This document shows positions 1 through 64,000 of a DNA stretch of 64,000 nucleotides, in pieces (the stretch's first letter is position 1; each line of letters starts with the position of its first letter). Both the position numbers and the translations under genes were made by a program. The notes beneath the pieces are model-generated. The model was not told the origin of the DNA, did no database searches, and worked only from the letters and a program-made list of their open reading frames with translations. Source of the DNA: Streptomyces sp. Go-475 (GTDB lineage Bacteria > Actinomycetota > Actinomycetes > Streptomycetales > Streptomycetaceae); NCBI RefSeq assembly GCF_003330845.1, contig NZ_CP026121.1, positions 6,987,501-7,051,500 on the forward strand, in the 5' to 3' direction.

Positions 1-218
1 TCGACGCCGCTGCCCGACAGCGCGAGGACGTCGTACAGGTCGGGCAGGAGCCGCCGGCTGCCCAGGTCGAGTTCGCCCCACAGGGTCACGGTCATCCGGT
101 CACCGTCCGGCAGGACGTCCAAGGTCGCCATGCAGGGCGGAACCGCCGGTGCGGTGTCCGTCATCGCGGGCGCGGCGCCCTCCTGCGTCCGAGGCGCAGA
201 GTACGCAGGCTCCGGCAT
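1..218 (-). CDS. STAS-domain anti-sigma factor antagonist, C-terminus beyond the window
   Basis: The last 73 codons of the window read leftward give a protein whose residues from about 30 on (TLDVLPDGDRMTVTLWGELD, then LGSRRLLPDLYDVL) match the first strand and helix of STAS proteins of the SpoIIAA/BldG type, which bind and are phosphorylated by anti-sigma kinases. The conserved serine loop lies beyond the edge, so activity cannot be judged. The start at 218 is preferred because GGGAGA lies 9 bases upstream. ATGs at 164 and 131 are alternatives; 164 has AGGAGG about 14 bases away. The gene is divergent from the winged-helix gene at 351. Confidence 0.7.
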   Translation of the reverse strand, partial: MPEPAYSAPRTQEGAAPAMTDTAPAVPPCMATLDVLPDGDRMTVTLWGELDLGSRRLLPDLYDVLALSGSGV

Positions 219-284
219 GGCTCTGATCTCCCTGTCTGTCGGCCCGCCTCCGGTTCAAGCTTTGCCCCTCTACCCCACACACGT

Positions 285-344
285 CAATCAATACATGAAA
301 CGCAGTACGTGTTTTTGATTGCGTGAATGCCCGGTCGCTAAAGT
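285..344 (+). promoter_or_regulatory. Promoter with inverted repeat, upstream of the 351 gene
   Basis: CAATCAA (285-291) and TTGATTG (315-321) form a perfect 7-base inverted repeat. Its right arm supplies a -35-like TTGATT (315-320), followed 18 bases later by TAAAGT (339-344). The ATG at 351 falls about where transcription would start, so the mRNA is probably leaderless. An operator overlapping the -35 suggests repression, possibly by the winged-helix product itself. This is inference from layout only. Confidence 0.5.
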
Positions 345-350
345 GGGGCC

Positions 351-926
351 ATGGATGGAGTGCCTGAGCCACACACCGGATGGACGTTCCTCACCAACCA
401 CGCCCGGGTGCTGGCGGCCATCGCCGACAATCACAGCGCCCGCATCCGGGACATAGCCGCACACTGCAGGCTCACCGAACGCGCTGTTCAGAAGATCATC
501 GCCGACCTGGAGCAGGACGGCTATCTCTCGCACACCCGGGAGGGCCGCACCAACACCTACCGGATCGACCCGGGCAAGGTGCTGCGCCACCCCGCCGAGG
601 CGGGTCTGACGGTGGCGGCGCTGCTCTCCCTGCTCGTCCAGGACGAGGCCGACCGCGCCCTGCCCGCCGCCCGGCCGCAGACCACACCCCCTCCCGGCCG
701 CACGCCACGACCTGACCGCCCGGCCGCACCCCACGGTCCGGCCGCCGACCGCACGCCGCGACTTGACCGCCCGGCCGCACCCCACGGTCCGGCCGCCGAC
801 CGCACGCCACGACCTGACCGCCCGGCCGCACCCCACGGTCCGGCCGCCGACCGCACGCCGCGACCTGGCCACCTGGGCCGCGCTCAACTGACCGCCGGCC
901 GTCCGCCGCTCCGGCCGGCCTCGTCT
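351..926 (+). CDS. Winged helix-turn-helix regulator with repetitive Pro-rich tail; true C-terminus uncertain
   Basis: Residues about 12-75 form a MarR/GntR-like winged helix: a helix (HARVLAAIADN), a recognition helix (LTERAVQKIIADLEQDGYL) and a wing (SHTREGRTNTYRI). It resembles small streptomycete wHTH proteins of 100-150 residues. After residue about 105 the protein becomes a 17-residue repeat rich in Pro, Arg and Ala. The frame has no stop before 2295-2297, so it formally runs 648 codons straight across the opposite-strand alditol oxidase gene. I take only the part up to the oxidase end as supported. A frameshift or repeat expansion probably removed the native stop. The gene looks leaderless (promoter at 315-344). 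Confidence 0.6.
699..868 (+). repeat. 51-bp tandem repeat, three full copies plus a partial
   Basis: Units begin with CGCACGCC at 699, 750, 801 and 852, a period of exactly 51 bases, with only a few base differences between copies. In the 351 frame each unit encodes 17 residues (RTPRPDRPAAPHGPAAD). Being a multiple of three, copy-number change keeps the frame. Confidence 0.9.
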
Positions 927-3348
<2,422 letters not shown>

Positions 3349-3487
3349 CGCGACGACCGCCGCCCGCAAATCCGGCAAACCGCCACGATCCCGTCATTCC
3401 CCCGGCTCGGGGGGACCCGGTACCGCCCTCGCGCACCCATGGGCATACCGTGAGGAGTCGTACGTCCGAGCCGGGAGGAGAGACGGG

Positions 3488-4816
3488 ATGGGCAGCGGCA
3501 GCCGTACCGCGCTGGTCGAGGATCTGATGGAGCGGTTCCCGCACGTCCCGCGGGAGGCCGTCTTCAAGGAGGACCTGCTCCGGGGCGGCGTGGCCTTCGA
3601 CCCGTCCGCGCTCAGCGACAACGAGGGCGGCGAGGTCAAGCCGAAGTCGTACTTCATCTTCTCCTTCGACCACGGCACCCTGCCCGAGCTGGGCGAGGCC
3701 GCGCTGCGCCGCCCGCCCGAGGAGATCATCCTCACCGGCGGCCCCTACGACCTGCGCCGCACGGTCGTCTCGGTCCGCGTGAACCCCGCCTCGCCCTACC
3801 GTGTCGCCGCGAACGAGGACGGCGTCCTCGGCCTCTACCTCGACGGCAGGCGGATCTCCGACGTCGGCGTGCCGCCGATGCCCGAGTACTACCGGCACAC
3901 CCTCGCCAACGGGAAGTCGGTCATGGAGGTCGCCCCCACCATCCAGTGGGGCTACCTGATCTACCTGACCGTCTTCCGGGTCTGCCAGTACTTCGGCGCC
4001 AAGGAGGAGTGCCAGTACTGCGACATCAACCACAACTGGCGCCAGCACAAGGCCGCCGGCCGGCCCTACACGGGCGTGAAGGACGTCGAGGAGGTCCTCG
4101 AGGCCCTGGAGATCATCGACCGCTACGACACCGCCAAGGCCTCCACGGCCTACACCCTCACCGGCGGCGCCATCACCAAGACGGTCTCCGGCCGCGACGA
4201 GGCCGACTTCTACGGCCACTACGCCAAGGCCATCGAGGAGCGCTTCCCCGGCCGCTGGATCGGCAAGGTCGTCGCCCAGGCCCTCCCGCGCGACGACGTC
4301 CAGCGGTTCAAGGACTACGGCGTGCAGATCTACCACCCCAACTACGAGGTGTGGGACGAGTACCTGTTCAAGATGTACTGCCCCGGCAAGGAGCGGTACG
4401 TCGGCCGCGACGAGTGGCACAAGCGCATCCTGGACTCCGCCGAGGTCTTCGGCGCGCGCAACGTCATCCCGAACTTCGTCGCCGGAGTCGAGATGGCCGA
4501 GCCCTTCGGCTTCAAGACGGTCGACGAGGCCATCGCCTCCACCACCGAGGGCCTGCGCTTCTTCATGTCGCACGGCATCACGCCCCGCTTCACCACCTGG
4601 TGCCCGGAGCCCACGACCCCGCTCGGCAAGGCCAATCCGCAGGGCGCGCCCCTGGAGTACCACATCCGCCTGCTCCAGGCGTACCGGCAGACGATGGAGG
4701 ACTTCGGCCTGTCCTCGCCCCCCGGCTACGGTCCGCCCGGCGCCGGCAACGCGGTCTTCTCGGTCAGCTCCTTCATGGACAGCCTCCCGGCGGACGAACC
4801 CACCCCGCTTGTATAA
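3488..4816 (+). CDS. Radical SAM protein with non-canonical CX8CX2C cluster motif
   Basis: The 442-residue protein has an N-terminal region of about 155 residues without a recognised motif. Then comes FRVCQYFGAKEECQYCDIN, whose Cys166, Cys175 and Cys178 give CX8CX2C instead of the usual CX3CX2C of radical SAM enzymes. Other barrel features are present: TLTGGAITK, similar to the SAM-binding GGE strand; a strand ending QIYHPNYEV; NFVAGVEMAEP, like the GxIxGxxE region; and TTWCPEPTTPLG. The reaction is unknown. It is a single gene with GGAGGAG 7 bases before the ATG and a strong hairpin behind it, so it is probably transcribed alone. No partner peptide or maturation gene is adjacent. Confidence 0.75.
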   Translation: MGSGSRTALVEDLMERFPHVPREAVFKEDLLRGGVAFDPSALSDNEGGEVKPKSYFIFSFDHGTLPELGEAALRRPPEEIILTGGPYDLRRTVVSVRVNPASPYRVAANEDGVLGLYLDGRRISDVGVPPMPEYYRHTLANGKSVMEVAPTIQWGYLIYLTVFRVCQYFGAKEECQYCDINHNWRQHKAAGRPYTGVKDVEEVLEALEIIDRYDTAKASTAYTLTGGAITKTVSGRDEADFYGHYAKAIEERFPGRWIGKVVAQALPRDDVQRFKDYGVQIYHPNYEVWDEYLFKMYCPGKERYVGRDEWHKRILDSAEVFGARNVIPNFVAGVEMAEPFGFKTVDEAIASTTEGLRFFMSHGITPRFTTWCPEPTTPLGKANPQGAPLEYHIRLLQAYRQTMEDFGLSSPPGYGPPGAGNAVFSVSSFMDSLPADEPTPLV

Positions 4817-4860
4817 CGCTTCGGTGACGTCGTCCATCATTGCGGTACGGCGTTGAGTCA

Positions 4861-4918
4861 CAGGGCGGCCGCGTCCGTACGGCATACAGAGGCCGGAACC
4901 AGGGGACGCGCCGCCCTG
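4861..4918 (+). terminator. Long hairpin after the radical SAM gene
   Basis: The arm at 4861-4876 pairs with 4904-4918 over 15 base pairs with a single bulged C; the loop is 27 bases. It lies 45 bases after the radical SAM stop. No U-run follows, as is common for streptomycete terminators. Confidence 0.6.
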
Positions 4919-5046
4919 CCCTGATATCTGAACAGGGCGCTTGTCAGTTGTGTGGGAGGCGTGAAAAGCTCTGGCCCTGCCTCGAGGTTCCCCCAACTCC
5001 ACTGCCAATCCGGTGAGTTGACCTCGCTTGTGGATGCAGGAGACCC

Positions 5047-6540
5047 ATGCCCGACCTGCCGACCCCTCAGGACGCCACCGAGGCCGCGCTGTTCTCCGAG
5101 TGCTGGGACGCGGTCCTCGCGTACGCCGACCTGTGCACGTCCGGCTCCACCGCCGCCGCACAGCTCGGCCGCGAGGCGTTCGCACACGGCATACGCGAGG
5201 CCCGCGCCGCCGAGACCGGGCCGGTCCGCGCCACCGGCCGCCGCCCCGCCCGGCTGCCCCGCATACCCCTGCTGCTGACCGCCGTACGCACCACGGCCGC
5301 GGCCTGGGAAGAGGAGGGGCAGGGCCACAAACTCGACCCCGACCTGCGCCTGTGGCTCAACTCGGACAAGGCCGCCCGCTACACCGGCCCGCCGCTGCGG
5401 CGCCCGCTCGCGCTGCGCGGCCTGCGCGACCTCCAGCAGGCGGACGCCGAACTGCTGTGGCTCGCCGAGGTGGAGGCGCTGCCGCTGTCCCTGGTCGCCC
5501 GCCGCCTGGGCCTCGACCCGGCCACCGCCGCCGAGGAACTCCAGCAGGTGCGCACCCTGTTCCGGGACCGCTGCCACCGCAACCACCTCGACACGCCGAT
5601 GGACGCCGGGTGCCGCAGCTACGCCCGGCTGCTGGACGCCGTCACCCGCTCCTGTGCCGCCGACACGCCCGGTGACCTCTCCCGGCACCTCGCCACCTGC
5701 GTGCAGTGCGCCGAGGCCGCCGCCTGCCTGCGCCTGCACGGCGGCGGACTGCCCGGGGCGCTGGCCGGCGGGGTGATCGGCTGGGGCGGTCTCGCCTACC
5801 TGGAGCGCCGCCGCCGCGCCGCCGAGGTCCGTCTCGGCGCCGGCCGGCCCGGCCGGCCGGACCAGGCGGCCGCGGAAGAGGAGGACGGGGCGCAGAAGGC
5901 GCGCGTCGCCCGCAGCGGCCTGCTCGTCGCCGCCGTCCTGGTCTCCCTCCTGGCACTCGGCGTCTCGATGATGCCCTTCGGCGGCTCCGGCGGCGATCTA
6001 GGGGCCCGCGACGACGCCGGCCGGCAGCCGGTGGCCGACCCCGGCCCGTCCCTGCCGTCCGCCCCCTCCCTGCCGCCCGCGACCTCGAAGCCGGCCGACC
6101 GGGCCACCGGGGACACGGAGCAGCCGGACGAGCCCGGCAAGCCGGAGGGCAGCAGCCGCCGGACCGCACCGCAGGGGACCTCCTCGCCCGCCGGCCGGTC
6201 CGGAGCCGACAAGAGCGCGGATCCCACCTGCCGGGTCGAGTACGACCTGGTCAACCAGTGGCCCGACGGCTTCCAGGCCACCGTCACCGTCACCAGCAGC
6301 AAGGCCCTCGACTCCTGGCGGGTGTCCTGGTCCTTCCGGGACGGCCAGCACGTCGGCCAGATGTGGGACGCCTCCGTCTCCCAGGACGGTTCCCGCGTCA
6401 CCGCCACCGCCGCCGACTACAACAAGTCGGTCCCCGCCGGCGGCAACCTGGCCTTCGGCTTCCTGGCCTCCTGGCGCGGCAAGAACTCCCCGCCGTACGA
6501 CTTCGCGCTGAACGGGGACGACTGCGCGAAAAGCGGTTGA
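5047..6540 (+). CDS. Sigma-like/zinc-finger membrane protein with extracellular CBM2 domain
   Basis: 497 residues in a modular order. Residues about 10-180 resemble a degenerate sigma-factor-like helical region, with a region-4-like stretch near LLWLAEVEALPLSLVARRLG. Residues 189-221 hold a zinc anti-sigma-like motif, HLATCVQC (His214, Cys218, Cys221). A transmembrane helix lies at about 290-309, and a Pro/Ser-rich linker at about 310-390. A C-terminal cellulose-binding CBM2-type domain (about 391-493) is closed by two cysteines (DPTCRVEY and GDDCAKSG). The layout places the helical half in the cytoplasm and the CBM2 outside. The start has GGAG 5 bases upstream. Function is inferred from layout alone. 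Confidence 0.65.
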   Translation: MPDLPTPQDATEAALFSECWDAVLAYADLCTSGSTAAAQLGREAFAHGIREARAAETGPVRATGRRPARLPRIPLLLTAVRTTAAAWEEEGQGHKLDPDLRLWLNSDKAARYTGPPLRRPLALRGLRDLQQADAELLWLAEVEALPLSLVARRLGLDPATAAEELQQVRTLFRDRCHRNHLDTPMDAGCRSYARLLDAVTRSCAADTPGDLSRHLATCVQCAEAAACLRLHGGGLPGALAGGVIGWGGLAYLERRRRAAEVRLGAGRPGRPDQAAAEEEDGAQKARVARSGLLVAAVLVSLLALGVSMMPFGGSGGDLGARDDAGRQPVADPGPSLPSAPSLPPATSKPADRATGDTEQPDEPGKPEGSSRRTAPQGTSSPAGRSGADKSADPTCRVEYDLVNQWPDGFQATVTVTSSKALDSWRVSWSFRDGQHVGQMWDASVSQDGSRVTATAADYNKSVPAGGNLAFGFLASWRGKNSPPYDFALNGDDCAKSG

Positions 6541-6630
6541 CGCGACGGTGCCGTGACGGGATAGCGTGACGGCGGTTCCCCCGAGTGCCGGGGCGTGCCG
6601 AAGAGTCGAGGATCGAGGAGGTGTTGACCG

Positions 6631-6699
6631 ATGGCTGTCATTGCGCTGAGCGCTGCCCGCATCCAGATCATCACGTCCACCTCCATGGCCGCCGGCTGA
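6631..6699 (+). CDS. Possible 22-residue leader peptide before rsgA
   Basis: ATG at 6631 follows GAGGAGG with a 9-base gap, a better ribosome site than that of the following gene. It opens a 22-codon frame (MAVIALSAARIQ, then IITSTSMAAG) ending TGA 46 bases before the rsgA TTG. The peptide has no cysteines and matches no leader family I know. It may be a translated upstream ORF that couples or tunes rsgA expression. The evidence is only position and ribosome site. Confidence 0.35.
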   Translation: MAVIALSAARIQIITSTSMAAG

Positions 6700-6745
6700 T
6701 CCGACCGACCGTCGGGCCGGGGGCCGACCTTGGAAAGGGTCACCC

Positions 6746-7852
6746 TTGACTTCCAGCTCCGCTGCATCCGTTTCCTCCGCGCTCGCTCCCTACGGCTGGG
6801 ACGACGCATGGGCGGACCAGTTCGCCCCGTACGCCACCGAAGGACTGCTGCCCGGGCGCGTCATCCGGGTCGACCGCGGGCAGTGCGACGTCGTCACCGC
6901 CGGCGGGGTGCTGCGCGCCGACACCGCGTTCGTCACGCCGCACGACCCGATGCGGGTCGTCTGCACCGGCGACTGGGTCGCCGTCGAGCCCGGCGGGAAC
7001 CCGCGCTACGTCCGCGCGTACCTGCCGCGCCGCACCGCGTTCGTCCGCTCCACCTCCTCCCAGCGGTCCGAGGGGCAGATCCTCGCGGCCAACGTCGACC
7101 ACGCCGTCGTCGCCGTGTCCCTCGCCGTCGAACTCGACCTCGGCCGCATCGAGCGGTTCCTCGCGCTCGCCTGGGAGTCCGGGGCGCAGCCCGTCGTCGT
7201 CCTCACCAAGGCCGACCTCGTGCCGGACGCCGTCACCCGCTCCCACCTCGTCCAGGACGTGGAGACCAGCGCGCCCGGCGTGCCGGTGGTGACCGTCAGC
7301 GCGCGGGACGGGGAGGGACTCGAGGTGGTCGCGGCGATCGTCGGCGGCGGTACGTCCGTCCTGCTCGGCCAGTCCGGCGCGGGCAAGTCGACCCTCGCCA
7401 ACGCGCTCCTCGGCGAGGACGTCATGGACGTCCAGGCCACCCGCGACGTCGACGGCAAGGGCCGCCACACCACGACCACCCGCAACCTGCTCGCGCTGCC
7501 CGGCGGGGGCGTCCTCATCGACACGCCCGGACTGCGGGGCGTGGGCCTGTGGGACGCCGAGAGCGGTGTCGGGCAGGTGTTCTCCGAGATCGAGGAACTG
7601 GCCGAGCGGTGCCGCTTCCACGACTGCGCCCACGAGGCCGAGCCGGGGTGCGCCGTGCAGGCCGCCGTCGCATCCGGTGAGCTGCCGCAGCGGCGGCTGC
7701 ACAGCTACCGCAAGCTGCTGCGGGAGAACCAGCGCATCGTCGCCAAGACCGACGCCCGGCTCCGGGCCGAGATCCGCAAGGACTGGAAGCGGAAGGGGGC
7801 GATCGGCAGGGCCGCGATGGAGGCCAAGCGCGGCCCGCACTGGCGTTCGTAA
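6746..7852 (+). CDS. rsgA: Ribosome small-subunit-dependent GTPase A
   Basis: 368 residues of the RsgA/YjeQ family, a circularly permuted GTPase that helps mature the 30S subunit. An OB-fold region at about 30-100 is followed by the permuted motifs: G4 LTKADLV near 152, G1 GQSGAGKST near 210, and G3 DTPGLRG near 258. The zinc-binding tail CRFHDCAHEAEPGC has the family's Cys/Cys/His/Cys pattern. The start is TTG at 6746, with GGAAAGGG in front. It is longer than E. coli RsgA (about 350) mainly through a basic C-terminus. A small ORF with a strong ribosome site lies just upstream. Confidence 0.92.
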   Translation: MTSSSAASVSSALAPYGWDDAWADQFAPYATEGLLPGRVIRVDRGQCDVVTAGGVLRADTAFVTPHDPMRVVCTGDWVAVEPGGNPRYVRAYLPRRTAFVRSTSSQRSEGQILAANVDHAVVAVSLAVELDLGRIERFLALAWESGAQPVVVLTKADLVPDAVTRSHLVQDVETSAPGVPVVTVSARDGEGLEVVAAIVGGGTSVLLGQSGAGKSTLANALLGEDVMDVQATRDVDGKGRHTTTTRNLLALPGGGVLIDTPGLRGVGLWDAESGVGQVFSEIEELAERCRFHDCAHEAEPGCAVQAAVASGELPQRRLHSYRKLLRENQRIVAKTDARLRAEIRKDWKRKGAIGRAAMEAKRGPHWRS

Positions 7853-7926
7853 CCGGGCGGTGTCCCGCGAGCGCCGTGTCCGATTTCCGCCAGCGGCATC
7901 CCCGCCGACGGCGGAGACTGGACACC

Positions 7927-9339
7927 GTGAGGGACCAGGACACGAGGGAAGACCCCAGGTACGAGGCCGTACGCAGCCGTGACGGGCGTTTCGACGGCGC
8001 CTTCTTCTTCGCCGTCGAGACGACCGGCATCTACTGTCGGCCGAGCTGCCCCGCGGTCACCCCGAAGCGGGCCAACGTACGGTTCTTCGCCACGGCCGCC
8101 GCCGCGCAGGGCTCGGGCTTCCGGGCCTGCCGGCGGTGCCGCCCGGACGCCGTGCCCGGCTCCGCCGAGTGGAACGTCCGCGCGGACGTGGTGGGCCGGG
8201 CCATGCGGCTGATCGCCGACGGCGTCGTCGACCGCGAGGGCGTCGCCGGTCTCGCCGCCCGGCTCGGCTACAGCGCCCGGCAGGTGCAGCGGCAGCTCAC
8301 CGCCGAACTCGGCGCCGGGCCGGTCGCCCTCGCCCGGGCGCAGCGGGCCCACACCGCGCGCGTCCTGCTCCAGACCACCGCGCTGCCGGTCACCGAGATC
8401 GCGTTCGCGTCGGGCTTCGCCAGCGTGCGGCAGTTCAACGACACGATCCGCGCCGTGTACGCCTCCACCCCGAGCGAACTGCGCGCCGCCGCGCCGAAGA
8501 CCGGCCGGGGCCGCCGCACGGCCACCCCGGGCGCCGGCATCCCGCTCCGGCTCGCCCACCGCGGCCCCTACCAGGCCGGCCCCGTCTTCGACCTGCTGGA
8601 ACGCGAGGCCGTACCCGGCATCGAGGAGGTCGGCGGCCCACCGGGAGCGCGCACCTACCGGCGTACGCTCCGCCTGCCGTACGGCACCGGCATCGCCGCC
8701 GTCGGGGAACGGCCCGGCAGCGTGCGCACCGGGCTCGGCGCCCACCCCGGCGGCTGGCTCGACGCCCGGCTGCACCTCACCGACCCCCGCGACCTGACCA
8801 CCGCCGTCCAGCGGCTGCGGCGGCTGTTCGACCTGGACGCCGACCCCTACGCCGTCGACGAGCGCCTCGCCGCCGACCCGCGCCTCGCGCCCCTGGTCGC
8901 CGCCCGCCCCGGGCTGCGCTCGCCGGGCGCCGCCGACCCGGAGGAACTCGCCGTGCGGGCCCTGGTCGGCCGGGCGGAGGCGGAACGGCTCGTCCGCCGC
9001 TACGGCAAGGCCCTCGACGCCCCCTGCGGCGGCCTCACCCACCTCTTCCCCGAGCCGGCCCTCCTCGCCGGGGCCGAGCCCGACGGCACCCTCGGCGCGC
9101 TCGCCGCCGCCCTCGCCGACCACGCCGTCCGCCTGGACCCGGGCGCCGACCGGGACGACGCGCAGGACGCCCTGCGTGCCGTGCCCGGCCTGGACGCCCG
9201 TACGGTCGCCGAGATCCGCACCCGCGCCCTCGGCGACCCGGACGTGGCCCCGCCCGGCACGGACGTCCCCGACAGCTGGCGCCCCTGGCGCTCGTACGCC
9301 CTGAACCACCTGCGCGCAGCAGGGGAATGGGAGCTTTGA
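7927..9339 (+). CDS. alkA: Ada/AlkA fusion: alkylation-response regulator and 3-methyladenine DNA glycosylase
   Basis: 470 residues joining two repair modules. The N-terminal Ada zinc domain has GIYCRPSCP and FRACRRC, four cysteines of which the first is the methylphosphotriester acceptor in Ada. An AraC-type double helix-turn-helix follows (about 95-190, LAARLGYSARQVQRQL). The C-terminal half is an AlkA glycosylase with an HhH motif (LRAVPGLDARTVAEI) and the catalytic Asp in ALGDPDVAP. Between that Asp and the closing WRPWRSYAL it is shorter than E. coli AlkA. The GTG at 7927 with GGAG upstream is preferred; the frame is open to 7876. The stop overlaps the next start (TGATG), so the two repair genes are translationally coupled. 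Confidence 0.88.
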   Translation: MRDQDTREDPRYEAVRSRDGRFDGAFFFAVETTGIYCRPSCPAVTPKRANVRFFATAAAAQGSGFRACRRCRPDAVPGSAEWNVRADVVGRAMRLIADGVVDREGVAGLAARLGYSARQVQRQLTAELGAGPVALARAQRAHTARVLLQTTALPVTEIAFASGFASVRQFNDTIRAVYASTPSELRAAAPKTGRGRRTATPGAGIPLRLAHRGPYQAGPVFDLLEREAVPGIEEVGGPPGARTYRRTLRLPYGTGIAAVGERPGSVRTGLGAHPGGWLDARLHLTDPRDLTTAVQRLRRLFDLDADPYAVDERLAADPRLAPLVAARPGLRSPGAADPEELAVRALVGRAEAERLVRRYGKALDAPCGGLTHLFPEPALLAGAEPDGTLGALAAALADHAVRLDPGADRDDAQDALRAVPGLDARTVAEIRTRALGDPDVAPPGTDVPDSWRPWRSYALNHLRAAGEWEL

Positions 9340-9833
9340 TGAACCCTCCGGCCTCCTGGACGAGCGTGCCCAGCCCCCTCGGGCCGCTGCTCCTCACCGC
9401 CGCCCCGAGCGGCGAGTTGACCTCGGTGTCCGTGCCCGGGCAGAAGGGCGGGCGCGAGGTGCGGGACGACTGGCGGCGGGACCCCGGGCCGTTCCGCGAG
9501 GCCGAGGAGCAGCTCGCCGCCTACTTCGCCGGGGAGCTGAAGGAGTTCCGGCTGACCTGGCGCACGGAGGGCACCGCCTTCCGGGAGAAGGTCTGGGCCG
9601 CCCTCGACGACATCCCCTACGGGGCGACCACGACCTACGGCGAGATCGCCGCGCGGATCGGAGCGCCCCGGGCGGCGGTACGGGCCGTCGGCGGTGCGAT
9701 CGGAGCCAATCCGCTGCTGGTGGTGCGGCCGTGCCACCGGGTGATCGGGGCGGACGGTGCGCTGACGGGCTACGCGGGGGGACTGGACCGCAAGGTGCGG
9801 CTGCTGACGCACGAGGGTGCGCTGCGCCCCTGA
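9339..9833 (+). CDS. ogt: Methylated-DNA--protein-cysteine S-methyltransferase
   Basis: 164 residues of the Ogt/MGMT family, which removes methyl from O6-methylguanine by transfer to its own cysteine. The active site VVRPCHRVIG lies near residue 130, preceded by the helix-turn-helix GATTTYGEIAARIGAP and followed by YAGGLDRKVRLLTHEG. It starts inside the stop of the Ada/AlkA gene, forming a two-gene adaptive repair operon. The convergent DUF456 gene ends 31 bases downstream. Confidence 0.93.
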   Translation: MNPPASWTSVPSPLGPLLLTAAPSGELTSVSVPGQKGGREVRDDWRRDPGPFREAEEQLAAYFAGELKEFRLTWRTEGTAFREKVWAALDDIPYGATTTYGEIAARIGAPRAAVRAVGGAIGANPLLVVRPCHRVIGADGALTGYAGGLDRKVRLLTHEGALRP

Positions 9834-9863
9834 GGGCCCGAGGCCCCTGTCACCGGTGAGGGC

Positions 9864-10346
9864 TCATCCCCAGAAGACCGCGCCCACCCAGGTCGCCGCG
9901 ATCAGCTGGCAGGTGAACAGTTCGGCCAGGATGCTGGAGCCGCCCGCGCGCATCACCGTGCGCAGGGCGGCGACCGCGTCGGTGTGGCGGCCGAGGCGGA
10001 GACGCTCGTAGAGGTAGATGCCGGCCAGGAAGCCGGGGATCGCGCCGAGCACGGGCAGCAGGACGAAGCCGAGGGTGGACCCCGCTCCGGCGTACGCCAG
10101 CATGCGGCGGTTGGCGCCGCTCGCCCGCAGCCGCCGGGGCGGCAGCGCCCAGCGCACGGCCTGGGAGACGAACATCAGGGCCGTGGCACCCACCAGGACC
10201 CACCAGGCGACGGGCTGCGGGTCCTGCAGCGCCCACCACATCACCGCGGCCCACACCAGCAGTGACCCGGGCACCGCGGGCACCAGCACTCCGCAGAGAC
10301 CGAGCAGGATGACCAGCCCGACCAGCAGGAGGTCCCACACTCCCAT
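9864..10346 (-). CDS. DUF456 domain membrane protein
   Basis: 160 residues with an N-terminal transmembrane pair (WDLLLVGLVILLGLCGVLVP and LLVWAAVMWWAL), a further helix (WWVLVGATALMFVSQ), then the glycine-rich segment AGAGSTLGFVLLPVLGAIPG and GIYLYERLRLG typical of DUF456. The family consists of small integral membrane proteins of unknown role. It converges on the ogt gene. No signal peptide other than the first helix is seen. Confidence 0.8.
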   Translation of the reverse strand: MGVWDLLLVGLVILLGLCGVLVPAVPGSLLVWAAVMWWALQDPQPVAWWVLVGATALMFVSQAVRWALPPRRLRASGANRRMLAYAGAGSTLGFVLLPVLGAIPGFLAGIYLYERLRLGRHTDAVAALRTVMRAGGSSILAELFTCQLIAATWVGAVFWG

Positions 10347-10556
10347 CTGACCAGACTGCCGGAAGCCGGGAGAAGACGCAGGTCAGGAGCGTGGCGGCGG
10401 CCCAGACGCGCAGGTCAGCCGGGTGCGGTCCCGGGGCGTCCCGGTATCGCATGGCCGTTCTACGGCTCACTCGACGCGCCGTTCGTCTCGGGGTGGCGGG
10501 CCGGTTTTTCCCCAAGCACCGTTTTCATCCGGCTCGTGCGGTGGACAATTAGGGGC

Positions 10557-12715
10557 ATGAGCCAGCAGGGGGGAAGGCCCACCGGTCACGAGGACGACTG
10601 GTGGGGGCAGTTGTACGACGACTCCACCGGCGACACGGGCCCCGCACCGGCCCCCGATTCCCTGGACGACCGTTTCGCCTCGGCTGCGGGTGCCGTGGGT
10701 GACCAGGGCGTTTCCCCGGCGAGCGACGAGCGGCCCGCTCCCGGCACGGACACGGTGGCGGACCGGCCGCACCGGAGGGACCCGGACCGGGTCGTCCCGA
10801 TGCCGAGGGCTGGGGCCGACGAGGCGAGGCAGACGCCGCGGGGGTCGCGTCCCACCGACCGGGCCTCTGACCGGGCCACCGACCAGGCTCCTGACCGGGC
10901 CTCTGACCGGGCCCCGGATCGAGCCCGTGACCGGGCCTCGGACCGGGCTCCCTGGCGCGCGCCGTGGGAACCGCCGCCGGGCCGTCCGACGGGCCCCGTG
11001 ACCTTCCCAGCCCCCGCGAAGCCACCGGGACGCGCACAGCGGCCCCCCGAGCCCCCACTCACCAGCGGCACGTCCTCACCGGCCGGGCCCTCGGCCTCTC
11101 CCGGGCCCTCGGGGAGCCCGACGGCGACGTCGGCGGGCGCGGCTTCCGGCTCGTCGTCCGGGCCTGCCGGGCCTTCGGGGAGCCCGGGGGAGGCGCCCGC
11201 GGGGAGGGTGTCCGAGTCGCCGTCAGAGTCATCGGGGAGCCCGGCGCAAGCCTCCGGTGCGCCGGCTCCTGCCCCACCGCCCGAGCCCTCCAGGTCCTCG
11301 GAGAGCCCCAGGCAGACCGCCGCGTCGACACCTCCGGCCCCGCGGACGCCCCCGCCGCCCGCCCTCCCCCCGTCCTGGCCGGCCCGGGAGGACCCCTCGG
11401 GCGCGGTGGAGGAAAGGCCCGAGAGGGTCGCGCCGCCGACGCCGTCCGAGGAGGCCGCGTCGCCGACGGCCGCCGCCGAGCCCGGCAGGAGCGCGTTCCC
11501 CGCAGCCGCCGGCCCACCGCCACCCGTGCCGCTGCCCCCCACCGAGCCCCCGTCCCACCGCCCCGCCCCCCGACCCGGCGGGTACGTCGGCTCCGCGCCG
11601 CCCACCGAGCTCTCGTCCGACCGCCCCGGCCCTCGGATCGAGCCGCCCGCGACCGACCCACCGCCCGCTGGGTACGTCGGCACCCAGCTCCCCACCGACC
11701 CCCCGCCCGACACCCCCACCCCCGGATCGAACCCCCCGCGACCGGCCCCCGGCCCCGCGGGTACGTCGGTTCCCGGCCCCCCACCTACGACGCCGAACCC
11801 ACCGCCCTGCCGGCCGCGGATCCCGATGATCTCGATGATCTCGTCGCGGACACCGTGCTCGACGGGGCGCGGTACGGGGCCTGCACCCTGCGGGCCGTGT
11901 CGGTGCGCGGGGACTCCGCGCGGTATCGCGGGGAGCCCCGCCGGGACTCCCTGCTCACCGCCCGCTTCGGGACGGGCGAGCAGGCGTTGCTGCTGGTGGC
12001 GATGGCGACCGGGGCCCGTGCCACGCCGGGCGCGCACCGGGCGGCCGCCGAGGCCTGCCACTGGATCGGGCGGGCCGTCGGGCGCAGTCACTCCCGGCTC
12101 GTCGAGGACATAAGGGCCGGCCGGCGCGGCGACCTCAAGTCCGGCCTGCACCGCCTCACCGACCGCAGCCTCGGCAAACTCCGCGCGAGCGCCGCCGAAC
12201 AGGGCGTCGACCCGCAGGAGTACGCGGCCGGCCTGCGCTGCCTGCTGCTGCCGGCCGACCCCGAGTGCCGTACGCGCGTGTTCTTCGGCGTCGGACCGGG
12301 CGGGTTGTTCCGGCTGCGCGAAGGCGAGTGGCAGGACATCGAACCGCAGGTCACCGACGTCAAGGGCGAACCGGTCCTGGGCTTCGGCTCGCCGCCCTCC
12401 GAGACCCCCGAGGGCGACCGGCTCACCATGGACCTGGGCATCCCGACCCCGCCGAGCCCCTACGAACCGGCCCCGGAACCACCCCGCGAACCCTTCCGCT
12501 TCCGCACCTCCGTCGCCCGCCCGGGGGACACGCTCCTGATGTGCAGCAACGGCCTCGCCGACCCGCTGCGCGGCGAACCCGAACTGTGCGAGTACCTCGC
12601 CGACCGGTGGTCCCGCCCCGAACCGCCCGGTCTCGCGGCCTTCCTCGCCGACTCCCAGGTACGGGTCAAGGGATATGCCGACGACCGTACAGCCGCGGCG
12701 GTTTGGGAGGCGTGA
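10557..12715 (+). CDS. Protein phosphatase 2C-like protein with long Pro/Ser-rich N-terminus; apparent frameshift
   Basis: The N-terminal part starts at ATG 10557 (MSQQGGRPTGHEDDWWGQLYDD) and runs about 390 residues of Pro/Ser/Arg-rich low complexity, with DRAS/DRAP repeats and three GYVG-containing repeats. The conserved part lies in a different frame from about 11725: VADTVLDGARYGACTLRAVS...GEQALLLVAMATG...CSNGLADPLRGEP...DDRTAAAVWEA, the outline of a PP2C-like phosphatase. Matching the GYVG/RIEPPAT repeats in both frames places the shift in the C-rich run at 11712-11723, where one C seems to be missing. It may be a homopolymer sequencing error or a true inactivation. Catalytic metal-binding Asp residues are not obvious. 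Confidence 0.6.
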
Positions 12716-12781
12716 CCGCGCCCGGTGTGACTTGATGGAACCCGGAGGGATCCCAGGAGACCGAAGGGGCAGACGAGAACC

Positions 12782-14524
12782 ATGGCCAAACAGAACGTCG
12801 CGGAACAGTTCGTCGACATCCTCACCCGCGCCGGCGTCAAACGCCTCTACGGCGTCGTCGGCGACAGCCTCAACCCCGTCGTCGACGCCGTCCGCCGCAA
12901 CTCCGCCATCGACTGGATCCACGTCCGGCACGAGGAGACCGCCGCCTTCGCCGCCAGCGCCGAGGCACAGATCACCGGCGGCCTCGCCGCCTGCGCCGGC
13001 TCCTGCGGGCCCGGCAACCTCCATCTCATCAACGGTCTCTACGACGCCCACCGCTCCATGGCCCCGGTCCTCGCCCTCGCCTCGCACATCCCCTCCAGCG
13101 AGATCGGCCTCGGCTACTTCCAGGAGACCCACCCCGACCGGCTGTTCGCCGAGTGCAGCCACTACAGCGAGATGATCTCCAGCCCGGAGCAGATGCCGCG
13201 GCTGCTGCAGACCGCCATCCAGAACGCCGTCGGCCGCAGCGGCGTCAGCGTCGTCACCCTGCCCGGTGACATCGCCGACCGGCCCGCCCCGGAGCAGGCC
13301 GCCGAGACCGCCCTCGTCACCTCCCGGCCGACCGTCCGCCCCGGCGACGCCGAGATCGACCGGCTCGTCGAGATGATCGACGAGGCCGGCAAGGTCACCC
13401 TCTTCTGCGGCAGCGGCACGGCCGGGGCGCACGCCGAGGTCATGGAGTTCGCGGCGAAGATCAAGTCACCGGTCGGGCACGCGCTGCGCGGCAAGGAATG
13501 GATCCAGTACGACAACCCCTTCGACGTCGGGATGAGCGGGCTGCTCGGCTACGGCGCCGCCTACGAGGCCACCCACGAGTGCGACCTGCTGATCCTGCTC
13601 GGCACCGACTTCCCGTACAACGCCTTCCTCCCCGACGACGTGAAGATCGTCCAGGTCGACATCCGGCCCGAACACCTGGGCCGTCGCTCGAAACTGGACC
13701 TCGCGGTGTGGGGCGACGTACGGGAGACGCTGCGCTGCCTGATCCCGCGCGTCCGGGAGAAGAAGAACCGGCGCTTCCTCGACCGGATGCTGAAGAAGCA
13801 CGCGGACGCGCTGGAGGGGGTGGTGAAGGCGTACACCCGCAAGGTCGACAAGCACACGCCGATCCACCCCGAGTACGTGGCGTCCGTGCTCGACGAAGTC
13901 GCCTCCGACGACGCCGTGTTCACCGTCGACACCGGCATGTGCAACGTCTGGGCCGCCCGCTACATCTCGCCCAACGGCCGCCGCCGCGTCATCGGTTCCT
14001 TCTCCCACGGCTCGATGGCCAACGCCCTGCCCATGGCGATCGGCGCCCAGTTCACCGACCGGCGCCGGCAGGTCGTGTCGATGTCCGGCGACGGCGGCTT
14101 CTCCATGCTGATGGGCGACTTCCTGACGCTCGTGCAGTACGACCTCCCGGTCAAGGTCGTCCTCTTCAACAACTCCTCCCTCGGCATGGTTGAGTTGGAG
14201 ATGCTGGTCGCCGGGCTCCCGTCCTACGGCACCGCCAACAAGAACCCCGACTTCGCCGCCGTCGCCCGCGCCTGCGGCGCCTACGGCGTACGCGTCGAGA
14301 AGCCCAAGGACCTCGCCGGCGCGCTGAAGGACGCCTTCAAGCACAAGGGCCCGGCCCTCGTCGACGTCGTCACCGACCCCAACGCCCTGTCCATCCCGCC
14401 GAAGATCAAGGCCGAGATGGTGACCGGGTTCGCCCTGTCCGCCTCCAAGATCGTCCTGGACGGCGGCGTGGGCCGCATGCTCCAGATGGCCCGCTCCAAC
14501 CTGCGCAACGTGCCGCGGCCTTAG
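12782..14524 (+). CDS. poxB: Thiamine-diphosphate-dependent pyruvate dehydrogenase/oxidase (PoxB type)
   Basis: 580 residues with the three-domain fold of the acetolactate synthase/pyruvate oxidase family. The N-terminal PYR domain has the activating Glu51 in RHEETAAF. A central domain carries the FAD-type region. The C-terminal PP domain binds TPP through GDGGFSMLMGDF...VVLFNNSSLGM near 435-465. PoxB oxidatively decarboxylates pyruvate to acetate, passing electrons to quinone; the close family resemblance supports this but substrate is inferred. The stop codon TAG uses the first base of the IS element inserted at 14524, so the C-terminus (NLRNVPRP) ends exactly at the IS boundary. Confidence 0.85.
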   Translation: MAKQNVAEQFVDILTRAGVKRLYGVVGDSLNPVVDAVRRNSAIDWIHVRHEETAAFAASAEAQITGGLAACAGSCGPGNLHLINGLYDAHRSMAPVLALASHIPSSEIGLGYFQETHPDRLFAECSHYSEMISSPEQMPRLLQTAIQNAVGRSGVSVVTLPGDIADRPAPEQAAETALVTSRPTVRPGDAEIDRLVEMIDEAGKVTLFCGSGTAGAHAEVMEFAAKIKSPVGHALRGKEWIQYDNPFDVGMSGLLGYGAAYEATHECDLLILLGTDFPYNAFLPDDVKIVQVDIRPEHLGRRSKLDLAVWGDVRETLRCLIPRVREKKNRRFLDRMLKKHADALEGVVKAYTRKVDKHTPIHPEYVASVLDEVASDDAVFTVDTGMCNVWAARYISPNGRRRVIGSFSHGSMANALPMAIGAQFTDRRRQVVSMSGDGGFSMLMGDFLTLVQYDLPVKVVLFNNSSLGMVELEMLVAGLPSYGTANKNPDFAAVARACGAYGVRVEKPKDLAGALKDAFKHKGPALVDVVTDPNALSIPPKIKAEMVTGFALSASKIVLDGGVGRMLQMARSNLRNVPRP

Positions 14525-14563
14525 ACGTCGTTTCCTTTGGCGTGATCGCTCGTTGAGCCGCGC

Positions 14564-14923
14564 ATGACGGATCTGGTCGAGCGGTTGGTACCGGACGAGT
14601 TGTGGGTGCTGTTTCGCCGAGTGGTCCCGCCGACGGAGATGAAGCGTCCGCAGGGCGGAGGCAGACGGCGGGCGGGAGACCGCGCATGCCTGGCGGCGAT
14701 CATCTTCGTGGCCACCTCGGGGTGCACATGGCGGCAGTTGCCCCCGGTGTTCGGCCCGGCCTGGCCGACGGTCTACCGGCGCTTCGCCCGGTGGAGCCGG
14801 GACCGGGTCTGGGCCCGGCTGCACCGCGTCTTCCTGGACGAGCTCGGCGCCCGCGGTGAGCTGGACTGGTCGCGATGCGCCATCGACTCCGTCAGTCTCA
14901 GGGCCGCAAAAGGGGGCCACTGA
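14564..14923 (+). CDS. IS5-family transposase, first frame
   Basis: 119 residues, beginning MTDLVERLVPDELWVLFRRV, the DUF4096 helical domain found at the start of many IS5-type transposases (TWRQLPPVFGPAWPTVYRRFARW). The first catalytic Asp is in CAIDSVSLRAAKGG. The frame ends at 14923 just after the slippery A/G run around 14908-14916, where -1 slippage enters the second frame to give one DDE transposase of about 268 residues. Confidence 0.88.
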   Translation: MTDLVERLVPDELWVLFRRVVPPTEMKRPQGGGRRRAGDRACLAAIIFVATSGCTWRQLPPVFGPAWPTVYRRFARWSRDRVWARLHRVFLDELGARGELDWSRCAIDSVSLRAAKGGH

Positions 14924-15372
14924 CCGGACCGAATCCGACCGACCGCGGCAAGAATGGATCGAAGATCCACCTCATCACGGACCGGAACGGTCTACCACTG
15001 TCACTGGACGTCTCCGGCGCCAACATGCAGGACAGCCTCGGCCTGAAGCCGCTCGTACGCGGCATCCCGCCGATCCGCTCCCGGCGTGGCCCGCGCCGTC
15101 GGCGACCGGCCAAGCTCCACGCCGACAAGGGCTACGACTACGACCACCTGCGCCGATGGCTCCGCAAGCGGGGCATCCACCACCGGATCGCCCGCAAAGG
15201 CATCGAGTCCTCGCAGCGGCTGGGCCGCCACCGCTGGGTCGTCGAGAGGACGGTGTCCTGGCTCGCCGGCTGCCGACGGCTGCACCGCCGCTACGAGCGC
15301 AAGGCCGAACACTTCCTGGCCTTCGTCGGCATCGCCGCAGCCCTGATCAGCTACCGCAGACTCGCCGACTGA
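14875..15372 (+). CDS. IS5-family transposase, second frame (DDE C-terminus)
   Basis: Open for 165 codons in the -1 frame relative to the first ORF and overlapping it by 49 bases. It supplies the rest of the RNase-H fold: GSKIHLITDRNGLPLSLDVS, the second catalytic Asp in LHADKGYDYD and the Glu in HRWVVERTVSWL. It is probably made only as the fusion product through slippage at the AAAAGGGGG run. Both frames are intact, so this copy could be active. Confidence 0.88.
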   Translation: MRHRLRQSQGRKRGPLTGPNPTDRGKNGSKIHLITDRNGLPLSLDVSGANMQDSLGLKPLVRGIPPIRSRRGPRRRRPAKLHADKGYDYDHLRRWLRKRGIHHRIARKGIESSQRLGRHRWVVERTVSWLAGCRRLHRRYERKAEHFLAFVGIAAALISYRRLAD

Positions 15373-15435
15373 AACGACGTCCTACAGTCCCCAAGCGCGC
15401 CGACCGCATCCGCGTCGGCAGTGGTCCAGCCGCTG

Positions 15436-16047
15436 TCAGGACACGCTGTGCCCCGTCCGAGGCTCGAGGAGGGCGAGGGCGAACTCGAACGCCCGATCGA
15501 CCCGCGCGCGGTCTCCCGAGACGAGAAGGTCGAGCTGAAGCCCCCGGATCTGAGCCAGGAGGAGGGTGGCCAGGGCTGACGCGTCCTCGGGCTCCCACCC
15601 GTCCTGCCTGAGCCACCCGGAGATGAAATCGACGACCTCGGCGTCCATCGACCGCGCCAGCTCCCCTCCGTCGCCGGACTGCCACGCCTTGCCGGCGACC
15701 ACTTCGAACAGGAGCAGGAACTGCCGCTGCTCCTTCGGCTCGCACAGCCGTCGCCAAGTGATCCTCAGCAGTTGTGCCGCCGACCCGGCTTCCTGGAGTT
15801 CCCTGTCGGCGGTCACCTGAGCGAAGAGATCGGTGCGGATCTTCTCCAATACGCACTTGATCAGCTCGTCCTTCGACGAGAAATGGCGCAGCAGCGTCGC
15901 ATGGGTCACCCCCAGCGCCTGGGCTACCGGACGCAGCGACAGGCCGGCGATGCCGTGATCGAGGACGTACTCGGTCGCTGCGGCCAGCAACTCCGGTCGC
16001 CGGTGCTGAAACCGGAGTGTCCGCCCGTCGACGCGCTCGGAACTCAT
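15436..16047 (-). CDS. TetR-family transcriptional regulator
   Basis: 203 residues. The N-terminal helix-turn-helix (about 20-60, IAGLSLRPVAQALGVTHATLLRHFSSK) is a clear TetR DNA-binding domain. The C-terminal part is a helical ligand-binding domain (LLLFEVVAGKAW, LATLLLAQIRGLQLDLL). The start at 16047 has GGAGGAGG 10 bases upstream; the frame is open to 16092 but without a better site. It is divergent from the SnoaL-like gene with a 33-base imperfect palindrome between them, so it probably represses itself and the rightward genes. The rightward target operon is largely broken. Confidence 0.85.
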   Translation of the reverse strand: MSSERVDGRTLRFQHRRPELLAAATEYVLDHGIAGLSLRPVAQALGVTHATLLRHFSSKDELIKCVLEKIRTDLFAQVTADRELQEAGSAAQLLRITWRRLCEPKEQRQFLLLFEVVAGKAWQSGDGGELARSMDAEVVDFISGWLRQDGWEPEDASALATLLLAQIRGLQLDLLVSGDRARVDRAFEFALALLEPRTGHSVS

Positions 16048-16084
16048 CAGCTGTCGCCCTCCTCCGCTTGCCTGGTCGATTAAG

Positions 16085-16117
16085 AGTACCAACTGGTTGC
16101 CCTAACCGAGTGGTACT
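16085..16117. promoter_or_regulatory. TetR-type operator palindrome
   Basis: Two 14-base arms separated by 5 bases. The outer 7 bases AGTACCA/TGGTACT and inner 4 bases GGTT/AACC pair perfectly, so 11 of 14 positions are symmetrical. It lies 38 bases before the TetR start and between two divergent genes, the usual place for an autoregulatory operator. Confidence 0.65.
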
Positions 16118-16241
16118 GCTACTTTTTCGTGCACCGGAGCCGGAAGCCTCCGCATCGGCCGAGACCCCCTGGGGGACGGCGATGACTGATCCGGCACGGG
16201 CACCGATAGCCGGACCTTCCATCAAAACAAGGACACCGCTG

Positions 16242-16673
16242 ATGACTGACACGACGAAGACACTGATGACTGACGACGAGACGGCCGTCCGCGCCGTGTA
16301 CGTGGCCTTCGCCCAGGCGATGCAGGCGGTGGACCCCGAGGCGATGAAGGATCTGTGGGACGACGGCTACGAGCACCTGGTCTACCAGCCGGAGGAGATC
16401 GAAGCCGCCCTCACGACGTGGGACGCGATCGTCGACCACTGGCGCCGGCTTCCGGGATTCGTCGACCGGATCGAAGGGCGTGAGTACAGCAGCGACATCG
16501 CTGTGCTCGGCGATGTCGCGCTCGCCTACTGGCGGGGCCACACCACGGTCGAGTTCAAGGGCTCCATCGAGCCGATCGCCGGCGACTCCCGGCTCTCGGC
16601 CGTTCTGCGTCGGACTGACGACGGTTGGCGATTCATCCACTGGCACGAGTCGCGCCAGCTCGTCGCCGGATGA
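16242..16673 (+). CDS. SnoaL-like/NTF2-fold protein
   Basis: 143 residues of the nuclear-transport-factor-2 fold: a helix (ETAVRAVYVAFAQAMQAVDPE), LWDDGYEHLVYQPE, then strands ending DGWRFIHWHESRQL. Such proteins are small cyclases, isomerases or ketosteroid-isomerase relatives; no catalytic set can be assigned. ATG 16242 has AAGGA 9 bases upstream. ATG 16182 in the same frame, with GGGGGA in front, is an alternative and would add 20 residues. It is the first gene rightward of the TetR operator. Confidence 0.7.
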   Translation: MTDTTKTLMTDDETAVRAVYVAFAQAMQAVDPEAMKDLWDDGYEHLVYQPEEIEAALTTWDAIVDHWRRLPGFVDRIEGREYSSDIAVLGDVALAYWRGHTTVEFKGSIEPIAGDSRLSAVLRRTDDGWRFIHWHESRQLVAG

Positions 16674-16683
16674 GAGCACGACC

Positions 16684-16896
16684 ATGAGTACGGGAGTTCC
16701 GCAGCTGCCACGCGGGGAAGTGGGTTTCGCTGATCGCCTGCACCGGCTGGTGTTCAACAAGCTGCGGTTCTACCGCGCTCCCGACCTCGTCGTCCCGCCA
16801 CGGCCCGACGACGAGGTCAACGCCGCGGTCCGCGGTGCAGCGGCGTACGGCCGGAAGATCGCCGTCCATTCCGGCGGCCACTGGGAGCACTACTGA
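16684..16896 (+). pseudogene. N-terminal fragment of an FAD-binding (BBE-type) oxidoreductase
   Basis: 70 residues matching only the front of berberine-bridge-type flavin oxidases: YRAPDLVVPPRPDDEVNAAV, then YGRKIAVHSGGH, where the histidine would begin the FAD loop. The sequence then changes to WEHY and stops. A complete family member is about 450 residues, so this is the remnant of a gene cut by recombination. The tail WEHY is similar to WAHYYDP in the CocE-type remnant at 19100, suggesting the break fused two different genes. An IS remnant follows about 55 bases later. Confidence 0.7.
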
Positions 16897-16950
16897 CCCG
16901 GGCGACCGGTCGTCTCCTCGGTGAGTACATGCACGAAAATCTGTGTGAGC

Positions 16951-17164
16951 CCTACCGGGCGAAGCGCCGGTACACCGTCGGCCAGGCCGGGCCGAACACC
17001 GGGGGCAACTGCCGCCATGTGCACCCCGAGGTGGCCACGAAGATCGCCTCTCCGTCGGCGGGACCACTCGGCGAAACAGCACCCACAACTCGTCCGGTAC
17101 CAACCGCTCGACCAGATTAGTCATACGCGGCTCAACGAGCGATCACGTCAAAGGAAGCGACGTC
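16951..17164 (-). mobile_element. Truncated, internally deleted copy of the IS5-family left end
   Basis: Read leftward, the sequence matches 14524-14797 of the complete IS, including the terminal GACGTCG (17159-17164), but about 58 bases corresponding to the segment around ATCATCTTCG...GAAGCG are missing and several bases differ. It cannot encode transposase. The inner boundary, just after CTACCGGGCGAAGCG, is the same as in the other remnant at 19203. Confidence 0.85.
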
Positions 17165-17233
17165 CAAGTCGTCGCGCTGCACGGCTGCCGCAACAACGCT
17201 GATCACGCAAGGAAACCCTACGAGGAGTCTGTC

Positions 17234-17404
17234 ATGGTGCAATTACCCCCTGTTCCCCCGGGCCGCGAATTTCACGCCCCCAACCGTTTCGAAATGAGTC
17301 TTGAGGACGTCGGGGTTCAGGGCGAGATCCCGCGGGAAATCAACGGGATCTTCTTGGTCGGCGCCGACGAGCTCGTCCCCGCAGCTGTCGGAGGGGCGCT
17401 GTGA
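17234..17404 (+). pseudogene. N-terminal fragment of a carotenoid-cleavage-oxygenase-like protein
   Basis: 56 residues. HAPNRFEMSLEDVGVQGEIP followed by REINGIFLVGADELVP resembles the start of RPE65/carotenoid oxygenase family proteins (a short strand, then IP-x-x-ING-x-F/Y-L). Full proteins are 450-500 residues and carry four iron-binding histidines, none present here. The stop overlaps the ATG of the next gene (TGATG), so it may still serve as a translated leader for it. AGGAG lies upstream of its ATG. Confidence 0.5.
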
Positions 17405-18234
17405 TGCCATTCGATTATGCCGCCTACGAGGAGGCTTTCAACGCCGGGGACGACGATGCCCTGGTGGAGCGTTACTTCACCGAGGACGCCCGGTTCTCCG
17501 GGGCGAGCGTGGACCTGCGTGGCCGTGAGGAGATCCGGGCGTTCCTCCACCAGGCCCATGACGGCATCCGCGAGACGATGCGGCCCCAGGTGGTCACCCG
17601 CAGCGGCACCCACGTCGCCGCCGAGATCGACACGGATTTCCAGGCGACCGAGGACCGGCCGGACTTCGTGTTCGGGCCGCTCGCCCGCGGCGAGCTGACC
17701 ACGGTCAAGTTCTTCGTCACCTACGAGCTCGACGCCGCAGGGGAGAAGATCGCCGCGCTGCGGGCCGCGACCTGGAAGGCCGGACAGGGTGTGAGCCCCG
17801 CACCGACCCGGATCACGCCGACCGCCGCCGGACGGCGTGCCTTCCTGGACTACCTCATCTCGCTCAGCACCGCGAACACCGAACGGTTCCTCCTCTTCTT
17901 CACCGACGACATCGAGCTGACGGTGCCCTCCGTGGGCGTGCTGCGCGGACTGGACGCCGTGGCCGCGTTCTACGGGAAGATGTTCCAGACCGTCCGAGAG
18001 AACGTCACCGCGCACGCGGTGATCATCGACGAGCACGCCATCGCGCTGGAGGCAACCACGCGCCTCACGGCCGTCGTGGACGCGCCGGACTTCCCCGGCG
18101 GGCCCCTGAGGCAGGGCGAGAGTGTCGAGAACGACTACTTCATCCACTACCGCCTGCATGACGGGCGCATCAACCGCATCGACCTGGCACCTCGCGGCGA
18201 GTTGCGGGGACCTTTCGTCGCGGAGTCGGCATGA
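17404..18234 (+). CDS. Protein with two tandem SnoaL-like domains
   Basis: 276 residues made of two NTF2-fold repeats. Repeat one (about 1-125) begins YAAYEEAFNAGDDDALVERYF and includes LRGREEIRAFLHQAHDGIRETMRP. Repeat two (about 140-270) begins AFLDYLISLSTANTERFLLF and includes LRGLDAVAAFYGKMFQTVRENVTAH. The parallel helix, DD, LRG and R-E-T/N pattern shows internal duplication. Such proteins often act as polyketide-type cyclases or isomerases; the substrate is unknown. It starts in the stop of the carotenoid-oxygenase fragment and its own stop overlaps the start of the hydrolase remnant, so all three were once one operon. Confidence 0.72.
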   Translation: MPFDYAAYEEAFNAGDDDALVERYFTEDARFSGASVDLRGREEIRAFLHQAHDGIRETMRPQVVTRSGTHVAAEIDTDFQATEDRPDFVFGPLARGELTTVKFFVTYELDAAGEKIAALRAATWKAGQGVSPAPTRITPTAAGRRAFLDYLISLSTANTERFLLFFTDDIELTVPSVGVLRGLDAVAAFYGKMFQTVRENVTAHAVIIDEHAIALEATTRLTAVVDAPDFPGGPLRQGESVENDYFIHYRLHDGRINRIDLAPRGELRGPFVAESA

Positions 18235-19200
18235 CCGATTACCTGTTCCGCGCACCGCTGTCGACGCCGGAGTCGCGGGCCGGCCACCCGCCGCGACCGC
18301 GGGTCGAACCGGCGCAAGGGCATGCTCATCGAGCGTGGCATCCCCGTCGAGGTCTCACCGGGTGTACACGTCTACGTCGACGTGTACCGGCCGGACAACG
18401 AGGAACCCGCAGCCCCCTGATCAGCTGATCGCCGTACGGCAAGCACAACCCGGCGCCGATCGGGGTCATCTACCCGGCCAGCGGCGTCCGGCCCGAGGAC
18501 ACCTCACAGATCACCACCTTCGAGGCCCCCGACCCGCAGTATTGGGTGCCGCACGGCTACGCGATCGTGTTGGCCGACATCCCCGGTACGTGGTACTCCG
18601 AAGGCCGCGCCGCGTACTGCTCGCCACAGTAGGCCGAGCAGTACGCGGCGCTGATCGAATGGGCCGGCACCCGGCCATGGAGCACCGGGAAGGTCGGCCT
18701 GTCCGGAGTCTCCTACCTGACCGTTTCGCAGTGGCGGGTCGCCGAGCTCAATCCCCCGCACCTGGCCGCGATCAACCCGTGGGAAGGCTGGACGGACACC
18801 TATCGCGAGGTGGTCCGGCACGGTGGCATCCCCGAAACCTGGTTCTGACCCTACATCCAGGGCCGCTGGGGGGGGGCGAGCACCACCCAGATCGAGGATC
18901 TGCCGAGACCGAGGCGCACCCGTTCTACGACGAGTTCTGGGCGTCCAAGAGCGCACAACTCGAACGTATCCAGGTGCCCGCGTTCGTCGTCGCCAGTTGG
19001 TCGGACCAGGGCCTGCACACCGGGGGCGCGCTCGAAGGCTTCCGCCGCATCTCCTCGCAGGAGAAGTGGCTGGAGGTCCACGGCCGCAAGAAATGGGCCC
19101 ACTACTACGACCCCGCCTCGATCGAGCGGCAGAGGACCTTCTTCGACCACTACCTCCACGGACGCGGGCCCGGCCCGTACATGCAGGAAAAACTGTGTGA
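18231..19200 (+). pseudogene. Decayed CocE/NonD-type alpha/beta hydrolase
   Basis: The gene opens MTDYLFRAPLSTPE but is broken by frameshifts and by in-frame stops near 18417, 18631 and 18846. Conserved pieces in order are GVHVYVDVYRPDN (near 18360), IGVIYPASG, HGYAIVLADIPGTWYSEG, the nucleophile region VGLSGVSYLTV (near 18700), LNPPHLAAINPWEGWTD, AHPFYDEFWASKSAQLERIQ, VPAFVVASWSDQGLHT and FFDHYLHGRGP. These are hallmarks of CocE/NonD (X-Pro dipeptidyl-peptidase-like) hydrolases of about 550-600 residues, though about 150 residues are missing in the middle near the G-run at 18871-18878. The end runs into an IS remnant. Confidence 0.85.
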
Positions 19201-19202
19201 GC

Positions 19203-19474
19203 CCCACCGGGCGAAGCGCCGGTAGACCGTCGGCCAGGCCGGGCCGAACACCGGGGGCAACTGCCGCCATGTGCACCCCGAGGTGGCCACGAAGATGATC
19301 GCCGCCAGGCATGCGCGGTCTCCCGCCCGCCGTCTGCCTCCGCCCTGCGGACGCTTCATCTCCGTCGGCGGGACCACTCGGCGAAACAGCACCCACAACT
19401 CGTCCGGTACCAACCGCTCGACCAGATCCGTCATGCGCGGCTCAACGAGCGATCACGCCAAAGGAAACGACGTC
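19203..19474 (-). mobile_element. Truncated copy of the IS5-family left end
   Basis: 272 bases matching 14524-14795 of the complete IS in reverse orientation, nearly base for base, including the terminal GACGTCGTTTC (19464-19474). Transposase codons 1-77 remain, then the frame enters unrelated DNA. The IS end lies inside the 3' end of the acyltransferase gene and supplies its last residues and stop codon. Confidence 0.9.
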
Positions 19475-20688
19475 TTAGGAGCGTCGCGGTCCCGCAGGCG
19501 GTGGGCCAGCCTGCGGCCCCAGTTCTGGCCCGGCGCCTCGACGTACCGGTGGGTCAGCACGCACAGGGGCAGCAGGACGGCGAAGAACGCCACCAGCAGC
19601 GCGAGCTGGTCCTGCCGGCGGCGGCCGACCGTGCCGTCGATCACCGCCAGCAGCACCGGGTGCACCAGATAGACCGAGTAGCTGATCGTTCCCAGGCCGG
19701 TCAGCACCCGCGGGATCCGCCGGCGGCGCGCGGCCAGCCCGGCGCCGAAGGTGAGCACGGCCAGCAGGAACGCCGTGAGCCAGCCGCGCCGCGTGAAGTG
19801 GTCGCCGTCGCCGTACCGATAGGCACTCGCCACGGCACAGGCGACCACCACGAGGGCGGCGCCCGCCGCACGGCGCCAGGTGGTCTGACCGTGCTCGGCA
19901 CGGTGCACGGCGCTGCCGAGGAACATCACGGCGAGGATCACCAGACCCTCCCACAGCGGGATCGTGCCGTTGAACGGGACCAGGACGAGCGCCGGCACCG
20001 CGCCCAGCACGCCCCCGAACGCCCGCAGCACGGGAGACCCGGAACTCGCGCAGCCGATGGCGACCACCACGGCGACCGACGCGCACGCGATCAGCGGGCC
20101 GGTGCCGGCCCTGCCGGACAGGGCGGAGGCCGGCGGCACCACTCCCACCGCCACGCTCACCGCGGCGAGCACGGCCAGGACGACGGCGGCGGACGCGGAC
20201 CCGCGGTGCCGACGGACCGTGAACAGGGCGACGACCAGCAGGTAGAAGCACATCTCGTACGAGAGGGTCCACAGGACGAGCAGCAGACCGGGCGTCCCCA
20301 GCAGCTCCTGCAGCAGCGTGACGTGGGCGACGGCCACCGCGGCCGCGCTCTGCCCGCCGAGGTCACGGCCCTCCGCGAGGCCCAGGAGAACGACGGCGAG
20401 GTACACGGTGACGACGGCCGCCCACAGCGGGTACACGCGGAACACCCGTCCGATCCAGAACGTCCGGACGCAGCCCCGGCGTTCCAGCGATGCCGGGACG
20501 ATGTAACCGCTCACCAGGAAGAACACCATGATGCCGTAGCGACTGGTGTTGAACTGCGGCATCAGCTCCCGCCGGAAGTCCGCCAGGAAGGTGTACGCCG
20601 AGTGGTCGAACACCACGACGAGCGCCGCGAGGCCGCGCAGCGCGTCCAGCCAGCCCAGCCGCGCCGGGCCGGCGGTGGCGATGGTCAT
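19453..20688 (-). CDS. Acyltransferase family membrane protein, C-terminus replaced by IS sequence
   Basis: 411 residues of the acyltransferase-3 (OafA/NodX-like) family, which acylates sugars at the membrane. The conserved start LGWLDALRGLAALVVVFDHS carries the family His; then GIMVFFLVSGYIV, the Arg/Tyr region (FWIGRVFRVYPLW), and about ten hydrophobic helices ending YSVYLVHPVLLAVI and THRYVEAPGQNW. The last residues, KTSFPLA, and the stop come from the IS end at 19474, so the native tail is lost, probably with little effect. It is four bases upstream of nothing else leftward; the CU044_5270-like gene ends 4 bases before its start. Confidence 0.85.
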   Translation of the reverse strand: MTIATAGPARLGWLDALRGLAALVVVFDHSAYTFLADFRRELMPQFNTSRYGIMVFFLVSGYIVPASLERRGCVRTFWIGRVFRVYPLWAAVVTVYLAVVLLGLAEGRDLGGQSAAAVAVAHVTLLQELLGTPGLLLVLWTLSYEMCFYLLVVALFTVRRHRGSASAAVVLAVLAAVSVAVGVVPPASALSGRAGTGPLIACASVAVVVAIGCASSGSPVLRAFGGVLGAVPALVLVPFNGTIPLWEGLVILAVMFLGSAVHRAEHGQTTWRRAAGAALVVVACAVASAYRYGDGDHFTRRGWLTAFLLAVLTFGAGLAARRRRIPRVLTGLGTISYSVYLVHPVLLAVIDGTVGRRRQDQLALLVAFFAVLLPLCVLTHRYVEAPGQNWGRRLAHRLRDRDAPKTSFPLA

Positions 20689-20692
20689 GCGG

Positions 20693-21274
20693 CTAGTCCT
20701 TCGGCAGCTCGACCCGCACCGGAACGCAGGGCTCGGCCTCGGCCCTGGTCCGGTAGAACTCGACCGCGCGGGGCCGGGATTCGCCCCTGATGTTCTCGAA
20801 GGCCAGGACGTTGCCCCGACGCAAGGTGACGTCCCAGCGCGCCTTCAGGGGGATGAGGACCACGCGGTTGCCCTGCTCGTCGACTGCCGGGATCCCGGTG
20901 ACTGCGCTGCGCTCGCAGACGTGGCCGGAGGGGAGCACGTCGACCGTCACGTGAACGCCCCACGCGCTCACCTTCCGCGCGAGTTCCCGCTGGGCCTCGA
21001 CACTCATGTCCTGGTCCCTGACGGTGAGCCTGACGCTGCCGTCGCCGCGGGGTGCCACCGCGTACGCCGTCGACTCGGCCGGCGAGCCGGGCACGGCAAC
21101 CGTGGCGAGCCAGGCCGTCGCACAGGCCAGCGCGACGACGGCGATCCGGCGCGGGGCGAACCCAGGCCGCCGGGAAACCCCCGCCCCGCTCCGCCCGGTT
21201 CCGGCCCCGCGCTGCTCGATCTCCCGCTTCAGCCCGTCCAGCAGCCGGTCCTCGAACGTCGTCCTCGTGCTCAT
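20693..21274 (-). CDS. CU044_5270-like membrane protein, partner of the adjacent ECF sigma factor
   Basis: 193 residues. The N-terminus is MSTRTTFEDRLLDGLKREIE, then a Pro/Arg stretch, one transmembrane helix (IAVVALACATAWLATVAVP, about 44-62) and an extracytoplasmic domain ending PVRVELPKD. The layout, a short cytoplasmic helix with one membrane span directly after an ECF sigma gene, matches actinobacterial CU044_5270-type partners that may act as anti-sigma factors. Its ATG overlaps the sigma stop (ATGA), with GGGGAG in front, so the pair is translationally coupled. Confidence 0.75.
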   Translation of the reverse strand: MSTRTTFEDRLLDGLKREIEQRGAGTGRSGAGVSRRPGFAPRRIAVVALACATAWLATVAVPGSPAESTAYAVAPRGDGSVRLTVRDQDMSVEAQRELARKVSAWGVHVTVDVLPSGHVCERSAVTGIPAVDEQGNRVVLIPLKARWDVTLRRGNVLAFENIRGESRPRAVEFYRTRAEAEPCVPVRVELPKD

Positions 21275-21927
21275 GCTTCTCCCCTTGCGACGTGCAGCAG
21301 CGATGGGTCCGGCGCCTCCGGCCCCGTGGGACGTGCCGGTACGGCCGGAGGGGGCGTCCCGGCGGCCCGGGCGGCGGACTCCTCCCGCAGCGCCTTGCGC
21401 GCCCGGTGCAGCCGGACCCGGGCGGTGACCTGGCGGATGCCCAGCGCGGCCGCCGCTTCGGTGACCGTCAGCTGGTCCACCGCGATCAGTTCCATGACGG
21501 CCCGCTCGCCCTCGGGGAGTCTCGCCAGGGCGGCCAGCGCGCGCCGCCCCGGGCTCTCCGCGTCGAGTCTGTCCTCGATGCGGGTGATGTCGTCCGGCTC
21601 CAGCAACCGCCGCCCGGAGATGCGCAGGTCGCGTTCGGTCTCCCGGGCGACCCGGCGGCGCTCCGACGACACGACGTTGCGCGCGATGCCGTACAGCCAG
21701 GCGGTCTCGCTGCCGAGGCGCGGCCGGTAGGTGTGGGCCGAGTCGAGGACGGCGAGGAAGATCTCGGCCGTAAGGTCGGCCGCCGTGTGCGGGTCGTCCA
21801 CCCGCCGGGCCACGAAACGCATCACCGCGTCCACGTGGCGCCGGTAGAACTCCTCGAAGAGCCGCGGGTCCCGCACCGCCGCGGCGGGCCCGCCCCGTAA
21901 CCGTTCCGCGTCATCCACAGGTGTCAC
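21271..21927 (-). CDS. ECF-type RNA polymerase sigma factor
   Basis: 218 residues. Region 2 lies at about 22-90 (LFEEFYRRHVDAVMRFVARRV, then TAADLTAEIFLAVLDSA and ETAWLYGIARNVV). Region 4 lies at about 130-180 (LARLPEGERAVMELIAVDQL, helix-turn-helix LTVTEAAAALGIRQVTARVR). A tail rich in Pro and Ala follows. The GTG at 21927 has a weak ribosome site; GTG four codons later is possible. It is coupled to the membrane protein downstream, the usual sigma/anti-sigma arrangement, so the pair likely responds to a cell-surface cue. Confidence 0.88.
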   Translation of the reverse strand: MTPVDDAERLRGGPAAAVRDPRLFEEFYRRHVDAVMRFVARRVDDPHTAADLTAEIFLAVLDSAHTYRPRLGSETAWLYGIARNVVSSERRRVARETERDLRISGRRLLEPDDITRIEDRLDAESPGRRALAALARLPEGERAVMELIAVDQLTVTEAAAALGIRQVTARVRLHRARKALREESAARAAGTPPPAVPARPTGPEAPDPSLLHVARGEA

Positions 21928-21998
21928 CTTGTCGTCGAAGGCACGTCACTTGTTCTTGGAACGAGGCGCGGAAAGCGTTACAGGGGAGACAGAGGCGG

Positions 21999-23407
21999 TC
22001 AGCTGTACGGCGTCCACTGGCGCGCGGACGTGTCGTACGTGTAGCGGGGCAGGCCGGCGATGCCGCTGGTGCGGAACGGGCGGCCGTCGTCGTCGATGCG
22101 GACCGTGCCCCGGCGGCCCTGGGAGGACCAGTCCAGCTCCAGGTACCAGCGGCAGTCGCAGCCTGCCGTCCGGGCGGTGACCAGCAGCACCTCCGGGTCC
22201 TGCGCCGAGACGCGGTACGGCATGCGCACGGCCGGGATCGGCGTGCCGGCGTCGCTGCCGGGGACCGCGTGGGCGAGGGGGCGGTCCTTGTCCAGGTCCA
22301 CGGCGAAGTGGCGCGGGGTGACGGAGCCGCCGCAGCCCTGGTCCATGGCGTAGGCGTTGCCCTGGACGGGTGCCGAGCGCCCCACCACGCGCACGCGCAG
22401 CGCGTGCAGCACCACGGCCGTGTCGGACCGCCCCTGCACCGACAGTTCGACGAGCGTCTCGCCGCCGTGCACCGCGCCGTGGGCCGCCGCCCAGGCGCCG
22501 GCGTCCTGCGGGGGCGGCGGCGGGGCGACCCGGCTCGGGGGCCTGGCGACGACGTAGTCGTGACCGCAGCCGAGCTTCCAGGCCTGGGAGTCGGCGGACC
22601 AGGTGAGGGGCGGGCCGGAAGGCGCCTTGCCGGTGGGCGGGGTGGTGCGGGAGGAGGGGGCGGGGGAGGGCTCCTTCTTCTTGGGGGTGGCGGACGGTGA
22701 AGGCCGTTCGGTGGTGGACGAGTTGCCCGGCGTGGGCGGGGCGGTGCGGCGGTCCGGCGCCTCGGCCTCCGCCGTGCCGGTCGCGGACGGGCCGACGGCA
22801 CGGGCGCGGTCGTCGGCGGGTGTCCGGCGGCCGTCCGGCAGCGCGGAGAGGCTGCCGAGGGTCGCGAGCAACGCGCCGGCGGCCGCCAGCCCGACGGCGA
22901 TGCGTCTGCGGCGGTACCAGGGGCGGCGGGGGAGCGGGGTCTCGCCGGAGGGGGCCGTCTCCTGCCCGAGCGCGGTGTCGCCCGCCGTGCGTGGCGTGCC
23001 GGTCGGGTCCGCCGTGTCCGCCGTGTCCGCCGGGATCGGGGACTCTTCCTCCTCCGCCGCGTCGGGCAGTGTGTCCTCCGCCGTGCCGGCGGCACTGGAC
23101 GTACTCGCCGTACTCGCCGTACTCGCCGTACTCGCCGTGCGAGGCCGTCGGCGGGCCTCCACCGCCAGGAGCCAGCGGCGGTGGAGGTCCAGGCGTTCCT
23201 CGGGGACGCCCCGCAGAGGGCCGCGAAACGCTCCACGGGGGCGAAGTCGAGCGGGACCGCCTCGCCCGCGCAGTAGCGGTGCAGCGTCGAGGTGTTCATG
23301 GCCAGACGGCGGGCCAGCGAGCCGTAACTGCGGTCCGTGCGCTCCTTCAGCGCCCGCAACCGCGCCGCGAACTCCCCGACGTCGTCGACCTCGTCGTGTG
23401 CCGGCAC
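21999..23407 (-). CDS. Helix-turn-helix membrane protein, apparent frameshift near 23203
   Basis: From GTG 23407 (GGGGGAACG in front) the first 68 residues hold an XRE-type helix-turn-helix: RSYGSLARRLAMNTSTLHRYCAGEAVPLDFAPVERFAALCGA. The frame then must shift by one base at the CGGGG run (23201-23205) to continue EERLDLHRRWLLAVEA. After the shift come TAST repeats, an acidic stretch, a transmembrane helix (IAVGLAAAGALLATLGSLSAL), a Pro/Ser-rich linker and a folded extracellular domain with cysteines (KLGCGHDYVV, DQGCGGSV, AGCDCRWYLELDW) ending at 21999. One missing base in a homopolymer suggests a sequencing error, but true inactivation is possible. The family is common in Streptomyces; function unknown. 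Confidence 0.65.
23101..23136. repeat. 9-bp tandem repeat, four copies
   Basis: GTACTCGCC is repeated four times without change at 23101-23136. In the gene on the minus strand it encodes a Thr-Ala-Ser run in the cytoplasmic linker between the helix-turn-helix and the membrane span. The 9-base period preserves frame. Confidence 0.9.
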
Positions 23408-23634
23408 CGTTCCCCCGTCCTCGTGTGGTCCCCCGCCCGGGACGGCATCCCAGGCACCCATGTACCTGCACGTCAGAGGGGCTGGGATGGTTCCACCCCG
23501 CCGGACCGGGCGCCGGCTGTTGCGCACGCCCGCCGTGACGGCTGATGCTTCTGGTGCCGCGCCGACCAGGCCGGACGACCACCGGCGTCGCCGCGGCATC
23601 CGGTATCCACGCACTCACCCACGGGGGAACACTC

Positions 23635-24261
23635 ATGTCCATGCGCATCCGAGCAGGCGCGCTCACCGCACTCGCCGTCGCCGCACTCACGGTCGGCACG
23701 ATGTTCACGGCACCGGCGGCCGGTGCCGCACCGAAGACCGCCTCGCCCAAGTTCCTGTCGGCGTCCGAGCTGCCGCCGCACCCGACCTCGGCCTGGACGG
23801 CCGGCCCGGTCACGGAGGGGTTCCCGCAGGGACTCGGCTCCTGCGTCGACACGGAGGGCGTGACCTCCTACGACTACCGGCACCGGGAGTTCCGGACCGA
23901 CCTGGAGACCAGCGCCGTGCAGCTGACCGTCGTGGCGGACACGCCCGCCCTGGCCAAGGCCCTGGCGAAGCACTACGACGACCTGATCCGCACCTGCGCC
24001 GACCGCATCGAGAAGAACGACCCGGACGTCGTCGAGGCCGAGGGCCGGGACTACGGTCCGCTGCCCGTGGAGGAGGGGGCGCGCGTCCGCGGCGTGTACA
24101 CCGAGACGTCCTGGGGCGCCACCGACATCTCGCTGCTGTCCGTCGGACGGGACGGCAGGACCGTCACCGTCGTGTCGTGGGGCCAGATGGGCTTCTTCGA
24201 CAGCGCTCCCGTGGAGGCCTTCAAGAAGACGACGACCACCGCCGTCAACAAGCTGTACTGA
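23635..24261 (+). CDS. Secreted protein of unknown function (sensor-domain-like)
   Basis: 208 residues with a clear Sec signal peptide (RAGALTALAVAALTVGTMFTAP, cleavage likely after AAGA near residue 32). The mature part has two cysteines (GSCVDTEG and RTCADRIE) likely to pair, and strands such as AVQLTVVADTPALAKALAKH and VRGVYTETSWGATDISLLSV. It resembles the PknH-like extracellular sensor or lipoprotein domains of actinobacteria, but this is only a pattern match. ATG 23635 has GGGGGA in front. It is divergent from the helix-turn-helix membrane gene. Confidence 0.65.
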   Translation: MSMRIRAGALTALAVAALTVGTMFTAPAAGAAPKTASPKFLSASELPPHPTSAWTAGPVTEGFPQGLGSCVDTEGVTSYDYRHREFRTDLETSAVQLTVVADTPALAKALAKHYDDLIRTCADRIEKNDPDVVEAEGRDYGPLPVEEGARVRGVYTETSWGATDISLLSVGRDGRTVTVVSWGQMGFFDSAPVEAFKKTTTTAVNKLY

Positions 24262-24282
24262 CCGCGCCTCCGCCGGAAGACC

Positions 24283-24323
24283 GGGGCCGTCCTCCCGCCA
24301 CGGGGGTGGGGGAGGGCGGCCCC
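24283..24323 (+). terminator. Strong GC hairpin after the secreted-protein gene
   Basis: GGGGCCGTCCTCCC pairs with GGGAGGGCGGCCCC over 14 positions with one G-U pair; the loop is about 12 bases. It begins 21 bases after the stop at 24261. No U-run follows. Confidence 0.7.
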
Positions 24324-24689
24324 GTCCTGCTCATGACGGCCGTGCGGACCGTCGTACTTCGGCCAACTTCACCGCGGCACCGCGCACTCCGCCCCGCCGC
24401 CCCAGCTCTTCACCGCGTACGCAGGGATCGGCAGCCGGCCGTCGGCCCATCGTCCGATCTCCGGCGGTCAGGATCCGCCCGGGGACCCGGACCGGCTACC
24501 CTCTTGTCCCCCTCTCCGCCACTGCCGTGCCGTTCAGCGCCCCGCCACCCGGGCCGCCCGCCCCGCTCCCGTGGCCGAACACCTGGTCGTTGACAATTCG
24601 ACATGACTGTCGCGTGTCCGATGGGGCATGGATCCCCGTGAACGTGTTCGAGCAGGAGGGGAACCGACATCGGCGCGCGGGCGGGGGTC
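24324..24689 (+). other. Intergenic stretch of 366 bases, with a possible -35
   Basis: No convincing gene is visible. A consensus TTGACA lies at 24590-24595, about 95 bases before the next ATG, but no good -10 follows at normal spacing. Near it TGACA and TGTC form a loose inverted pair. The rest is GC-rich sequence with no repeat or RNA signal that I can see. Confidence 0.4.
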
Positions 24690-25181
24690 ATGGAGAGGCA
24701 GGCACGAGGAGGCGGTCCCGTAGCGATAGGGGCCTTCTCGGCGAAGACGGTGGAGGACAAGGCCGACGACGTCACGGAGCAGGTGCCGGCGCCACAGCTG
24801 AGGCGCAGACTCGGGCGGGCGGACCTCAGGGCCGTACCGGAAGCCCGCAGGGCCCTGCGGGAGTTGCTCCGGCAGTGGGGCAGGCCCGGGCGATCCGATC
24901 TTCCCGACATAGCGGAACTGCTCACCAGCGAACTCGTCACCAACGCGATCGTCCACACCGACCACGACGCGGTCCTGACGGCCACCGTCGGCCCCCGCGG
25001 ACTGCGCGTGGAGGTGCGGGACTTCGTGGCCCGCAGACCCCGGCTGCGCCTGCCGGTCACCGACGACGGCACGAACGGCCGGGGCCTGTTCCTCGTGCAG
25101 TCCCTCGCGGACGCCTGGGGGGTCAGGGCCCACGGGGTGGGCAAGGCCGTCTGGTTCGAGCTGGCGGCCGAGGCGGCGTGA
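24690..25181 (+). CDS. ATP-binding regulatory protein (HATPase, anti-sigma kinase-like)
   Basis: 163 residues. The C-terminal about 115 form a GHKL/HATPase fold of the SpoIIAB/RsbW-like type common in Streptomyces. Helix LRAVPEARRALRELLRQWG comes first, then the N-box IAELLTSELVTNAIVHTD (Asn near 86), DFVARRPRLR in place of the classic DxGxG loop, and NGRGLFLVQSLADAWGV as the G2 box. ATP binding is likely; kinase targets would be STAS-type antagonists. A Gly/Arg-rich N-terminus of about 40 residues is unusual. GGGCGGGGGTC precedes the ATG. Confidence 0.8.
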   Translation: MERQARGGGPVAIGAFSAKTVEDKADDVTEQVPAPQLRRRLGRADLRAVPEARRALRELLRQWGRPGRSDLPDIAELLTSELVTNAIVHTDHDAVLTATVGPRGLRVEVRDFVARRPRLRLPVTDDGTNGRGLFLVQSLADAWGVRAHGVGKAVWFELAAEAA

Positions 25182-25238
25182 ACGCCGAAGGGGGTGCGGC
25201 CCGCAGGCCACGCCCCCTCCTCTTCCGCTGCGGCTCGC

Positions 25239-26279
25239 TCAGCCGAACTGCTGCTCCAGGTCCTTGAGCTTGCGCTCCAGGGAGTCGAGGCGCGGCAGCG
25301 CCATGGTGTCGTCCTCCGCGGTGAGGTCGACGGTCACCGGGTCAGCTCCGTGGCGAACGGGCTGCAGGGAGGGACGCGAGCGGACGGGCAGTTGTTCCGG
25401 CGCGGATATGGCAGGCTCCGCGGAGACCTGCGAGGAGCCGCGCTCCACCTGCACCTCCAGCTGCCGGCCGCCGCCGCGGCCGAGGTAGCCGCGGTGACCG
25501 CGGCTGATCGCCTTCAGCTGGGCCCGCTCCACGCGCTGCTGGTCGCGGCGGCGCTGCCGGTCCGCGTCCTTCTTGCGCTTGTCCTCGCGGACCTCGTCGA
25601 CCGCCTCGTCGAGGCTGCGCACACCCTCCAGCAGCATCAGCGACCAGGCCTTGTACGTCTCGCGGGGGGCCCGCAGCCAGCGCACGATACGGATCTGCGG
25701 CAGCGGGCGCGGCACCAGGCCCTGCTCGCGCAGGGCGGCCCGGCGGGTCTGCTTCAGCGCGCGGTCGAACAGGACCGCCGCGGAGAGGGACATGCCGGCG
25801 AAGAAGTGGGGGGCGCCGTCGTGGCCGACGCCCCTGGGCGCGTGCACCCAGTTGAACCAGGCCGCGGCGAGCGCGAACGTCCAGACCAGTATCCGGGAGC
25901 CGAGCGCGGCGTCACCATGGCTGGCCTCGCGCACCGCGAGCACGGAGCAGAACATCGCCGCGCCGTCCAGGCCGAACGGGACGAGGTACTGCCAGCCGCC
26001 GGACAGGCCGAGGTTCTGCTCGCCGAAGCCGACCAGGCCGTGGAAGGAGAGGGCGGCGGCGACGGCCGCGCAGCAGAACAGGAGGACGTAGGAGACGGTG
26101 CCGTAGACGGCCTCCTTGCGTCTGCGGCGTTCCTCGCTGCGCTCCCAGGAATCGTCCGCGCTCGTGTCCTTGACCGAGGAGCGCTTGCCGCGCGCGAGCA
26201 CCGCCACCGCCGCCAGCATGCCCAGGAGAAGCACGGCGCCCGGAAGCAGCCAGTTCAGCGATATGTCGGTCAGTCTCAT
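25239..26279 (-). CDS. DUF2637 membrane protein
   Basis: 346 residues. First helix LNWLLPGAVLLLGMLAAVAV, a charged segment (KRSSVKDTSADDSWERSEER), then helices YGTVSYVLLFCCAAVAAALS, QYLVPFGLDGAAMFCSVLAV, RILVWTFALAAAWFNWVHAP and MSLSAAVLFDRAL, the DUF2637 core also found in SpdB-like transfer proteins. A long basic, helical cytoplasmic tail follows (about 200-346), ending LERKLKDLEQQFG, likely a coiled coil. The start at 26279 is supported by AAGGGA 8 bases upstream. DUF2637 proteins occur both on conjugative elements and as chromosomal genes; no other transfer gene is near. Confidence 0.8.
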   Translation of the reverse strand: MRLTDISLNWLLPGAVLLLGMLAAVAVLARGKRSSVKDTSADDSWERSEERRRRKEAVYGTVSYVLLFCCAAVAAALSFHGLVGFGEQNLGLSGGWQYLVPFGLDGAAMFCSVLAVREASHGDAALGSRILVWTFALAAAWFNWVHAPRGVGHDGAPHFFAGMSLSAAVLFDRALKQTRRAALREQGLVPRPLPQIRIVRWLRAPRETYKAWSLMLLEGVRSLDEAVDEVREDKRKKDADRQRRRDQQRVERAQLKAISRGHRGYLGRGGGRQLEVQVERGSSQVSAEPAISAPEQLPVRSRPSLQPVRHGADPVTVDLTAEDDTMALPRLDSLERKLKDLEQQFG

Positions 26280-26406
26280 GTGGGTGGTCCCTTGCATGGG
26301 GATAGGGCGTAACGCCCGCCATAGTGGCCCAATCCCACCGGCCCTCAGGGGGTTTCGGGGCAAGAGGCCGCCAAGGAAGTGCAAGGGAATGCCCAGGGCG
26401 GCGTTC

Positions 26407-26448
26407 TGCTCGAACTGCCGCTTGAGGGGCGGGAGTTGAGTTCGAGCA
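26407..26448. promoter_or_regulatory. 10-base inverted repeat in a 304-base intergenic region
   Basis: TGCTCGAACT (26407-26416) and AGTTCGAGCA (26439-26448) are perfect inverted copies separated by 22 bases, lying 128 bases before the DUF2637 start. The rest of 26280-26583 has a short palindrome CCCGTACGGG (26455-26464) and no gene. It may be an operator or an RNA hairpin in the DUF2637 leader. Confidence 0.4.
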
Positions 26449-26583
26449 AGAATACCCGTACGGGTGGTTCTCCGGAAAGTTCCCGTGACCCGTGAGGAAG
26501 TTGTGAATCGCCTGTGGGCGTGTGGGTGTCCGGTTCCGTGATGATCCTACGGGACGCCGGGAGGCGCGTTGTCCGACAGGGTG

Positions 26584-27435
26584 TCAACTGGCCGTGGCCA
26601 GGAGCTTGGTGACCCGGTCCGCGTCGCAGGTGCGCGGGCAGGTGGCGCAGGTGTCCTCCGGGCGCAGGGTGTAGAACATGCAGCAGCTCGCGCGGTCCCG
26701 GGTGCGCAGGGGCTCGCCGCCCGGGCCGGTCAGCTCCCGGAACGCGGCCGTGCCGACGTACGGCTTCGTCGCGCCCGGCAGGAGCAGCTCCAGCTCCCGC
26801 ATGGCGCGCCGCTCCTCGATCCCGCCGAGCAGCTGGGCGACGTACCACAGGCCCTCGACGATCTCGTCGGTCGCCATGCCCCACAGGGCCCGGCCGCGGC
26901 GCCGCATCCTTGGGCCGAAGCCCGTCAGGACCGGCTCCAGGTGCTCGGCGACCGCCGACCGCACCTCGGCCCGCAGCGCCTCCTCGTCCGGGACGACCCG
27001 GGCGCCGGGCAGCGCGGCGGCCTCGTCGTCGGGCAGGCAGGCGAAACCGGCCGGCCGGACCGCCATGCGGCCGAGGGCGTGGCCGGGGGCCGTGCGGTCG
27101 TACGAGACGTGCGTCACGGGGTAGCGGGGGACCCTGCGGTGCAGGAACCAGGGCGCGGTGATCAGGAGGCAGGCGGGCCAGGCGTAGCGGTGCAGGCCGA
27201 AGCTGGCGACGACGTCGGGGCGGGCCCGCTGGTCGTAGTCCCGTTCGATCTGGGCGTCGTCCCAGGCCAGGTACGTGTCCAGGGCGGGGCCGGCGGCCGC
27301 GAGGTCGGCGGCCGTGATCCAGCCGCCGCCGCGCGGGGTCTCCTCTTCGGGGGTCAGTTCGGTGACGGCGAGCCCCGGGAGGATCTCGGCCAGGCGGGCG
27401 TAGGCGCCGGAGACGGCCGAACGGGGCACGGGCAT
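26584..27435 (-). CDS. FhuF-like [2Fe-2S] ferric-siderophore reductase
   Basis: 283 residues with an FhuF-type domain and the closing cysteine signature CCMFYTLRPEDTCATCPRTC, in which the CC pair and CxxC bind a 2Fe-2S cluster. FhuF-type proteins reduce ferric iron released from siderophores in the cytoplasm. The upstream region has VVASFGLHRYAWPACLLITA and LWGMATDEIVEGLWYVAQLL, typical of actinobacterial members. The iron box 37 bases before its start (27472-27490) suggests derepression under iron starvation. No siderophore transporter is beside it. Confidence 0.8.
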   Translation of the reverse strand: MPVPRSAVSGAYARLAEILPGLAVTELTPEEETPRGGGWITAADLAAAGPALDTYLAWDDAQIERDYDQRARPDVVASFGLHRYAWPACLLITAPWFLHRRVPRYPVTHVSYDRTAPGHALGRMAVRPAGFACLPDDEAAALPGARVVPDEEALRAEVRSAVAEHLEPVLTGFGPRMRRRGRALWGMATDEIVEGLWYVAQLLGGIEERRAMRELELLLPGATKPYVGTAAFRELTGPGGEPLRTRDRASCCMFYTLRPEDTCATCPRTCDADRVTKLLATAS

Positions 27436-27471
27436 GCGATCACCGATCCACGTCTATTGAGGGGCGTTTGG

Positions 27472-27490
27472 AGGTAAGCCTTACCTTACC
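27472..27490. promoter_or_regulatory. Iron box (DmdR/IdeR-type operator)
   Basis: On the minus strand the site reads GGTAAGGTAAGGCTTACCT, close to the IdeR/DmdR consensus TTAGGTTAGGCTAACCTAA. It lies 37 bases upstream of the FhuF-like start. The match plus iron-related target makes this a confident operator. Confidence 0.8.
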
Positions 27491-27535
27491 CAAGATCGCT
27501 GGGATTTGAACTGGCGGTCGGTGCGCTTATGGTGC

Positions 27536-27564
27536 TTGACGGGCGAGTAACAAGCCGCCGTAAT
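27536..27564 (+). promoter_or_regulatory. Promoter for the GntR gene
   Basis: TTGACG (27536-27541), a 17-base spacer and CGTAAT (27559-27564) resemble a housekeeping promoter. The expected transcript start near 27571 lies after the ATG at 27563, supporting the TTG at 27599 as the real start. Confidence 0.5.
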
Positions 27565-27598
27565 GACGCCAAGTACTGATACGTCCGGAGGAGGACCC

Positions 27599-28411
27599 TT
27601 GAAGCAGGGCGCGCAGGGCTCCGCCGGGACGGGGGTTCCACGAGGTGCCGGGGCGGGTGCCGGGTCCGGGGCGGGTGTGCCGGCCGGGCAGGCCCGGGTG
27701 CCGGAGCAGGCGGGGGCCGTGCGGGGGGAGCACACGCACAGCGAGCCGTCCGCGCCGTGCGCGCCGCGGGTCCGGGCCGTCGTCCAGCGGGCCTCCGTGC
27801 GCGGGCAGATCGTGGACGCGCTGCGGGCCGCGCTGGTGGCGGGCGATCTCAAGCCCGGGGAGGTGTACTCGGCGCCGGTGCTGGGCGAGCGGTTCGGGGT
27901 CTCGGCGACGCCCGTACGGGAGGCGATGCAGCAGCTGGCCCTGGAGGGGGCCGTCGAGGTCGTGCCGAACCGTGGGTTCCGGGTGGTCGAGCGGGGAGCG
28001 CGGGAGCTGGCGGAACTGGCCGAGGTGCGGGCGCTGATCGAGGTCCCGGTGATGCTGCGGCTGGCCCGTACCGTGCCCGCCGAGCGCTGGGCCGAGCTGC
28101 GCCCCCTCGCCGAGGCGACGGTCCGCGCGGCGTCCACCGGCTGCCGGGCCACGTACGCGGAGACCGACCGGAGGTTCCACCGGGCCGTGCTGTGCCTCTC
28201 CGGGAACGAGCAACTGGTGCAGATCGCGGAGGACCTGCACCGCAGGGCGCAGTGGCCGCTGGTCGGGGGTGGGCCGGGGGCCCGGGGGCGGGCGGACCTG
28301 GTGGCGGACGCGCATGAGCACACGGCGTTGCTGGACGCGTTGATCGCCCGGGATCTGGAGGTGGTGCGGGTGCTGGTGGGGGAGCACTTCGCGGGGGCGG
28401 CGGGCGGCTGA
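27599..28411 (+). CDS. GntR-family (FCD/FadR-type) transcriptional regulator
   Basis: 270 residues. After a Gly/Ala-rich N-terminus of about 55 residues comes a GntR winged helix (VRGQIVDALRAALVAGDLKP, then YSAPVLGERFGVSATPVREA, MQQLALEGAVEVVPNRGFRV) and an FCD ligand domain (LAEVRALIEVPVMLRLA, the metal-type motif TYAETDRRFHRAVLCLSGN, and AHEHTALLDALIARDLE). FCD regulators usually sense organic acids. The TTG start has GGAGGAGG directly upstream. The stop lies inside the first of three 33-base repeats. Confidence 0.82.
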   Translation: MKQGAQGSAGTGVPRGAGAGAGSGAGVPAGQARVPEQAGAVRGEHTHSEPSAPCAPRVRAVVQRASVRGQIVDALRAALVAGDLKPGEVYSAPVLGERFGVSATPVREAMQQLALEGAVEVVPNRGFRVVERGARELAELAEVRALIEVPVMLRLARTVPAERWAELRPLAEATVRAASTGCRATYAETDRRFHRAVLCLSGNEQLVQIAEDLHRRAQWPLVGGGPGARGRADLVADAHEHTALLDALIARDLEVVRVLVGEHFAGAAGG

Positions 28412-28499
28412 GCGGGGCGCTGCCCCAGGCCGTCGGGCGGCTGAGCGGGGCGCTGCCCCAGGCCGTCGGGCGGCTGAGCGGGGCGCTGTCTCAGGCCGT
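28401..28499. repeat. 33-bp direct repeat, three copies, between convergent genes
   Basis: Units at 28401-28433, 28434-28466 and 28467-28499; the first two are identical and the third differs by two bases. Each of the first two contains the small hairpin GGGGC-GCT-GCCCC. The array spans the end of the GntR gene and the end of the convergent MerR gene, so it may act as a bidirectional terminator that expanded by duplication. Confidence 0.85.
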
Positions 28500-28913
28500 C
28501 GGGTCCCACAGTCCGCCGGCCTCGCCGCGGGCGAGGTGCTCGGCGTAGACCCCGACCTTCCAGGCGATGAGCGAGCGGCACTCCTCCAGCGCCTGGATCT
28601 GTCCCTCGACGCGCCGTTGATGGGCGTCGAGGAGCCGCAGCCGTTCGGCTTCGTTGCCGGGACCCTGCCGGACCAACTCGGCGAACCGTTTGAGGTCCGC
28701 CAGCGGCATCCCGGATTCCCGCAGCTTGACGCAGATCAGCAGCCATTCGACATCGGCCGCGGTGTATCGCCGTCGGCCGCTCGCGGTGCGCCGGACCGGT
28801 CCGACCAGCAGGCCCTCGCGCTCGTAGAAGCGCAACGCGTGCACGCTGAGCCCGGTGCGCTCGGCCACTTCGCCGATGCTCAGTGACTCCGCACGGGATT
28901 CGGTGGTCGCCAT
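28491..28913 (-). CDS. MerR-family transcriptional regulator
   Basis: 140 residues. The MerR winged helix fills residues 10-80 (LSIGEVAERTGLSVHALRFY, EREGLL, RRTASGRRRYTAADVEWL), then the dimer coiled coil AERLRLLDAHQRRVEGQIQA and a short C-terminal effector part (AWKVGVYAEHLARGEAGG). No metal-binding cysteine set is visible, so it is likely of the small-molecule type. It faces the SDR gene across a promoter with the 19-base spacer that MerR proteins untwist, strongly suggesting that the SDR is its target. Confidence 0.88.
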   Translation of the reverse strand: MATTESRAESLSIGEVAERTGLSVHALRFYEREGLLVGPVRRTASGRRRYTAADVEWLLICVKLRESGMPLADLKRFAELVRQGPGNEAERLRLLDAHQRRVEGQIQALEECRSLIAWKVGVYAEHLARGEAGGLWDPTA

Positions 28914-28929
28914 GCCGCCAGCCTAGGAC

Positions 28930-28960
28930 TTGATCTAGACCTCGCTCCAGCTTCTAGCGT
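28930..28960 (+). promoter_or_regulatory. MerR-type promoter of the SDR gene, 19-base spacer
   Basis: TTGATC (28930-28935) and TAGCGT (28955-28960) are separated by 19 bases, the overlong spacer typical of MerR targets. CTAGA (28935-28939) and TCTAG (28953-28957) form a dyad centred in the spacer. The SDR ATG at 28968 lies only 7 bases after the -10, so its mRNA is probably leaderless. Confidence 0.72.
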
Positions 28961-28967
28961 CGTCGGC

Positions 28968-29939
28968 ATGACCATCACTGATCAGCAGCCGTTCGACACG
29001 CCCTTCTCGGCCGCCGGCACCGCCGAGGACGTCCTGGCCGGCTTCGACCTCTCCGGCAGGACCGCCCTCGTGACCGGGGGGTATTCCGGACTCGGCCTGG
29101 AAACCGCCCGGGGCCTCGCGGCCGCCGGGGCCCGGGTCATCGTTCCGGCACGCCGGCCCGGAGCCGCCCGCGCCGCTCTCGCGGATGTGGACGGCTGTGA
29201 CGTCATCCCCATGGACCTGGCGGACCTCGACAGCGTGCGCGCCGCCGCCGTGCGGCTCAACAACTCCCTCGACAGGCTCGACCTCCTCATGGCCGTCGCC
29301 GGTGTCATGGCCACCCCCGAGCGGCGGGTGGGGCCCGGCTGGGAAAGCCAGCTCGCCGTCAACCACTTCGGGCACTTCGCCCTCGCCTGCGAGCTCTACC
29401 CGCTGCTGGCCGCCGCCGGCGGTGCGCGCGTCGTCGTCAACAGCTCCGCCGGGCACGCCCTGACCGACATCCGCTGGCACGACCCGCACTTCCGCACCGG
29501 CTACGACAAGTGGCTGGCCTACGGCCAGGCCAAGACCGCCAACGCGCTGTTCGCCGTGCAGCTCGACGCCCTCGGCCGCACCGACGGCGTCCGGGCGTTC
29601 GCCCTCCACCCGGGCAAGATCATCACCGGCCTCCAGCGGGAGATGACGCTCCAGGAGCAGATCGAACGCGGGTGGGTGGACGAGCACGGCGACGTCATCG
29701 GCGCCGGCTTCAAGACACCGTCCCAAGGCGCCGCCACCGGCCTGTGGGCCGCCACGTCTCCCCTCCTCGACGGCCGCGGCGGGCTCTACCTCGAGGACTG
29801 CGACGTCGCACGCGTCTGCGCCCCCGGCGCGCCCATGGACGACGGCGGAGTGCGCGCCTACGCCATCGACTCCGACGCGGCCGAACGGCTGTGGGACCTG
29901 TCCGTCGCGGCGACCGGCGCCGTCCCGGTCCCGCGATGA
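28968..29939 (+). CDS. Short-chain dehydrogenase/reductase
   Basis: 323 residues. The NAD(P)-binding motif is TGGYSGLGLE (about 37-46), NHFGHFAL replaces the NNAG-type strand region, and the active site has Ser in VVNSSAGH and the pair YGQAKTAN (Tyr and Lys). A C-terminal extension carries LYLEDCDVARV. It resembles retinol-dehydrogenase or oxidoreductase-like SDRs that streptomycetes pair with MerR regulators. The substrate is unknown. It is probably activated by the divergent MerR protein. Confidence 0.82.
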   Translation: MTITDQQPFDTPFSAAGTAEDVLAGFDLSGRTALVTGGYSGLGLETARGLAAAGARVIVPARRPGAARAALADVDGCDVIPMDLADLDSVRAAAVRLNNSLDRLDLLMAVAGVMATPERRVGPGWESQLAVNHFGHFALACELYPLLAAAGGARVVVNSSAGHALTDIRWHDPHFRTGYDKWLAYGQAKTANALFAVQLDALGRTDGVRAFALHPGKIITGLQREMTLQEQIERGWVDEHGDVIGAGFKTPSQGAATGLWAATSPLLDGRGGLYLEDCDVARVCAPGAPMDDGGVRAYAIDSDAAERLWDLSVAATGAVPVPR

Positions 29940-29986
29940 ACCAGCGCTCCGCGCGCGCCGGGCGATGACGGCCTTGGCGAAGACGG

Positions 29987-30469
29987 TCAGGTGAGCCAGC
30001 TGCCCGCCGCGCACTCGGAGGCGGTGACCCACCGGTGAGACCCGATGCGGTCGTTCACGACCTGCCCCGGCCTGTTGTAGAAGTAGTTGTCCGTGAGGTT
30101 GTCGGCCCACATCTCTCCCGGAGCGAGGCAGACGTAGCCGTTCTGGTACTGGTAGTCCTTGTCGTAGTAGAAGGCGACGACGTCCCTGCCCCCGACGAAC
30201 CCGCTGTTCATCACGGAGGACGCCTCTTTGTAGGCGATGGACTGGAACGCGCCGCTGCTATCGCCCCAGAAGCGATCGTCTCCCGGTGTCACGCCGAGGA
30301 GGTTCCCGTCACAGCCGTAGTCCGTCCAGGCCCTCACATTGCCGTCACGGCCCGGCCATTCCTGCTGACAGCGGTACTCCTGTGTCGCCGCCGTGGCAGA
30401 GGTGGCCGGTGCCACGAGTCCGAGGCAGGTCAGGGCGATGACGATGACGGCCGTACCTGGTCTGCGCAT
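29987..30469 (-). CDS. Small secreted protein of unknown function
   Basis: 160 residues with a Sec signal peptide (TAVIVIALTCLGLVAPATSA, cleavage near residue 27). The mature part has four cysteines (YRCQQEW, YGCDGNLL, YVCLAPGE, SECAAGS), enough for two disulfides, and is rich in Tyr, Asn and Asp. It loosely resembles peptidase-inhibitor I36-type secreted proteins of Streptomyces, but I cannot confirm this. The start at 30469 has AAGGAG 7 bases upstream; the frame is open beyond it without a site. Confidence 0.7.
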   Translation of the reverse strand: MRRPGTAVIVIALTCLGLVAPATSATAATQEYRCQQEWPGRDGNVRAWTDYGCDGNLLGVTPGDDRFWGDSSGAFQSIAYKEASSVMNSGFVGGRDVVAFYYDKDYQYQNGYVCLAPGEMWADNLTDNYFYNRPGQVVNDRIGSHRWVTASECAAGSWLT

Positions 30470-30542
30470 GATGTACTCCTTGGTGTCCGCCTCTGCGACG
30501 AGGCATGCGGTTCCACGGACGAGCCGTGGAGGTGAGGGACAG

Positions 30543-31448
30543 TCAGGCCCGTGGGCCGACGATCTTTTCGGCGCGGTCGAGCGCCTGGTGCTGCAACCGG
30601 GTGTGCGTGTCGAGGGCTTCGCCGAAGCGGTCGCGCAACTGGGCGACGTAGTGGCTCTCACGCTCTTCACCGATGGGGCGGAGGCCGGTGTCCCGGGCGC
30701 AGACGGCGTCGGCGACGGCGAGCTTCCGCTCGGCCTCGAAGGCCTTGGCCTCAGCCGTCCGGTGAGCCTGCGCGACCGCCGCCTGGCGGGACGCACCCGG
30801 GTCCCGGTAGACGTACCCCGCGCGTTTCATACACCGCGACCAGGCGTTCTGCGCCGCCGAGAACCGCTGGTCGGCCAGCACCCGGGGAACGTAGAGCGCC
30901 CGGAGGTGCCCGACGGCCTTCTCCGCGCGGAACCAGGCCCGGGGGTCGCCGTACAGCTTCTTCTCGGCCTCGGCCACACAGCCGCCCATCCGCTTGCGCA
31001 CGGTGCCGCCGCCGGGGATCTCGACGGCGATCACCGGCGCGTCGACCCCCTCGTCCAGAGCCTCGTCGTAGGCCTGGCGCCGCTGCTCGGAGAGACTCCT
31101 GCGGTAAGCGAGGTTGGGGTTGGAAGCCCGGGCGGCCGCTTCCTTGGCCTGGATGCGGCTGCCGTATCCGTGCTTGCGGGCCCAGCCGACATCGTCCAGC
31201 ACATAGCCGAGGGTGCGGCTTTCGTCCAGGCTGAGCCGCTGTGCCTCCCAGAACTCGAAGCCCTGTCGTCTCATGCACGTGCCGATCAACCGTTGCTGTG
31301 CGTCCGAGATGCGCACCTGCTCGGCATCGGTCAGTTGCCGGGCTCCCCCCGCCGACGGGGACGGCGTGACCGGCGGAGTCGGCTGGGCACCGCCACAGCC
31401 GGTGATGACGGCCGACACGAGGAGCAGGCTGATCGCGGCCTTGCGCAT
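30543..31448 (-). CDS. Lipoprotein of unknown function
   Basis: 301 residues. A lipobox (LLLVSAVITGCGG) puts the lipidated Cys at about residue 18, and a Pro/Ser linker follows. The mature domain is mainly helical, with four further cysteines (GTCMRRQGF, GGCVAEAEK, SRCMKRAGY, AVCARDTG) and charged helices (EAKAFEAERKLAVADAV). This pattern of C-M-x-x-x-G-(F/Y) repeats occurs in a streptomycete lipoprotein family without known role. AGAGGAC precedes the start at 31448. It follows the small secreted protein in the same direction but 73 bases apart. Confidence 0.72.
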   Translation of the reverse strand: MRKAAISLLLVSAVITGCGGAQPTPPVTPSPSAGGARQLTDAEQVRISDAQQRLIGTCMRRQGFEFWEAQRLSLDESRTLGYVLDDVGWARKHGYGSRIQAKEAAARASNPNLAYRRSLSEQRRQAYDEALDEGVDAPVIAVEIPGGGTVRKRMGGCVAEAEKKLYGDPRAWFRAEKAVGHLRALYVPRVLADQRFSAAQNAWSRCMKRAGYVYRDPGASRQAAVAQAHRTAEAKAFEAERKLAVADAVCARDTGLRPIGEERESHYVAQLRDRFGEALDTHTRLQHQALDRAEKIVGPRA

Positions 31449-31576
31449 GACGTCCTCTCGCGTGGGTGGGAACGGAACTGTCCGGGCGCTGCGGTCCTTC
31501 GCCGCCGCCGTCGTCCTGTCGTCGGCACGGATCCGGCTCTTCACCGGGAGACTAGAAGTCCGCCGACGGCACCGGT

Positions 31577-31592
31577 CCTGACAGTTGTCAGG
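31577..31592. promoter_or_regulatory. 16-base palindrome in a 311-base divergent intergenic region
   Basis: CCTGACAGTTGTCAGG has 7-base perfect arms around GT and lies between the lipoprotein and TerD genes. The rest of 31449-31759 contains no gene I can support. It could be an operator for either direction; no adjacent regulator points to its ligand. Confidence 0.4.
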
Positions 31593-31759
31593 GGTCGGCT
31601 CCGGAACCCGGTCCGCTTTCCGGACATGATCGCCTGCCCTTGCTCCCGCGGGCAGCTCCGAGGCACCGGTGAACGTGCGTGGCAGGATGGACAACCAACC
31701 CTGCCCGTCCAGCAGTTGGGGCTGAGGAAGAGCGCGGGGAACGGGGAAGGGGAAGCCTG

Positions 31760-32332
31760 GTGAACGGCCTCGACAAGGGGATCCGCAAGGCCGAAGTCGC
31801 ACTGAAGTGGGACCCGGGTCCGACGGGGCAGCCGCCCGCCGATCTGGACCTCGTCGCCGCCACCTACCTGGCGGGTGACCCGTACGGCGAGCCCGCCCAC
31901 GTGGTGCGCTCCGACAGCCGCTTCCCAGACGGCGCCATCCGCCTCGCCCGGGACAGCGGGGAAGGCAAGGGCTTCGGCTGGGACCAGGTCATGACGCTGG
32001 AGCTCGACCGGCTGGACAGCCGGTACGCGCGCGTAGTGGTCGACGTCGTGATCCAGCAGCGTTCGGCACGCCGAACCTTCGGCAGCGTGCCCCACCCGGC
32101 CCTGCGGATCCGCGAGGGCTACACCGTCCTGGCCGAGGGCGACTTCGGCGACGTCCTGGAGTCGACGGCGGCGACGGTCGGGGAGTTCGTACGCGACGAG
32201 TCCGGCGGTTGGAACTTCCTCCCCGGCGTCCACGGCTTCGAGGCCGGCACGGGCCACCGCCTCATGCCCCGGGGGCACACCTCTCCCGGACCGGAGAACG
32301 ATCCGGACGACGACTGGCCGCAGGAGTCCTGA
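31760..32332 (+). CDS. TerD-family protein
   Basis: 190 residues with TerD features: LDLVAATYLAGDPYGEPAHV and VRSDSRFPDGAIRLARDS, GFGWDQVMTLELDRLDSRYA, VVVDVVIQQ and a C-terminal GGWNFLPG. TerD-family proteins bind calcium and are linked to tellurite, phage or stress responses; streptomycetes carry many. The acidic pairs of the calcium sites (D-x-D near the start) are present in part. GTG 31760 has GGGGAAG in front. The next gene begins 4 bases after the stop, forming a two-gene operon. Confidence 0.72.
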   Translation: MNGLDKGIRKAEVALKWDPGPTGQPPADLDLVAATYLAGDPYGEPAHVVRSDSRFPDGAIRLARDSGEGKGFGWDQVMTLELDRLDSRYARVVVDVVIQQRSARRTFGSVPHPALRIREGYTVLAEGDFGDVLESTAATVGEFVRDESGGWNFLPGVHGFEAGTGHRLMPRGHTSPGPENDPDDDWPQES

Positions 32333-32335
32333 CCC

Positions 32336-33298
32336 GTGGGTGACATCGCCAAAGGCGTCCTCGGGGGAGGGTGGGCGCTGGTCGTCGGCTGGGTGCTGCC
32401 CACCGCGCTCAATCTCGCGGTCTTCTTCCTCACGGTCGCCCCCAGCCTGCGACGGACCGCGGCCGTCGAGCGTGTATGGCCCGATACGGCCAGTCAGACA
32501 GCTCTGCTGCTCCTCTGCGCCGCCGTTCTCCTCGGCTTCGTGCTCCACGCTCTCCAGACCCCGCTCTACCGGATCCTGGAGGGTTATCTGCTGTGGCCGC
32601 GCGCGGCGTTCGACCGTGGATGCCGGCGCCAGCGGGCCCGCAAAGAAGCGATCGCCGCCCTGATCGCTCGCCCGGGCGGCCGCACTCCGGTCCAGCGTGC
32701 GCTCCTCAACGAGCAGTTGGTCCGCTATCCGGCGAACGACGGCCAGCTCGCCCCGACCCGGCTCGGCAACGCGATCCGCCGGTTCGAGGAGTACGGCCAC
32801 AATCGCTTCTGTCTCGATTCGCAGGTGCTGTGGAACGAGCTGAGCGCCACCGCACCCGTACAGGCGCGCCGCCAGGTGGAGACGGCACGGACCAGCGTGG
32901 ACTTCTTCGTGGCGTTGCTGTACGGCCACGGGGTGGTGGCGGCCCTTGCCCTTCTGGCTCTGACGTCAGCCGAGGCCGAGCGGACCCTGTTGACCGTCAC
33001 CTGCGTCGTGCTGTGTGCGCTCATTCCCCTGTGGTACCGCTCCGCGGTCTACGCCACCGATGAGTGGGCTGCCGCAGTGCGGGCCATGGTGAACCTGGGC
33101 CGCAAGCCATTGGCCGACGCGCTGGGGCTCGTACTGCCTCAGCAGCTGTCCGAGGAACGCGCCATGTGGCAGCTTGTCACCCGGATGTCCCGGCGGCCCT
33201 ACCGGGATGCCGCCGACCGGGCCTTCGCACCGTACCGGGCCGCGCCACCGGATCCGAACTGTCCGCTGCGTCCGCCGGTTCCCGGCCCGGGGGCGTGA
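32336..33298 (+). CDS. Integral membrane protein of unknown function, paired with TerD
   Basis: 320 residues with two membrane spans near the N-terminus (VGWVLPTALNLAVFFLTVAP and TALLLLCAAVLLGFVLHALQ), a cytoplasmic helical region, and two further spans near 190-235 (VALLYGHGVVAALALLAL, LLTVTCVVLCALIPLWY). I recognise no family. It begins with GTG four bases after the TerD stop, so the two are probably co-translated and may function together in the envelope. Confidence 0.68.
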   Translation: MGDIAKGVLGGGWALVVGWVLPTALNLAVFFLTVAPSLRRTAAVERVWPDTASQTALLLLCAAVLLGFVLHALQTPLYRILEGYLLWPRAAFDRGCRRQRARKEAIAALIARPGGRTPVQRALLNEQLVRYPANDGQLAPTRLGNAIRRFEEYGHNRFCLDSQVLWNELSATAPVQARRQVETARTSVDFFVALLYGHGVVAALALLALTSAEAERTLLTVTCVVLCALIPLWYRSAVYATDEWAAAVRAMVNLGRKPLADALGLVLPQQLSEERAMWQLVTRMSRRPYRDAADRAFAPYRAAPPDPNCPLRPPVPGPGA

Positions 33299-33309
33299 CG
33301 CCGGCCCCG

Positions 33310-34098
33310 TTACGCCGTCGCCGCCCCCGCCGCCGGAGGCATCGGGGTCAACTGCCGGGCCAGCCACGTGGGCACGCCCCCGAGCAGCCGGAACAGCCGG
33401 CGTGCCTCCTCCCGCAGCCGGGACGCCTCCGGTTCCGTCTCCGTGTCGGCCAGGGACACCAGCGCCGGGGCCGTGCCCACCAGGTAGCCCAGCTCCTCCC
33501 GGATCCGCAGGGACTCGGTGAAGCCGTGCCGCGCCTCCGCCAACTCCCCGTCCCGGAGGGCGAGTCCCGCCAGGTGCCGCCATGTGAAGGAGAGCAGCAG
33601 CGGGTCGGCGTGGGCCGTCGCCCCGGCGTGGGCGCGGCGGTACGCGGCGCGCGCGGCCTGGGGCGAGCGCGTCAGGTTCTCCGCCAGGAGGCCGCGCCGG
33701 AAGTCCAGCAGGGCACGGGCCGGAGCCCCCGGAGGGATGAGCGCCGCCGCCCGGCCCAGCGCGGCCCGCGCCTCGTCGGCCCGGTCGCGCACCGCCAGCA
33801 GCGTCGCCGCGTAGGCCAAGTACCCGCGTTCACAAGCGGCCGCGCCCCGCTCGTCGTCGCTGTGCGCCAGCGCCTCGGCCGTGCGCAGCGCGTCCTCGGT
33901 CTCCTCCCAGCCCTGCTCGGTGTAGAGACACCGTTCCACCAGCAGCGCGGCGCGTTGCAGCGCCGCCGCGGGGGTGTCCGGCAGCAGCAGGGCGGCCGCG
34001 TCGGACCAGCACCCGCGCGAGCGCAGCCGCCATACCGCGGTCTGGAGGGGATCGTCACCGGCGGTCGTTCCGTTACCAGACATGGCGGTATGCGCCAC
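33310..34098 (-). CDS. TPR-like helical repeat protein
   Basis: 262 residues, nearly all helical, with repeated hairpins: GWEETEDALRTAEALAHS, ACERGYLAYAATLLAVRDRA, EARAALGRAAALIPPGAPAR, AYRRAHAGATAHADPLLLSF and HGFTESLRIREELGYLVGTA. This is the outline of a tetratricopeptide solenoid. GTG 34098 is preferred for GGGAGG 5-6 bases upstream; ATG 34083 and GTG 34116 are alternatives. It converges on the membrane gene at 33298. No effector domain is attached. Confidence 0.65.
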   Translation of the reverse strand: MAHTAMSGNGTTAGDDPLQTAVWRLRSRGCWSDAAALLLPDTPAAALQRAALLVERCLYTEQGWEETEDALRTAEALAHSDDERGAAACERGYLAYAATLLAVRDRADEARAALGRAAALIPPGAPARALLDFRRGLLAENLTRSPQAARAAYRRAHAGATAHADPLLLSFTWRHLAGLALRDGELAEARHGFTESLRIREELGYLVGTAPALVSLADTETEPEASRLREEARRLFRLLGGVPTWLARQLTPMPPAAGAATA

Positions 34099-34247
34099 GT
34101 TGCCCTCCCCGAGCACGCCATCGAGCTGTTGAGTGGTGGCGGCATCTCAGCATGAATCGACGGGCCGGGCCAAGAGGGTGGGTGAAGGATTTCACAAAGT
34201 CGTGGGACTCCGGGGCGCCCCGTGTTCGGGCCGGGACGCCCCGAGTC

Positions 34248-35921
34248 TCAGCTCATCCGCAGGGCCAGGAAGAAGTCCAGCTTGTCCTCCAGTCGCGACA
34301 GGTCACGGCCCGTCAACTGCTCGATCCGGCCCACCCGGTAGCGCAGCGTGTTGACGTGCAGGTGGAGGCGGGTGGCGCAGCGGGTCCAGGAGCCGTCGCA
34401 GTCGAGGAAGGCCTCCAGGGTGGGGATGAGTTCGGCCCGGTGGCGGCGGTCGTAGTCCCGCAGGGGGTCGAGCAGCCTCGCCGTGAAGGCGCGGCGGACG
34501 TCGTCGGGGACGAAGGGGAGCAGCAGGACGTGGGAGGCCAGTTCCTGGTGGCCCGCCGCGCAGACCCGGCCCGGCCTGGCCGCGGCGACGCGGCGGGCGT
34601 GCCGGGCCTCCTCCAGGGCGCCGCGCAGGCCCTCCGCCGAGTGGACCGCCGCGCTGACGCCGAGGGTGAGGCGGCCGTCGCCGTCGAGGCCGGCCGTGAG
34701 GGGGTCCCGTACGGACTCCAGGAGCGCGTCCGCGAGGACGCCGGTCTCCGAGCCGTCGTGCTCCGCGGAGACGGCGGGCAGGGGGACCAGGGCGACGGCC
34801 TCGTCGCCGGTGTGGGCGACCGCGATGCGGTCGGAGTGCTCCGGCCCGGCGGCCCGGGGGTCGACCAGGATCTCCTCCAGCAGGGCCTGGGCGACCGGGC
34901 CGCTCTCGATGGCGCCACCGTCCCAGTCGACGCGGGCCACGACCACCTGCCAGTGCGGCGCCGTGCCGAGGCCGGGCAGCAGGACGGGGGCGGCCACGCG
35001 CAGGCGCGCGGCGATCTCGGCGGGGGCCGCGCCCGCCTGGACGAGTTCCAGGACCTCCTGGGCGAGGCGGCGGCGGACCGTGCGGGCCGCGTCCCGGCGG
35101 TCCCGCTCGACGGCGATCAACTGGGTGACGCCGTGCAGCAGGTCGAGGCGCTCCTCGGCCCAGTCGCCGGCGTCCGCCTCGACGGCGAGCAGCCAGTCGG
35201 AGAGGACGGTCTCGCGGGCGTCCCGGGGCGTCTGTGGGGAGCGGCCGGTCGAGCGGACCGGGAAGAGCGAGTAGGTGGTGGCGCCCAGGATGACGCGGTG
35301 GGGGCCGCGGCGGCCCGTGCGGGTGGCGGTCAGGTGTTCCGCCGCGAGCCTGCCGCAGGCCTCGGGGGGCAGGGCCGGGCCCGAGGTCTTCGGGCCCGCG
35401 ATCAGGCGGCCGGTGGGGGAGAGGACCCAGGCGCGCAGGTCCAGGTCCGAGCCCAGGAGGTCCAGCACCACGTCGGGGCCGCCGCCCGCCGGGCCGGAGG
35501 TCATCATCCGGCGGTGCCGGTCGACCACCGCCGCGAGATCACCGGCGCGCTCGCCGGAGACCTGCCGTACGACGTGCTCGGTGATCGTCGCGAAGGCCAC
35601 CGACTCGTGCACCGCGAAGAGCGGGAGGCGGTGGCGGGCGCAGGCCGCGACCAGGTCGTCGGGCACGTCGCCGAGCTCCGCCTCGCCCGCGGCGAGGGCC
35701 GCCACCCCCGCCTGCACCAGGATGCGCACGAACGGCTCCGAGTCCGCGGCGTCCCGGCGCCAGGCCAGGCCGGTGAGCACCAGCTCGCCGCCCGAGAGGT
35801 AGCGGCTGGGGTCGCGCAGGTCGGTGGTCATCACGCCGCGCACGGCGCGATCCAGTTCGTCCTCGCCGCCGAGCAGCTTGAGGCCCAGCGCGTCCGTGTC
35901 CAGCAGTGCGCGCAGCCGCAT
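34248..35921 (-). CDS. pucR: PucR-family regulator of purine catabolism
   Basis: 557 residues in the PucR layout: N-terminal PucR domain (MRLRALLDTDALGLKLLGGE, then VMTTDLRDPSRYLSGGELVL and AVHESVAFATITEHVV), a middle GGDEF-like region and a C-terminal PucR helix-turn-helix (TLEAFLDCDGSWTRCATRLH, LHVNTLRYRVGRIEQLTG). It is divergent from the xanthine dehydrogenase operon, so it very likely controls purine use there. The start at 35921 matches the usual family N-terminus; a TTG at 35954 is open but less typical. The ribosome site is weak. Confidence 0.85.
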   Translation of the reverse strand: MRLRALLDTDALGLKLLGGEDELDRAVRGVMTTDLRDPSRYLSGGELVLTGLAWRRDAADSEPFVRILVQAGVAALAAGEAELGDVPDDLVAACARHRLPLFAVHESVAFATITEHVVRQVSGERAGDLAAVVDRHRRMMTSGPAGGGPDVVLDLLGSDLDLRAWVLSPTGRLIAGPKTSGPALPPEACGRLAAEHLTATRTGRRGPHRVILGATTYSLFPVRSTGRSPQTPRDARETVLSDWLLAVEADAGDWAEERLDLLHGVTQLIAVERDRRDAARTVRRRLAQEVLELVQAGAAPAEIAARLRVAAPVLLPGLGTAPHWQVVVARVDWDGGAIESGPVAQALLEEILVDPRAAGPEHSDRIAVAHTGDEAVALVPLPAVSAEHDGSETGVLADALLESVRDPLTAGLDGDGRLTLGVSAAVHSAEGLRGALEEARHARRVAAARPGRVCAAGHQELASHVLLLPFVPDDVRRAFTARLLDPLRDYDRRHRAELIPTLEAFLDCDGSWTRCATRLHLHVNTLRYRVGRIEQLTGRDLSRLEDKLDFFLALRMS

Positions 35922-36026
35922 TCTCGTCGCCGCCGATCTTTGTCTCGAAATCAAACCCTGTCCGGGCTGTGTTCCAGGTCACGCGGTCGTGTCGCGCGTT
36001 TCCACAGGAAAACGAGGAGGTTTCCG

Positions 36027-36095
36027 ATGGCCTCCGTTCATACGAATCTACAAGATGCCTCTCCTGGCCAGCCAACTCCTTCATGGTTTCCGTGA
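36027..36095 (+). CDS. Possible 22-residue upstream ORF in the xanthine dehydrogenase leader
   Basis: ATG 36027 follows GAGGAGG with a 6-base gap, the best ribosome site in the 305-base region 35922-36226. It encodes MASVHTNLQDAS followed by PGQPTPSWFP and ends 131 bases before the FAD subunit start. The peptide resembles nothing I know. It may be a leader peptide or chance; the rest of the region has no clear element. Confidence 0.35.
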   Translation: MASVHTNLQDASPGQPTPSWFP

Positions 36096-36226
36096 CTGAC
36101 CCGGCGGAGCACGGCGCTGTGTACTGAGTCCATTACGCGTGAACAGCACATGAACGAGCCGGGACCGCCGCACACGGATTGGCTCAATCTGAACGCCCCA
36201 CGAGAAGACGAAGAAGAGAGCCGGTC

Positions 36227-37117
36227 ATGGACTTCCTTCGCCCCGCCAGCTGGGAGGAGGCGCTCGCCGCGAAAGCCGAGCACCCCGCAGCTGTGCCGAT
36301 TGCGGGTGGCACCGACGTGATGGTCGAGATCAACTTCGACCACCGCCGGCCCGAGTACCTCATGGACCTGAACCGCATCGGCGACCTCTCCGAGTGGGAG
36401 GTCGGCGAGGAGAGCGTGCGCCTGGGTGCCTCCGTGCCCTACACGAAGATCATGGAGAACCTCCGCGCCGAGCTGCCGGGGCTCGCCCTCGCCTCGCACA
36501 CGGTCGCCTCCCCGCAGATCCGCAACCGCGGCGGCGTCGGCGGCAACCTCGGCACCGCCTCCCCGGCGGGCGACGCCCACCCCGCCCTGCTCGCCGCGGG
36601 CGCCGAGGTGGAGGTCGAGTCGGTGCGCGGCTCGCGCCGGATCCCGATCGACGCGTTCTACACGGGTGTGAAGCGCAACGCGCTGGAGCCCGACGAGCTG
36701 ATCCGGGCCGTGCACGTGAAGAAGGCCGACGGGCCGCAGCAGTTCTCCAAGGTGGGCACCCGGAACGCGATGGTGATCGCCGTGTGCGCCTTCGGACTCG
36801 CCCTGCACCCGGAGTCGCGGACCGTGCGGACCGGGATCGGTTCCGCCGCCCCGACACCCGTCCGGGCCAAGGCCGCCGAGGAGTTCCTGAACGCCGCGCT
36901 GGAGGAGGGCGGCTTCTGGGACAACGGGAAGATCATCACCCCGTCGGTCGCCAAGCAGTTCGCGGACCTGTGCTCCGCCGCCTGCAACCCGATCGACGAC
37001 GTCCGGGGCACCGCGAGCTACCGCCGCCACGCGGTCGGCGTCATGGCCCGCCGCACGCTGACCTGGACGTGGGAGTCCTACCGCGGCGCCCGCCGCACCA
37101 CCGAGGGAGCTGCCTGA
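36227..37117 (+). CDS. Xanthine dehydrogenase, FAD-binding subunit
   Basis: 296 residues of the CO/xanthine dehydrogenase FAD subunit family. FAD is held by PIAGGTDVMVEI (about 24-35) and by IRNRGGVGGNLGTASPAGD (about 98-116), followed by the C-terminal CO_deh_flav_C domain (FSKVGTRNAMVIAVCAFGLA). It passes electrons from the 2Fe-2S clusters to NAD or another acceptor. First of three overlapping genes for the dehydrogenase; its stop overlaps the next ATG. AAGAGAG lies ahead of its start. Confidence 0.9.
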   Translation: MDFLRPASWEEALAAKAEHPAAVPIAGGTDVMVEINFDHRRPEYLMDLNRIGDLSEWEVGEESVRLGASVPYTKIMENLRAELPGLALASHTVASPQIRNRGGVGGNLGTASPAGDAHPALLAAGAEVEVESVRGSRRIPIDAFYTGVKRNALEPDELIRAVHVKKADGPQQFSKVGTRNAMVIAVCAFGLALHPESRTVRTGIGSAAPTPVRAKAAEEFLNAALEEGGFWDNGKIITPSVAKQFADLCSAACNPIDDVRGTASYRRHAVGVMARRTLTWTWESYRGARRTTEGAA

Positions 37118-37689
37118 TGCGCGTCAACTTCACGGTCAACGGCCGTCCGCAGGAAGCCGACGACGTCTGGGAGGGCGAGTCCCTGCTGTACGTGCTGCGG
37201 GAGCGGCTCGGGCTGCCGGGTTCGAAGAACGCCTGCGAGCAGGGCGAGTGCGGCTCGTGCACGGTCCGGCTGGACGGTGTGCCGGTGTGCTCCTGCCTGG
37301 TCGCCGCCGGGCAGGTCGAGGGCCGCGAGGTCGTCACCGTCGAGGGCCTCGCCGACTACGCCAAGCAGCGCTCCTGCGCGAGTGACGCGTGCGGTACGTC
37401 GTTGCGGAACGCCCAGCAGTGGCAGGCCAAGGGCACCGACTCGCAGACCGGCGAGGGCACCGAGCTGTCCCCGATCCAGCAGGCGTTCATCGACGCCGGC
37501 GCCGTCCAGTGCGGCTTCTGCACACCCGGCCTGCTGGTCGCCGCCGACGAGATGCTGGAGCGCAACCCCAACCCGACCGACGCGGACATCCGCGAGGCCC
37601 TCTCGGGCAACCTGTGCCGCTGCACCGGCTACGAGAAGATCATGGACGCGGTCCGCCTGGCGGCCGCCCGGCAGGGAGAGGCGGTCTGA
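37117..37689 (+). CDS. Xanthine dehydrogenase, [2Fe-2S] subunit
   Basis: 190 residues with two cluster domains. The plant-ferredoxin-type cluster uses CEQGECGSC...VCSC (about 43-65); the helical C-terminal cluster uses CGFCTPG and CRCTGYEK (about 130-172). It relays electrons from the molybdenum centre to FAD. About 15 extra residues (WQAKGTDSQTGEGTE) lie between the domains compared with short family members. Its ATG overlaps the upstream stop, and the large subunit begins 3 bases after its own. Confidence 0.92.
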   Translation: MRVNFTVNGRPQEADDVWEGESLLYVLRERLGLPGSKNACEQGECGSCTVRLDGVPVCSCLVAAGQVEGREVVTVEGLADYAKQRSCASDACGTSLRNAQQWQAKGTDSQTGEGTELSPIQQAFIDAGAVQCGFCTPGLLVAADEMLERNPNPTDADIREALSGNLCRCTGYEKIMDAVRLAAARQGEAV

Positions 37690-37691
37690 TC

Positions 37692-40079
37692 ATGTCGTCC
37701 CCCAACGGAACCCCCACCAAGATCACCCAGGGCTCGCAGACCAAGGGCGGCATCGGCGAGTCCACGCTCCGCCCGGACGGCACCCTCAAGGTCACCGGCG
37801 AGTTCGCGTACTCGTCCGACATGTGGCACGAGGACATGCTGTGGGGGCAGATCCTCCGGTCGACCGTCGCGCACGCCGAGATCGTGTCCATCGACACGAG
37901 CGAGGCCCTGGCCCTGCCGGGCGTCCACGCCGTGCTCACGTACGACGACCTGCCGACCGACGTGAAGAACTACGGGCTGGAGATCCAGGACACCCCGGTC
38001 CTCGCCCACGGCAAGGTCCGCCACCACGGGGAGCCGGTCGCGATCGTCGCCGCCGACCACCCGGAGACCGCGCGCCGCGCCGCCGCGAAGATCAAGGTCG
38101 ACTACCGCGAGCTGCCCGTCGTCACCGACGAGGCCTCCGCCACCGCCCCGGACGCGATCCTCGTCCACGAGAACCGCGACGACCACCACGCCGGCCACGT
38201 CCCGCACCCCAACATCGTGCACCGCCAGCCGATCGTGCGCGGCAACGTGGCGGAGGCCCGCGAGCGGGCCGACGTGATCGTCGAGGGCGAGTACACCTTC
38301 GGTATGCAGGACCAGGCCTTCCTCGGCCCCGAGTCCGGGCTCGCCGTGCCGGAGGAGGACGGCGGCGTCCACCTCTACATCGCCACCCAGTGGCTGCACA
38401 GCGACCTGCGCCAGATCGCGCCCGTGCTCGGCCTGCCCGAGGACAAGGTGCGGATGACGCTGTCCGGCGTCGGCGGCGCGTTCGGCGGCCGCGAGGACCT
38501 GTCGATGCAGATCCACGCCTGCCTGCTGGCGCTGCGCACCGGCAAGCCCGTCAAGATCGTCTACAACCGCTTCGAGTCCTTCTTCGGGCACGTCCACCGC
38601 CACCCCGCGAAGCTGTACTACGAGCACGGCGCCACCAGGGACGGCAAGCTCACCCACATGAAGTGCCGGATCGTCCTGGACGGCGGCGCCTACGCCTCCG
38701 CCTCCCCGGCCGTCGTCGGCAACGCCTCCTCCCTGTCCGTCGGTCCGTACGTGATCGACGACGTCGACATCGAGGCCATCGCCCTCTACACCAACAACCC
38801 GCCCTGCGGCGCCATGCGCGGCTTCGGCGCGGTCCAGGCGTGCTTCGCCTACGAGGCGCAGATGGACAAGCTGGCGAAGAAGCTGGGCATGGATCCGGTG
38901 GAGTTCCGGCAGCTCAACGCCATGGAACAGGGCACGCTCATGCCCACCGGCCAGCCGGTCGACTCGCCGGCGCCGGTCGCCGAACTCCTGCGTCGCGTCA
39001 AGGCGATGCCGATGCCGCCGGAGCGCCAGTGGGAGTCCAGCGAGGGCGCCGACGTACGGCAGCTGCCGGGCGGCCTGTCCAACACCACGCACGGCGAGGG
39101 CGTCGTCCGCGGGGTCGGCTATGCCGTCGGCATCAAGAACGTGGGCTTCTCCGAGGGGTTCGACGACTACTCCACCGCCAAGGTCCGCATGGAGGTCGTG
39201 GGCGGCGAGCCCGTCGCCACCGTCCACACGGCCATGGCGGAGGTCGGGCAGGGCGGCGTCACCGTCCACGCGCAGATCGCCCGCACCGAGCTGGGCGTCA
39301 CGCAGGTGACGATCCACCCGGCCGACACCCAGGTGGGCAGCGCCGGTTCGACGTCGGCCTCCCGGCAGACGTACGTCACCGGCGGCGCGGTCAAGAACGC
39401 CTGTGAACTGGTGCGGGAGAAGGTGCTGGAGATCGGCCGCCGCAAGTTCGGCTCCTACCACCCGGCCTGGGCGACGGCCGAACTGCTGCTGGAAGGCGGC
39501 AAGGTCGTCACCGACGGCGGCGAGGTGCTGGCCGACCTGGTGGACGTCCTCGGCGAGGACGCCGTCGAGGTCGAGGAGGAGTGGCGGCACCGGCCGACCG
39601 AGCCCTTCGACCTGCGCACCGGTCAGGGCAACGGGCACGTGCAGTACTCCTTCGCCGCGCACCGCGCCGTCGTCGAGGTCGACACCGAACTCGGCCTGGT
39701 GAAGGTGATCGAGCTGGCCTGCGCCCAGGACGTCGGCAAGGCGCTCAACCCGCTCTCCGTCATCGGCCAGATCCAGGGCGGCACCACGCAGGGCCTGGGC
39801 GTGGCGGTCATGGAGGAGATCGTCGTCGACCCCAAGACGGCGAAGGTCAAGAACCCCTCCTTCACCGACTACCTGATCCCCACCATCCTCGACACGCCGA
39901 CCATCCCCGTCGACGTGCTCGAACTCGCCGACGAGCACGCCCCGTACGGGCTGCGCGGCATCGGCGAGGCCCCCACCCTGTCGTCGACGCCGGCCGTGCT
40001 CGCGGCGATCCGCGACGCCACGGGGCTGGAGCTCAACCGGACGCCGGTACGGCCGGAACACCTGACCGGCACCGCGTGA
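37692..40079 (+). CDS. Xanthine dehydrogenase, molybdopterin-binding subunit
   Basis: 795 residues of the xanthine oxidase large-subunit family. The molybdenum-cofactor contact regions are visible: GGAFGGREDL (about 259), AMRGFGAVQACFAYE (about 377), GSAGSTSASRQ and GQIQGGTTQGLGVA. The catalytic base is the Glu of RGIGEAPTLSS near residue 758. Substrate is inferred to be hypoxanthine/xanthine from the PucR regulator and purine permease. The first 20 residues are a flexible extension. Confidence 0.9.
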   Translation: MSSPNGTPTKITQGSQTKGGIGESTLRPDGTLKVTGEFAYSSDMWHEDMLWGQILRSTVAHAEIVSIDTSEALALPGVHAVLTYDDLPTDVKNYGLEIQDTPVLAHGKVRHHGEPVAIVAADHPETARRAAAKIKVDYRELPVVTDEASATAPDAILVHENRDDHHAGHVPHPNIVHRQPIVRGNVAEARERADVIVEGEYTFGMQDQAFLGPESGLAVPEEDGGVHLYIATQWLHSDLRQIAPVLGLPEDKVRMTLSGVGGAFGGREDLSMQIHACLLALRTGKPVKIVYNRFESFFGHVHRHPAKLYYEHGATRDGKLTHMKCRIVLDGGAYASASPAVVGNASSLSVGPYVIDDVDIEAIALYTNNPPCGAMRGFGAVQACFAYEAQMDKLAKKLGMDPVEFRQLNAMEQGTLMPTGQPVDSPAPVAELLRRVKAMPMPPERQWESSEGADVRQLPGGLSNTTHGEGVVRGVGYAVGIKNVGFSEGFDDYSTAKVRMEVVGGEPVATVHTAMAEVGQGGVTVHAQIARTELGVTQVTIHPADTQVGSAGSTSASRQTYVTGGAVKNACELVREKVLEIGRRKFGSYHPAWATAELLLEGGKVVTDGGEVLADLVDVLGEDAVEVEEEWRHRPTEPFDLRTGQGNGHVQYSFAAHRAVVEVDTELGLVKVIELACAQDVGKALNPLSVIGQIQGGTTQGLGVAVMEEIVVDPKTAKVKNPSFTDYLIPTILDTPTIPVDVLELADEHAPYGLRGIGEAPTLSSTPAVLAAIRDATGLELNRTPVRPEHLTGTA

Positions 40080-40249
40080 CAGACCCTCCGGGCGGCGCAC
40101 GGAACGTCACACACTCCGCGCCGCCCGGAGCACCCAGATCGTTCGTCTCGGGCCGTCCCCCGGGTCGTGCGGCCGAAGCACCTTCCCAAATCCCGCACGT
40201 CGTCACGACGAGCCGCGGGTGCCCCTATGAACCTTGGGAGTAGGCCCAC

Positions 40250-41707
40250 ATGACCCAGCAGTCAGTAGAGCCGAGGACCACAGCCGAAGACGCGGGCGAA
40301 GGCACCCGCGTCCCGGCCGGACGGTCCTGGCTCGACCGGTACTTCCACATATCCCACAGAGGGTCCACGGTCGCCCGCGAAGTGCGCGGCGGCGTCACGA
40401 CCTTCATGGCGATGGCGTACATCCTCCTGCTCAACCCCCTGATCCTGTCCGGCAAGGACGCGGCCGGGGCCACGCTCGGCCAGCAGGCGCTGATCACCGC
40501 GACCGCGTTCGCGGCGGCCCTCACCACCCTGCTGATGGGCTTCGTCGGCAAGGTGCCGCTCGCCCTGGCCGCGGGCCTGTCCGTCTCCGGGGTCCTCGCC
40601 TCCCAGGTCGCGCCCGAGATGACCTGGCCGCAGGCGATGGGCATGTGCGTGATGTACGGCGTCGTCATCATGCTGCTGGTCGTCACCGGCCTGCGCGAGA
40701 TGATCATGAACGCGATCCCGCTCGCGCTCAAGCACGCCATCACCATGGGCATCGGCCTGTTCATCGCCCTCATCGGCTTCTACAAGTCCGGCTTCGTGCA
40801 CCAGGGGAAGGCCACTCCCGTCACGCTCGGCCCGGCGGGCGAACTGGCCGGCTGGCCGGTCCTGCTCTTCGCCGGCACGCTGCTGCTGATCTTCATGCTC
40901 CAGGCCCGGAACATCCCGGGCGCCATCCTGATCGGCATCGTCAGCGGCACGGTCGTGGCCGCGGTCCTGAACGCCGCCGGGGTCGTCGACCCCAAGCAGT
41001 GGGCGGCCGGCGCACCCGAACTGCACGGCAGCGCGGTGTCCATGCCCGACTTCTCGCTCTTCGGCGACGTCGAGTTCGGCGGCTGGGGCGAGGTCGGCGC
41101 GATGACCGTCGGCATGATCGTCTTCACGCTGGTGCTGGCCGGGTTCTTCGACGCGATGGCCACCATCATCGGCGTCGGCACCGAGGCGAGACTCGCCGAC
41201 GACAAGGGCCGCATGCCGGGCCTGTCCAAGGCACTGTTCATCGACGGGGCCGGCGGCGCGATCGGAGGCGTGTCCGGCGGCTCCGGCCAGACGGTGTTCA
41301 TCGAGTCGGCGACGGGTGTCGGCGAGGGCGCGCGCACGGGCCTCGCCTCGGTCGTCACCGGACTGTTCTTCGCGGCCTGCCTGTTCTTCACCCCGCTCAC
41401 CGCGATCGTGCCGCAGGAGGTGGCGTCCGCCGCCCTCGTCGTCATCGGCGCGATGATGCTGATGAACGCCCGGCACGTGGACTGGGCCGACCGCGCCACC
41501 GCCGTCCCGGTGTTCCTCACGGTCGTGCTGATGCCGTTCACCTACACCATCACCACCGGTGTCGCCGCGGGCGTCATCTCCTACGTCGCCATCAAGACCG
41601 CCCAGGGCAAGTGGCGCGAGATCGGCGCCTTCATGTGGATCCTGACGGCGGTGTTCCTCGTGTACTTCGCCCTCCACCCGATCGAGAGCTGGCTGGGCGT
41701 CCACTGA
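40250..41707 (+). CDS. NCS2-family purine (guanine/hypoxanthine/xanthine) permease
   Basis: 485 residues with about 12-14 membrane helices of the AzgA-like NCS2 branch. Signature parts are STVAREVRGGVTTFMAMAYI, AGLSVSGVLASQVAPEMTWP, FFDAMATIIGVGTEA and GGSGQTVFIESATGVGEGAR, the last two holding the substrate-site Asp and Glu/Gln. It would import purines for the dehydrogenase encoded upstream, 170 bases away. GGGAG lies 11 bases before the ATG. Confidence 0.9.
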   Translation: MTQQSVEPRTTAEDAGEGTRVPAGRSWLDRYFHISHRGSTVAREVRGGVTTFMAMAYILLLNPLILSGKDAAGATLGQQALITATAFAAALTTLLMGFVGKVPLALAAGLSVSGVLASQVAPEMTWPQAMGMCVMYGVVIMLLVVTGLREMIMNAIPLALKHAITMGIGLFIALIGFYKSGFVHQGKATPVTLGPAGELAGWPVLLFAGTLLLIFMLQARNIPGAILIGIVSGTVVAAVLNAAGVVDPKQWAAGAPELHGSAVSMPDFSLFGDVEFGGWGEVGAMTVGMIVFTLVLAGFFDAMATIIGVGTEARLADDKGRMPGLSKALFIDGAGGAIGGVSGGSGQTVFIESATGVGEGARTGLASVVTGLFFAACLFFTPLTAIVPQEVASAALVVIGAMMLMNARHVDWADRATAVPVFLTVVLMPFTYTITTGVAAGVISYVAIKTAQGKWREIGAFMWILTAVFLVYFALHPIESWLGVH

Positions 41708-41744
41708 CGCCGTCCCTCCCACAACCCCGAGGAGACCGAGACAG

Positions 41745-42896
41745 ATGCTGGACATCGCCGAGGAGCTGAACCAGTGGGTCGGGCAGGGCCGTGACTTCGC
41801 CGTGGCCACCGTGGTGGCCGTCGGCGGCAGCGCGCCCCGGCAGCCCGGCGCCGCGCTCGCGGTGGACGCCGACGGCACGGCGATCGGCTCGGTCTCCGGC
41901 GGCTGCGTGGAGGGCGCGGTCTACGAGCTGTGCGAGCAGGCGCTGCGCGACGGCGAGACCGTCCTGGAGCGCTTCGGCTACAGCGACGACGACGCCTTCG
42001 CCGTGGGACTGACCTGCGGCGGCGTCATCGACATCCTGGTCACCCCGGTACGGGCCGCCGATCCGGTCCGCCCGGTGGTCGCGTCCGCGCTCACCGCCGC
42101 CGCCCGAGGGGAGGCGGCGGCGGTGGCGCGGATCGTGTCGGGCCCGCGCGACCTCACGGGCCGCGCCCTGCTGGTCCGCCCCGACGGCTCCTGGGACGGC
42201 GGCTTCGGTGGCCACCCCGAACTGGACCGCACGGTCGCGGCCGAGGCGGGCGCCTTCCTGGACGCCGGGCGCACCGGCACCCTGGAGATCGGAGAGCAGG
42301 GCTCTCGCTGCGGAGCACCGCTCACGGTCCTGGTCGAGTCCTCGGTCCCCGCGCCCCGCATGATCGTGTTCGGCGCGATCGACTTCGCCTCCGCCCTGGT
42401 CCGCGTCGGCAAGTTCCTCGGCTACCACGTCACGGTGTGCGACGCGCGGCCCGTCTTCGCGACCCGGACGCGCTTCCCCGAGGCCGACGAGATCGTCGTC
42501 GAATGGCCCCACCGGTACCTGGAGCGCACCGACGTCGACGCCCGCACGGTGCTGTGCGTGCTGACCCACGACGCCAAGTTCGACGTCCCGCTGCTGCGGC
42601 TCGCCCTGCGCCTGCCGGTCGCGTACGTCGGCGCCATGGGCTCCCGGCGCACCCACCTGGACCGCAACGCCCGGCTGCGCGAAGTCGGTGTCACCGACCT
42701 GGAGTTGAGCCGCCTGCACTCGCCGATCGGCCTCGACCTCGGGGCCCGTACGCCCGAGGAGACGGCCCTGTCGATCGCGGCGGAGATCGTCGCGGCCCGG
42801 CGCGGCGGCAGCGGGGTGCCGCTGACCGGGGCGCACACGCCGATCCACCACGACCCGGAGTCCCGGCAGGTCGGGCGGATCGGGTCGGTGGCCTGA
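41745..42896 (+). CDS. xdhC: XdhC-family molybdenum cofactor insertion protein
   Basis: 383 residues. The N-terminal XdhC domain has VAVGGSAPRQPGAALAVDAD, GSVSGGCVEGAVYE and GLTCGGVIDILVTP with its conserved cysteines. The C-terminal Rossmann domain has MIVFGAIDFASALVRVGKFLG and RLPVAYVGAMGSRRT. XdhC binds molybdopterin and inserts the sulfurated cofactor into xanthine dehydrogenase. It follows the permease by 37 bases, completing the purine operon. The usual GAGHVG loop reads FGAIDFAS here, a small deviation. Confidence 0.9.
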   Translation: MLDIAEELNQWVGQGRDFAVATVVAVGGSAPRQPGAALAVDADGTAIGSVSGGCVEGAVYELCEQALRDGETVLERFGYSDDDAFAVGLTCGGVIDILVTPVRAADPVRPVVASALTAAARGEAAAVARIVSGPRDLTGRALLVRPDGSWDGGFGGHPELDRTVAAEAGAFLDAGRTGTLEIGEQGSRCGAPLTVLVESSVPAPRMIVFGAIDFASALVRVGKFLGYHVTVCDARPVFATRTRFPEADEIVVEWPHRYLERTDVDARTVLCVLTHDAKFDVPLLRLALRLPVAYVGAMGSRRTHLDRNARLREVGVTDLELSRLHSPIGLDLGARTPEETALSIAAEIVAARRGGSGVPLTGAHTPIHHDPESRQVGRIGSVA

Positions 42897-42903
42897 CACC
42901 GGT

Positions 42904-43200
42904 TCAGCCGGCCGGGGCGGCCTCCAGCAGCGAGAACGGCTCGGCCTCCGGGAGGGGGGTGACCGAGAGCAGCGCGAGGCCCGCGGCCCGGCACAGGTCC
43001 TCGAAGTCCCGGCGGGTGCGTTCCCGGCCGCCCGCGTTCACGAGCATGTTGAGTTCGCTGAGATACGTGCTCGCGTCACCGTCGGCCCCGACCGTCTCGG
43101 GCAGCACCGGTTCCAGGATCAGGACCCGTCCGCCGGGCGGCAGGGCCGCGCGGCAGTGGCGCAGGATCGAAGAACGTTCCGCCGGGCGGCGGCCGGGGCG
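42904..43200 (-). pseudogene. C-terminal remnant of an O-methyltransferase
   Basis: About 98 residues with only the end of an AdoMet-dependent O-methyltransferase of the hydroxyindole/polyketide type: ILRHCRAALPPGGRVLILEP, ELNMLVNAGGRERTRRDFED, AGLALLSVTPLPEAEPFSLL. The AdoMet-binding GxGxG part is missing and an in-frame stop lies immediately upstream at 43201-43203, which is also the stop of the SRPBCC gene. The join therefore looks like a deletion endpoint. Full proteins are about 340 residues. GTG 43107 could in theory start a 67-residue peptide. Confidence 0.65.
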
Positions 43201-43641
43201 TCAGGCCTGTCTGAGCAGGCGGTTCAGCGCCCGCCCGAACACATACCGGGCCGAGCGCCGCAGCACGCCGTCGAAGAGCGACGGCAACGGACGCACCCGG
43301 ATCTCCTCCCGCCACACCACGCGGGCCCGGCCTCCCGGCCCCGGGCGCACCTCCAGCTCCGCCCAGCCCCGTACGACACGCCCCCGCTTCTCCAGCCGGC
43401 ACAGTCCCGCGGCCCCGCCCTGCGGCGGCTGCCAGACCGTGATCTCCATCGGATCGTCGAAGGCCAGCGGCCCGACACCCGACCGGGCCACGACGAGCGT
43501 GCCCCTGCGGGTCGGCGCGGGCGGCTCCACCCTGACCCTCGTCAGCGGCACCACGTCCCCGTGCCGCCGCCACTGCGTGACCCGCCGCCACGCCTCGTCG
43601 AGGGGCAGCGGGACCGTACGTTCGAGCAGGATGTCCACCAC
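43201..43641 (-). CDS. SRPBCC-family protein
   Basis: 146 residues of the START/Bet v 1-like fold: DILLERTVPLPLDEAWRRVT, a central strand run, and the amphipathic closing helix RSARYVFGRALNRLLRQ. Such proteins bind hydrophobic ligands or act as aromatase/cyclase-like enzymes. No catalytic residues can be assigned. The GTG start has a weak ribosome site. Its stop abuts the methyltransferase remnant, suggesting that a deletion brought them together. Confidence 0.7.
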   Translation of the reverse strand: MVDILLERTVPLPLDEAWRRVTQWRRHGDVVPLTRVRVEPPAPTRRGTLVVARSGVGPLAFDDPMEITVWQPPQGGAAGLCRLEKRGRVVRGWAELEVRPGPGGRARVVWREEIRVRPLPSLFDGVLRRSARYVFGRALNRLLRQA

Positions 43642-43678
43642 GCCACGATCGTAAGGAACCGGTCGACGGCCGGGACGC

Positions 43679-43939
43679 CTACGGAGCCACCCGGGCCACC
43701 GCTCCCGTCTCCAGGGTCACCCACAGGGCGCCGTCCGGGCCGGGAGCGATGACCGCGGGGCGGCAGGACGGCGAGTCCAGCGGGTACTCCGTGAGCCCGC
43801 CGTCCACGGTGAGGCGCCTGATCCGGCCGCCGTGCACGAAGGTCAGCCACAGGGCCCCGTCGGGGCCGGTGGTGATGCCGTAGGTGCCGGCGTCCCGGTC
43901 CGCGACGGCGAACTCCTGGACGGCCGGGGTGTCGGACAC
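43679..43939 (-). pseudogene. N-terminal fragment of a Vgb-like (virginiamycin B lyase-type) beta-propeller
   Basis: 86 residues containing two blade motifs, YGITTGPDGALWLTFVHGGR and PAVIAPGPDGALWVTLETGA, then a TAG stop at 43679. Vgb proteins are seven-bladed propellers of about 290 residues with a catalytic His and Glu in later blades, so this cannot be active. AAGGGAGA precedes the GTG, so it may still be translated. Confidence 0.7.
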
Positions 43940-44090
43940 GCGTTCTCCCTTCGACGCCCTCGCACCCTCCTCGCGCCCGACGGCGGACGCAACTCCTTTT
44001 CGGCACTGTGCATGCTGTTCCTGGTGTCTCCGCTCTCCCTGTGGCTACTCGCGCCGTCAGGCAAGTGACAGCGAGTGGAGGGAGAGCCTC

Positions 44091-45053
44091 GTGGGCGGAC
44101 AAGCCTGGCGCCGGGCCCTGGTGACCGGTGGCGCCGGATTCGTGGGGTCCCATCTGTGCGCGCGGCTGCTCGACGCCGGCACGCACGTGGTGTGCCTGGA
44201 CAACCTGGCCACCGGCTCCCGCGCCAACGTGGCCGAGTTGGAGCAGCGGCCCGGCTTCCGTTTCGTGCCCGGCGACGCCACCGACCCGGCGGTCTGGCGG
44301 GCCCTGCCCGGCCGGTACGACCTCGTGCTGCACTTCGCCTGCCCCGCCTCGCCGGCCGACTACCTGCGGCTGCCGCTGGAGACCCTCGACGTCGGCAGCA
44401 CGGGCACCCGCCTCGCGCTGGACCGGGCCCGCGCCGACGGCGCCCGCCTCGTCCTCGCCTCCACCTCCGAGGTCTACGGCGACCCGCTGGAGCACCCGCA
44501 GCACGAGGGCTACTGGGGCAACGTCAACCCGGTCGGCCCGCGCAGCGTCTACGACGAGTCCAAGCGCTTCGCGGAGGCCCTGGTCACCGCCCACCGCGGC
44601 GTGCACGGCACCGACGCCGCCATCGTCCGCATCTTCAACACCTACGGGCCCCGCATGCGCACCGGCGACGGCCGCGCCGTCCCCACCTTCATCGCGCAGG
44701 CCCTCGACGGCACGCCCCTGACCGTCGCCGGCGACGGCGGGCAGACCCGCTCCCTGTGCTACGTCGACGACACCGTGGCGGGCGTGCTCGCCCTGGCCGC
44801 CTCCGCCGAGACCGGGCCGGTGAACATCGGCGGCGGCGACGAGATCACCGTGCTGGAGCTGGCCCGCCGGATCGTCGGGCTCACCGGCTCCGCCTCCCGC
44901 GTCCGGTTCGTGGACCGCCCCGTCGACGACCCCGGCCGGCGCCGCCCCGACACCCGGCTGGCCCGGGAACGGCTCGGCTGGCACCCCCGGATCGGCTGGA
45001 GCGAAGGACTGGAACGCACCATTGGCTGGTTCTCGCGGTCCGTCGCCGCCTGA
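44091..45053 (+). CDS. UDP-glucuronate decarboxylase-like NAD-dependent epimerase/dehydratase
   Basis: 320 residues of the extended SDR class. NAD motif TGGAGFVGSH (about 12-21), FACPASPADYLRLPLETLDV, STSEVYGDPLEHPQHEGYWG and YDESKRFAEAL (Tyr/Lys pair) closely follow UDP-xylose synthase, as does RIFNTYGPRM. It probably makes UDP-xylose from UDP-glucuronate at the head of the glycan cluster; a 4-epimerase or HldD role is less likely from these motifs. GTG 44091 has GGAGGGAG upstream. Confidence 0.8.
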   Translation: MGGQAWRRALVTGGAGFVGSHLCARLLDAGTHVVCLDNLATGSRANVAELEQRPGFRFVPGDATDPAVWRALPGRYDLVLHFACPASPADYLRLPLETLDVGSTGTRLALDRARADGARLVLASTSEVYGDPLEHPQHEGYWGNVNPVGPRSVYDESKRFAEALVTAHRGVHGTDAAIVRIFNTYGPRMRTGDGRAVPTFIAQALDGTPLTVAGDGGQTRSLCYVDDTVAGVLALAASAETGPVNIGGGDEITVLELARRIVGLTGSASRVRFVDRPVDDPGRRRPDTRLARERLGWHPRIGWSEGLERTIGWFSRSVAA

Positions 45054-45109
45054 GGCGGTCACAGAGCGGTCATCCCCGCCCGACAGAAAGTGAAAAATCC
45101 GGCTTTGTG

Positions 45110-45138
45110 GTGACAGTTGGCTCCAAGTGTTTGAGATA
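45110..45138 (+). promoter_or_regulatory. Possible promoter of the glycan operon
   Basis: The gap 45054-45201 contains a noticeably AT-richer stretch. GTGACA (45110-45115) with a 17-base spacer to GAGATA (45133-45138) is the best candidate, though the -10 is poor. The carbamoyltransferase starts 64 bases on. Confidence 0.25.
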
Positions 45139-45201
45139 GCTGCACCGCGGCACTCGCCAGCACCGTAGTCCTCACAGCCGTCGGGACGGAGCACAGCCCC
45201 C

Positions 45202-46860
45202 ATGCGCATCCTCGGTATCAACGCCCTGTTCCACGACCCGGCCGCCGCTCTCGTCATCGACGGCCGCACGGTGGCGGCCGCCGAGGAGGAGCGCTTCAGC
45301 CGCCGCAAGCACGGCAAGCGCCCGCTGCCGTTCTCCGCGTGGGAGCTGCCCGAGCTGTCCGCCCGCTGGTGTCTGGAGCACGCGGGCCTCAGGCCCGAGG
45401 ACCTGGACGCCGTCACCTACTCCTTCGACCCGGCGCTCGCCCGGCCCGCCCGCGACATGGGCCTGGACGACCCCTGGGACCCGCTGCGGCTGGAGTACGC
45501 CCGCCGCGCCCCCGAGTTCCTCGCCGAGGCCCTGCCCGGCCTCGACCCCGAACGGGTCGTCTTCGTCCCCCACCACGTCGCCCACGCCGCCTCCGCCGGG
45601 CCCGCCTCACCCCACCCCGACAGCGCCGTCCTCGTCCTCGACGGCCGCGGCGAGGCCGCCTCCCACCTGGCCGGCCGTTACCACGACGGCACGCTCGACA
45701 CCCTCGCCACCCAGGCCCTGCCCGACTCCCTCGGCCTGGTCTACGAGGAGCTCACCGCCCACCTCGGCTTCCTGCGCAGCAGCGACGAGTACAAGGTGAT
45801 GGCCCTCGCCTCCTACGGCACCCCGCGCTTCCTGCCCGGGCTGCGCCAGTACGTCCACCCCACCGGCCACGGCGGCTTCCGCGCCCACGGCGTCGACTGG
45901 GCGTCCTTCGCCCCGCCCCGCGCCCCGGGCGAGGCCTGGACGCAGGACCACGCCGACCTCGCCGCCAGCACCCAGGCCGTCCTGGAGGAGGTCCTGCTGG
46001 AACTCGTCGACTGGCTGCACCGCGAGGCCGGCGGCGAGGCACTGGCGATGGCCGGGGGCGTCGCCCTCAACTGCGTCGCCAACTCCAGGATCGCCGCCAA
46101 GGGCCCCTACCGCGACGTCTGGGTGCAGCCCGCCGCCGGGGACGCCGGCACCGCCCTCGGCGGAGCCCTGCACCTCGCCGCCACGCGGACCGGGCGGCCC
46201 GACCCCATGCCCGGCGCCGACCTCGGCCGCGGCTGGAGCGACGACGAACTGCGCGCCCGGCTCGACACCGCCGCCGTCCCGTACGAGAAGCCCGACGACA
46301 TCGCCGAGACCGTCGCCGAGGTACTGGCCGAGGACGGCGTCGTCGCCTGGTTCCAGGGCCGCAGCGAGTACGGCCCGCGCGCCCTCGGCCACCGCTCCCT
46401 GCTCGCCCACCCCGGCCGCGCCGAGAACCTCGAACGCCTCAACCACGTCAAGGGACGCGAGGAGTTCCGGCCCGTCGCCCCCATGGTCCTGGCCGACCGC
46501 GCCGCCGACCTGTTCTCCGGCGGCCCGATCCCCAGCCCGTACATGCTCTTCGTGCACGACGTCGCCGAACGGTGGCGCGAGCGCATACCGGCCGTCGTGC
46601 ACGTCGACGGCACCGCCCGCATCCAGACCGTCGAGGAACGACGGGAACCCCTCGTGGCACGGATGCTGCGCGCCTTCGAACGGCGCACCGGACTGCCCGT
46701 CGTCGTCAACACCAGCCTCAACACCGCCGGCCGGCCCATGGTCGACGACCCGCGCGACGCCCTGGAGTGCTTCGGGTCCGCGCCCGTCGACCTGCTGGCC
46801 ATCGGGCCCTACGCGGTCCGCCGCGGCCGCGCGTTCGACGGAGGGAGGACCGCCGCATGA
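45202..46860 (+). CDS. NodU/CmcH-family O-carbamoyltransferase
   Basis: 552 residues. The N-terminal Kae1-like domain has LGINALFHDPAAALVIDGRT and the metal-binding VPHHVAHAASA near residue 117; ALAMAGGVALNCVANSRIAA follows. The C-terminal domain has WFQGRSEYGPRALGHRSLLA, KGREEFRPVAPMVL and VVNTSLNTAGRPMVDDP. The family transfers carbamoyl from carbamoyl phosphate through carbamoyl-AMP to a sugar hydroxyl. In this cluster a glycan sugar, possibly the heptose, is the likely acceptor. Its stop overlaps the next ATG. Confidence 0.88.
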   Translation: MRILGINALFHDPAAALVIDGRTVAAAEEERFSRRKHGKRPLPFSAWELPELSARWCLEHAGLRPEDLDAVTYSFDPALARPARDMGLDDPWDPLRLEYARRAPEFLAEALPGLDPERVVFVPHHVAHAASAGPASPHPDSAVLVLDGRGEAASHLAGRYHDGTLDTLATQALPDSLGLVYEELTAHLGFLRSSDEYKVMALASYGTPRFLPGLRQYVHPTGHGGFRAHGVDWASFAPPRAPGEAWTQDHADLAASTQAVLEEVLLELVDWLHREAGGEALAMAGGVALNCVANSRIAAKGPYRDVWVQPAAGDAGTALGGALHLAATRTGRPDPMPGADLGRGWSDDELRARLDTAAVPYEKPDDIAETVAEVLAEDGVVAWFQGRSEYGPRALGHRSLLAHPGRAENLERLNHVKGREEFRPVAPMVLADRAADLFSGGPIPSPYMLFVHDVAERWRERIPAVVHVDGTARIQTVEERREPLVARMLRAFERRTGLPVVVNTSLNTAGRPMVDDPRDALECFGSAPVDLLAIGPYAVRRGRAFDGGRTAA

Positions 46861-47855
46861 CCCCGTACGCCGTGGTGATCCCCACGCTCGTGCGGGACAC
46901 CCTCGCCGACTGCCTCGCGGCCCTCGCCGCCGCGACCGGGCCGCGCCCCGAGGAGATCGTCCTCGTCGACGACCGGCCCGACCCCGAACCCGGGAAGCTG
47001 GAGCACCCGTTGAGCGTCCTCGGCGATCTGCGGGAGCGCACCACCGTGCTGGGCGGCGGCGGTCGTGGGCCCGCCGCCGCCCGCAACACCGGGCTGCGGG
47101 CCGTGACCGCGCCGTGGACCGTGTTCCTCGACGACGACGTCCAGGTCGGGCCCCACTGGTGCGACCAACTGGCCGAGGACCTCGCCGAGGCGTCCCCCGA
47201 CATCGCGGGCGTCCAGGGCGTCATCGCCGTGCCCCTGCCCGGCGAACGCCGCCCCACCGACTGGGAACGCGGCACCGCCGGACTCGCCCGGGCCCACTGG
47301 ATCACCGCCGACATGGCCTACCGCACGGACGCCCTCAAACAGGTCGGCGGCTTCGACGAACGCTTCCGGCGGGCCTTCCGCGAGGACGCCGACCTCGCGC
47401 TGCGCGTCCTCGACGCGGGCTGGCGCATCCGCCAGGGCCGCCGCACCACCCGCCACCCCGTGCGCCCCGCCGACCGCTGGGTGTCCGTGCGTCAGCAGCG
47501 CGGCAACGCCGACGACGCCCTCATGCGGCACCTCCACGGACCCGACTGGTGGGACAAGGCGGTCGCGCCGCGCGGCCGGATCCGCAAGCACGCCGCGATC
47601 ACCACAGCGGGCGTCGCCGCGTGCGCCCTCGCCGCCACCGGTCACGCCCGTGCCGCCACGGCCTGCGCGCTCGGCTGGGCCGCCGGCACCGCCGAGTTCG
47701 CCCGGGCCCGCATCGCACCCGGCCCCCGCACCCGCCGCGAGGTGACGACCATGCTCGCGACCAGCGTGCTCATCCCACCCGCCGCGACCTGGCACCGGCT
47801 GACCGGCGAATGGCGCCACCGCCACGCCCACGCCTGGCAGGAGGAGACCCGATGA
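46857..47855 (+). CDS. Family 2 glycosyltransferase
   Basis: 332 residues with a GT-A fold: YAVVIPTLVRDTLADCLAAL, EEIVLVDDRP, GPAAARNTGLRAVTAPWTVF, then the metal-binding LDDDVQVGP near residue 98. GGFDERFRRAFREDADLALR carries the acceptor-binding ED. The C-terminal 90 residues contain a hydrophobic stretch that may lie on the membrane. It overlaps its neighbours by 4 bases on both sides, within the heptose operon. The donor is unknown. Confidence 0.85.
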   Translation: MTPYAVVIPTLVRDTLADCLAALAAATGPRPEEIVLVDDRPDPEPGKLEHPLSVLGDLRERTTVLGGGGRGPAAARNTGLRAVTAPWTVFLDDDVQVGPHWCDQLAEDLAEASPDIAGVQGVIAVPLPGERRPTDWERGTAGLARAHWITADMAYRTDALKQVGGFDERFRRAFREDADLALRVLDAGWRIRQGRRTTRHPVRPADRWVSVRQQRGNADDALMRHLHGPDWWDKAVAPRGRIRKHAAITTAGVAACALAATGHARAATACALGWAAGTAEFARARIAPGPRTRREVTTMLATSVLIPPAATWHRLTGEWRHRHAHAWQEETR

Positions 47856-48451
47856 GCCCGGTCAAGGCCGTGCTGTTCGACCGCGACGGCACCCTCGTCG
47901 AAGACGTCCCCTACAACGCCGACCCCGACCGCGTACGCCCGGTCGACGGCGCCCGCGAGGCCCTCGCCCTGCTGCGCGAACGCGGCATCCGCACCGGCGT
48001 CGTCACCAACCAGTCCGGCGTCGCACGCGGCCTGCTCGCCGACGCCGACGTGCGGCACGTCAACCACCGCGTCGACGAATTCCTCGGCCCCTTCGACGTG
48101 TTCGCCGTCTGCCCGCACGGCCCCGACGACGGCTGCCACTGCCGCAAACCCCAGCCCGGCATGGTGCTGTGGGCGGCCGGACGGATCTGCACCGCACCTG
48201 CCGACCTCGTCGTCATCGGCGACATCGGCGCCGACGTGGAGGCCGCCCGCCGGGCCGGCGCCCACGGCATCCTCGTCCCCACCGCGCAGACCCGCCCCGA
48301 GGAGACCGCGGCGGCCGACCACGTCGCCCCCGACCTGCTCACCGCCGTCCGCGCGGTGCTGGACGGACCGCCGCGGGGCCGCGTCCTCGCCGACGAACGC
48401 CCCATCCAGGAGGCCTTCACCACCGGCCCCGGACCGGGGAGGTGCCGGTGA
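47852..48451 (+). CDS. gmhB: D-glycero-D-manno-heptose 1,7-bisphosphate 7-phosphatase-like HAD phosphatase
   Basis: 199 residues of the HAD-IIIA histidinol-phosphatase/GmhB group. Nucleophile and acid are Asp10 and Asp12 in LFDRDGTLVED; motif II is VTNQSG; the zinc loop CPHGPDDGCHCRKPQPGM is diagnostic for GmhB; motif IV is VIGDIGADVEAARRAGA. It removes the 7-phosphate from heptose 1,7-bisphosphate. The usual metal-site GD(S/K) of motif IV reads GDIGAD. About 25 extra residues lie at the C-terminus. It is coupled to both neighbours by 4-base overlaps. Confidence 0.85.
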   Translation: MSPVKAVLFDRDGTLVEDVPYNADPDRVRPVDGAREALALLRERGIRTGVVTNQSGVARGLLADADVRHVNHRVDEFLGPFDVFAVCPHGPDDGCHCRKPQPGMVLWAAGRICTAPADLVVIGDIGADVEAARRAGAHGILVPTAQTRPEETAAADHVAPDLLTAVRAVLDGPPRGRVLADERPIQEAFTTGPGPGRCR

Positions 48452-49437
48452 AGGCCCTCGTCACCCGCCTCGACAGCTTCGGCGACGTCCTGCTCGCCGG
48501 ACCCGCGATCCGCGCGGTCGCCGCCCGCGCCGACACCGTCACCCTGCTGTGCGGACCGCGCGGCGCCCCCGCCGCCCGGCTGCTGCCCGGCGTCGACGAC
48601 ATCCTCGTCTGGGACGCCCCCTGGGTGGGCTTCGATCCCCCGCCCGTCGGCCGCGGCGAGGTCGAGCAGCTCATCGACACCATCGACGCCGACACCGCGC
48701 TGATCCTCACCTCCTTCCACCAGTCCCCGCTGCCCGCCGCCCTGCTGCTGCGCCTGGCCGGCGTCGGCCACATCGCCGCCGACAGCGAGGACTACCCCGG
48801 CTCCCTCCTCGACGTACGCCACCACCGAGCCCCGCACGCCCACGAGGCCGAGGCCGCCCTCGACCTCGCCGAGGCCGCCGGATTCCCGCCCGCCGGCGAC
48901 CCCCGGCTCCGGGTGCTGCCGCCGCCCGCCACCGCCGGACTCACCGGCCCGGGACCGTACGTCGTCCTGCACCCCGGCGCCAGCGTCCCCGCCCGCGCCT
49001 GGAGCCCCGAGCGCTGTGCCGAGGCGGTGCGCGAACTGTCCGCCGCCGGGCACCGCGTGGTGGTGACCGGCAGCGCGGGGGAGAGGGACCTGACCGCGTA
49101 CGTCGCGGGCGAGCACGCCCTCGACCTCGGCGGCCGCACCGGCGCGGCCGAACTCTCCGGCGTCCTCGCGGGCGCCGACGCCGTCGTCACCGGCAACACC
49201 GGGCCCGCCCACCTCGCCGCCGCGGTCGGCACCCCGGTCGTGTCCCTGTTCGCGCCGGTCGTGCCCGCCGAACGCTGGCGGCCGTACGGCGTGCCGTACG
49301 TGCTGCTCGGCGACCAGGACGCGCCGTGCGCGGACAGCAGGGCCAGGGAGTGCCCCGTGCCCGGCCACCCCTGCCTGGACACCGTCACCGCGCACGACGT
49401 GGTGACCGCCGTCGAGAAGCTGCGGGGGGAGGCATGA
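48448..49437 (+). CDS. Family 9 glycosyltransferase (heptosyltransferase type)
   Basis: 329 residues with a GT-B fold. The acceptor domain opens VTRLDSFGDVLLAGPAIRAV, the family pattern of LPS heptosyltransferases (R-x-x-x-x-GD-x-L). The donor domain has VVLHPGASVPARAWSPERCA and GNTGPAHLAAAVGTPVVSLF, the nucleotide-heptose site. GTG 48448 overlaps the previous stop and has GGGAGG 5 bases before. With gmhA, gmhB and hldE adjacent, ADP-heptose is the probable donor. Confidence 0.85.
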   Translation: MKALVTRLDSFGDVLLAGPAIRAVAARADTVTLLCGPRGAPAARLLPGVDDILVWDAPWVGFDPPPVGRGEVEQLIDTIDADTALILTSFHQSPLPAALLLRLAGVGHIAADSEDYPGSLLDVRHHRAPHAHEAEAALDLAEAAGFPPAGDPRLRVLPPPATAGLTGPGPYVVLHPGASVPARAWSPERCAEAVRELSAAGHRVVVTGSAGERDLTAYVAGEHALDLGGRTGAAELSGVLAGADAVVTGNTGPAHLAAAVGTPVVSLFAPVVPAERWRPYGVPYVLLGDQDAPCADSRARECPVPGHPCLDTVTAHDVVTAVEKLRGEA

Positions 49438-50390
49438 GGATCCTGCTCTGGCACGTGCACGGGTCGTGGACCACGGCCTTCGTGCAGGGCCCGCACACCT
49501 ACGTCGTCCCCGTCACCCCCGACCGCGGACCCGACGGCCTCGGCCGCGCCCGCACCTGGGACTGGCCCGACTCCGTCGTCGAAGTACCGCCCGAGCGGCT
49601 GCGCGAGGAGCACATCGACGCCGTCGTGCTGCAGCGCCCGCACGAACTCGCCCTGGTCGACCGGTGGCTGGGCCGCCGCCCGCCGCTGGTGTACCTGGAG
49701 CACAACGCCCCGCACGGCTCCCCGGGGGTACCCGACACCCGCCACCCCGCCGCCGACATCCCCGGCGCCACCCTCGTCCACGTCACGCACTTCAACCGGC
49801 TGATGTGGGACGCCGGTTCGACGCCCAGCACCGTCATCGAGCACGGCATCGTCGACCCCGGCCCGCTGTGGACCGGGGAGCTGGAACGCGCCGCCGTCGC
49901 CGTCAACGAGCCCCTGCGGCGCGGCCGCACCACCGGCACCGACCTGCTGCCGGCCTTCGCCGAGGCCGCCCCGCTGGACGTCTTCGGCATGGGCACCGAG
50001 GGTCTCGCGGACCGGCTCGGCATCCCCGCCGACCGCTGCCGCGGCCACGAACTCACCCAGGCCGAGCTGCACACGGCGATGGCCCGCCGCCGCGTCTACG
50101 TCCACCCGGTGCGCTGGACCTCCCTCGGCCTGTCCCTGCTGGAGGCGATGCACCTGGGCATGCCCGTGGTCGCGCTCGCCACCACCGAGGTCACCGAGGC
50201 CGTACCGGCCGGCGCCGGAGTGGTCTCCAACCGCATCGAGGAACTGACCGACGCCGTACGGGACTTCCTCGCCGACCCGCTGCACGCGCGGATGGTCGGC
50301 GAGGGCGCGCGGGCGGCGGCGCTCGCCCGCTACGGGCTGTCCCGCTTCCTGGACGACTGGGAGCGGCTGCTGAAGGAGGTGGCCCGATGA
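49434..50390 (+). CDS. Glycosyltransferase, family 4-like
   Basis: 318 residues. The N-terminal half is unusual and short (MRILLWHVHGSWTTAFVQGP and LVYLEHNAPHGSPGVPDTRH). The C-terminal half has GT-B donor features: THFNRLMWDAGSTPSTVIEH, IPADRCRGHELTQAELHTAM, YVHPVRWTSLGLSLLEAMHL and GMPVVALATTEVTEAV, the E-x(7)-E-like region of GT4 retaining enzymes. The donor sugar is not evident. It has 4-base overlaps with both neighbours. Confidence 0.78.
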   Translation: MRILLWHVHGSWTTAFVQGPHTYVVPVTPDRGPDGLGRARTWDWPDSVVEVPPERLREEHIDAVVLQRPHELALVDRWLGRRPPLVYLEHNAPHGSPGVPDTRHPAADIPGATLVHVTHFNRLMWDAGSTPSTVIEHGIVDPGPLWTGELERAAVAVNEPLRRGRTTGTDLLPAFAEAAPLDVFGMGTEGLADRLGIPADRCRGHELTQAELHTAMARRRVYVHPVRWTSLGLSLLEAMHLGMPVVALATTEVTEAVPAGAGVVSNRIEELTDAVRDFLADPLHARMVGEGARAAALARYGLSRFLDDWERLLKEVAR

Positions 50391-51604
50391 GGATCGCCAT
50401 GGTCTCCGAGCACGCGAGCCCGCTCGCCGCGCTCGGCGGCGTCGACGCCGGCGGCCAGAACGTGTACGTGGCCCGCCTGAGCGAGGAACTGGCCCGCCGC
50501 GGCCACGACGTCACCGTCTACACCCGCCGTGACGCGGCCGACCTGCCCGACCGGGTGCCCCTGCCCGGCGGCGCCGTCGTCGAGCACGTGCCGGCCGGAC
50601 CGGCCGCCCCCGTACCCAAGGACGAACTGTTCCCGCACATGCCGGCCTTCGGCGCCTGGCTGGCCCGGGCCTGGGCCCGCGAGCGGCCGGACGTGGTGCA
50701 CGCCCACTTCTGGATGTCCGGCATGGCCTCCCGCATCGGCGCCCACCCGCACGGCGTGCCCGTCGTGCAGACCTTCCACGCCCTGGGCACCGTCAAGCGC
50801 CGCCACCAGGGCCGGCGCGACACCAGCCCGCCCGAACGGATCGGCATCGAGCGGCAGATCGGCCGCGGCTGCGCCCGCGTCCTGGCCACCTGCGGCGACG
50901 AGGTGCACGAACTGGCCGAGATGGGCGTGCCGCGCTCCCGGGTGTCGGTGGTGCCCTGCGGGGTGGACGCGGACCAGTTCCGGCCCGGGGTCCCGCCCGA
51001 CGGCGTCCCGGCCCGCCGGCGGCCGCACCGGCTCCTCGCCTGCGGCCGGCTCGTCCCGCGCAAGGGCTACGACCAGGCCGTACGGGCCCTCGCCCGCGTC
51101 CCCGACGCCGAACTCCTCATCGCGGGCGGCCCCGCGGCCGGCCTGCTGGACGACGACCCGGAGGCCCGGCGGCTGCGCCGCCTCGCGGAACGCACCGGCG
51201 TCGCCGACCGGGTGCGGCTGCTCGGCGCGGTCGACCCGGCCGCCATGCCCGCCCTCATCGGCAGCGCCGACCTGGTGCTGTGCACCCCCGTCTACGAGCC
51301 GTTCGGGATCGTGCCGCTGGAGGCCATGGCCTGCGGCGTGCCCGTCGTCGCCACCGACGTCGGCGGCCACCGCGACAGCGTCGCCGACGGCACCACGGGC
51401 CGGCTCGTCCTGCCGCAGGATCCCGAGGCGGTCGCGGCCGCCGTACGCGAACTCCTCACCGACGACGCCCTCTGCCGCCGCTACGGCAGCGCCGGCCGCG
51501 CACGCGTCCTCACCCACTACACCTGGCGGCGCGTCGCCGACGGAGTCGAGCAGGTCCACCGCCAGGTCCTCGCCGGACACGCACAGCAGAAGGAGGTGGC
51601 GTGA
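50387..51604 (+). CDS. Family 4 glycosyltransferase
   Basis: 405 residues with the complete GT4 layout seen in MshA and sucrose-phosphate-synthase-type enzymes. The N-terminal domain has MVSEHASPLAALGGVDAGGQ, YVARLSEELARRGHDVTVYT and DVVHAHFWMSGMA. The C-terminal domain has VVPCGVDADQF, ACGRLVPRKGYDQAVRALAR and CTPVYEPFGIVPLEAMACGV, with the catalytic E-x7-E. The acceptor is unknown; neighbours indicate glycan assembly rather than mycothiol synthesis. One-base overlap (TGATG) with the isomerase gene. Confidence 0.88.
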   Translation: MRIAMVSEHASPLAALGGVDAGGQNVYVARLSEELARRGHDVTVYTRRDAADLPDRVPLPGGAVVEHVPAGPAAPVPKDELFPHMPAFGAWLARAWARERPDVVHAHFWMSGMASRIGAHPHGVPVVQTFHALGTVKRRHQGRRDTSPPERIGIERQIGRGCARVLATCGDEVHELAEMGVPRSRVSVVPCGVDADQFRPGVPPDGVPARRRPHRLLACGRLVPRKGYDQAVRALARVPDAELLIAGGPAAGLLDDDPEARRLRRLAERTGVADRVRLLGAVDPAAMPALIGSADLVLCTPVYEPFGIVPLEAMACGVPVVATDVGGHRDSVADGTTGRLVLPQDPEAVAAAVRELLTDDALCRRYGSAGRARVLTHYTWRRVADGVEQVHRQVLAGHAQQKEVA

Positions 51605-52206
51605 TGACCGTACACCCGCCCGTCACCGGGCACTGCGACGAACTCCAGGACGCCCTGACCGCGTTCCGCGCCTCGGCGCACATCACCGAGCGGTGGGGTG
51701 AGCGCCTGGCGGACGTCCTCACCGGCGGCGGCCGGCTGCTCGCCGCGGGCAACGGCGGCAGCGCGGCCCAGGCCCAGCACCTGACCGCCGAACTCGTCGG
51801 CCGCTACCGCGACGACCGGCCGCCGTTCTCCGCGCTGGCCCTGCACGCCGACACCTCCAGCACCACCGCGATCGCCAACGACTACGGCGTGGACGAGGTG
51901 TTCGCCCGCCAGGTCCGCGCCCACGGCCGCCGCGGCGACGTCCTGATGCTGCTGTCCACCTCCGGCGCCAGCGCCAACCTGCTGTCCGCGGCGGACGCCG
52001 CCCGGGCGGCCGGGGTGCGCGTGTGGGCCCTCACCGGCTGCGCCCCCAACCCGCTGATGGCGGGCAGCGACGAGTACCTGTGCGTCGAGGCGCCGACGGC
52101 GGCGACCGTGCAGGAACTGCACCTGGTCGCGGTGCACATGGTGTGCGCGGCGTTCGACGCGGCGGTGGAACGCGGTGGCCGGCGCGACGGCGACGGCGGG
52201 AGGTGA
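51604..52206 (+). CDS. gmhA: Phosphoheptose (sedoheptulose 7-phosphate) isomerase
   Basis: 200 residues of the SIS-domain GmhA family. GGRLLAAGNGGSAAQAQHLT and AELVGRYRDDRPP (about 40-73), ATAIANDYG-like TTAIANDYGVDEVFARQVRA, LLSTSGASANLL and the closing AATVQELHLVAVHMVCAAFD with active-site Glu/His match GmhA. It converts sedoheptulose 7-phosphate to heptose 7-phosphate, the first heptose step. The next gene starts one base after its stop. Confidence 0.9.
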   Translation: MTVHPPVTGHCDELQDALTAFRASAHITERWGERLADVLTGGGRLLAAGNGGSAAQAQHLTAELVGRYRDDRPPFSALALHADTSSTTAIANDYGVDEVFARQVRAHGRRGDVLMLLSTSGASANLLSAADAARAAGVRVWALTGCAPNPLMAGSDEYLCVEAPTAATVQELHLVAVHMVCAAFDAAVERGGRRDGDGGR

Positions 52207-52207
52207 C

Positions 52208-53572
52208 ATGAGCGGCAAGGCACCCCTGGTCGTCGTCGGTGACGCCCTGCTGGACCGGGACCTGACCGGCCGCGCCGAACGGCTCGCGCCCGACGCGCCC
52301 GTGCCGGTCGTCGACGACTGCGGGGAGCGGACCCGGCCCGGCGGCGCCGCCCTCGCCGCGTACCTCGCGGCCCGCGACGGCCGGGACGTCACGCTGGTGG
52401 CGGGCGTCGGCGACGACCCCGCGAGCCGCGAACTGCGCCGCCTCCTGGAACCCTGGCTCACCCTGATCCCGCTGCCCCTGACCGGACCCCTTCCCGAGAA
52501 GACCCGGGTCCTCGCGCAGGACCGCCCGGTGGTCCGCCTGGACCGGGGAGCCGGCCGCACCCGCGAGGCCACGGACACCGCCCGCGAGGCCGTCCGCTCC
52601 GCGCCCGCCGTGCTCGTCTCCGACTACGGCCGCGGCGCCGCCGACGCCCTGCGCGACGACCTCGCCGCCCGCCCGCCCCTGGTCTGGGACCCGCACCCGC
52701 GCGGCGGCCCGCCCGTGCCGGGCACCCGGCTGGTCACCCCGGCGGAGAAGGAGGCCCACGGCCTCGCCCCGCAGGACGGCACACCGCGCCGGGACCTGCG
52801 CGCCGCCGCGCACAGCGCCGCCGCCCTCGTAGGGCACTGGCGGGCCGCGGCCGTCGCGGTGACCCTCGGCGCACGCGGCGCCCTCCTCTCCTACGGCGAG
52901 CACCCGCTGCTCGTCCCCGCCCCCGCCGCGCACCCGGGCGACAGCTGCGGGGCCGGCGACCGGTTCGCCGCCACGGCGGCCGGGCTGCTCGCCGACGGCG
53001 TCCTGACCGCCGAGGCCGTCGAGGGCGCCGTGGCCGCCGCGACCGGCTTCGTCGCGGCGGGCGGCGCGGCGGCGCTGCCGAGCGCGGACACCCCGCCGGT
53101 ACTCCCGCCCGACGAGGACGACCCGAGCGCCCTGGCCGCCCGGGTCCGCGCCGCGCACGGCACGGTCGTCGCCGCCGGCGGCTGCTTCGACCTGCTGCAC
53201 GCCGGCCACGTCGGCCTGCTCCAGGCCGCCCGGCGGCTCGGCGACTGCCTCGTCGTCTGCGTCAACTCCGACGCCTCGGTGCGGCGCCGCAAGGGCGGCG
53301 GCCGCCCGGTGAACCCGCTCACCGACCGGCTCCGGGTCCTGCGCGCCCTGGCCTGCGTCGACGCGGTCGCCGTCTTCGACGAGGACACCCCCGAACGGCT
53401 CCTGGCCGACCTGCGTCCCGACGTCTGGGTCAAGGGCGGTGACTACGCGGCCGCCGACCTCCCCGAAGCCGCCCTCCTCCAGGAGTGGGGCGGCCAGGCG
53501 GTCCTGCTGCCCTACCTCGACGGCCGCTCCTCGACGGCCCTGCTGGAAAGGGCGGCGGAGGGAGCGCGGTGA
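52208..53572 (+). CDS. hldE: Bifunctional heptose 7-phosphate kinase / heptose 1-phosphate adenylyltransferase
   Basis: 454 residues. The N-terminal PfkB kinase domain (about 1-310) has VVVGDALLDRDLTGRAERLA, ACSDYGRG-like VLVSDYGRGAADAL and the anion-hole SCGAGDRFAATAAGLL. The C-terminal nucleotidyltransferase (about 320-450) has VVAAGGCFDLLHAGHVGLLQ with HxGH, and SDASVRRRKGGGRPVNPLTD. This fusion makes ADP-D-glycero-beta-D-manno-heptose together with GmhA and GmhB. It is slightly shorter than E. coli HldE (477). No HldD epimerase is seen nearby. Confidence 0.9.
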   Translation: MSGKAPLVVVGDALLDRDLTGRAERLAPDAPVPVVDDCGERTRPGGAALAAYLAARDGRDVTLVAGVGDDPASRELRRLLEPWLTLIPLPLTGPLPEKTRVLAQDRPVVRLDRGAGRTREATDTAREAVRSAPAVLVSDYGRGAADALRDDLAARPPLVWDPHPRGGPPVPGTRLVTPAEKEAHGLAPQDGTPRRDLRAAAHSAAALVGHWRAAAVAVTLGARGALLSYGEHPLLVPAPAAHPGDSCGAGDRFAATAAGLLADGVLTAEAVEGAVAAATGFVAAGGAAALPSADTPPVLPPDEDDPSALAARVRAAHGTVVAAGGCFDLLHAGHVGLLQAARRLGDCLVVCVNSDASVRRRKGGGRPVNPLTDRLRVLRALACVDAVAVFDEDTPERLLADLRPDVWVKGGDYAAADLPEAALLQEWGGQAVLLPYLDGRSSTALLERAAEGAR

Positions 53573-54855
53573 CCGGCGGCACGAGGAGGCCAGGACACCC
53601 GATGGGACCGGCCACGGCGGCGGACGCGCAGGGCGCGGGGGAGGCTGCTGCCATGGCACCGGACAGCACACCGAGCACGCCACCGAACCCGGCACCGCCC
53701 CCGCGCCCGGCGGCGACGCGGGGTGCGCAGCCGGGCACGGGCGTGGCGTCGGACGCGGCGGCCGGCATGACGTCGGGCGCGGCGCGGGGCACAGCACCGG
53801 CCACGGCGCCGGGCACGGGCCCGGTCACGGCGCGCGCCACAGCACCGGCCCCGGCCCGGGGCACAGGCCCGTTCACGGCCCCGGACGTGCCCCCGGAGGG
53901 CAACCCCCGCCCCCGCCTCCTCGTCCTGCGCGCCCTCGGCCTCGGTGACCTGCTCGCCGGTGTCCCTGCCCTGCGCGCCCTGCGGCGGGCCTACCCGGGG
54001 CATGAGATCGTGCTGGCCACGCCCGCCGAACTGGAGCCCGTCGCCGCGGTGACGGGGGCCGTGGACCGGCTGCTGCCCGCCGCCGCGCCGGGGCGGGCCG
54101 TGCCGCGGTCGCTCGACTGGACCGGACCGCCGCCGGACGTCGCCGTCGACCTGCACGGCAACGGCCCGCCCAGCCACCGGCTGCTCATGGACCTGCGCCC
54201 GCTGAAGCTGCTCGCCTTCGCCCACCCGGACACCCCGGAGGTCGACGGCCCGCCCTGGTACGCGGAGGAACACGAACGCGACCGCTGGTGCCGCCTGCTC
54301 CAGGCGTACGGCATCGACGCCGACCCCGGCGACCTGCTCCTGCCCCGACCGCGCACCGCCTCCCCGGCCCCCGGCGCGGCCGTCCTGCACCCCGGCGCGG
54401 GGTCCCCGGCCCGCTGCTGGCCCGTCGAGCGCTACGCGGACGTCGCGGTCGCGCTGCGCGCCCGGGGCCTGCGCGTCGTGGTGACCGGCGGCGCCGACGA
54501 GGGCGACCTCGTGGCCCGGCTCGCCAAGCGGGCCGGCCTGCCCGACACCGACGTGTTCGGCGGCGGCCTCCCCTTCGGCCGGCTGGCCGCGCTCGTCGCC
54601 GACGCCCACGTCGTGATCAGCGGCGACACCGGCATCGCCCACCTGGCGGTCGCCCACGCCACGCGCTCCGTCACCCTCTTCGGCCCGGTCGCACCCAGCC
54701 GCTGGGGCCCACCGCCCGGCCCGCGCCACCGCGCGCTGTGGTACGGCCCGGAGGGTGACCCGCACGGCCGCCGCCCCGACCCCGCGCTGCTGCGCATCAC
54801 CCCCGACGACGTCCTGCGCGCCGTCGACGAACTGCCCGGCATCCGACACCCGTGA
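53569..54855 (+). CDS. Family 9 glycosyltransferase with low-complexity N-terminal extension
   Basis: From residue about 110 this is a second heptosyltransferase-type enzyme: RLLVLRALGLGDLLAGVPAL, HEIVLATPAELEPVAAVTGA, VAVDLHGNGPPSHRLLMDLR, VLHPGAGSPARCWPVERYAD and ISGDTGIAHLAVAHATRSVT. The first about 108 residues are Ala/Thr/Pro/Gly repeats (GTAPATAPGTGPVTARATAP) absent from normal family members. GTG 53569 overlaps the hldE stop and has GGAGGGAG in front, so the extension is probably translated; ATGs at 53602 and 53653 are alternatives. Confidence 0.82.
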   Translation: MTGGTRRPGHPMGPATAADAQGAGEAAAMAPDSTPSTPPNPAPPPRPAATRGAQPGTGVASDAAAGMTSGAARGTAPATAPGTGPVTARATAPAPARGTGPFTAPDVPPEGNPRPRLLVLRALGLGDLLAGVPALRALRRAYPGHEIVLATPAELEPVAAVTGAVDRLLPAAAPGRAVPRSLDWTGPPPDVAVDLHGNGPPSHRLLMDLRPLKLLAFAHPDTPEVDGPPWYAEEHERDRWCRLLQAYGIDADPGDLLLPRPRTASPAPGAAVLHPGAGSPARCWPVERYADVAVALRARGLRVVVTGGADEGDLVARLAKRAGLPDTDVFGGGLPFGRLAALVADAHVVISGDTGIAHLAVAHATRSVTLFGPVAPSRWGPPPGPRHRALWYGPEGDPHGRRPDPALLRITPDDVLRAVDELPGIRHP

Positions 54856-54871
54856 GGGGGCACCCCGCACG

Positions 54872-55762
54872 ATGACCACGATGACCGTCCCGAACCCGGA
54901 CCCGAGCCCCGTCGGCGTCGTCATCGCCACCCGCAACCGCTCCGCCGCACTCGCCGGAGCCCTGCGGCACCTCCACAACCTGCCCGAGCGGCCCGAGATC
55001 CTCGTCGCCGACAACGCCTCCACCGACGACACGCGCGCCATGCTCGCCCGCGACTTCCCCCGGGTCCGCGTCCTGGCGCTGCCGTTCAACCACGGCGCCC
55101 TCGCCCGCACCTACGGGGCCCGGGCCCTGGACACCCCGTACGTGGCGTTCAGCGACGACGACTCCTGGTGGGCACCCGGCGCCCTGGACACGGCGGCCCG
55201 CCTGTTCGAGGCCCACCCGCGGCTCGGCCTCATCTCCGCCCGCACCCTGGTCGGCCCCACCGCGGACCCGGACCCGCTCAACGAGGTGCTCGCGGACTCG
55301 CCGCTCGGCCGGGTCGGCGACCTGCCCGGCACCCAAGTGCTGGGCTTCCTCGCCTGCGCCTGTGTCGTCCGCCGCAGCGCCTACCTCGACGCGGGCGGCT
55401 TCCACCGGCTGCTGTTCTTCGGCGGCGAGGAGACCCTCCTCGCCTACGACCTGGCCGCCCGCGGCTGGGGCGTCACCCACTGCCCGGACGTCATCGCCCA
55501 CCACCACCCGGCGTCCGCGCCGCGCACCGGCCGCAGCGCCGTCCAGCGCCGCAACGAACTCCTCACCGCCTGGCTGCGCCGCCCCGTGCCCTACGCGCTG
55601 GCCCGCACCCGCGCCCTGGCCGCCGAGGCCCGGCACGACGGCCACGCCCGGCGCGCCCTGCGCGGGACACTGGCCCGGCTGCCCGCCGCCCTGCGCGCAC
55701 GCCGGCCCCTGCCCCCGCACGTGGAACGGGCCGCGCGCCTGCTGGAGGGAGCGTCCACGTGA
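54872..55762 (+). CDS. Family 2 glycosyltransferase
   Basis: 296 residues: VGVVIATRNRSAALAGALRH, ILVADNASTDDTRAMLARDF, FNHGALARTYGARALDTPYV, the metal site FSDDDSWWAPGALD, a second domain with GFLACACVVRRSAYLDAGGF, FFGGEETLLAYDLAARGWGV and the histidine run IAHHHPAS. It is a close tandem paralogue of the next gene, sharing the SDDDSWWAPG core. The donor is unknown. AGGGGG lies 11 bases or so before the ATG. Confidence 0.85.
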   Translation: MTTMTVPNPDPSPVGVVIATRNRSAALAGALRHLHNLPERPEILVADNASTDDTRAMLARDFPRVRVLALPFNHGALARTYGARALDTPYVAFSDDDSWWAPGALDTAARLFEAHPRLGLISARTLVGPTADPDPLNEVLADSPLGRVGDLPGTQVLGFLACACVVRRSAYLDAGGFHRLLFFGGEETLLAYDLAARGWGVTHCPDVIAHHHPASAPRTGRSAVQRRNELLTAWLRRPVPYALARTRALAAEARHDGHARRALRGTLARLPAALRARRPLPPHVERAARLLEGAST

Positions 55763-56655
55763 CCGACCGCCGTACCACCGTCGTCGTCATCACCCACAAC
55801 CGGCGCCGGGAACTCCTGCGCACCCTCGACCGCCTGGCCGAACTGCCCGAGGACCCGCCGGTGATCGTCACCGACAACGGCTCCACCGACGGCACCGCCG
55901 AGGCCGTCGCCCGCCACCATCCGCGGGTCCGGCTGCTGCGGCCCGGCCGCAACCTCGGCGCCGTCGGCCGCAACCTGGCGATCCGGCAGGTCGGCACGCC
56001 CTACATCGCCTTCTGCGACGACGACTCCTGGTGGGCGCCCGGATCGCTGACCGGGGCCGCCGACCTGCTGGACCGGCATCCCGCGCTGGGCTCGGTCACG
56101 GCCCGGATCGTCGTCGAACCCGACGGCACCGACGACCCGATCGTCGAGGAACTGCGCAACTCGCCCGTGCCCGGGCCGGATTGGCTGCCGGGACCGGCCC
56201 TGGGCTCGTTCCTGGCGGCGGCGACCGTGCTGCGCACCGACGCCTTCCGGGCCGCGGGCGGCTTCCATCCCCGGCTGTGGCTCGGCGGCGAGGAGGAACT
56301 GCTCGCCGCTGACCTCGCGGCCGACGGCTGGTGGCTGACGTACGCCGACCACCTGGCGGTGCACCACCACCCGTCCGTCGCCCGGGACGCCACCCTGCGC
56401 CGGACCCACGGCATCCGCAACACCCTGTGGTTCACCTGGCTGCGCCGCCCGGCCGGTCCCGCGCTGCGCCGGACCGTGGACCTGGCCCGCACGGTCCCGC
56501 GCGACACCGCGTCCCTGCGCGCCTTCGCCGAGGCGGCGGCCGCCCTCCCCTGGGTGCTGCGCGAACGCCGGGTCCTCCCGCACCGGGTGGAGTCCCGGCT
56601 GCGCCTGCTCGAACCGGCCCAGCGGGCCTCGAAGGCCCGCCGCTACACCGGCTGA
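55759..56655 (+). CDS. Family 2 glycosyltransferase, tandem paralogue
   Basis: 298 residues aligning along their length with the gene before: VVVITHNRRRELLRTLDRLA, VIVTDNGSTDGTAEAVARHH, CDDDSWWAPGSLTGAADLLD, AATVLRTDAFRAAGGFHPRL, WLGGEEELLAADLAADGWWL and AVHHHPSVARDA. GTG 55759 overlaps the previous stop by 4 bases with GGAGGGAG upstream. It is the last gene of the glycan operon; the next genes are on the other strand. Confidence 0.85.
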   Translation: MTDRRTTVVVITHNRRRELLRTLDRLAELPEDPPVIVTDNGSTDGTAEAVARHHPRVRLLRPGRNLGAVGRNLAIRQVGTPYIAFCDDDSWWAPGSLTGAADLLDRHPALGSVTARIVVEPDGTDDPIVEELRNSPVPGPDWLPGPALGSFLAAATVLRTDAFRAAGGFHPRLWLGGEEELLAADLAADGWWLTYADHLAVHHHPSVARDATLRRTHGIRNTLWFTWLRRPAGPALRRTVDLARTVPRDTASLRAFAEAAAALPWVLRERRVLPHRVESRLRLLEPAQRASKARRYTG

Positions 56656-56677
56656 CGCGCCCCGGGGCGGCCGGGGC

Positions 56678-56998
56678 TCAGCTCCCGCACCACCGGCACA
56701 TCAGCCGGAACACCGCGAACAGCGTCAGCGGCCACACGGCGGCGAACGCCCAGATCACCCCCGGCTCGGAGGTGACGATCCCGGCCACCATCAGGGCGAC
56801 CGAGACCGCGAGCAGGACCGCCACGGTCCAGCCCCGGGGACGGTAGGAGCCCAACCGGGCCAGGACACGGGCCGGGTCGGGAAGGCGGCTCAGCCGCAGC
56901 GTGCGCAGCCGGCGGTCGAGGCGGCGGTCGCGGCGCAGGGCGCGTTCCATCTCGTCGAGGATGCGCTGCTCGTTCTCGGGGAGTCGGCCGATGGACAC
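56678..56998 (-). CDS. DUF3040 membrane protein
   Basis: 106 residues. An N-terminal SIGRLPENEQRILDEMERAL, the DUF3040 signature, is followed by an Arg-rich segment and two membrane helices (WTVAVLLAVSVALMVAGIV and VIWAFAAVWPLTLFAVFRLM) with a CRWC tail. GTG 56998 has GGAGAGAGC directly in front. Function unknown. Confidence 0.78.
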   Translation of the reverse strand: MSIGRLPENEQRILDEMERALRRDRRLDRRLRTLRLSRLPDPARVLARLGSYRPRGWTVAVLLAVSVALMVAGIVTSEPGVIWAFAAVWPLTLFAVFRLMCRWCGS

Positions 56999-57078
56999 GC
57001 TCTCTCCTTCGGACGGCCGGAGCGTCAGTGTTCCGGGGGAGGGGGACGTAAGAGCGGGTGCCCCGTGAGGCCCGGGAG

Positions 57079-57987
57079 CTAACCGGGGACGGGCCGCGCC
57101 AGCGCCTCCACGAGCCGGTCCGCGCTGTCCGGCACGGTCCCCTCGCGGAACCCGTCGCGGATCTGCCGGGCGGTCACCCGGCCGCCGGTCAGGCACCAGT
57201 CCCACCAGCGGTCCAACTGCCGCACGTCCAGCCGCTCGGCGGGCACCAGCGCGGGCCAGCCGCAGGCGCGGGCCTGCGCGGTCATCTTCGCGCCGCCCTC
57301 GACGGGGTCGACAGCCAGCACCGGGGTGCCGACCCGCAGCGCGATCACCAGCCCGTGCAGCCGGTCGGTGACGACGAGGTCCAGCCGGGCCAGCACGGAC
57401 TGCAACTGCGCGGGCGTGGCGCTCAGATGCCAGTCGTGGGTGTCGAGCCGCGTCTCCAGTTCCAGCCGGGCGCAGTCCTTCCCGGCCAGCCAGCGCGTCA
57501 CCTCCTCGGCGACCTGCCCGTGCCGCCGCAGCGTGCCGTACTCCTCCTGCCCGTGCGTGAGGATCACCCCGACGACCGGCCGGGCGGGCACCTCGGGGGC
57601 GCGGGCCGCCAGGTCCTCCACCGGCTCGCTGTCCGGCGCGTCCCGGGGCAGCACCCGGTGGAAGCCGGTCACGGCCGCGCTGGCGGGGTCGATCACCGAG
57701 GTGCCGACGGCGATCCGCACGCAGTGCGCGAACCGCCGGTGCAGCTCCTCGACCTGCGGCCCGTGCAGCGGGCCGCACACGAACACCAGGTGGGAGTAGT
57801 CCTTCGGCCACAGCCGGTCCAGATGCAGCGCCTCCGGCCGGAAGCCGGGACTCCAGGCGATGTCGTAGGGGATGCCCGTCCCCCGCAGTACGTCCTCCAC
57901 CCGGCGCAGGGCGAGCACGTCCCCGGCGGTCGCCTCCCCGTCCCGGAAGCTGAACCACCCGGTCAGCAGCACCCTGCGCGGTCGCAT
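57079..57987 (-). CDS. Polysaccharide pyruvyl transferase family protein
   Basis: 302 residues: VLLTGWFSFRDGEATAGDVL, SHLVFVCGPLHGPQVEELHR, VVGVILTHGQEEYGTLRRHG and the C-terminal signature VVTDRLHGLVIALRVGTPVL, AVDPVEGGAKM. The GT-B-like family includes CsaB and WcaK, which add pyruvyl ketals to glycans. Standing beside the glycan operon in the opposite direction, it may decorate the same polymer. ATG 57987 has GAGAGGGC just ahead; GTG 58005 or ATG 58032 are possible. Confidence 0.75.
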   Translation of the reverse strand: MRPRRVLLTGWFSFRDGEATAGDVLALRRVEDVLRGTGIPYDIAWSPGFRPEALHLDRLWPKDYSHLVFVCGPLHGPQVEELHRRFAHCVRIAVGTSVIDPASAAVTGFHRVLPRDAPDSEPVEDLAARAPEVPARPVVGVILTHGQEEYGTLRRHGQVAEEVTRWLAGKDCARLELETRLDTHDWHLSATPAQLQSVLARLDLVVTDRLHGLVIALRVGTPVLAVDPVEGGAKMTAQARACGWPALVPAERLDVRQLDRWWDWCLTGGRVTARQIRDGFREGTVPDSADRLVEALARPVPG

Positions 57988-58066
57988 GCCCTCTCGTGTC
58001 TGCACATGCCCTGAGTGCCCGCCCCCCGGCAAGACAATCAGGGCATTACGTGCATTTACTCTCCGG

Positions 58067-59509
58067 TCACTCGGCGTGGAAGGTGGCGTCCGCCCGGTCG
58101 GTGGCCGTGCTCACCGCCTGCACGTTCAGCAGGTACTCCCAGTGGCGGACGTATCGCCCGGGGTAGTTGTACGACTCGTACGACACCCCCGCGGAGTCGG
58201 CCAGCCCGGCGCGCCGGTGGAAGGTGGCGTCGGCCGCGAACTGCGCGCTGCCGTCGTTGCGCTCCAGCCACACCTCGTAGTTCTTGTGCCGCAGGTAGTA
58301 GCCGGGGAAGTTGGCCGACTCCAGCGAGACGGTGCCGCTGCCGGCGAGGCCGGGCACGACGCGGAACTGCGAGTCGGCGAGCTTGGTGACGTTCGCCTCG
58401 ATCCGGGCCCGGTAGTCCCAGTGGCGGATGTACCGGTCCGGGAAGTTGTACGAGGAGAAGCGCTGCGGGGTGACGCCGTCGGCGACCGGGATGCCGAAGT
58501 TCGGGGTGCCGTCGGCGTTCCAGTACACCTTCTGCACGCGGGTGCGGCGGTTGGGGTCGTTGAGCGGGTCGCCGCTGATGTCCTTGTAGCTGCGGTCGTG
58601 GTAGACGAGGATGTCGCTCTTGCCGTCCTCGGAGACGGTGAAGGAGTTGTGGCCCGGGCCGTACTGGCTGGTCGCGGCGCTGCTGGCGAAGACCGGAGTG
58701 GCGCTCTTGCTCCAGGAGGCCTGGCTGAGCAGGTTCGCGCCGGCGGAGGCGGTGAGCATGCCCAGGCAGTAGTTGCTGTCGGTGGCGCTCGCGGAGTACG
58801 TCATGAACACCTTGCCGCCGCGCTGGATGACGGCCGGGCCCTCGTTGACCTTGTAGCCGACGGTCTCCCAGGAGTAGGTGGGCCGCGACAGCATCACCGG
58901 GGTGCCGGTGATCGTCCAGGGGTTGGCCATCCTCGCCAGGTAGATGTCCGTGTTGTTGTTCACGGACGGGTCGCGCTGCGCCCAGGCCAGGTAGCGCACG
59001 CCGTTCACGACGAACGTGGTGGCGTCCAGGGAGAAGCTCTCCCACTGGGTCTTGATCTGCCCCTTCTCCGTCCAGGTGGCGGTGAGCGGGTTGGCGCCGG
59101 TGCCCTCCAGGACGTACATCCGGATCGCCCAGATGTCGTTCGTGGCGCCGGCGGCGAAGTACACGTACCACTTGCCGTCGATGAAGTGGATCTCCGGCGC
59201 CCAGATGTGCGCCCCCATCACACCGCTGGCGTGCTTGGTCCAGATGGTGGTCTCGGGGGCCGTCCTCAGCCCTTGGACGGTGGTCGCCCGGCGCAGCACG
59301 ATGCGGTCGTACTCGGGGACGGTCGCGGTGAAGTAGTAGTAGCCGTCGGTGTGCTTGAAGATGTGCGGGTCGGCCCGCTTCTCCGCGATCGGGTTGGTGT
59401 ACGTGACGGCGGGGGAGTCGGGCACGGCGGCCTGCGCGGGCGCGCCCGCGAGGCAGGTCGCCAGGGCGACCAGGGCGGCCATGAGGAGCCGTACGGCAGT
59501 GCGTCTCAA
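58067..59509 (-). CDS. Secreted GH43-family glycosidase with C-terminal AbfB (CBM42) domain
   Basis: 480 residues. Signal peptide LRRTAVRLLMAALVALATCL, cleavage after APAQA near 27. The GH43 five-blade propeller follows, with the catalytic base Asp47 in KRADPHIFK, VMGAHIWAPEIHFIDGKWYV, and the general acid Glu in VNEGPAVIQ. The C-terminal 150 residues carry three beta-trefoil repeats: YNFPDRYIRHWDYRARI, ANFPGYYLRHKNYEVWL and YNYPGRYVRHWEYLLNV, typical of arabinose-binding AbfB. It is likely an extracellular arabinofuranosidase or xylosidase. TTG 59509 with GGAG 7 bases upstream fits the signal peptide; the open frame beyond it has none. Confidence 0.85.
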   Translation of the reverse strand: MRRTAVRLLMAALVALATCLAGAPAQAAVPDSPAVTYTNPIAEKRADPHIFKHTDGYYYFTATVPEYDRIVLRRATTVQGLRTAPETTIWTKHASGVMGAHIWAPEIHFIDGKWYVYFAAGATNDIWAIRMYVLEGTGANPLTATWTEKGQIKTQWESFSLDATTFVVNGVRYLAWAQRDPSVNNNTDIYLARMANPWTITGTPVMLSRPTYSWETVGYKVNEGPAVIQRGGKVFMTYSASATDSNYCLGMLTASAGANLLSQASWSKSATPVFASSAATSQYGPGHNSFTVSEDGKSDILVYHDRSYKDISGDPLNDPNRRTRVQKVYWNADGTPNFGIPVADGVTPQRFSSYNFPDRYIRHWDYRARIEANVTKLADSQFRVVPGLAGSGTVSLESANFPGYYLRHKNYEVWLERNDGSAQFAADATFHRRAGLADSAGVSYESYNYPGRYVRHWEYLLNVQAVSTATDRADATFHAE

Positions 59510-59679
59510 GGGAGGTCTCCGGAGGGGATCAGGAGGTGGGGCGAGCCGCCTCTGTCCGTGATATCGAACGCAGTTCGTGAATTCGGCCATGAATTCGGTC
59601 AGAAGATAAGTGGGGCTCTTACCCTCGTCAACGGTTCGGACAGGCAGGGTGCGCGAGACGGCCGGGTCGCTCATCGACG

Positions 59680-59694
59680 TGAAAACCATGTTCA
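59680..59694. promoter_or_regulatory. Zur-type box
   Basis: TGAAAACCATGTTCA matches the streptomycete Zur consensus TGAAAATGATTTTCA at 12 of 15 positions and is partly palindromic. It lies 49 bases before the Fur/Zur-family gene, suggesting autoregulation. Confidence 0.65.
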
Positions 59695-59743
59695 TCTAGC
59701 ATGGGGTGCCGACGAAGACGCCGGTCGACCTAGGAGTTCCCTG

Positions 59744-60319
59744 ATGGGCGAAGCGGAGCAGGGCCCGGCGGCGGGACGCGTCCCCGCCCCGGGCCTGCGC
59801 AGCACCCGGCAGCGCCGGGCCGTGCTCGACGCCCTGGGCCGCTGCCGCGAGTTCGTCTCCGCGCAGGAACTGCACGCCCTGCTGGCCGACTCCGGCAGCA
59901 CCGTCGGCCTCACCACCGTCTACCGCACCCTGCGCGAACTGGACCGCGCCGGGTTCGTCGACGTCGTACGCGACGAGGGCGGTGAGCGGCTGTACCTGGG
60001 GCGGCCGACCGGTGAGCACCGCCACTACCTCATCTGCCGCCGCTGCGGGCGAAGCCGGCCCGTGGACGCGGAGACGGTCGAGGAGTGGGCCGCCCGGCTC
60101 GCCGAGATCACGGGCTTCTCGGAACTGGAGCACACCCTCGAACTCACCGGCGTCTGCGGCCCCTGCGGGCGCGAGCCGGCCCCGGCCGCCTGCCCGCCGG
60201 CCCGGTCAGCCGGAGAAGCGGGCCGTGCCCACGAGGACGCGTACGTCGAGGTCGGTGACCGCGTCCGCCGTGAGCCGGGCGGTGAACTCGGCGCGCACCC
60301 GCTCGACGGCCGCCGGTGA
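59744..60319 (+). CDS. Fur-family regulator, probably Zur (zinc uptake regulator)
   Basis: 191 residues. Winged helix at about 20-80 (STRQRRAVLDALGRCREFVS, VGLTTVYRTLRELDRAGFVD), the dimerisation/metal region GEHRHYLICRRCGRSRPVD and the paired cysteines GVCGPCGRE; two CxxC pairs plus the His cluster match Zur. The core ends near residue 148, about the length of known Zur. The remaining 43 residues (PAPAACPPARSAGEAGRAHE and on) run antisense over the end of the next gene and may be a lost-stop extension. AGGAG lies 7 bases before the ATG. Confidence 0.82.
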   Translation: MGEAEQGPAAGRVPAPGLRSTRQRRAVLDALGRCREFVSAQELHALLADSGSTVGLTTVYRTLRELDRAGFVDVVRDEGGERLYLGRPTGEHRHYLICRRCGRSRPVDAETVEEWAARLAEITGFSELEHTLELTGVCGPCGREPAPAACPPARSAGEAGRAHEDAYVEVGDRVRREPGGELGAHPLDGRR

Positions 60320-61018
60320 CAGCCCGGCGAACATCCCGCGCGTCCCGCTGCCGGTGGCCAGGACCCAGGCCGTCTCCGGGGTCAGCGGCGTGTCGAACCG
60401 CCGCCGGACGACCCGGGGTTCGCCGCCGCCGAGGTCCGTCAGCCAGGCCGCGAGGGTGTCGGCGGAGTCGATCCGGGCCAGCTGCTCCCGCTGCGGCGGA
60501 CGGGGCAGGTCGCGCTCCGTGCGGACCGCGTCCCACAGGGCCGACTGCCAGCCGCCGAGCGCGCCCTTCTCCCAGACCGTCACGACGAACCGGCCCCCGG
60601 GGCGCACCATCCGGGCAAGCGCGGCCGAGTCCCGGTCCATGTCGGGGAAGAAGAACACCCCGAGCGCGCACTGCACGACGTCGTAACCGTCGCCGGGCAC
60701 GGGCCACGAGGTCACCTCGTGGTGGTGGAAGCGGATGTTGGGCAGGCCCTCCTCCCGCGCCCGGCGCTCGCCGATCGCCAGCAGCCCCTCCGCGAGGTCC
60801 ACGGCGTCCACCCGGCCCGCCGGCCCCACGGCCCGCGCGGCCGGCAGCGCCGACGCGCCGGCCCCGCAGCAGGCGTCCAGCACCGACTCCCCGACGGCCG
60901 GGGCGGCCACCTCCGCCGTGGCCTCGCCGACCGGATCCCACAGCGCCCCGGACCAGCGGTGGAACTCCTCCGCTCCCGCGCTGAAGACGTCTCCGACGGT
61001 GTTCCGACCGGTGGTCAT
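60206..61018 (-). CDS. Class I SAM-dependent methyltransferase
   Basis: 270 residues of the UbiE/Methyltransf_11 type. AdoMet motif I VLDACCGAGASALPAARAVG (about 46-65), acidic loop VDAVDLAEGLL, motif II YDVVQCALGVFFFPDMDRDS and motif III MVRPGGRFVVTVW. The substrate is unknown. Its 3' end overlaps the Zur-like gene tail by 114 bases in antisense. It starts at 61018 with no strong ribosome site. Confidence 0.82.
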   Translation of the reverse strand: MTTGRNTVGDVFSAGAEEFHRWSGALWDPVGEATAEVAAPAVGESVLDACCGAGASALPAARAVGPAGRVDAVDLAEGLLAIGERRAREEGLPNIRFHHHEVTSWPVPGDGYDVVQCALGVFFFPDMDRDSAALARMVRPGGRFVVTVWEKGALGGWQSALWDAVRTERDLPRPPQREQLARIDSADTLAAWLTDLGGGEPRVVRRRFDTPLTPETAWVLATGSGTRGMFAGLSPAAVERVRAEFTARLTADAVTDLDVRVLVGTARFSG

Positions 61019-61084
61019 ACGGCAGCCCCCCTCGTTTTCGGCCGAGTCTAGGCAGCAGGCGCACCCGGGGCGGGGCGATTTCCC

Positions 61085-62146
61085 TCAGTCGGGCGGCAGT
61101 TGGCGATCCGGCGCACTCCGTGGGGCAGGGGGCGGCGCGGTCGTGGCCCTGGGAATCACGTGGGTGGGCAGCACGAGGTGCCGCTCGCGGTCCGCGCCCG
61201 GGTCGTTGATGAGCGACAGGGCCAGCTCGCCGGCCTCCCGGCCGATCCGCGAGGGCGACTGCGCCACGGTGGTCAGATCGAACCACTGCGCCACCGGCTG
61301 GTCGTCGAAGCCGACGACCGACACCTGCCCGGGCACGTCGATCCGCGTCGCCCGCAGGGTCCAGATCACGGCGACCGCCACCTCGTCCTGCTCGGCGAAG
61401 ACCGCGGTGGGCGGCTCCCGCAGCCCCAGCAGCCTGCCGACCGCCTCGGCGGCGCCCCGCTTGTCGCCCGCCGGGGTGGCCACCACCAGGTCGTCGTCCA
61501 GCGGGATGCCCGCCTCGGTGAGGGCCTGCCGGTAGCCGACCAGCCGTTCCTGCGAGCTGAAGGAGAAACCGCCGGCGCCCACCGTCTGCACGTAGGCGAT
61601 CCGGCGGTGGCCGAGGTTGAGCAGGTGCCGGGTGCCGCGCAGCGCGCCGGCCACGTCGTCGACGTAGACGCTCGGGCGTCCGTCGACGTGCTGGCTGACG
61701 TAGACGACCGGCATGCCGAGCTTGTCCAGCCGCCCGGTCTCCTCCTCGGTGAGGTCGAAGGAGAACACCAGCAGCGCGTCCGCGTTGCGCCGGGCCGGGA
61801 GGTGCTCGAAGAACGCCCTGCGCTCCGCCATGCCGGGGATCACATACACCGTCAGGTCCATGCCGGCCGCCCGCAGGACGAGACCCAGACCGGACAGCGC
61901 CGCGCCCACGAACCACGAGGAGAGCGTGGGCACCAGCACCGCGACGCTGCCCGTCCTGCCCGTGACCAGGCTCGCGGCATGCCGGGAAGCCGCGAAGTCC
62001 AGGTCCCGCGCGGCCTGTTCGACCCGGGCGCGGACATCCGGCGAGACGGTGGTCAGACCGCGCAGGGTGCGCGAGACGGTGGAGACGGAGACCCCGGCCC
62101 GCTCGGCGACGTCGGCCATCGTGGGGTGCCGCTGACCTGGTGACAT
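61085..62146 (-). CDS. LacI-family transcriptional regulator
   Basis: 353 residues. N-terminal helix-turn-helix TMADVAERAGVSVSTVSRTL with hinge RARVEQAARDLDFAASRHAA, then the periplasmic-binding-protein-like sensor domain (VAVLVPTLSSWFVGAALSGL, VVYVSQHVDGRPSVYVDDVA, VSVVGFDDQPVAQWFDLTTV). It is divergent from a sugar ABC importer and an operator-like site overlaps that promoter, so it most likely represses the importer in the absence of its sugar. Confidence 0.9.
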   Translation of the reverse strand: MSPGQRHPTMADVAERAGVSVSTVSRTLRGLTTVSPDVRARVEQAARDLDFAASRHAASLVTGRTGSVAVLVPTLSSWFVGAALSGLGLVLRAAGMDLTVYVIPGMAERRAFFEHLPARRNADALLVFSFDLTEEETGRLDKLGMPVVYVSQHVDGRPSVYVDDVAGALRGTRHLLNLGHRRIAYVQTVGAGGFSFSSQERLVGYRQALTEAGIPLDDDLVVATPAGDKRGAAEAVGRLLGLREPPTAVFAEQDEVAVAVIWTLRATRIDVPGQVSVVGFDDQPVAQWFDLTTVAQSPSRIGREAGELALSLINDPGADRERHLVLPTHVIPRATTAPPPAPRSAPDRQLPPD

Positions 62147-62240
62147 GCGTCGGACGCTAGCACAGCGACCTCGCGATCCGCGGCCCGTGCTGGTAGCGCT
62201 GTCTCACCTGATTCTTGCCTTCTTGAGGCGTTGGAGCACA

Positions 62241-62281
62241 TTGACTTCCCGACGGGGCGCTCCTAGCGTGCAAACGTTGTC
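62241..62281 (+). promoter_or_regulatory. Promoter and LacI-type operator of the sugar importer
   Basis: TTGACT (62241-62246), a 17-base spacer and TAGCGT (62264-62269) form a promoter. GCAAACGTTGTC (62270-62281), centred on the palindrome AACGTT typical of LacI-family sites, lies at the expected transcript start. Repression by the divergent LacI protein is likely. Confidence 0.6.
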
Positions 62282-62319
62282 TCGACAGGATCGAAGTCGC
62301 CCCGGAGGGACGCCTCTTA

Positions 62320-62350
62320 TCCGCTGTGACCTGCGTTTTTTATCAGCGGA
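62320..62350 (+). other. Hairpin in the importer mRNA leader
   Basis: TCCGCTG (62320-62326) pairs with CAGCGGA (62344-62350) around a loop that includes a run of six T. It lies about 83 bases before the GTG of the binding protein. Possible RNA control or mRNA stability element; no known riboswitch is recognised. Confidence 0.3.
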
Positions 62351-62432
62351 ATGCCGTGGCAACGCAATCTCATGACCAAAGCCATCCCGGGGGAACCGTC
62401 ACGACTTCGGTACGTCACGACCAGGAGAGACA

Positions 62433-63728
62433 GTGAAGACCAGCACCGCCAGAGCGATCCAGTGTTCCGCAGCGCTCACCGCCGCCGGGCTCCTCCTCAC
62501 CGCCTGCGGCTCGTCCGGCGGCTCCGGCTCCGCGCAGCCCGCGCCGGCCAAGTTCAACGGCCGCGGCCCCATCACCTACGTCGCGGGCAAGGACACCACC
62601 GGCACCGTCCAGACCATCATCGACCGCTGGAACAAGGCGCACCCCAAGGAGAAGGTCACCTTCATCCAGCTGCCCACGGACGCCGACTCGCAGCGCCAGC
62701 AGATGATCCAGAACGCGGAGACGAAGTCCGACGCCTACACGGTCCTCGCCACCGACGTCGTGTGGACGTCGGAGTTCGCCGCCCACCAGTGGATCGAGCC
62801 GCTGCCCGCGAACCGGTTCCCGCTCGGCAAGATGCTCCAGCCCGTCGTGGAGACCGGCAAGTACCGCGGCAAGCTCTACGCCGTCCCCGCCAGCTCCAAC
62901 GGGGGCCTGCTGTTCTACCGCACCGACCTGCTGAAGAAGGCCGGCATCACGCAACCCCCCGCCACTTGGGCGCAGATGACCGCCGACTGCGCCAAGGTGA
63001 AGAAGCTCCCCGAGGCGAAGAACATGTCCTGCTACGCCGGGCAGTTCCAGAAGTACGAGGGCCTCACGGTGAACTTCGCCGAGGCCGTGAACTCCGCGGG
63101 CGGCCGCATCACCGACGCGAACGGCAAGCCCGACGTCGACACCCCGCAGGCGAAGAGGGGCCTCGACTTCCTCGTCAAGTCCTTCAAGGACGGCACGATC
63201 CCCAAGGAGGCCATCACCTACCAGGAGGAGGACGGCCGCCAGGCCTTCCAAGCCGGCAAGCTGGTCTTCCTCGACAACTGGCCCTACGTGTACTCGCTGG
63301 CCCAGAAGAGCGCCGTCAAGGGCAAGTTCGCCGTCGCGCCCCTGCCCGGCCTGAACGGCCCCGGCGCCTCCAGCCTCGGCGGCTCGAACCTGGCCCTGTC
63401 GTCCTTCGCCAAGCACAAGGCCACGGCCCTGGACTTCATGAAGTTCTTCACCAGCGAGGAGAGCGCCACCTACTTCCTCAAGAACGCCTCCCTCGCCCCG
63501 CCCTACGCCGACCTGTACGACAACGCCGCGCTGGACAAGCAGTATCCGTACCTGCCCGACCTCAAGCAGTCCATCACCAAGGCCGTGCCCCGCCCCCGCG
63601 TCGTGCAGTACGGCGACGTCACCGCCGCGATCCAGAACGAGGTCTACGCCGCCCTCACCGGCAAGAAGAGCAGCGCCCAGGCGCTCAAGGACCTGCAGGC
63701 CGACCTGCAGAAGCTGACGGCCCAGTGA
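62433..63728 (+). CDS. Sugar ABC transporter substrate-binding lipoprotein
   Basis: 431 residues of the family 1 extracellular solute-binding proteins. Lipobox LLLTACGSS places the lipidated Cys at about 25; a Gly/Ser linker follows. The mature domain shows ITYVAGKDTTGTVQTIIDRW, YAVPASSNGGLLFYRTDLLK, KAGITQPPATWAQM, LGGSNLALSSFAKHKATALD and FMKFFTSEESATYFLKNAS, the pattern for maltose/trehalose-like importers. GTG 62433 has AGGAGAG in front. The permease begins 11 bases after the stop. The sugar is unknown. Confidence 0.9.
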   Translation: MKTSTARAIQCSAALTAAGLLLTACGSSGGSGSAQPAPAKFNGRGPITYVAGKDTTGTVQTIIDRWNKAHPKEKVTFIQLPTDADSQRQQMIQNAETKSDAYTVLATDVVWTSEFAAHQWIEPLPANRFPLGKMLQPVVETGKYRGKLYAVPASSNGGLLFYRTDLLKKAGITQPPATWAQMTADCAKVKKLPEAKNMSCYAGQFQKYEGLTVNFAEAVNSAGGRITDANGKPDVDTPQAKRGLDFLVKSFKDGTIPKEAITYQEEDGRQAFQAGKLVFLDNWPYVYSLAQKSAVKGKFAVAPLPGLNGPGASSLGGSNLALSSFAKHKATALDFMKFFTSEESATYFLKNASLAPPYADLYDNAALDKQYPYLPDLKQSITKAVPRPRVVQYGDVTAAIQNEVYAALTGKKSSAQALKDLQADLQKLTAQ

Positions 63729-63739
63729 GGGCGCGGATC

Positions 63740-64000
63740 ATGGCCGACACCACGATCCCGCTCGACACCACCGCGACCGTGCCCGGGACGGCGGCCACCC
63801 GCCGCCCCGGGCGGTCCCCGGCCACGCGGCGCCCCCGCTCCCGCGCCACCGCCGGCTCCGGACGGCTGGCGGCACTGCTGGTCTCCCCGACCCTGCTCGT
63901 ACTGACGATCGTCGTCCTCTACCCGACGCTCATGGCGCTCGACGAGTCCCTCTACGGGCCCAAGGGACTGGACCCCAGGACCGGATTCATCAGCGACACC
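63740..64000 (+). CDS. Sugar ABC transporter permease, N-terminus only
   Basis: The first 87 codons are in the window. A basic, Pro/Arg-rich cytoplasmic N-terminus of about 48 residues is followed by the first membrane helix (LAALLVSPTLLVLTIVVLYP) and LMALDESLYGP, the usual start of MalF-type permeases (L-x-P-x-x-x-x-x-x-x-x-P-x-x-x-x-x-x-S). It follows the binding protein directly in the same operon and continues past 64000. Confidence 0.85.
   Translation, partial: MADTTIPLDTTATVPGTAATRRPGRSPATRRPRSRATAGSGRLAALLVSPTLLVLTIVVLYPTLMALDESLYGPKGLDPRTGFISDT

Follow-up and report, generated by a model that had tools for sequence, protein, structure and literature searches.

The cwg operon of Streptomyces sp. 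Go-475, a cluster of candidate heptose-donor, carbamoyltransferase and glycosyltransferase genes in a Gram-positive bacterium

The window analysed here is a stretch of 64,000 nucleotides from Streptomyces sp. Go-475. Between positions 44091 and 56655 it contains twelve genes on one strand, in the order cwgA to cwgL (Table 1). Open reading frame calls and Pfam matches agree on the set of enzymes named in a preliminary description of this DNA (relatives of GmhB, GmhA and HldE, two GT9, two GT4 and three GT2 enzymes, an SDR protein and a carbamoyltransferase), and the pyruvyltransferase that it placed next door is found by Pfam on the opposite strand. The genes are indeed mostly overlapping: nine of the eleven junctions overlap with the first set of starts, and eight when cwgI, cwgJ and cwgL start at 52208, 53569 and 55759, which leaves gaps of 148 bp (A/B), 1 bp (H/I) and 16 bp (J/K). 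A GTG at 52175 is an alternative start for cwgI. The N-terminus of CwgJ is of low complexity, and its start may lie between 53569 and 53887. The Rfam search gave nothing above gathering scores.

Table 1. Genes and features of the cwg locus, with positions in the window
Feature	Position	Strand	Basis
cwgA, UDP-glucuronate decarboxylase (UDP-xylose synthase) type SDR	44091..45053	+	Pfam, PDB relatives
cwgB, O-carbamoyltransferase, NodU/TobZ/GdmN type	45202..46860	+	Carbam_trans_N and _C, PDB relatives
cwgC, GT2 glycosyltransferase	46857..47855	+	Pfam
cwgD, GmhB-type heptose 1,7-bisphosphate phosphatase (HAD)	47852..48451	+	Family match, PDB 4pnh
cwgE, GT9 heptosyltransferase-like	48448..49437	+	Family and modelled fold
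cwgF, GT4 glycosyltransferase	49434..50390	+	Pfam
cwgG, GT4 glycosyltransferase	50387..51604	+	Pfam; nearest solved Tll1590 (6kih), MshA-type (3c4q)
cwgH, GmhA sedoheptulose 7-phosphate isomerase (SIS_2)	51604..52206	+	Pfam, aligned zinc ligands
cwgI, HldE heptose kinase and nucleotidyltransferase (PfkB and CTP_transf_like)	52208..53572	+	Pfam, NCBIfam
cwgJ, second GT9 heptosyltransferase-like enzyme	53569..54855	+	Pfam family match
cwgK, GT2 glycosyltransferase	54872..55762	+	Pfam
cwgL, GT2 glycosyltransferase, cross-matching cwgK	55759..56655	+	Pfam
Polysaccharide pyruvyltransferase, neighbour of the operon	57079..58032	-	Pfam
Region upstream of cwgA	43940..44090	+	Promoter comparison

The block is this strain's orthologue of the cwg operon of S. 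coelicolor, SCO6179-6190 (cwgA-L), which likewise has twelve genes. The published gene list, of which a partial text was available, was compared for eight of the twelve (B-E and G-J), and these annotations match in order, with the 'dehydratase' at D, the phosphoheptose isomerase at H and the bifunctional enzyme at I as diagnostic positions. The locus L059 of S. violaceoruber was used in place of the S. coelicolor A3(2) record. The original view of a heptose glycan operon is thus sound in that a heptose-donor route, a carbamoyltransferase and glycosyltransferases share one Gram-positive operon, but its novelty is lost, because cwg had already been described.

The gene order and co-occurrence are conserved far beyond chance. 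Genes A to I are in order in all 66 named Streptomyces loci of sufficient length and the full A-L set in 55 of them, in accord with the co-conservation that had been proposed as a check. Across 121 genomes of the genus, cwgI and cwgF are both present in 40 and both absent from 72, with cwgI alone in 6 and cwgF alone in 3 (Fisher p 5e-22, kinship ignored). The product is apparently dispensable, because only 46 of the 121 genomes have an HldE match.

Synthesis of an NDP-heptose donor by the operon is well supported by the predicted enzymes. Aligned to the structure 5i01, CwgH conserves all four zinc ligands (H61, E65, Q175 and H183 in the numbering of N. gonorrhoeae GmhA), the H, E, Q, H set reported for that enzyme (PMC5387315). 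The best PDB match of CwgD is the GmhB structure 4pnh, with the DRDG motif and the CxH...CxC loop aligned; we take the latter to be the zinc loop of the phosphatase and the motifs to have their usual roles. The C-terminal domain of CwgI scores 189.7 against the TIGR02199 cut-off of 181.5, and was the only domain above an equivalog-type cut-off when ten Cwg proteins were scanned with NCBIfam. The other relevant proteins fall below their own NCBIfam cut-offs: CwgH (152.4 against 209.45 for the GmhA model), CwgD (117.8 against 178 for GmhB), the kinase half of CwgI (112.9 against 345 for TIGR02198, with PfkB above the Pfam cut-off) and both GT9 enzymes.

The C-terminal motif YLDGRSST of CwgI has Arg at position 5, and Arg at that position of HldE is said to permit formation of CDP- and UDP-heptose (PMC11461863). 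The proposed ADP-heptose is upheld as far as the heptose-donor genes go, although nucleotides other than ADP may be used as well. The complete genome contains no HldD above the curated cut-off (14 SDR matches, the best with 110.5 against 274.6 bits), as had been noted for the cluster, and because of this a D-glycero-D-manno heptose, not the L,D form, is expected. L,D-heptose is confined to Gram-negative bacteria according to the available portion of a 2008 survey.

Similar genes can serve hexose chemistry. In the part of the bleomycin literature consulted, BlmC, BlmG, BlmE and BlmD produce gulose and carbamoylated mannose and attach these sugars, a sugar synthase, a carbamoyltransferase and a sugar transferase being paired in one set (PMC7017467). 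Bleomycin-type sugar genes (blmC, D, E, F and G) put an HldE-like protein, a carbamoyltransferase and a GT9 side by side in the Streptomyces cluster L138, as in cwg, together with NRPS domains and an Asp hydroxylase. The HldE-like protein, carbamoyltransferase and GT9 enzymes of cwg might likewise process hexoses, with no heptose made at all. This is quite improbable, however, because cwg has both GmhA and GmhB, neither of which is matched in L138, and the GmhA zinc ligands are intact in CwgH. Furthermore, a branch with a length of 2.35 changes per site separates the HldE-like proteins of L138 and L139 from the other 52 rows compared, and CwgI belongs to a separate clade.

CwgA was called UDP-xylose-synthase-like from the outset, and its closest solved relatives are UDP-glucuronate decarboxylases (UXS1 structures 4gll and 2b69, E 1.2e-86), with dehydratases following from 4e-37. 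The motifs TSEVYGDP, YxxxK and RRRPD align with UXS1. A UDP-glucose/GDP-mannose-dehydrogenase gene accompanies cwgA in all five non-Streptomyces loci that have cwgA, and eight genes of the UDP-sugar dehydrogenase family score above cut-off elsewhere in the Go-475 genome. Both Carbam_trans domains of CwgB are above cut-off, and the protein matches PDB 7xb6, GdmN and TobZ with E values from 1e-75 to 5e-88. The aligned carbamoyltransferase motifs presumably have the same roles in CwgB.

The structural model of CwgE is closest in fold to GT9 enzymes of the WaaF/WaaC type. CwgE and CwgJ are heptosyltransferase-like by sequence, a fold being no proof of the donor and CwgJ being assigned by family match. 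Their hydropathy peaks in a crude scan, 1.77 for CwgE and 1.76 for CwgJ, both lie within the glycosyltransferase cores. A membrane anchor in CwgC was considered and rejected by the same crude test, since its best 19-residue value of 1.45 is lower than both. The CwgF model has low confidence (mean pLDDT 63.7), too weak for a structure search. The GT9 enzymes might act in the manner of autotransporter heptosyltransferases such as TibC and use the D,D donor directly, which would give a heptose glycan on protein; this reading is very improbable.

Pfam detects no transporter or polymerase family in the twelve proteins, as the preliminary description had stated, and no lipid anchor or wall ligase. 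The pyruvyltransferase adjoins the operon in 36 of 66 named Streptomyces loci. In L175 (Rubrobacter calidifluminis) and L171 it is next to the cassette and shares its strand. Neighbour families were clustered from codon-model open reading frames, raw frames being swamped by shadow frames. A second copy of A to I in the Go-475 genome adjoins an MFS permease, whose family (64-95% identical) is found next to 22 related Streptomyces loci, this copy included.

A permease of this type would be equally compatible with a small soluble product. The operon might then make a small molecule that contains heptose and is either secreted or kept inside the cell, and the lack of anchor and ligase genes agrees with this. 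The solved relatives nearest to CwgG, Tll1590 and the MshA type, act on soluble acceptors. GmhA-HldE fusions occur in L132 and L133, of which the latter may sit in a biosynthetic cluster. Heptose-donor synthesis outside Gram-negative bacteria is already in print, since Streptomyces make the heptose antibiotic septacidin (PMC11461863). A small molecule is rather unlikely all the same: none of the twelve proteins belongs to an aglycone-building family, the window has no such permease (the next closest relative encoded in the genome shares 32% identity), and both the gene order kept in other classes of the phylum and the regulation in S. coelicolor fit an envelope part better.

In S. coelicolor, cwg belongs to the sigma-E envelope-stress regulon and is induced by vancomycin and other cell-wall antibiotics, which favours an envelope glycan. 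The published sigma-E promoter is not recognisable upstream of cwgA in the window: the best match to the published 29-mer, the form searched for, has 13 mismatches of 29, the level of shuffled sequence, and other sigma-E sites may exist. L059, the stand-in for S. coelicolor, also lacks it. A strict sigma-E pattern showed no enrichment (4 of 71 upstream regions against 176 of 3550 shuffles); a looser pattern and then mismatch counts to the 29-mer were applied after it. In two relatives the same genes are preceded by the published promoter with at most 1 of its 29 bases changed, and 21 of 70 upstream regions have it to within 8 mismatches. The stretch that matches seems, in a number of relatives, to run into the beginning of a divergent polysaccharide deacetylase gene, so part of this conservation may be coding. 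This deacetylase, found in 24 of 80 named loci, is another difference between S. coelicolor and the window, where it was not found. The missing site counts against the favoured explanation, in which stress control of this copy is presumed.

The core from B to J is not confined to Streptomyces but is also present in further classes of Actinomycetota. At the 19 loci found outside the genus, cwgC is fused to GmhB in all 14 open reading frames called, which ties heptose supply to a glycosyltransferase. New here are the core in other classes, this fusion, the dehydrogenase with cwgA, the recurring pyruvyltransferase and the second copy with its permease. As a tentative generalisation, cwg may be the Streptomyces form of a widespread actinobacterial cassette, ranging from Rubrobacter through mycobacteria-like genomes to Streptomyces and bearing the GmhB fusion outside this genus, for an envelope-anchored, 'inner-core-like' oligosaccharide of monoderms with D,D-heptoses, a carbamoyl group and sometimes xylose and pyruvate.

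On balance, the operon probably builds a carbamoylated, heptose-containing envelope oligosaccharide, assembled in the cytosol. CwgA would convert UDP-glucuronate to UDP-xylose, CwgE and CwgJ would add one heptose each, and CwgC, F, G, K and L would add other sugars, including xylose. CwgB would carbamoylate the glycan, perhaps at a heptose; WapO may do the same in the Pseudomonas LPS core, a precedent that favours a carbamoylated heptose. In some species the neighbouring pyruvyltransferase may contribute an acidic substituent. The chain would be assembled on a carrier and then exported through a transporter encoded elsewhere, possibly the adjacent MFS permease in related clusters. The short envelope glycan produced would be useful under envelope stress.

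The wall polymers of Streptomyces in the available part of PMC11481543 contain Gal, Kdn and GlcNAc, but no heptose or xylose, which weakens the case for an envelope glycan. Further points against it are the Cwg proteins that score below their NCBIfam cut-offs, the dispensability of the product and the restriction of L,D-heptose to Gram-negative bacteria in the 2008 survey. The literature search, over partial texts, found no report of heptose in actinobacterial walls; it found no description of the cwg sugar chain, and 'cwg' and 'hept' are absent from the umbrella-toxin receptor paper. The core kept across classes, with its fusion and pathway-completing dehydrogenase, indicates the chemistry to seek: heptose, xylose, carbamate and pyruvate. 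If heptose is found, a sugar usually seen as a hallmark of Gram-negative bacteria would have to be counted among the envelope components of Gram-positive ones too. NDP-heptoses also activate ALPK1, an innate sensor (PMC11461863).

The cwg operon shares with the Gram-negative ADP-heptose route (GmhA, HldE, GmhB and HldD, followed by WaaC and WaaF) the first-step enzymes and two GT9 relatives. Unlike that route, it has no HldD above cut-off, most of its proteins score below equivalog cut-offs, and Streptomyces offers no outer-membrane context. The Pseudomonas LPS core is a further parallel: in the portion of the source available, WapO is a putative carbamoyltransferase that occurs with two heptosyltransferases, as CwgB does, and is thought to carbamoylate heptose II (PMC8005017). 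In contrast to that system, cwg operates in the absence of an outer membrane, is expected to use heptose of the D,D and not the L,D form, and includes more glycosyltransferases and a predicted UDP-xylose synthase.

The window occupies positions 6987501-7051500 of a complete genome of 8.57 Mb, taken to be that of a Streptomyces since all of the 80 best HldE loci come from records under that name. ORF calls place twelve genes, here named cwgA to cwgL, on its plus strand. In Pfam order they encode an SDR epimerase, a carbamoyltransferase, a GT2, a GmhB-type HAD protein, a GT9, two GT4 enzymes, GmhA (SIS_2), HldE (PfkB plus cytidylyltransferase), a second GT9 and two further GT2 enzymes. Gene starts and junctions were taken from the ORF-calling analysis and from inspection by eye. 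The extent and enzyme inventory given in the preliminary description are correct by both ORF calls and Pfam. GmhB-type HAD proteins can carry the name of the dehydratase half of HisB.

Coordinates of the features discussed (L-numbers are fetched genomic loci around HldE matches)
Feature	Location	Strand	Remarks
cwgA to cwgL	window 44091-56655	plus	twelve genes
Pyruvyltransferase	window 57079-58032	minus	
GH43 with AbfB arabinose-binding domain	window 58067-59695		adjoins pyruvyltransferase (Pfam)
Second cwg-like block	C1 of the same genome, about 117458-127240; L114 12462-19901 plus L115 to about 2335		A to I in order, 60-77% identity
MFS permease (MFS_1/MFS_3)	L114 11169-12401	opposite to HldE	25 bp from second-copy HldE
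GT2-GmhB fusion	L171, L172, L173, L175, L176, L178, L179, L182, L185-L190		
Short SDR adjoining HldE	L178 11289-11981; L182 10850-11566		and 12 more loci
Bleomycin-like cluster	L138 2-11523		
SIS (GmhA-like), kinase and nucleotidyltransferase domains in one protein	L132 8360-10393; L133 8912-10876		

The cwg operon of S. coelicolor, SCO6179-SCO6190, has twelve genes and is tentatively assigned to a cell wall glycan (PMC5839063). That source lists eight of them: transferases at B, C, E, G and J, a 'dehydratase' at D, a phosphoheptose isomerase at H and a bifunctional synthase/transferase at I. CwgE is described elsewhere as heptosyltransferase-like (PMC5882110), and expression as partially sigma-E dependent and induced by vancomycin (PMC6767563). 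The window genes agree with the eight published positions. The window operon is identified as cwg. The identification is strengthened by the published 29-mer of the cwg promoter, which lies upstream of the same genes in relatives, within one mismatch in L043 and L053.

The 29-mer was found within 8 mismatches in 21 of 70 upstream regions, the window being among the 70. Two loci with 8 mismatches are borderline, since one of 350 shuffled controls also reached 8 (303 of the 350 were at 13-15). The best fit in the window has 13 mismatches of 29, so that by comparison with the shuffles no recognisable copy of the published sigma-E site precedes its cwgA. The site is likewise absent from L059 (S. 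violaceoruber). Motifs resembling GTGTATAC occur between cwgA and its upstream gene in L034, L037, L042, L048, L109 and others, and are degenerate or missing upstream of the window cwgA.

Among 121 Streptomyces genomes, HldE was matched in 46 and CwgF in 43: 40 genomes had both, 6 HldE only, 3 CwgF only and 72 neither (Fisher p 5e-22, uncorrected for kinship). Gene order was studied in loci from Streptomyces records, the top 80 of 304 ranked on HldE similarity and hence weighted to close kin. The 66 loci of at least 15.5 kb were counted and the 14 shorter ones excluded. Genes A to I are in order on one strand in all 66, and the complete set A to L in 55; in the remaining 11, at least one of J, K and L has no match in order. 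The pyruvyltransferase follows the cluster, encoded on the minus strand, in 36 of these 66 loci. Six of the 80 loci have a match to the GH43/AbfB gene next to the cluster. A divergent polysaccharide deacetylase, presumably of the SCO6178 type, precedes cwgA by 108-519 bp in 24 of the 80 (Pfam checked on two) and was not found in the window.

A second cwg-like block is positioned near one chromosome end of the same genome. It has no J, K or L, the sole J signal being a cross-match of cwgJ to the block's GT9. In a tree of 54 HldE rows, midpoint-rooted for drawing, the main cwg clade has as its sister, within Streptomyces, the clade that contains the second-copy HldE (supports 100/99 and 99/98). 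The adjacent MFS permease is a candidate exporter for clusters of this second type. Its family (64-95% identity) is present in 22 of 104 Streptomyces loci searched (L114 and 21 others) and in 10 of 14 loci of the second-copy HldE clade; in the flanks of the fetched loci it was found in none of 23 outside the genus, nor was it found in the window. Its orientation and position differ between loci. No close second copy was found in the window's genome, where the next best match was 32%.

At a threshold of E 1e-25 or better, HldE was matched in 51 of 396 genomes of the phylum (5 from the genus, 9 from the class and 37 from other classes). Twenty loci of 20 kb were hand-picked among the better matches; 19 lie outside the genus, and the twentieth, Streptomyces L183, has H and I alone. 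Four better-scoring genomes, L195-L198, were added; contig ends cut L195 and L198. Of the 23 loci outside the genus, the complete B to J series keeps its order in 11, including L196 and L197. B, C, D, E, G, H and I are present in 18 of the 23, and B and C are missing from L177, L180 and L184. Three of the loci were attributed to Rubrobacter taiwanensis, R. xylanophilus and R. calidifluminis. Of 12 genomes examined, 5 had PPE-family matches above the cut-off: four share one genus, termed mycobacteria-like, with 2 to 49 strong matches, and the fifth, of a sister genus, has weaker ones. In the first 19 loci outside the genus, no recurring transporter family was seen among the annotated neighbours, which represent a minority of the neighbour families.

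Three further features were counted in the first 19 loci outside the genus. All 14 C ORFs called there also contain D, compared to none of 86 in Streptomyces; L174 and L181 gave tblastn hits for C with no C ORF called. Pfam verified GT2 and HAD domains in the four fusions checked (L172, L176, L182 and L188). A search with the fusion protein gave 7790 relatives among 7997 scored candidates, some of which may not be fusions. Both domains are present in all 120 relatives among the matches listed, where most of the named ones are annotated merely as histidinol-phosphate phosphatase family or HAD hydrolase. CwgA is present in five of the 19 loci (L186-L190), and all five carry close by a gene of a single nucleotide-sugar-dehydrogenase family (Pfam checked in L190 and L186; for L190, NCBIfam TIGR03026, 405 vs 190 bits); no member of it was called in the 14 loci lacking cwgA. 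Together the two genes complete the pathway from UDP-glucose through UDP-glucuronate to UDP-xylose. A short SDR adjoins HldE in 14 of the 19 and could modify heptose or another sugar.

By its gene set, the window operon is predicted to encode the enzymes for NDP-D,D-heptose and UDP-xylose, the latter given eight genes elsewhere in the genome that score above the cut-off for the UDP-sugar-dehydrogenase family. No HldD exceeded the cut-off in the genome, in agreement with the D-glycero-D-manno heptose anticipated earlier. HldE-like, carbamoyl and GT9 genes can also serve hexoses, as reported for bleomycin (PMC7017467). L138 resembles a cluster of that type, with NRPS pieces and a nitroreductase-type domain, a GT9, a carbamoyltransferase, an HldE-like protein and an Asp hydroxylase; its HldE-like protein, however, is far from the cwg clade in the tree. 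L133 is possibly a heptose natural-product cluster, because its fusion protein has SDR epimerase, GmhB-like, carbamoyltransferase and SHMT-like genes as neighbours.

The cwg operon itself and heptose donors outside Gram-negatives are already known. Among the top-ranked results in the open-access literature searched, on a cwg product and on heptose-carbamoyl clusters in actinobacteria, there was no chemical product of cwg and no account of the cwg core outside Streptomyces. The wider cassette makes the long-standing question of the cwg product testable. For a heptose product made by the window operon, two heptosyl transfers would occur, five further glycosyltransferases would add other sugars, and CwgB would carbamoylate, possibly on heptose, by analogy with the putative WapO, which carbamoylates Hep II of the Pseudomonas core (PMC8005017). 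An envelope heptose glycan is counted against by the reported Streptomyces wall polymers, a teichulosonic acid (Gal, Kdn) and a Gal-GlcNAc phosphate polymer (PMC11481543), and by a 2008 survey that confines L,D-heptose to Gram-negatives (PMC2543016). The product may be minor, stress-induced, lipid-linked or soluble, the soluble form being consistent with the MFS neighbour of related clusters.
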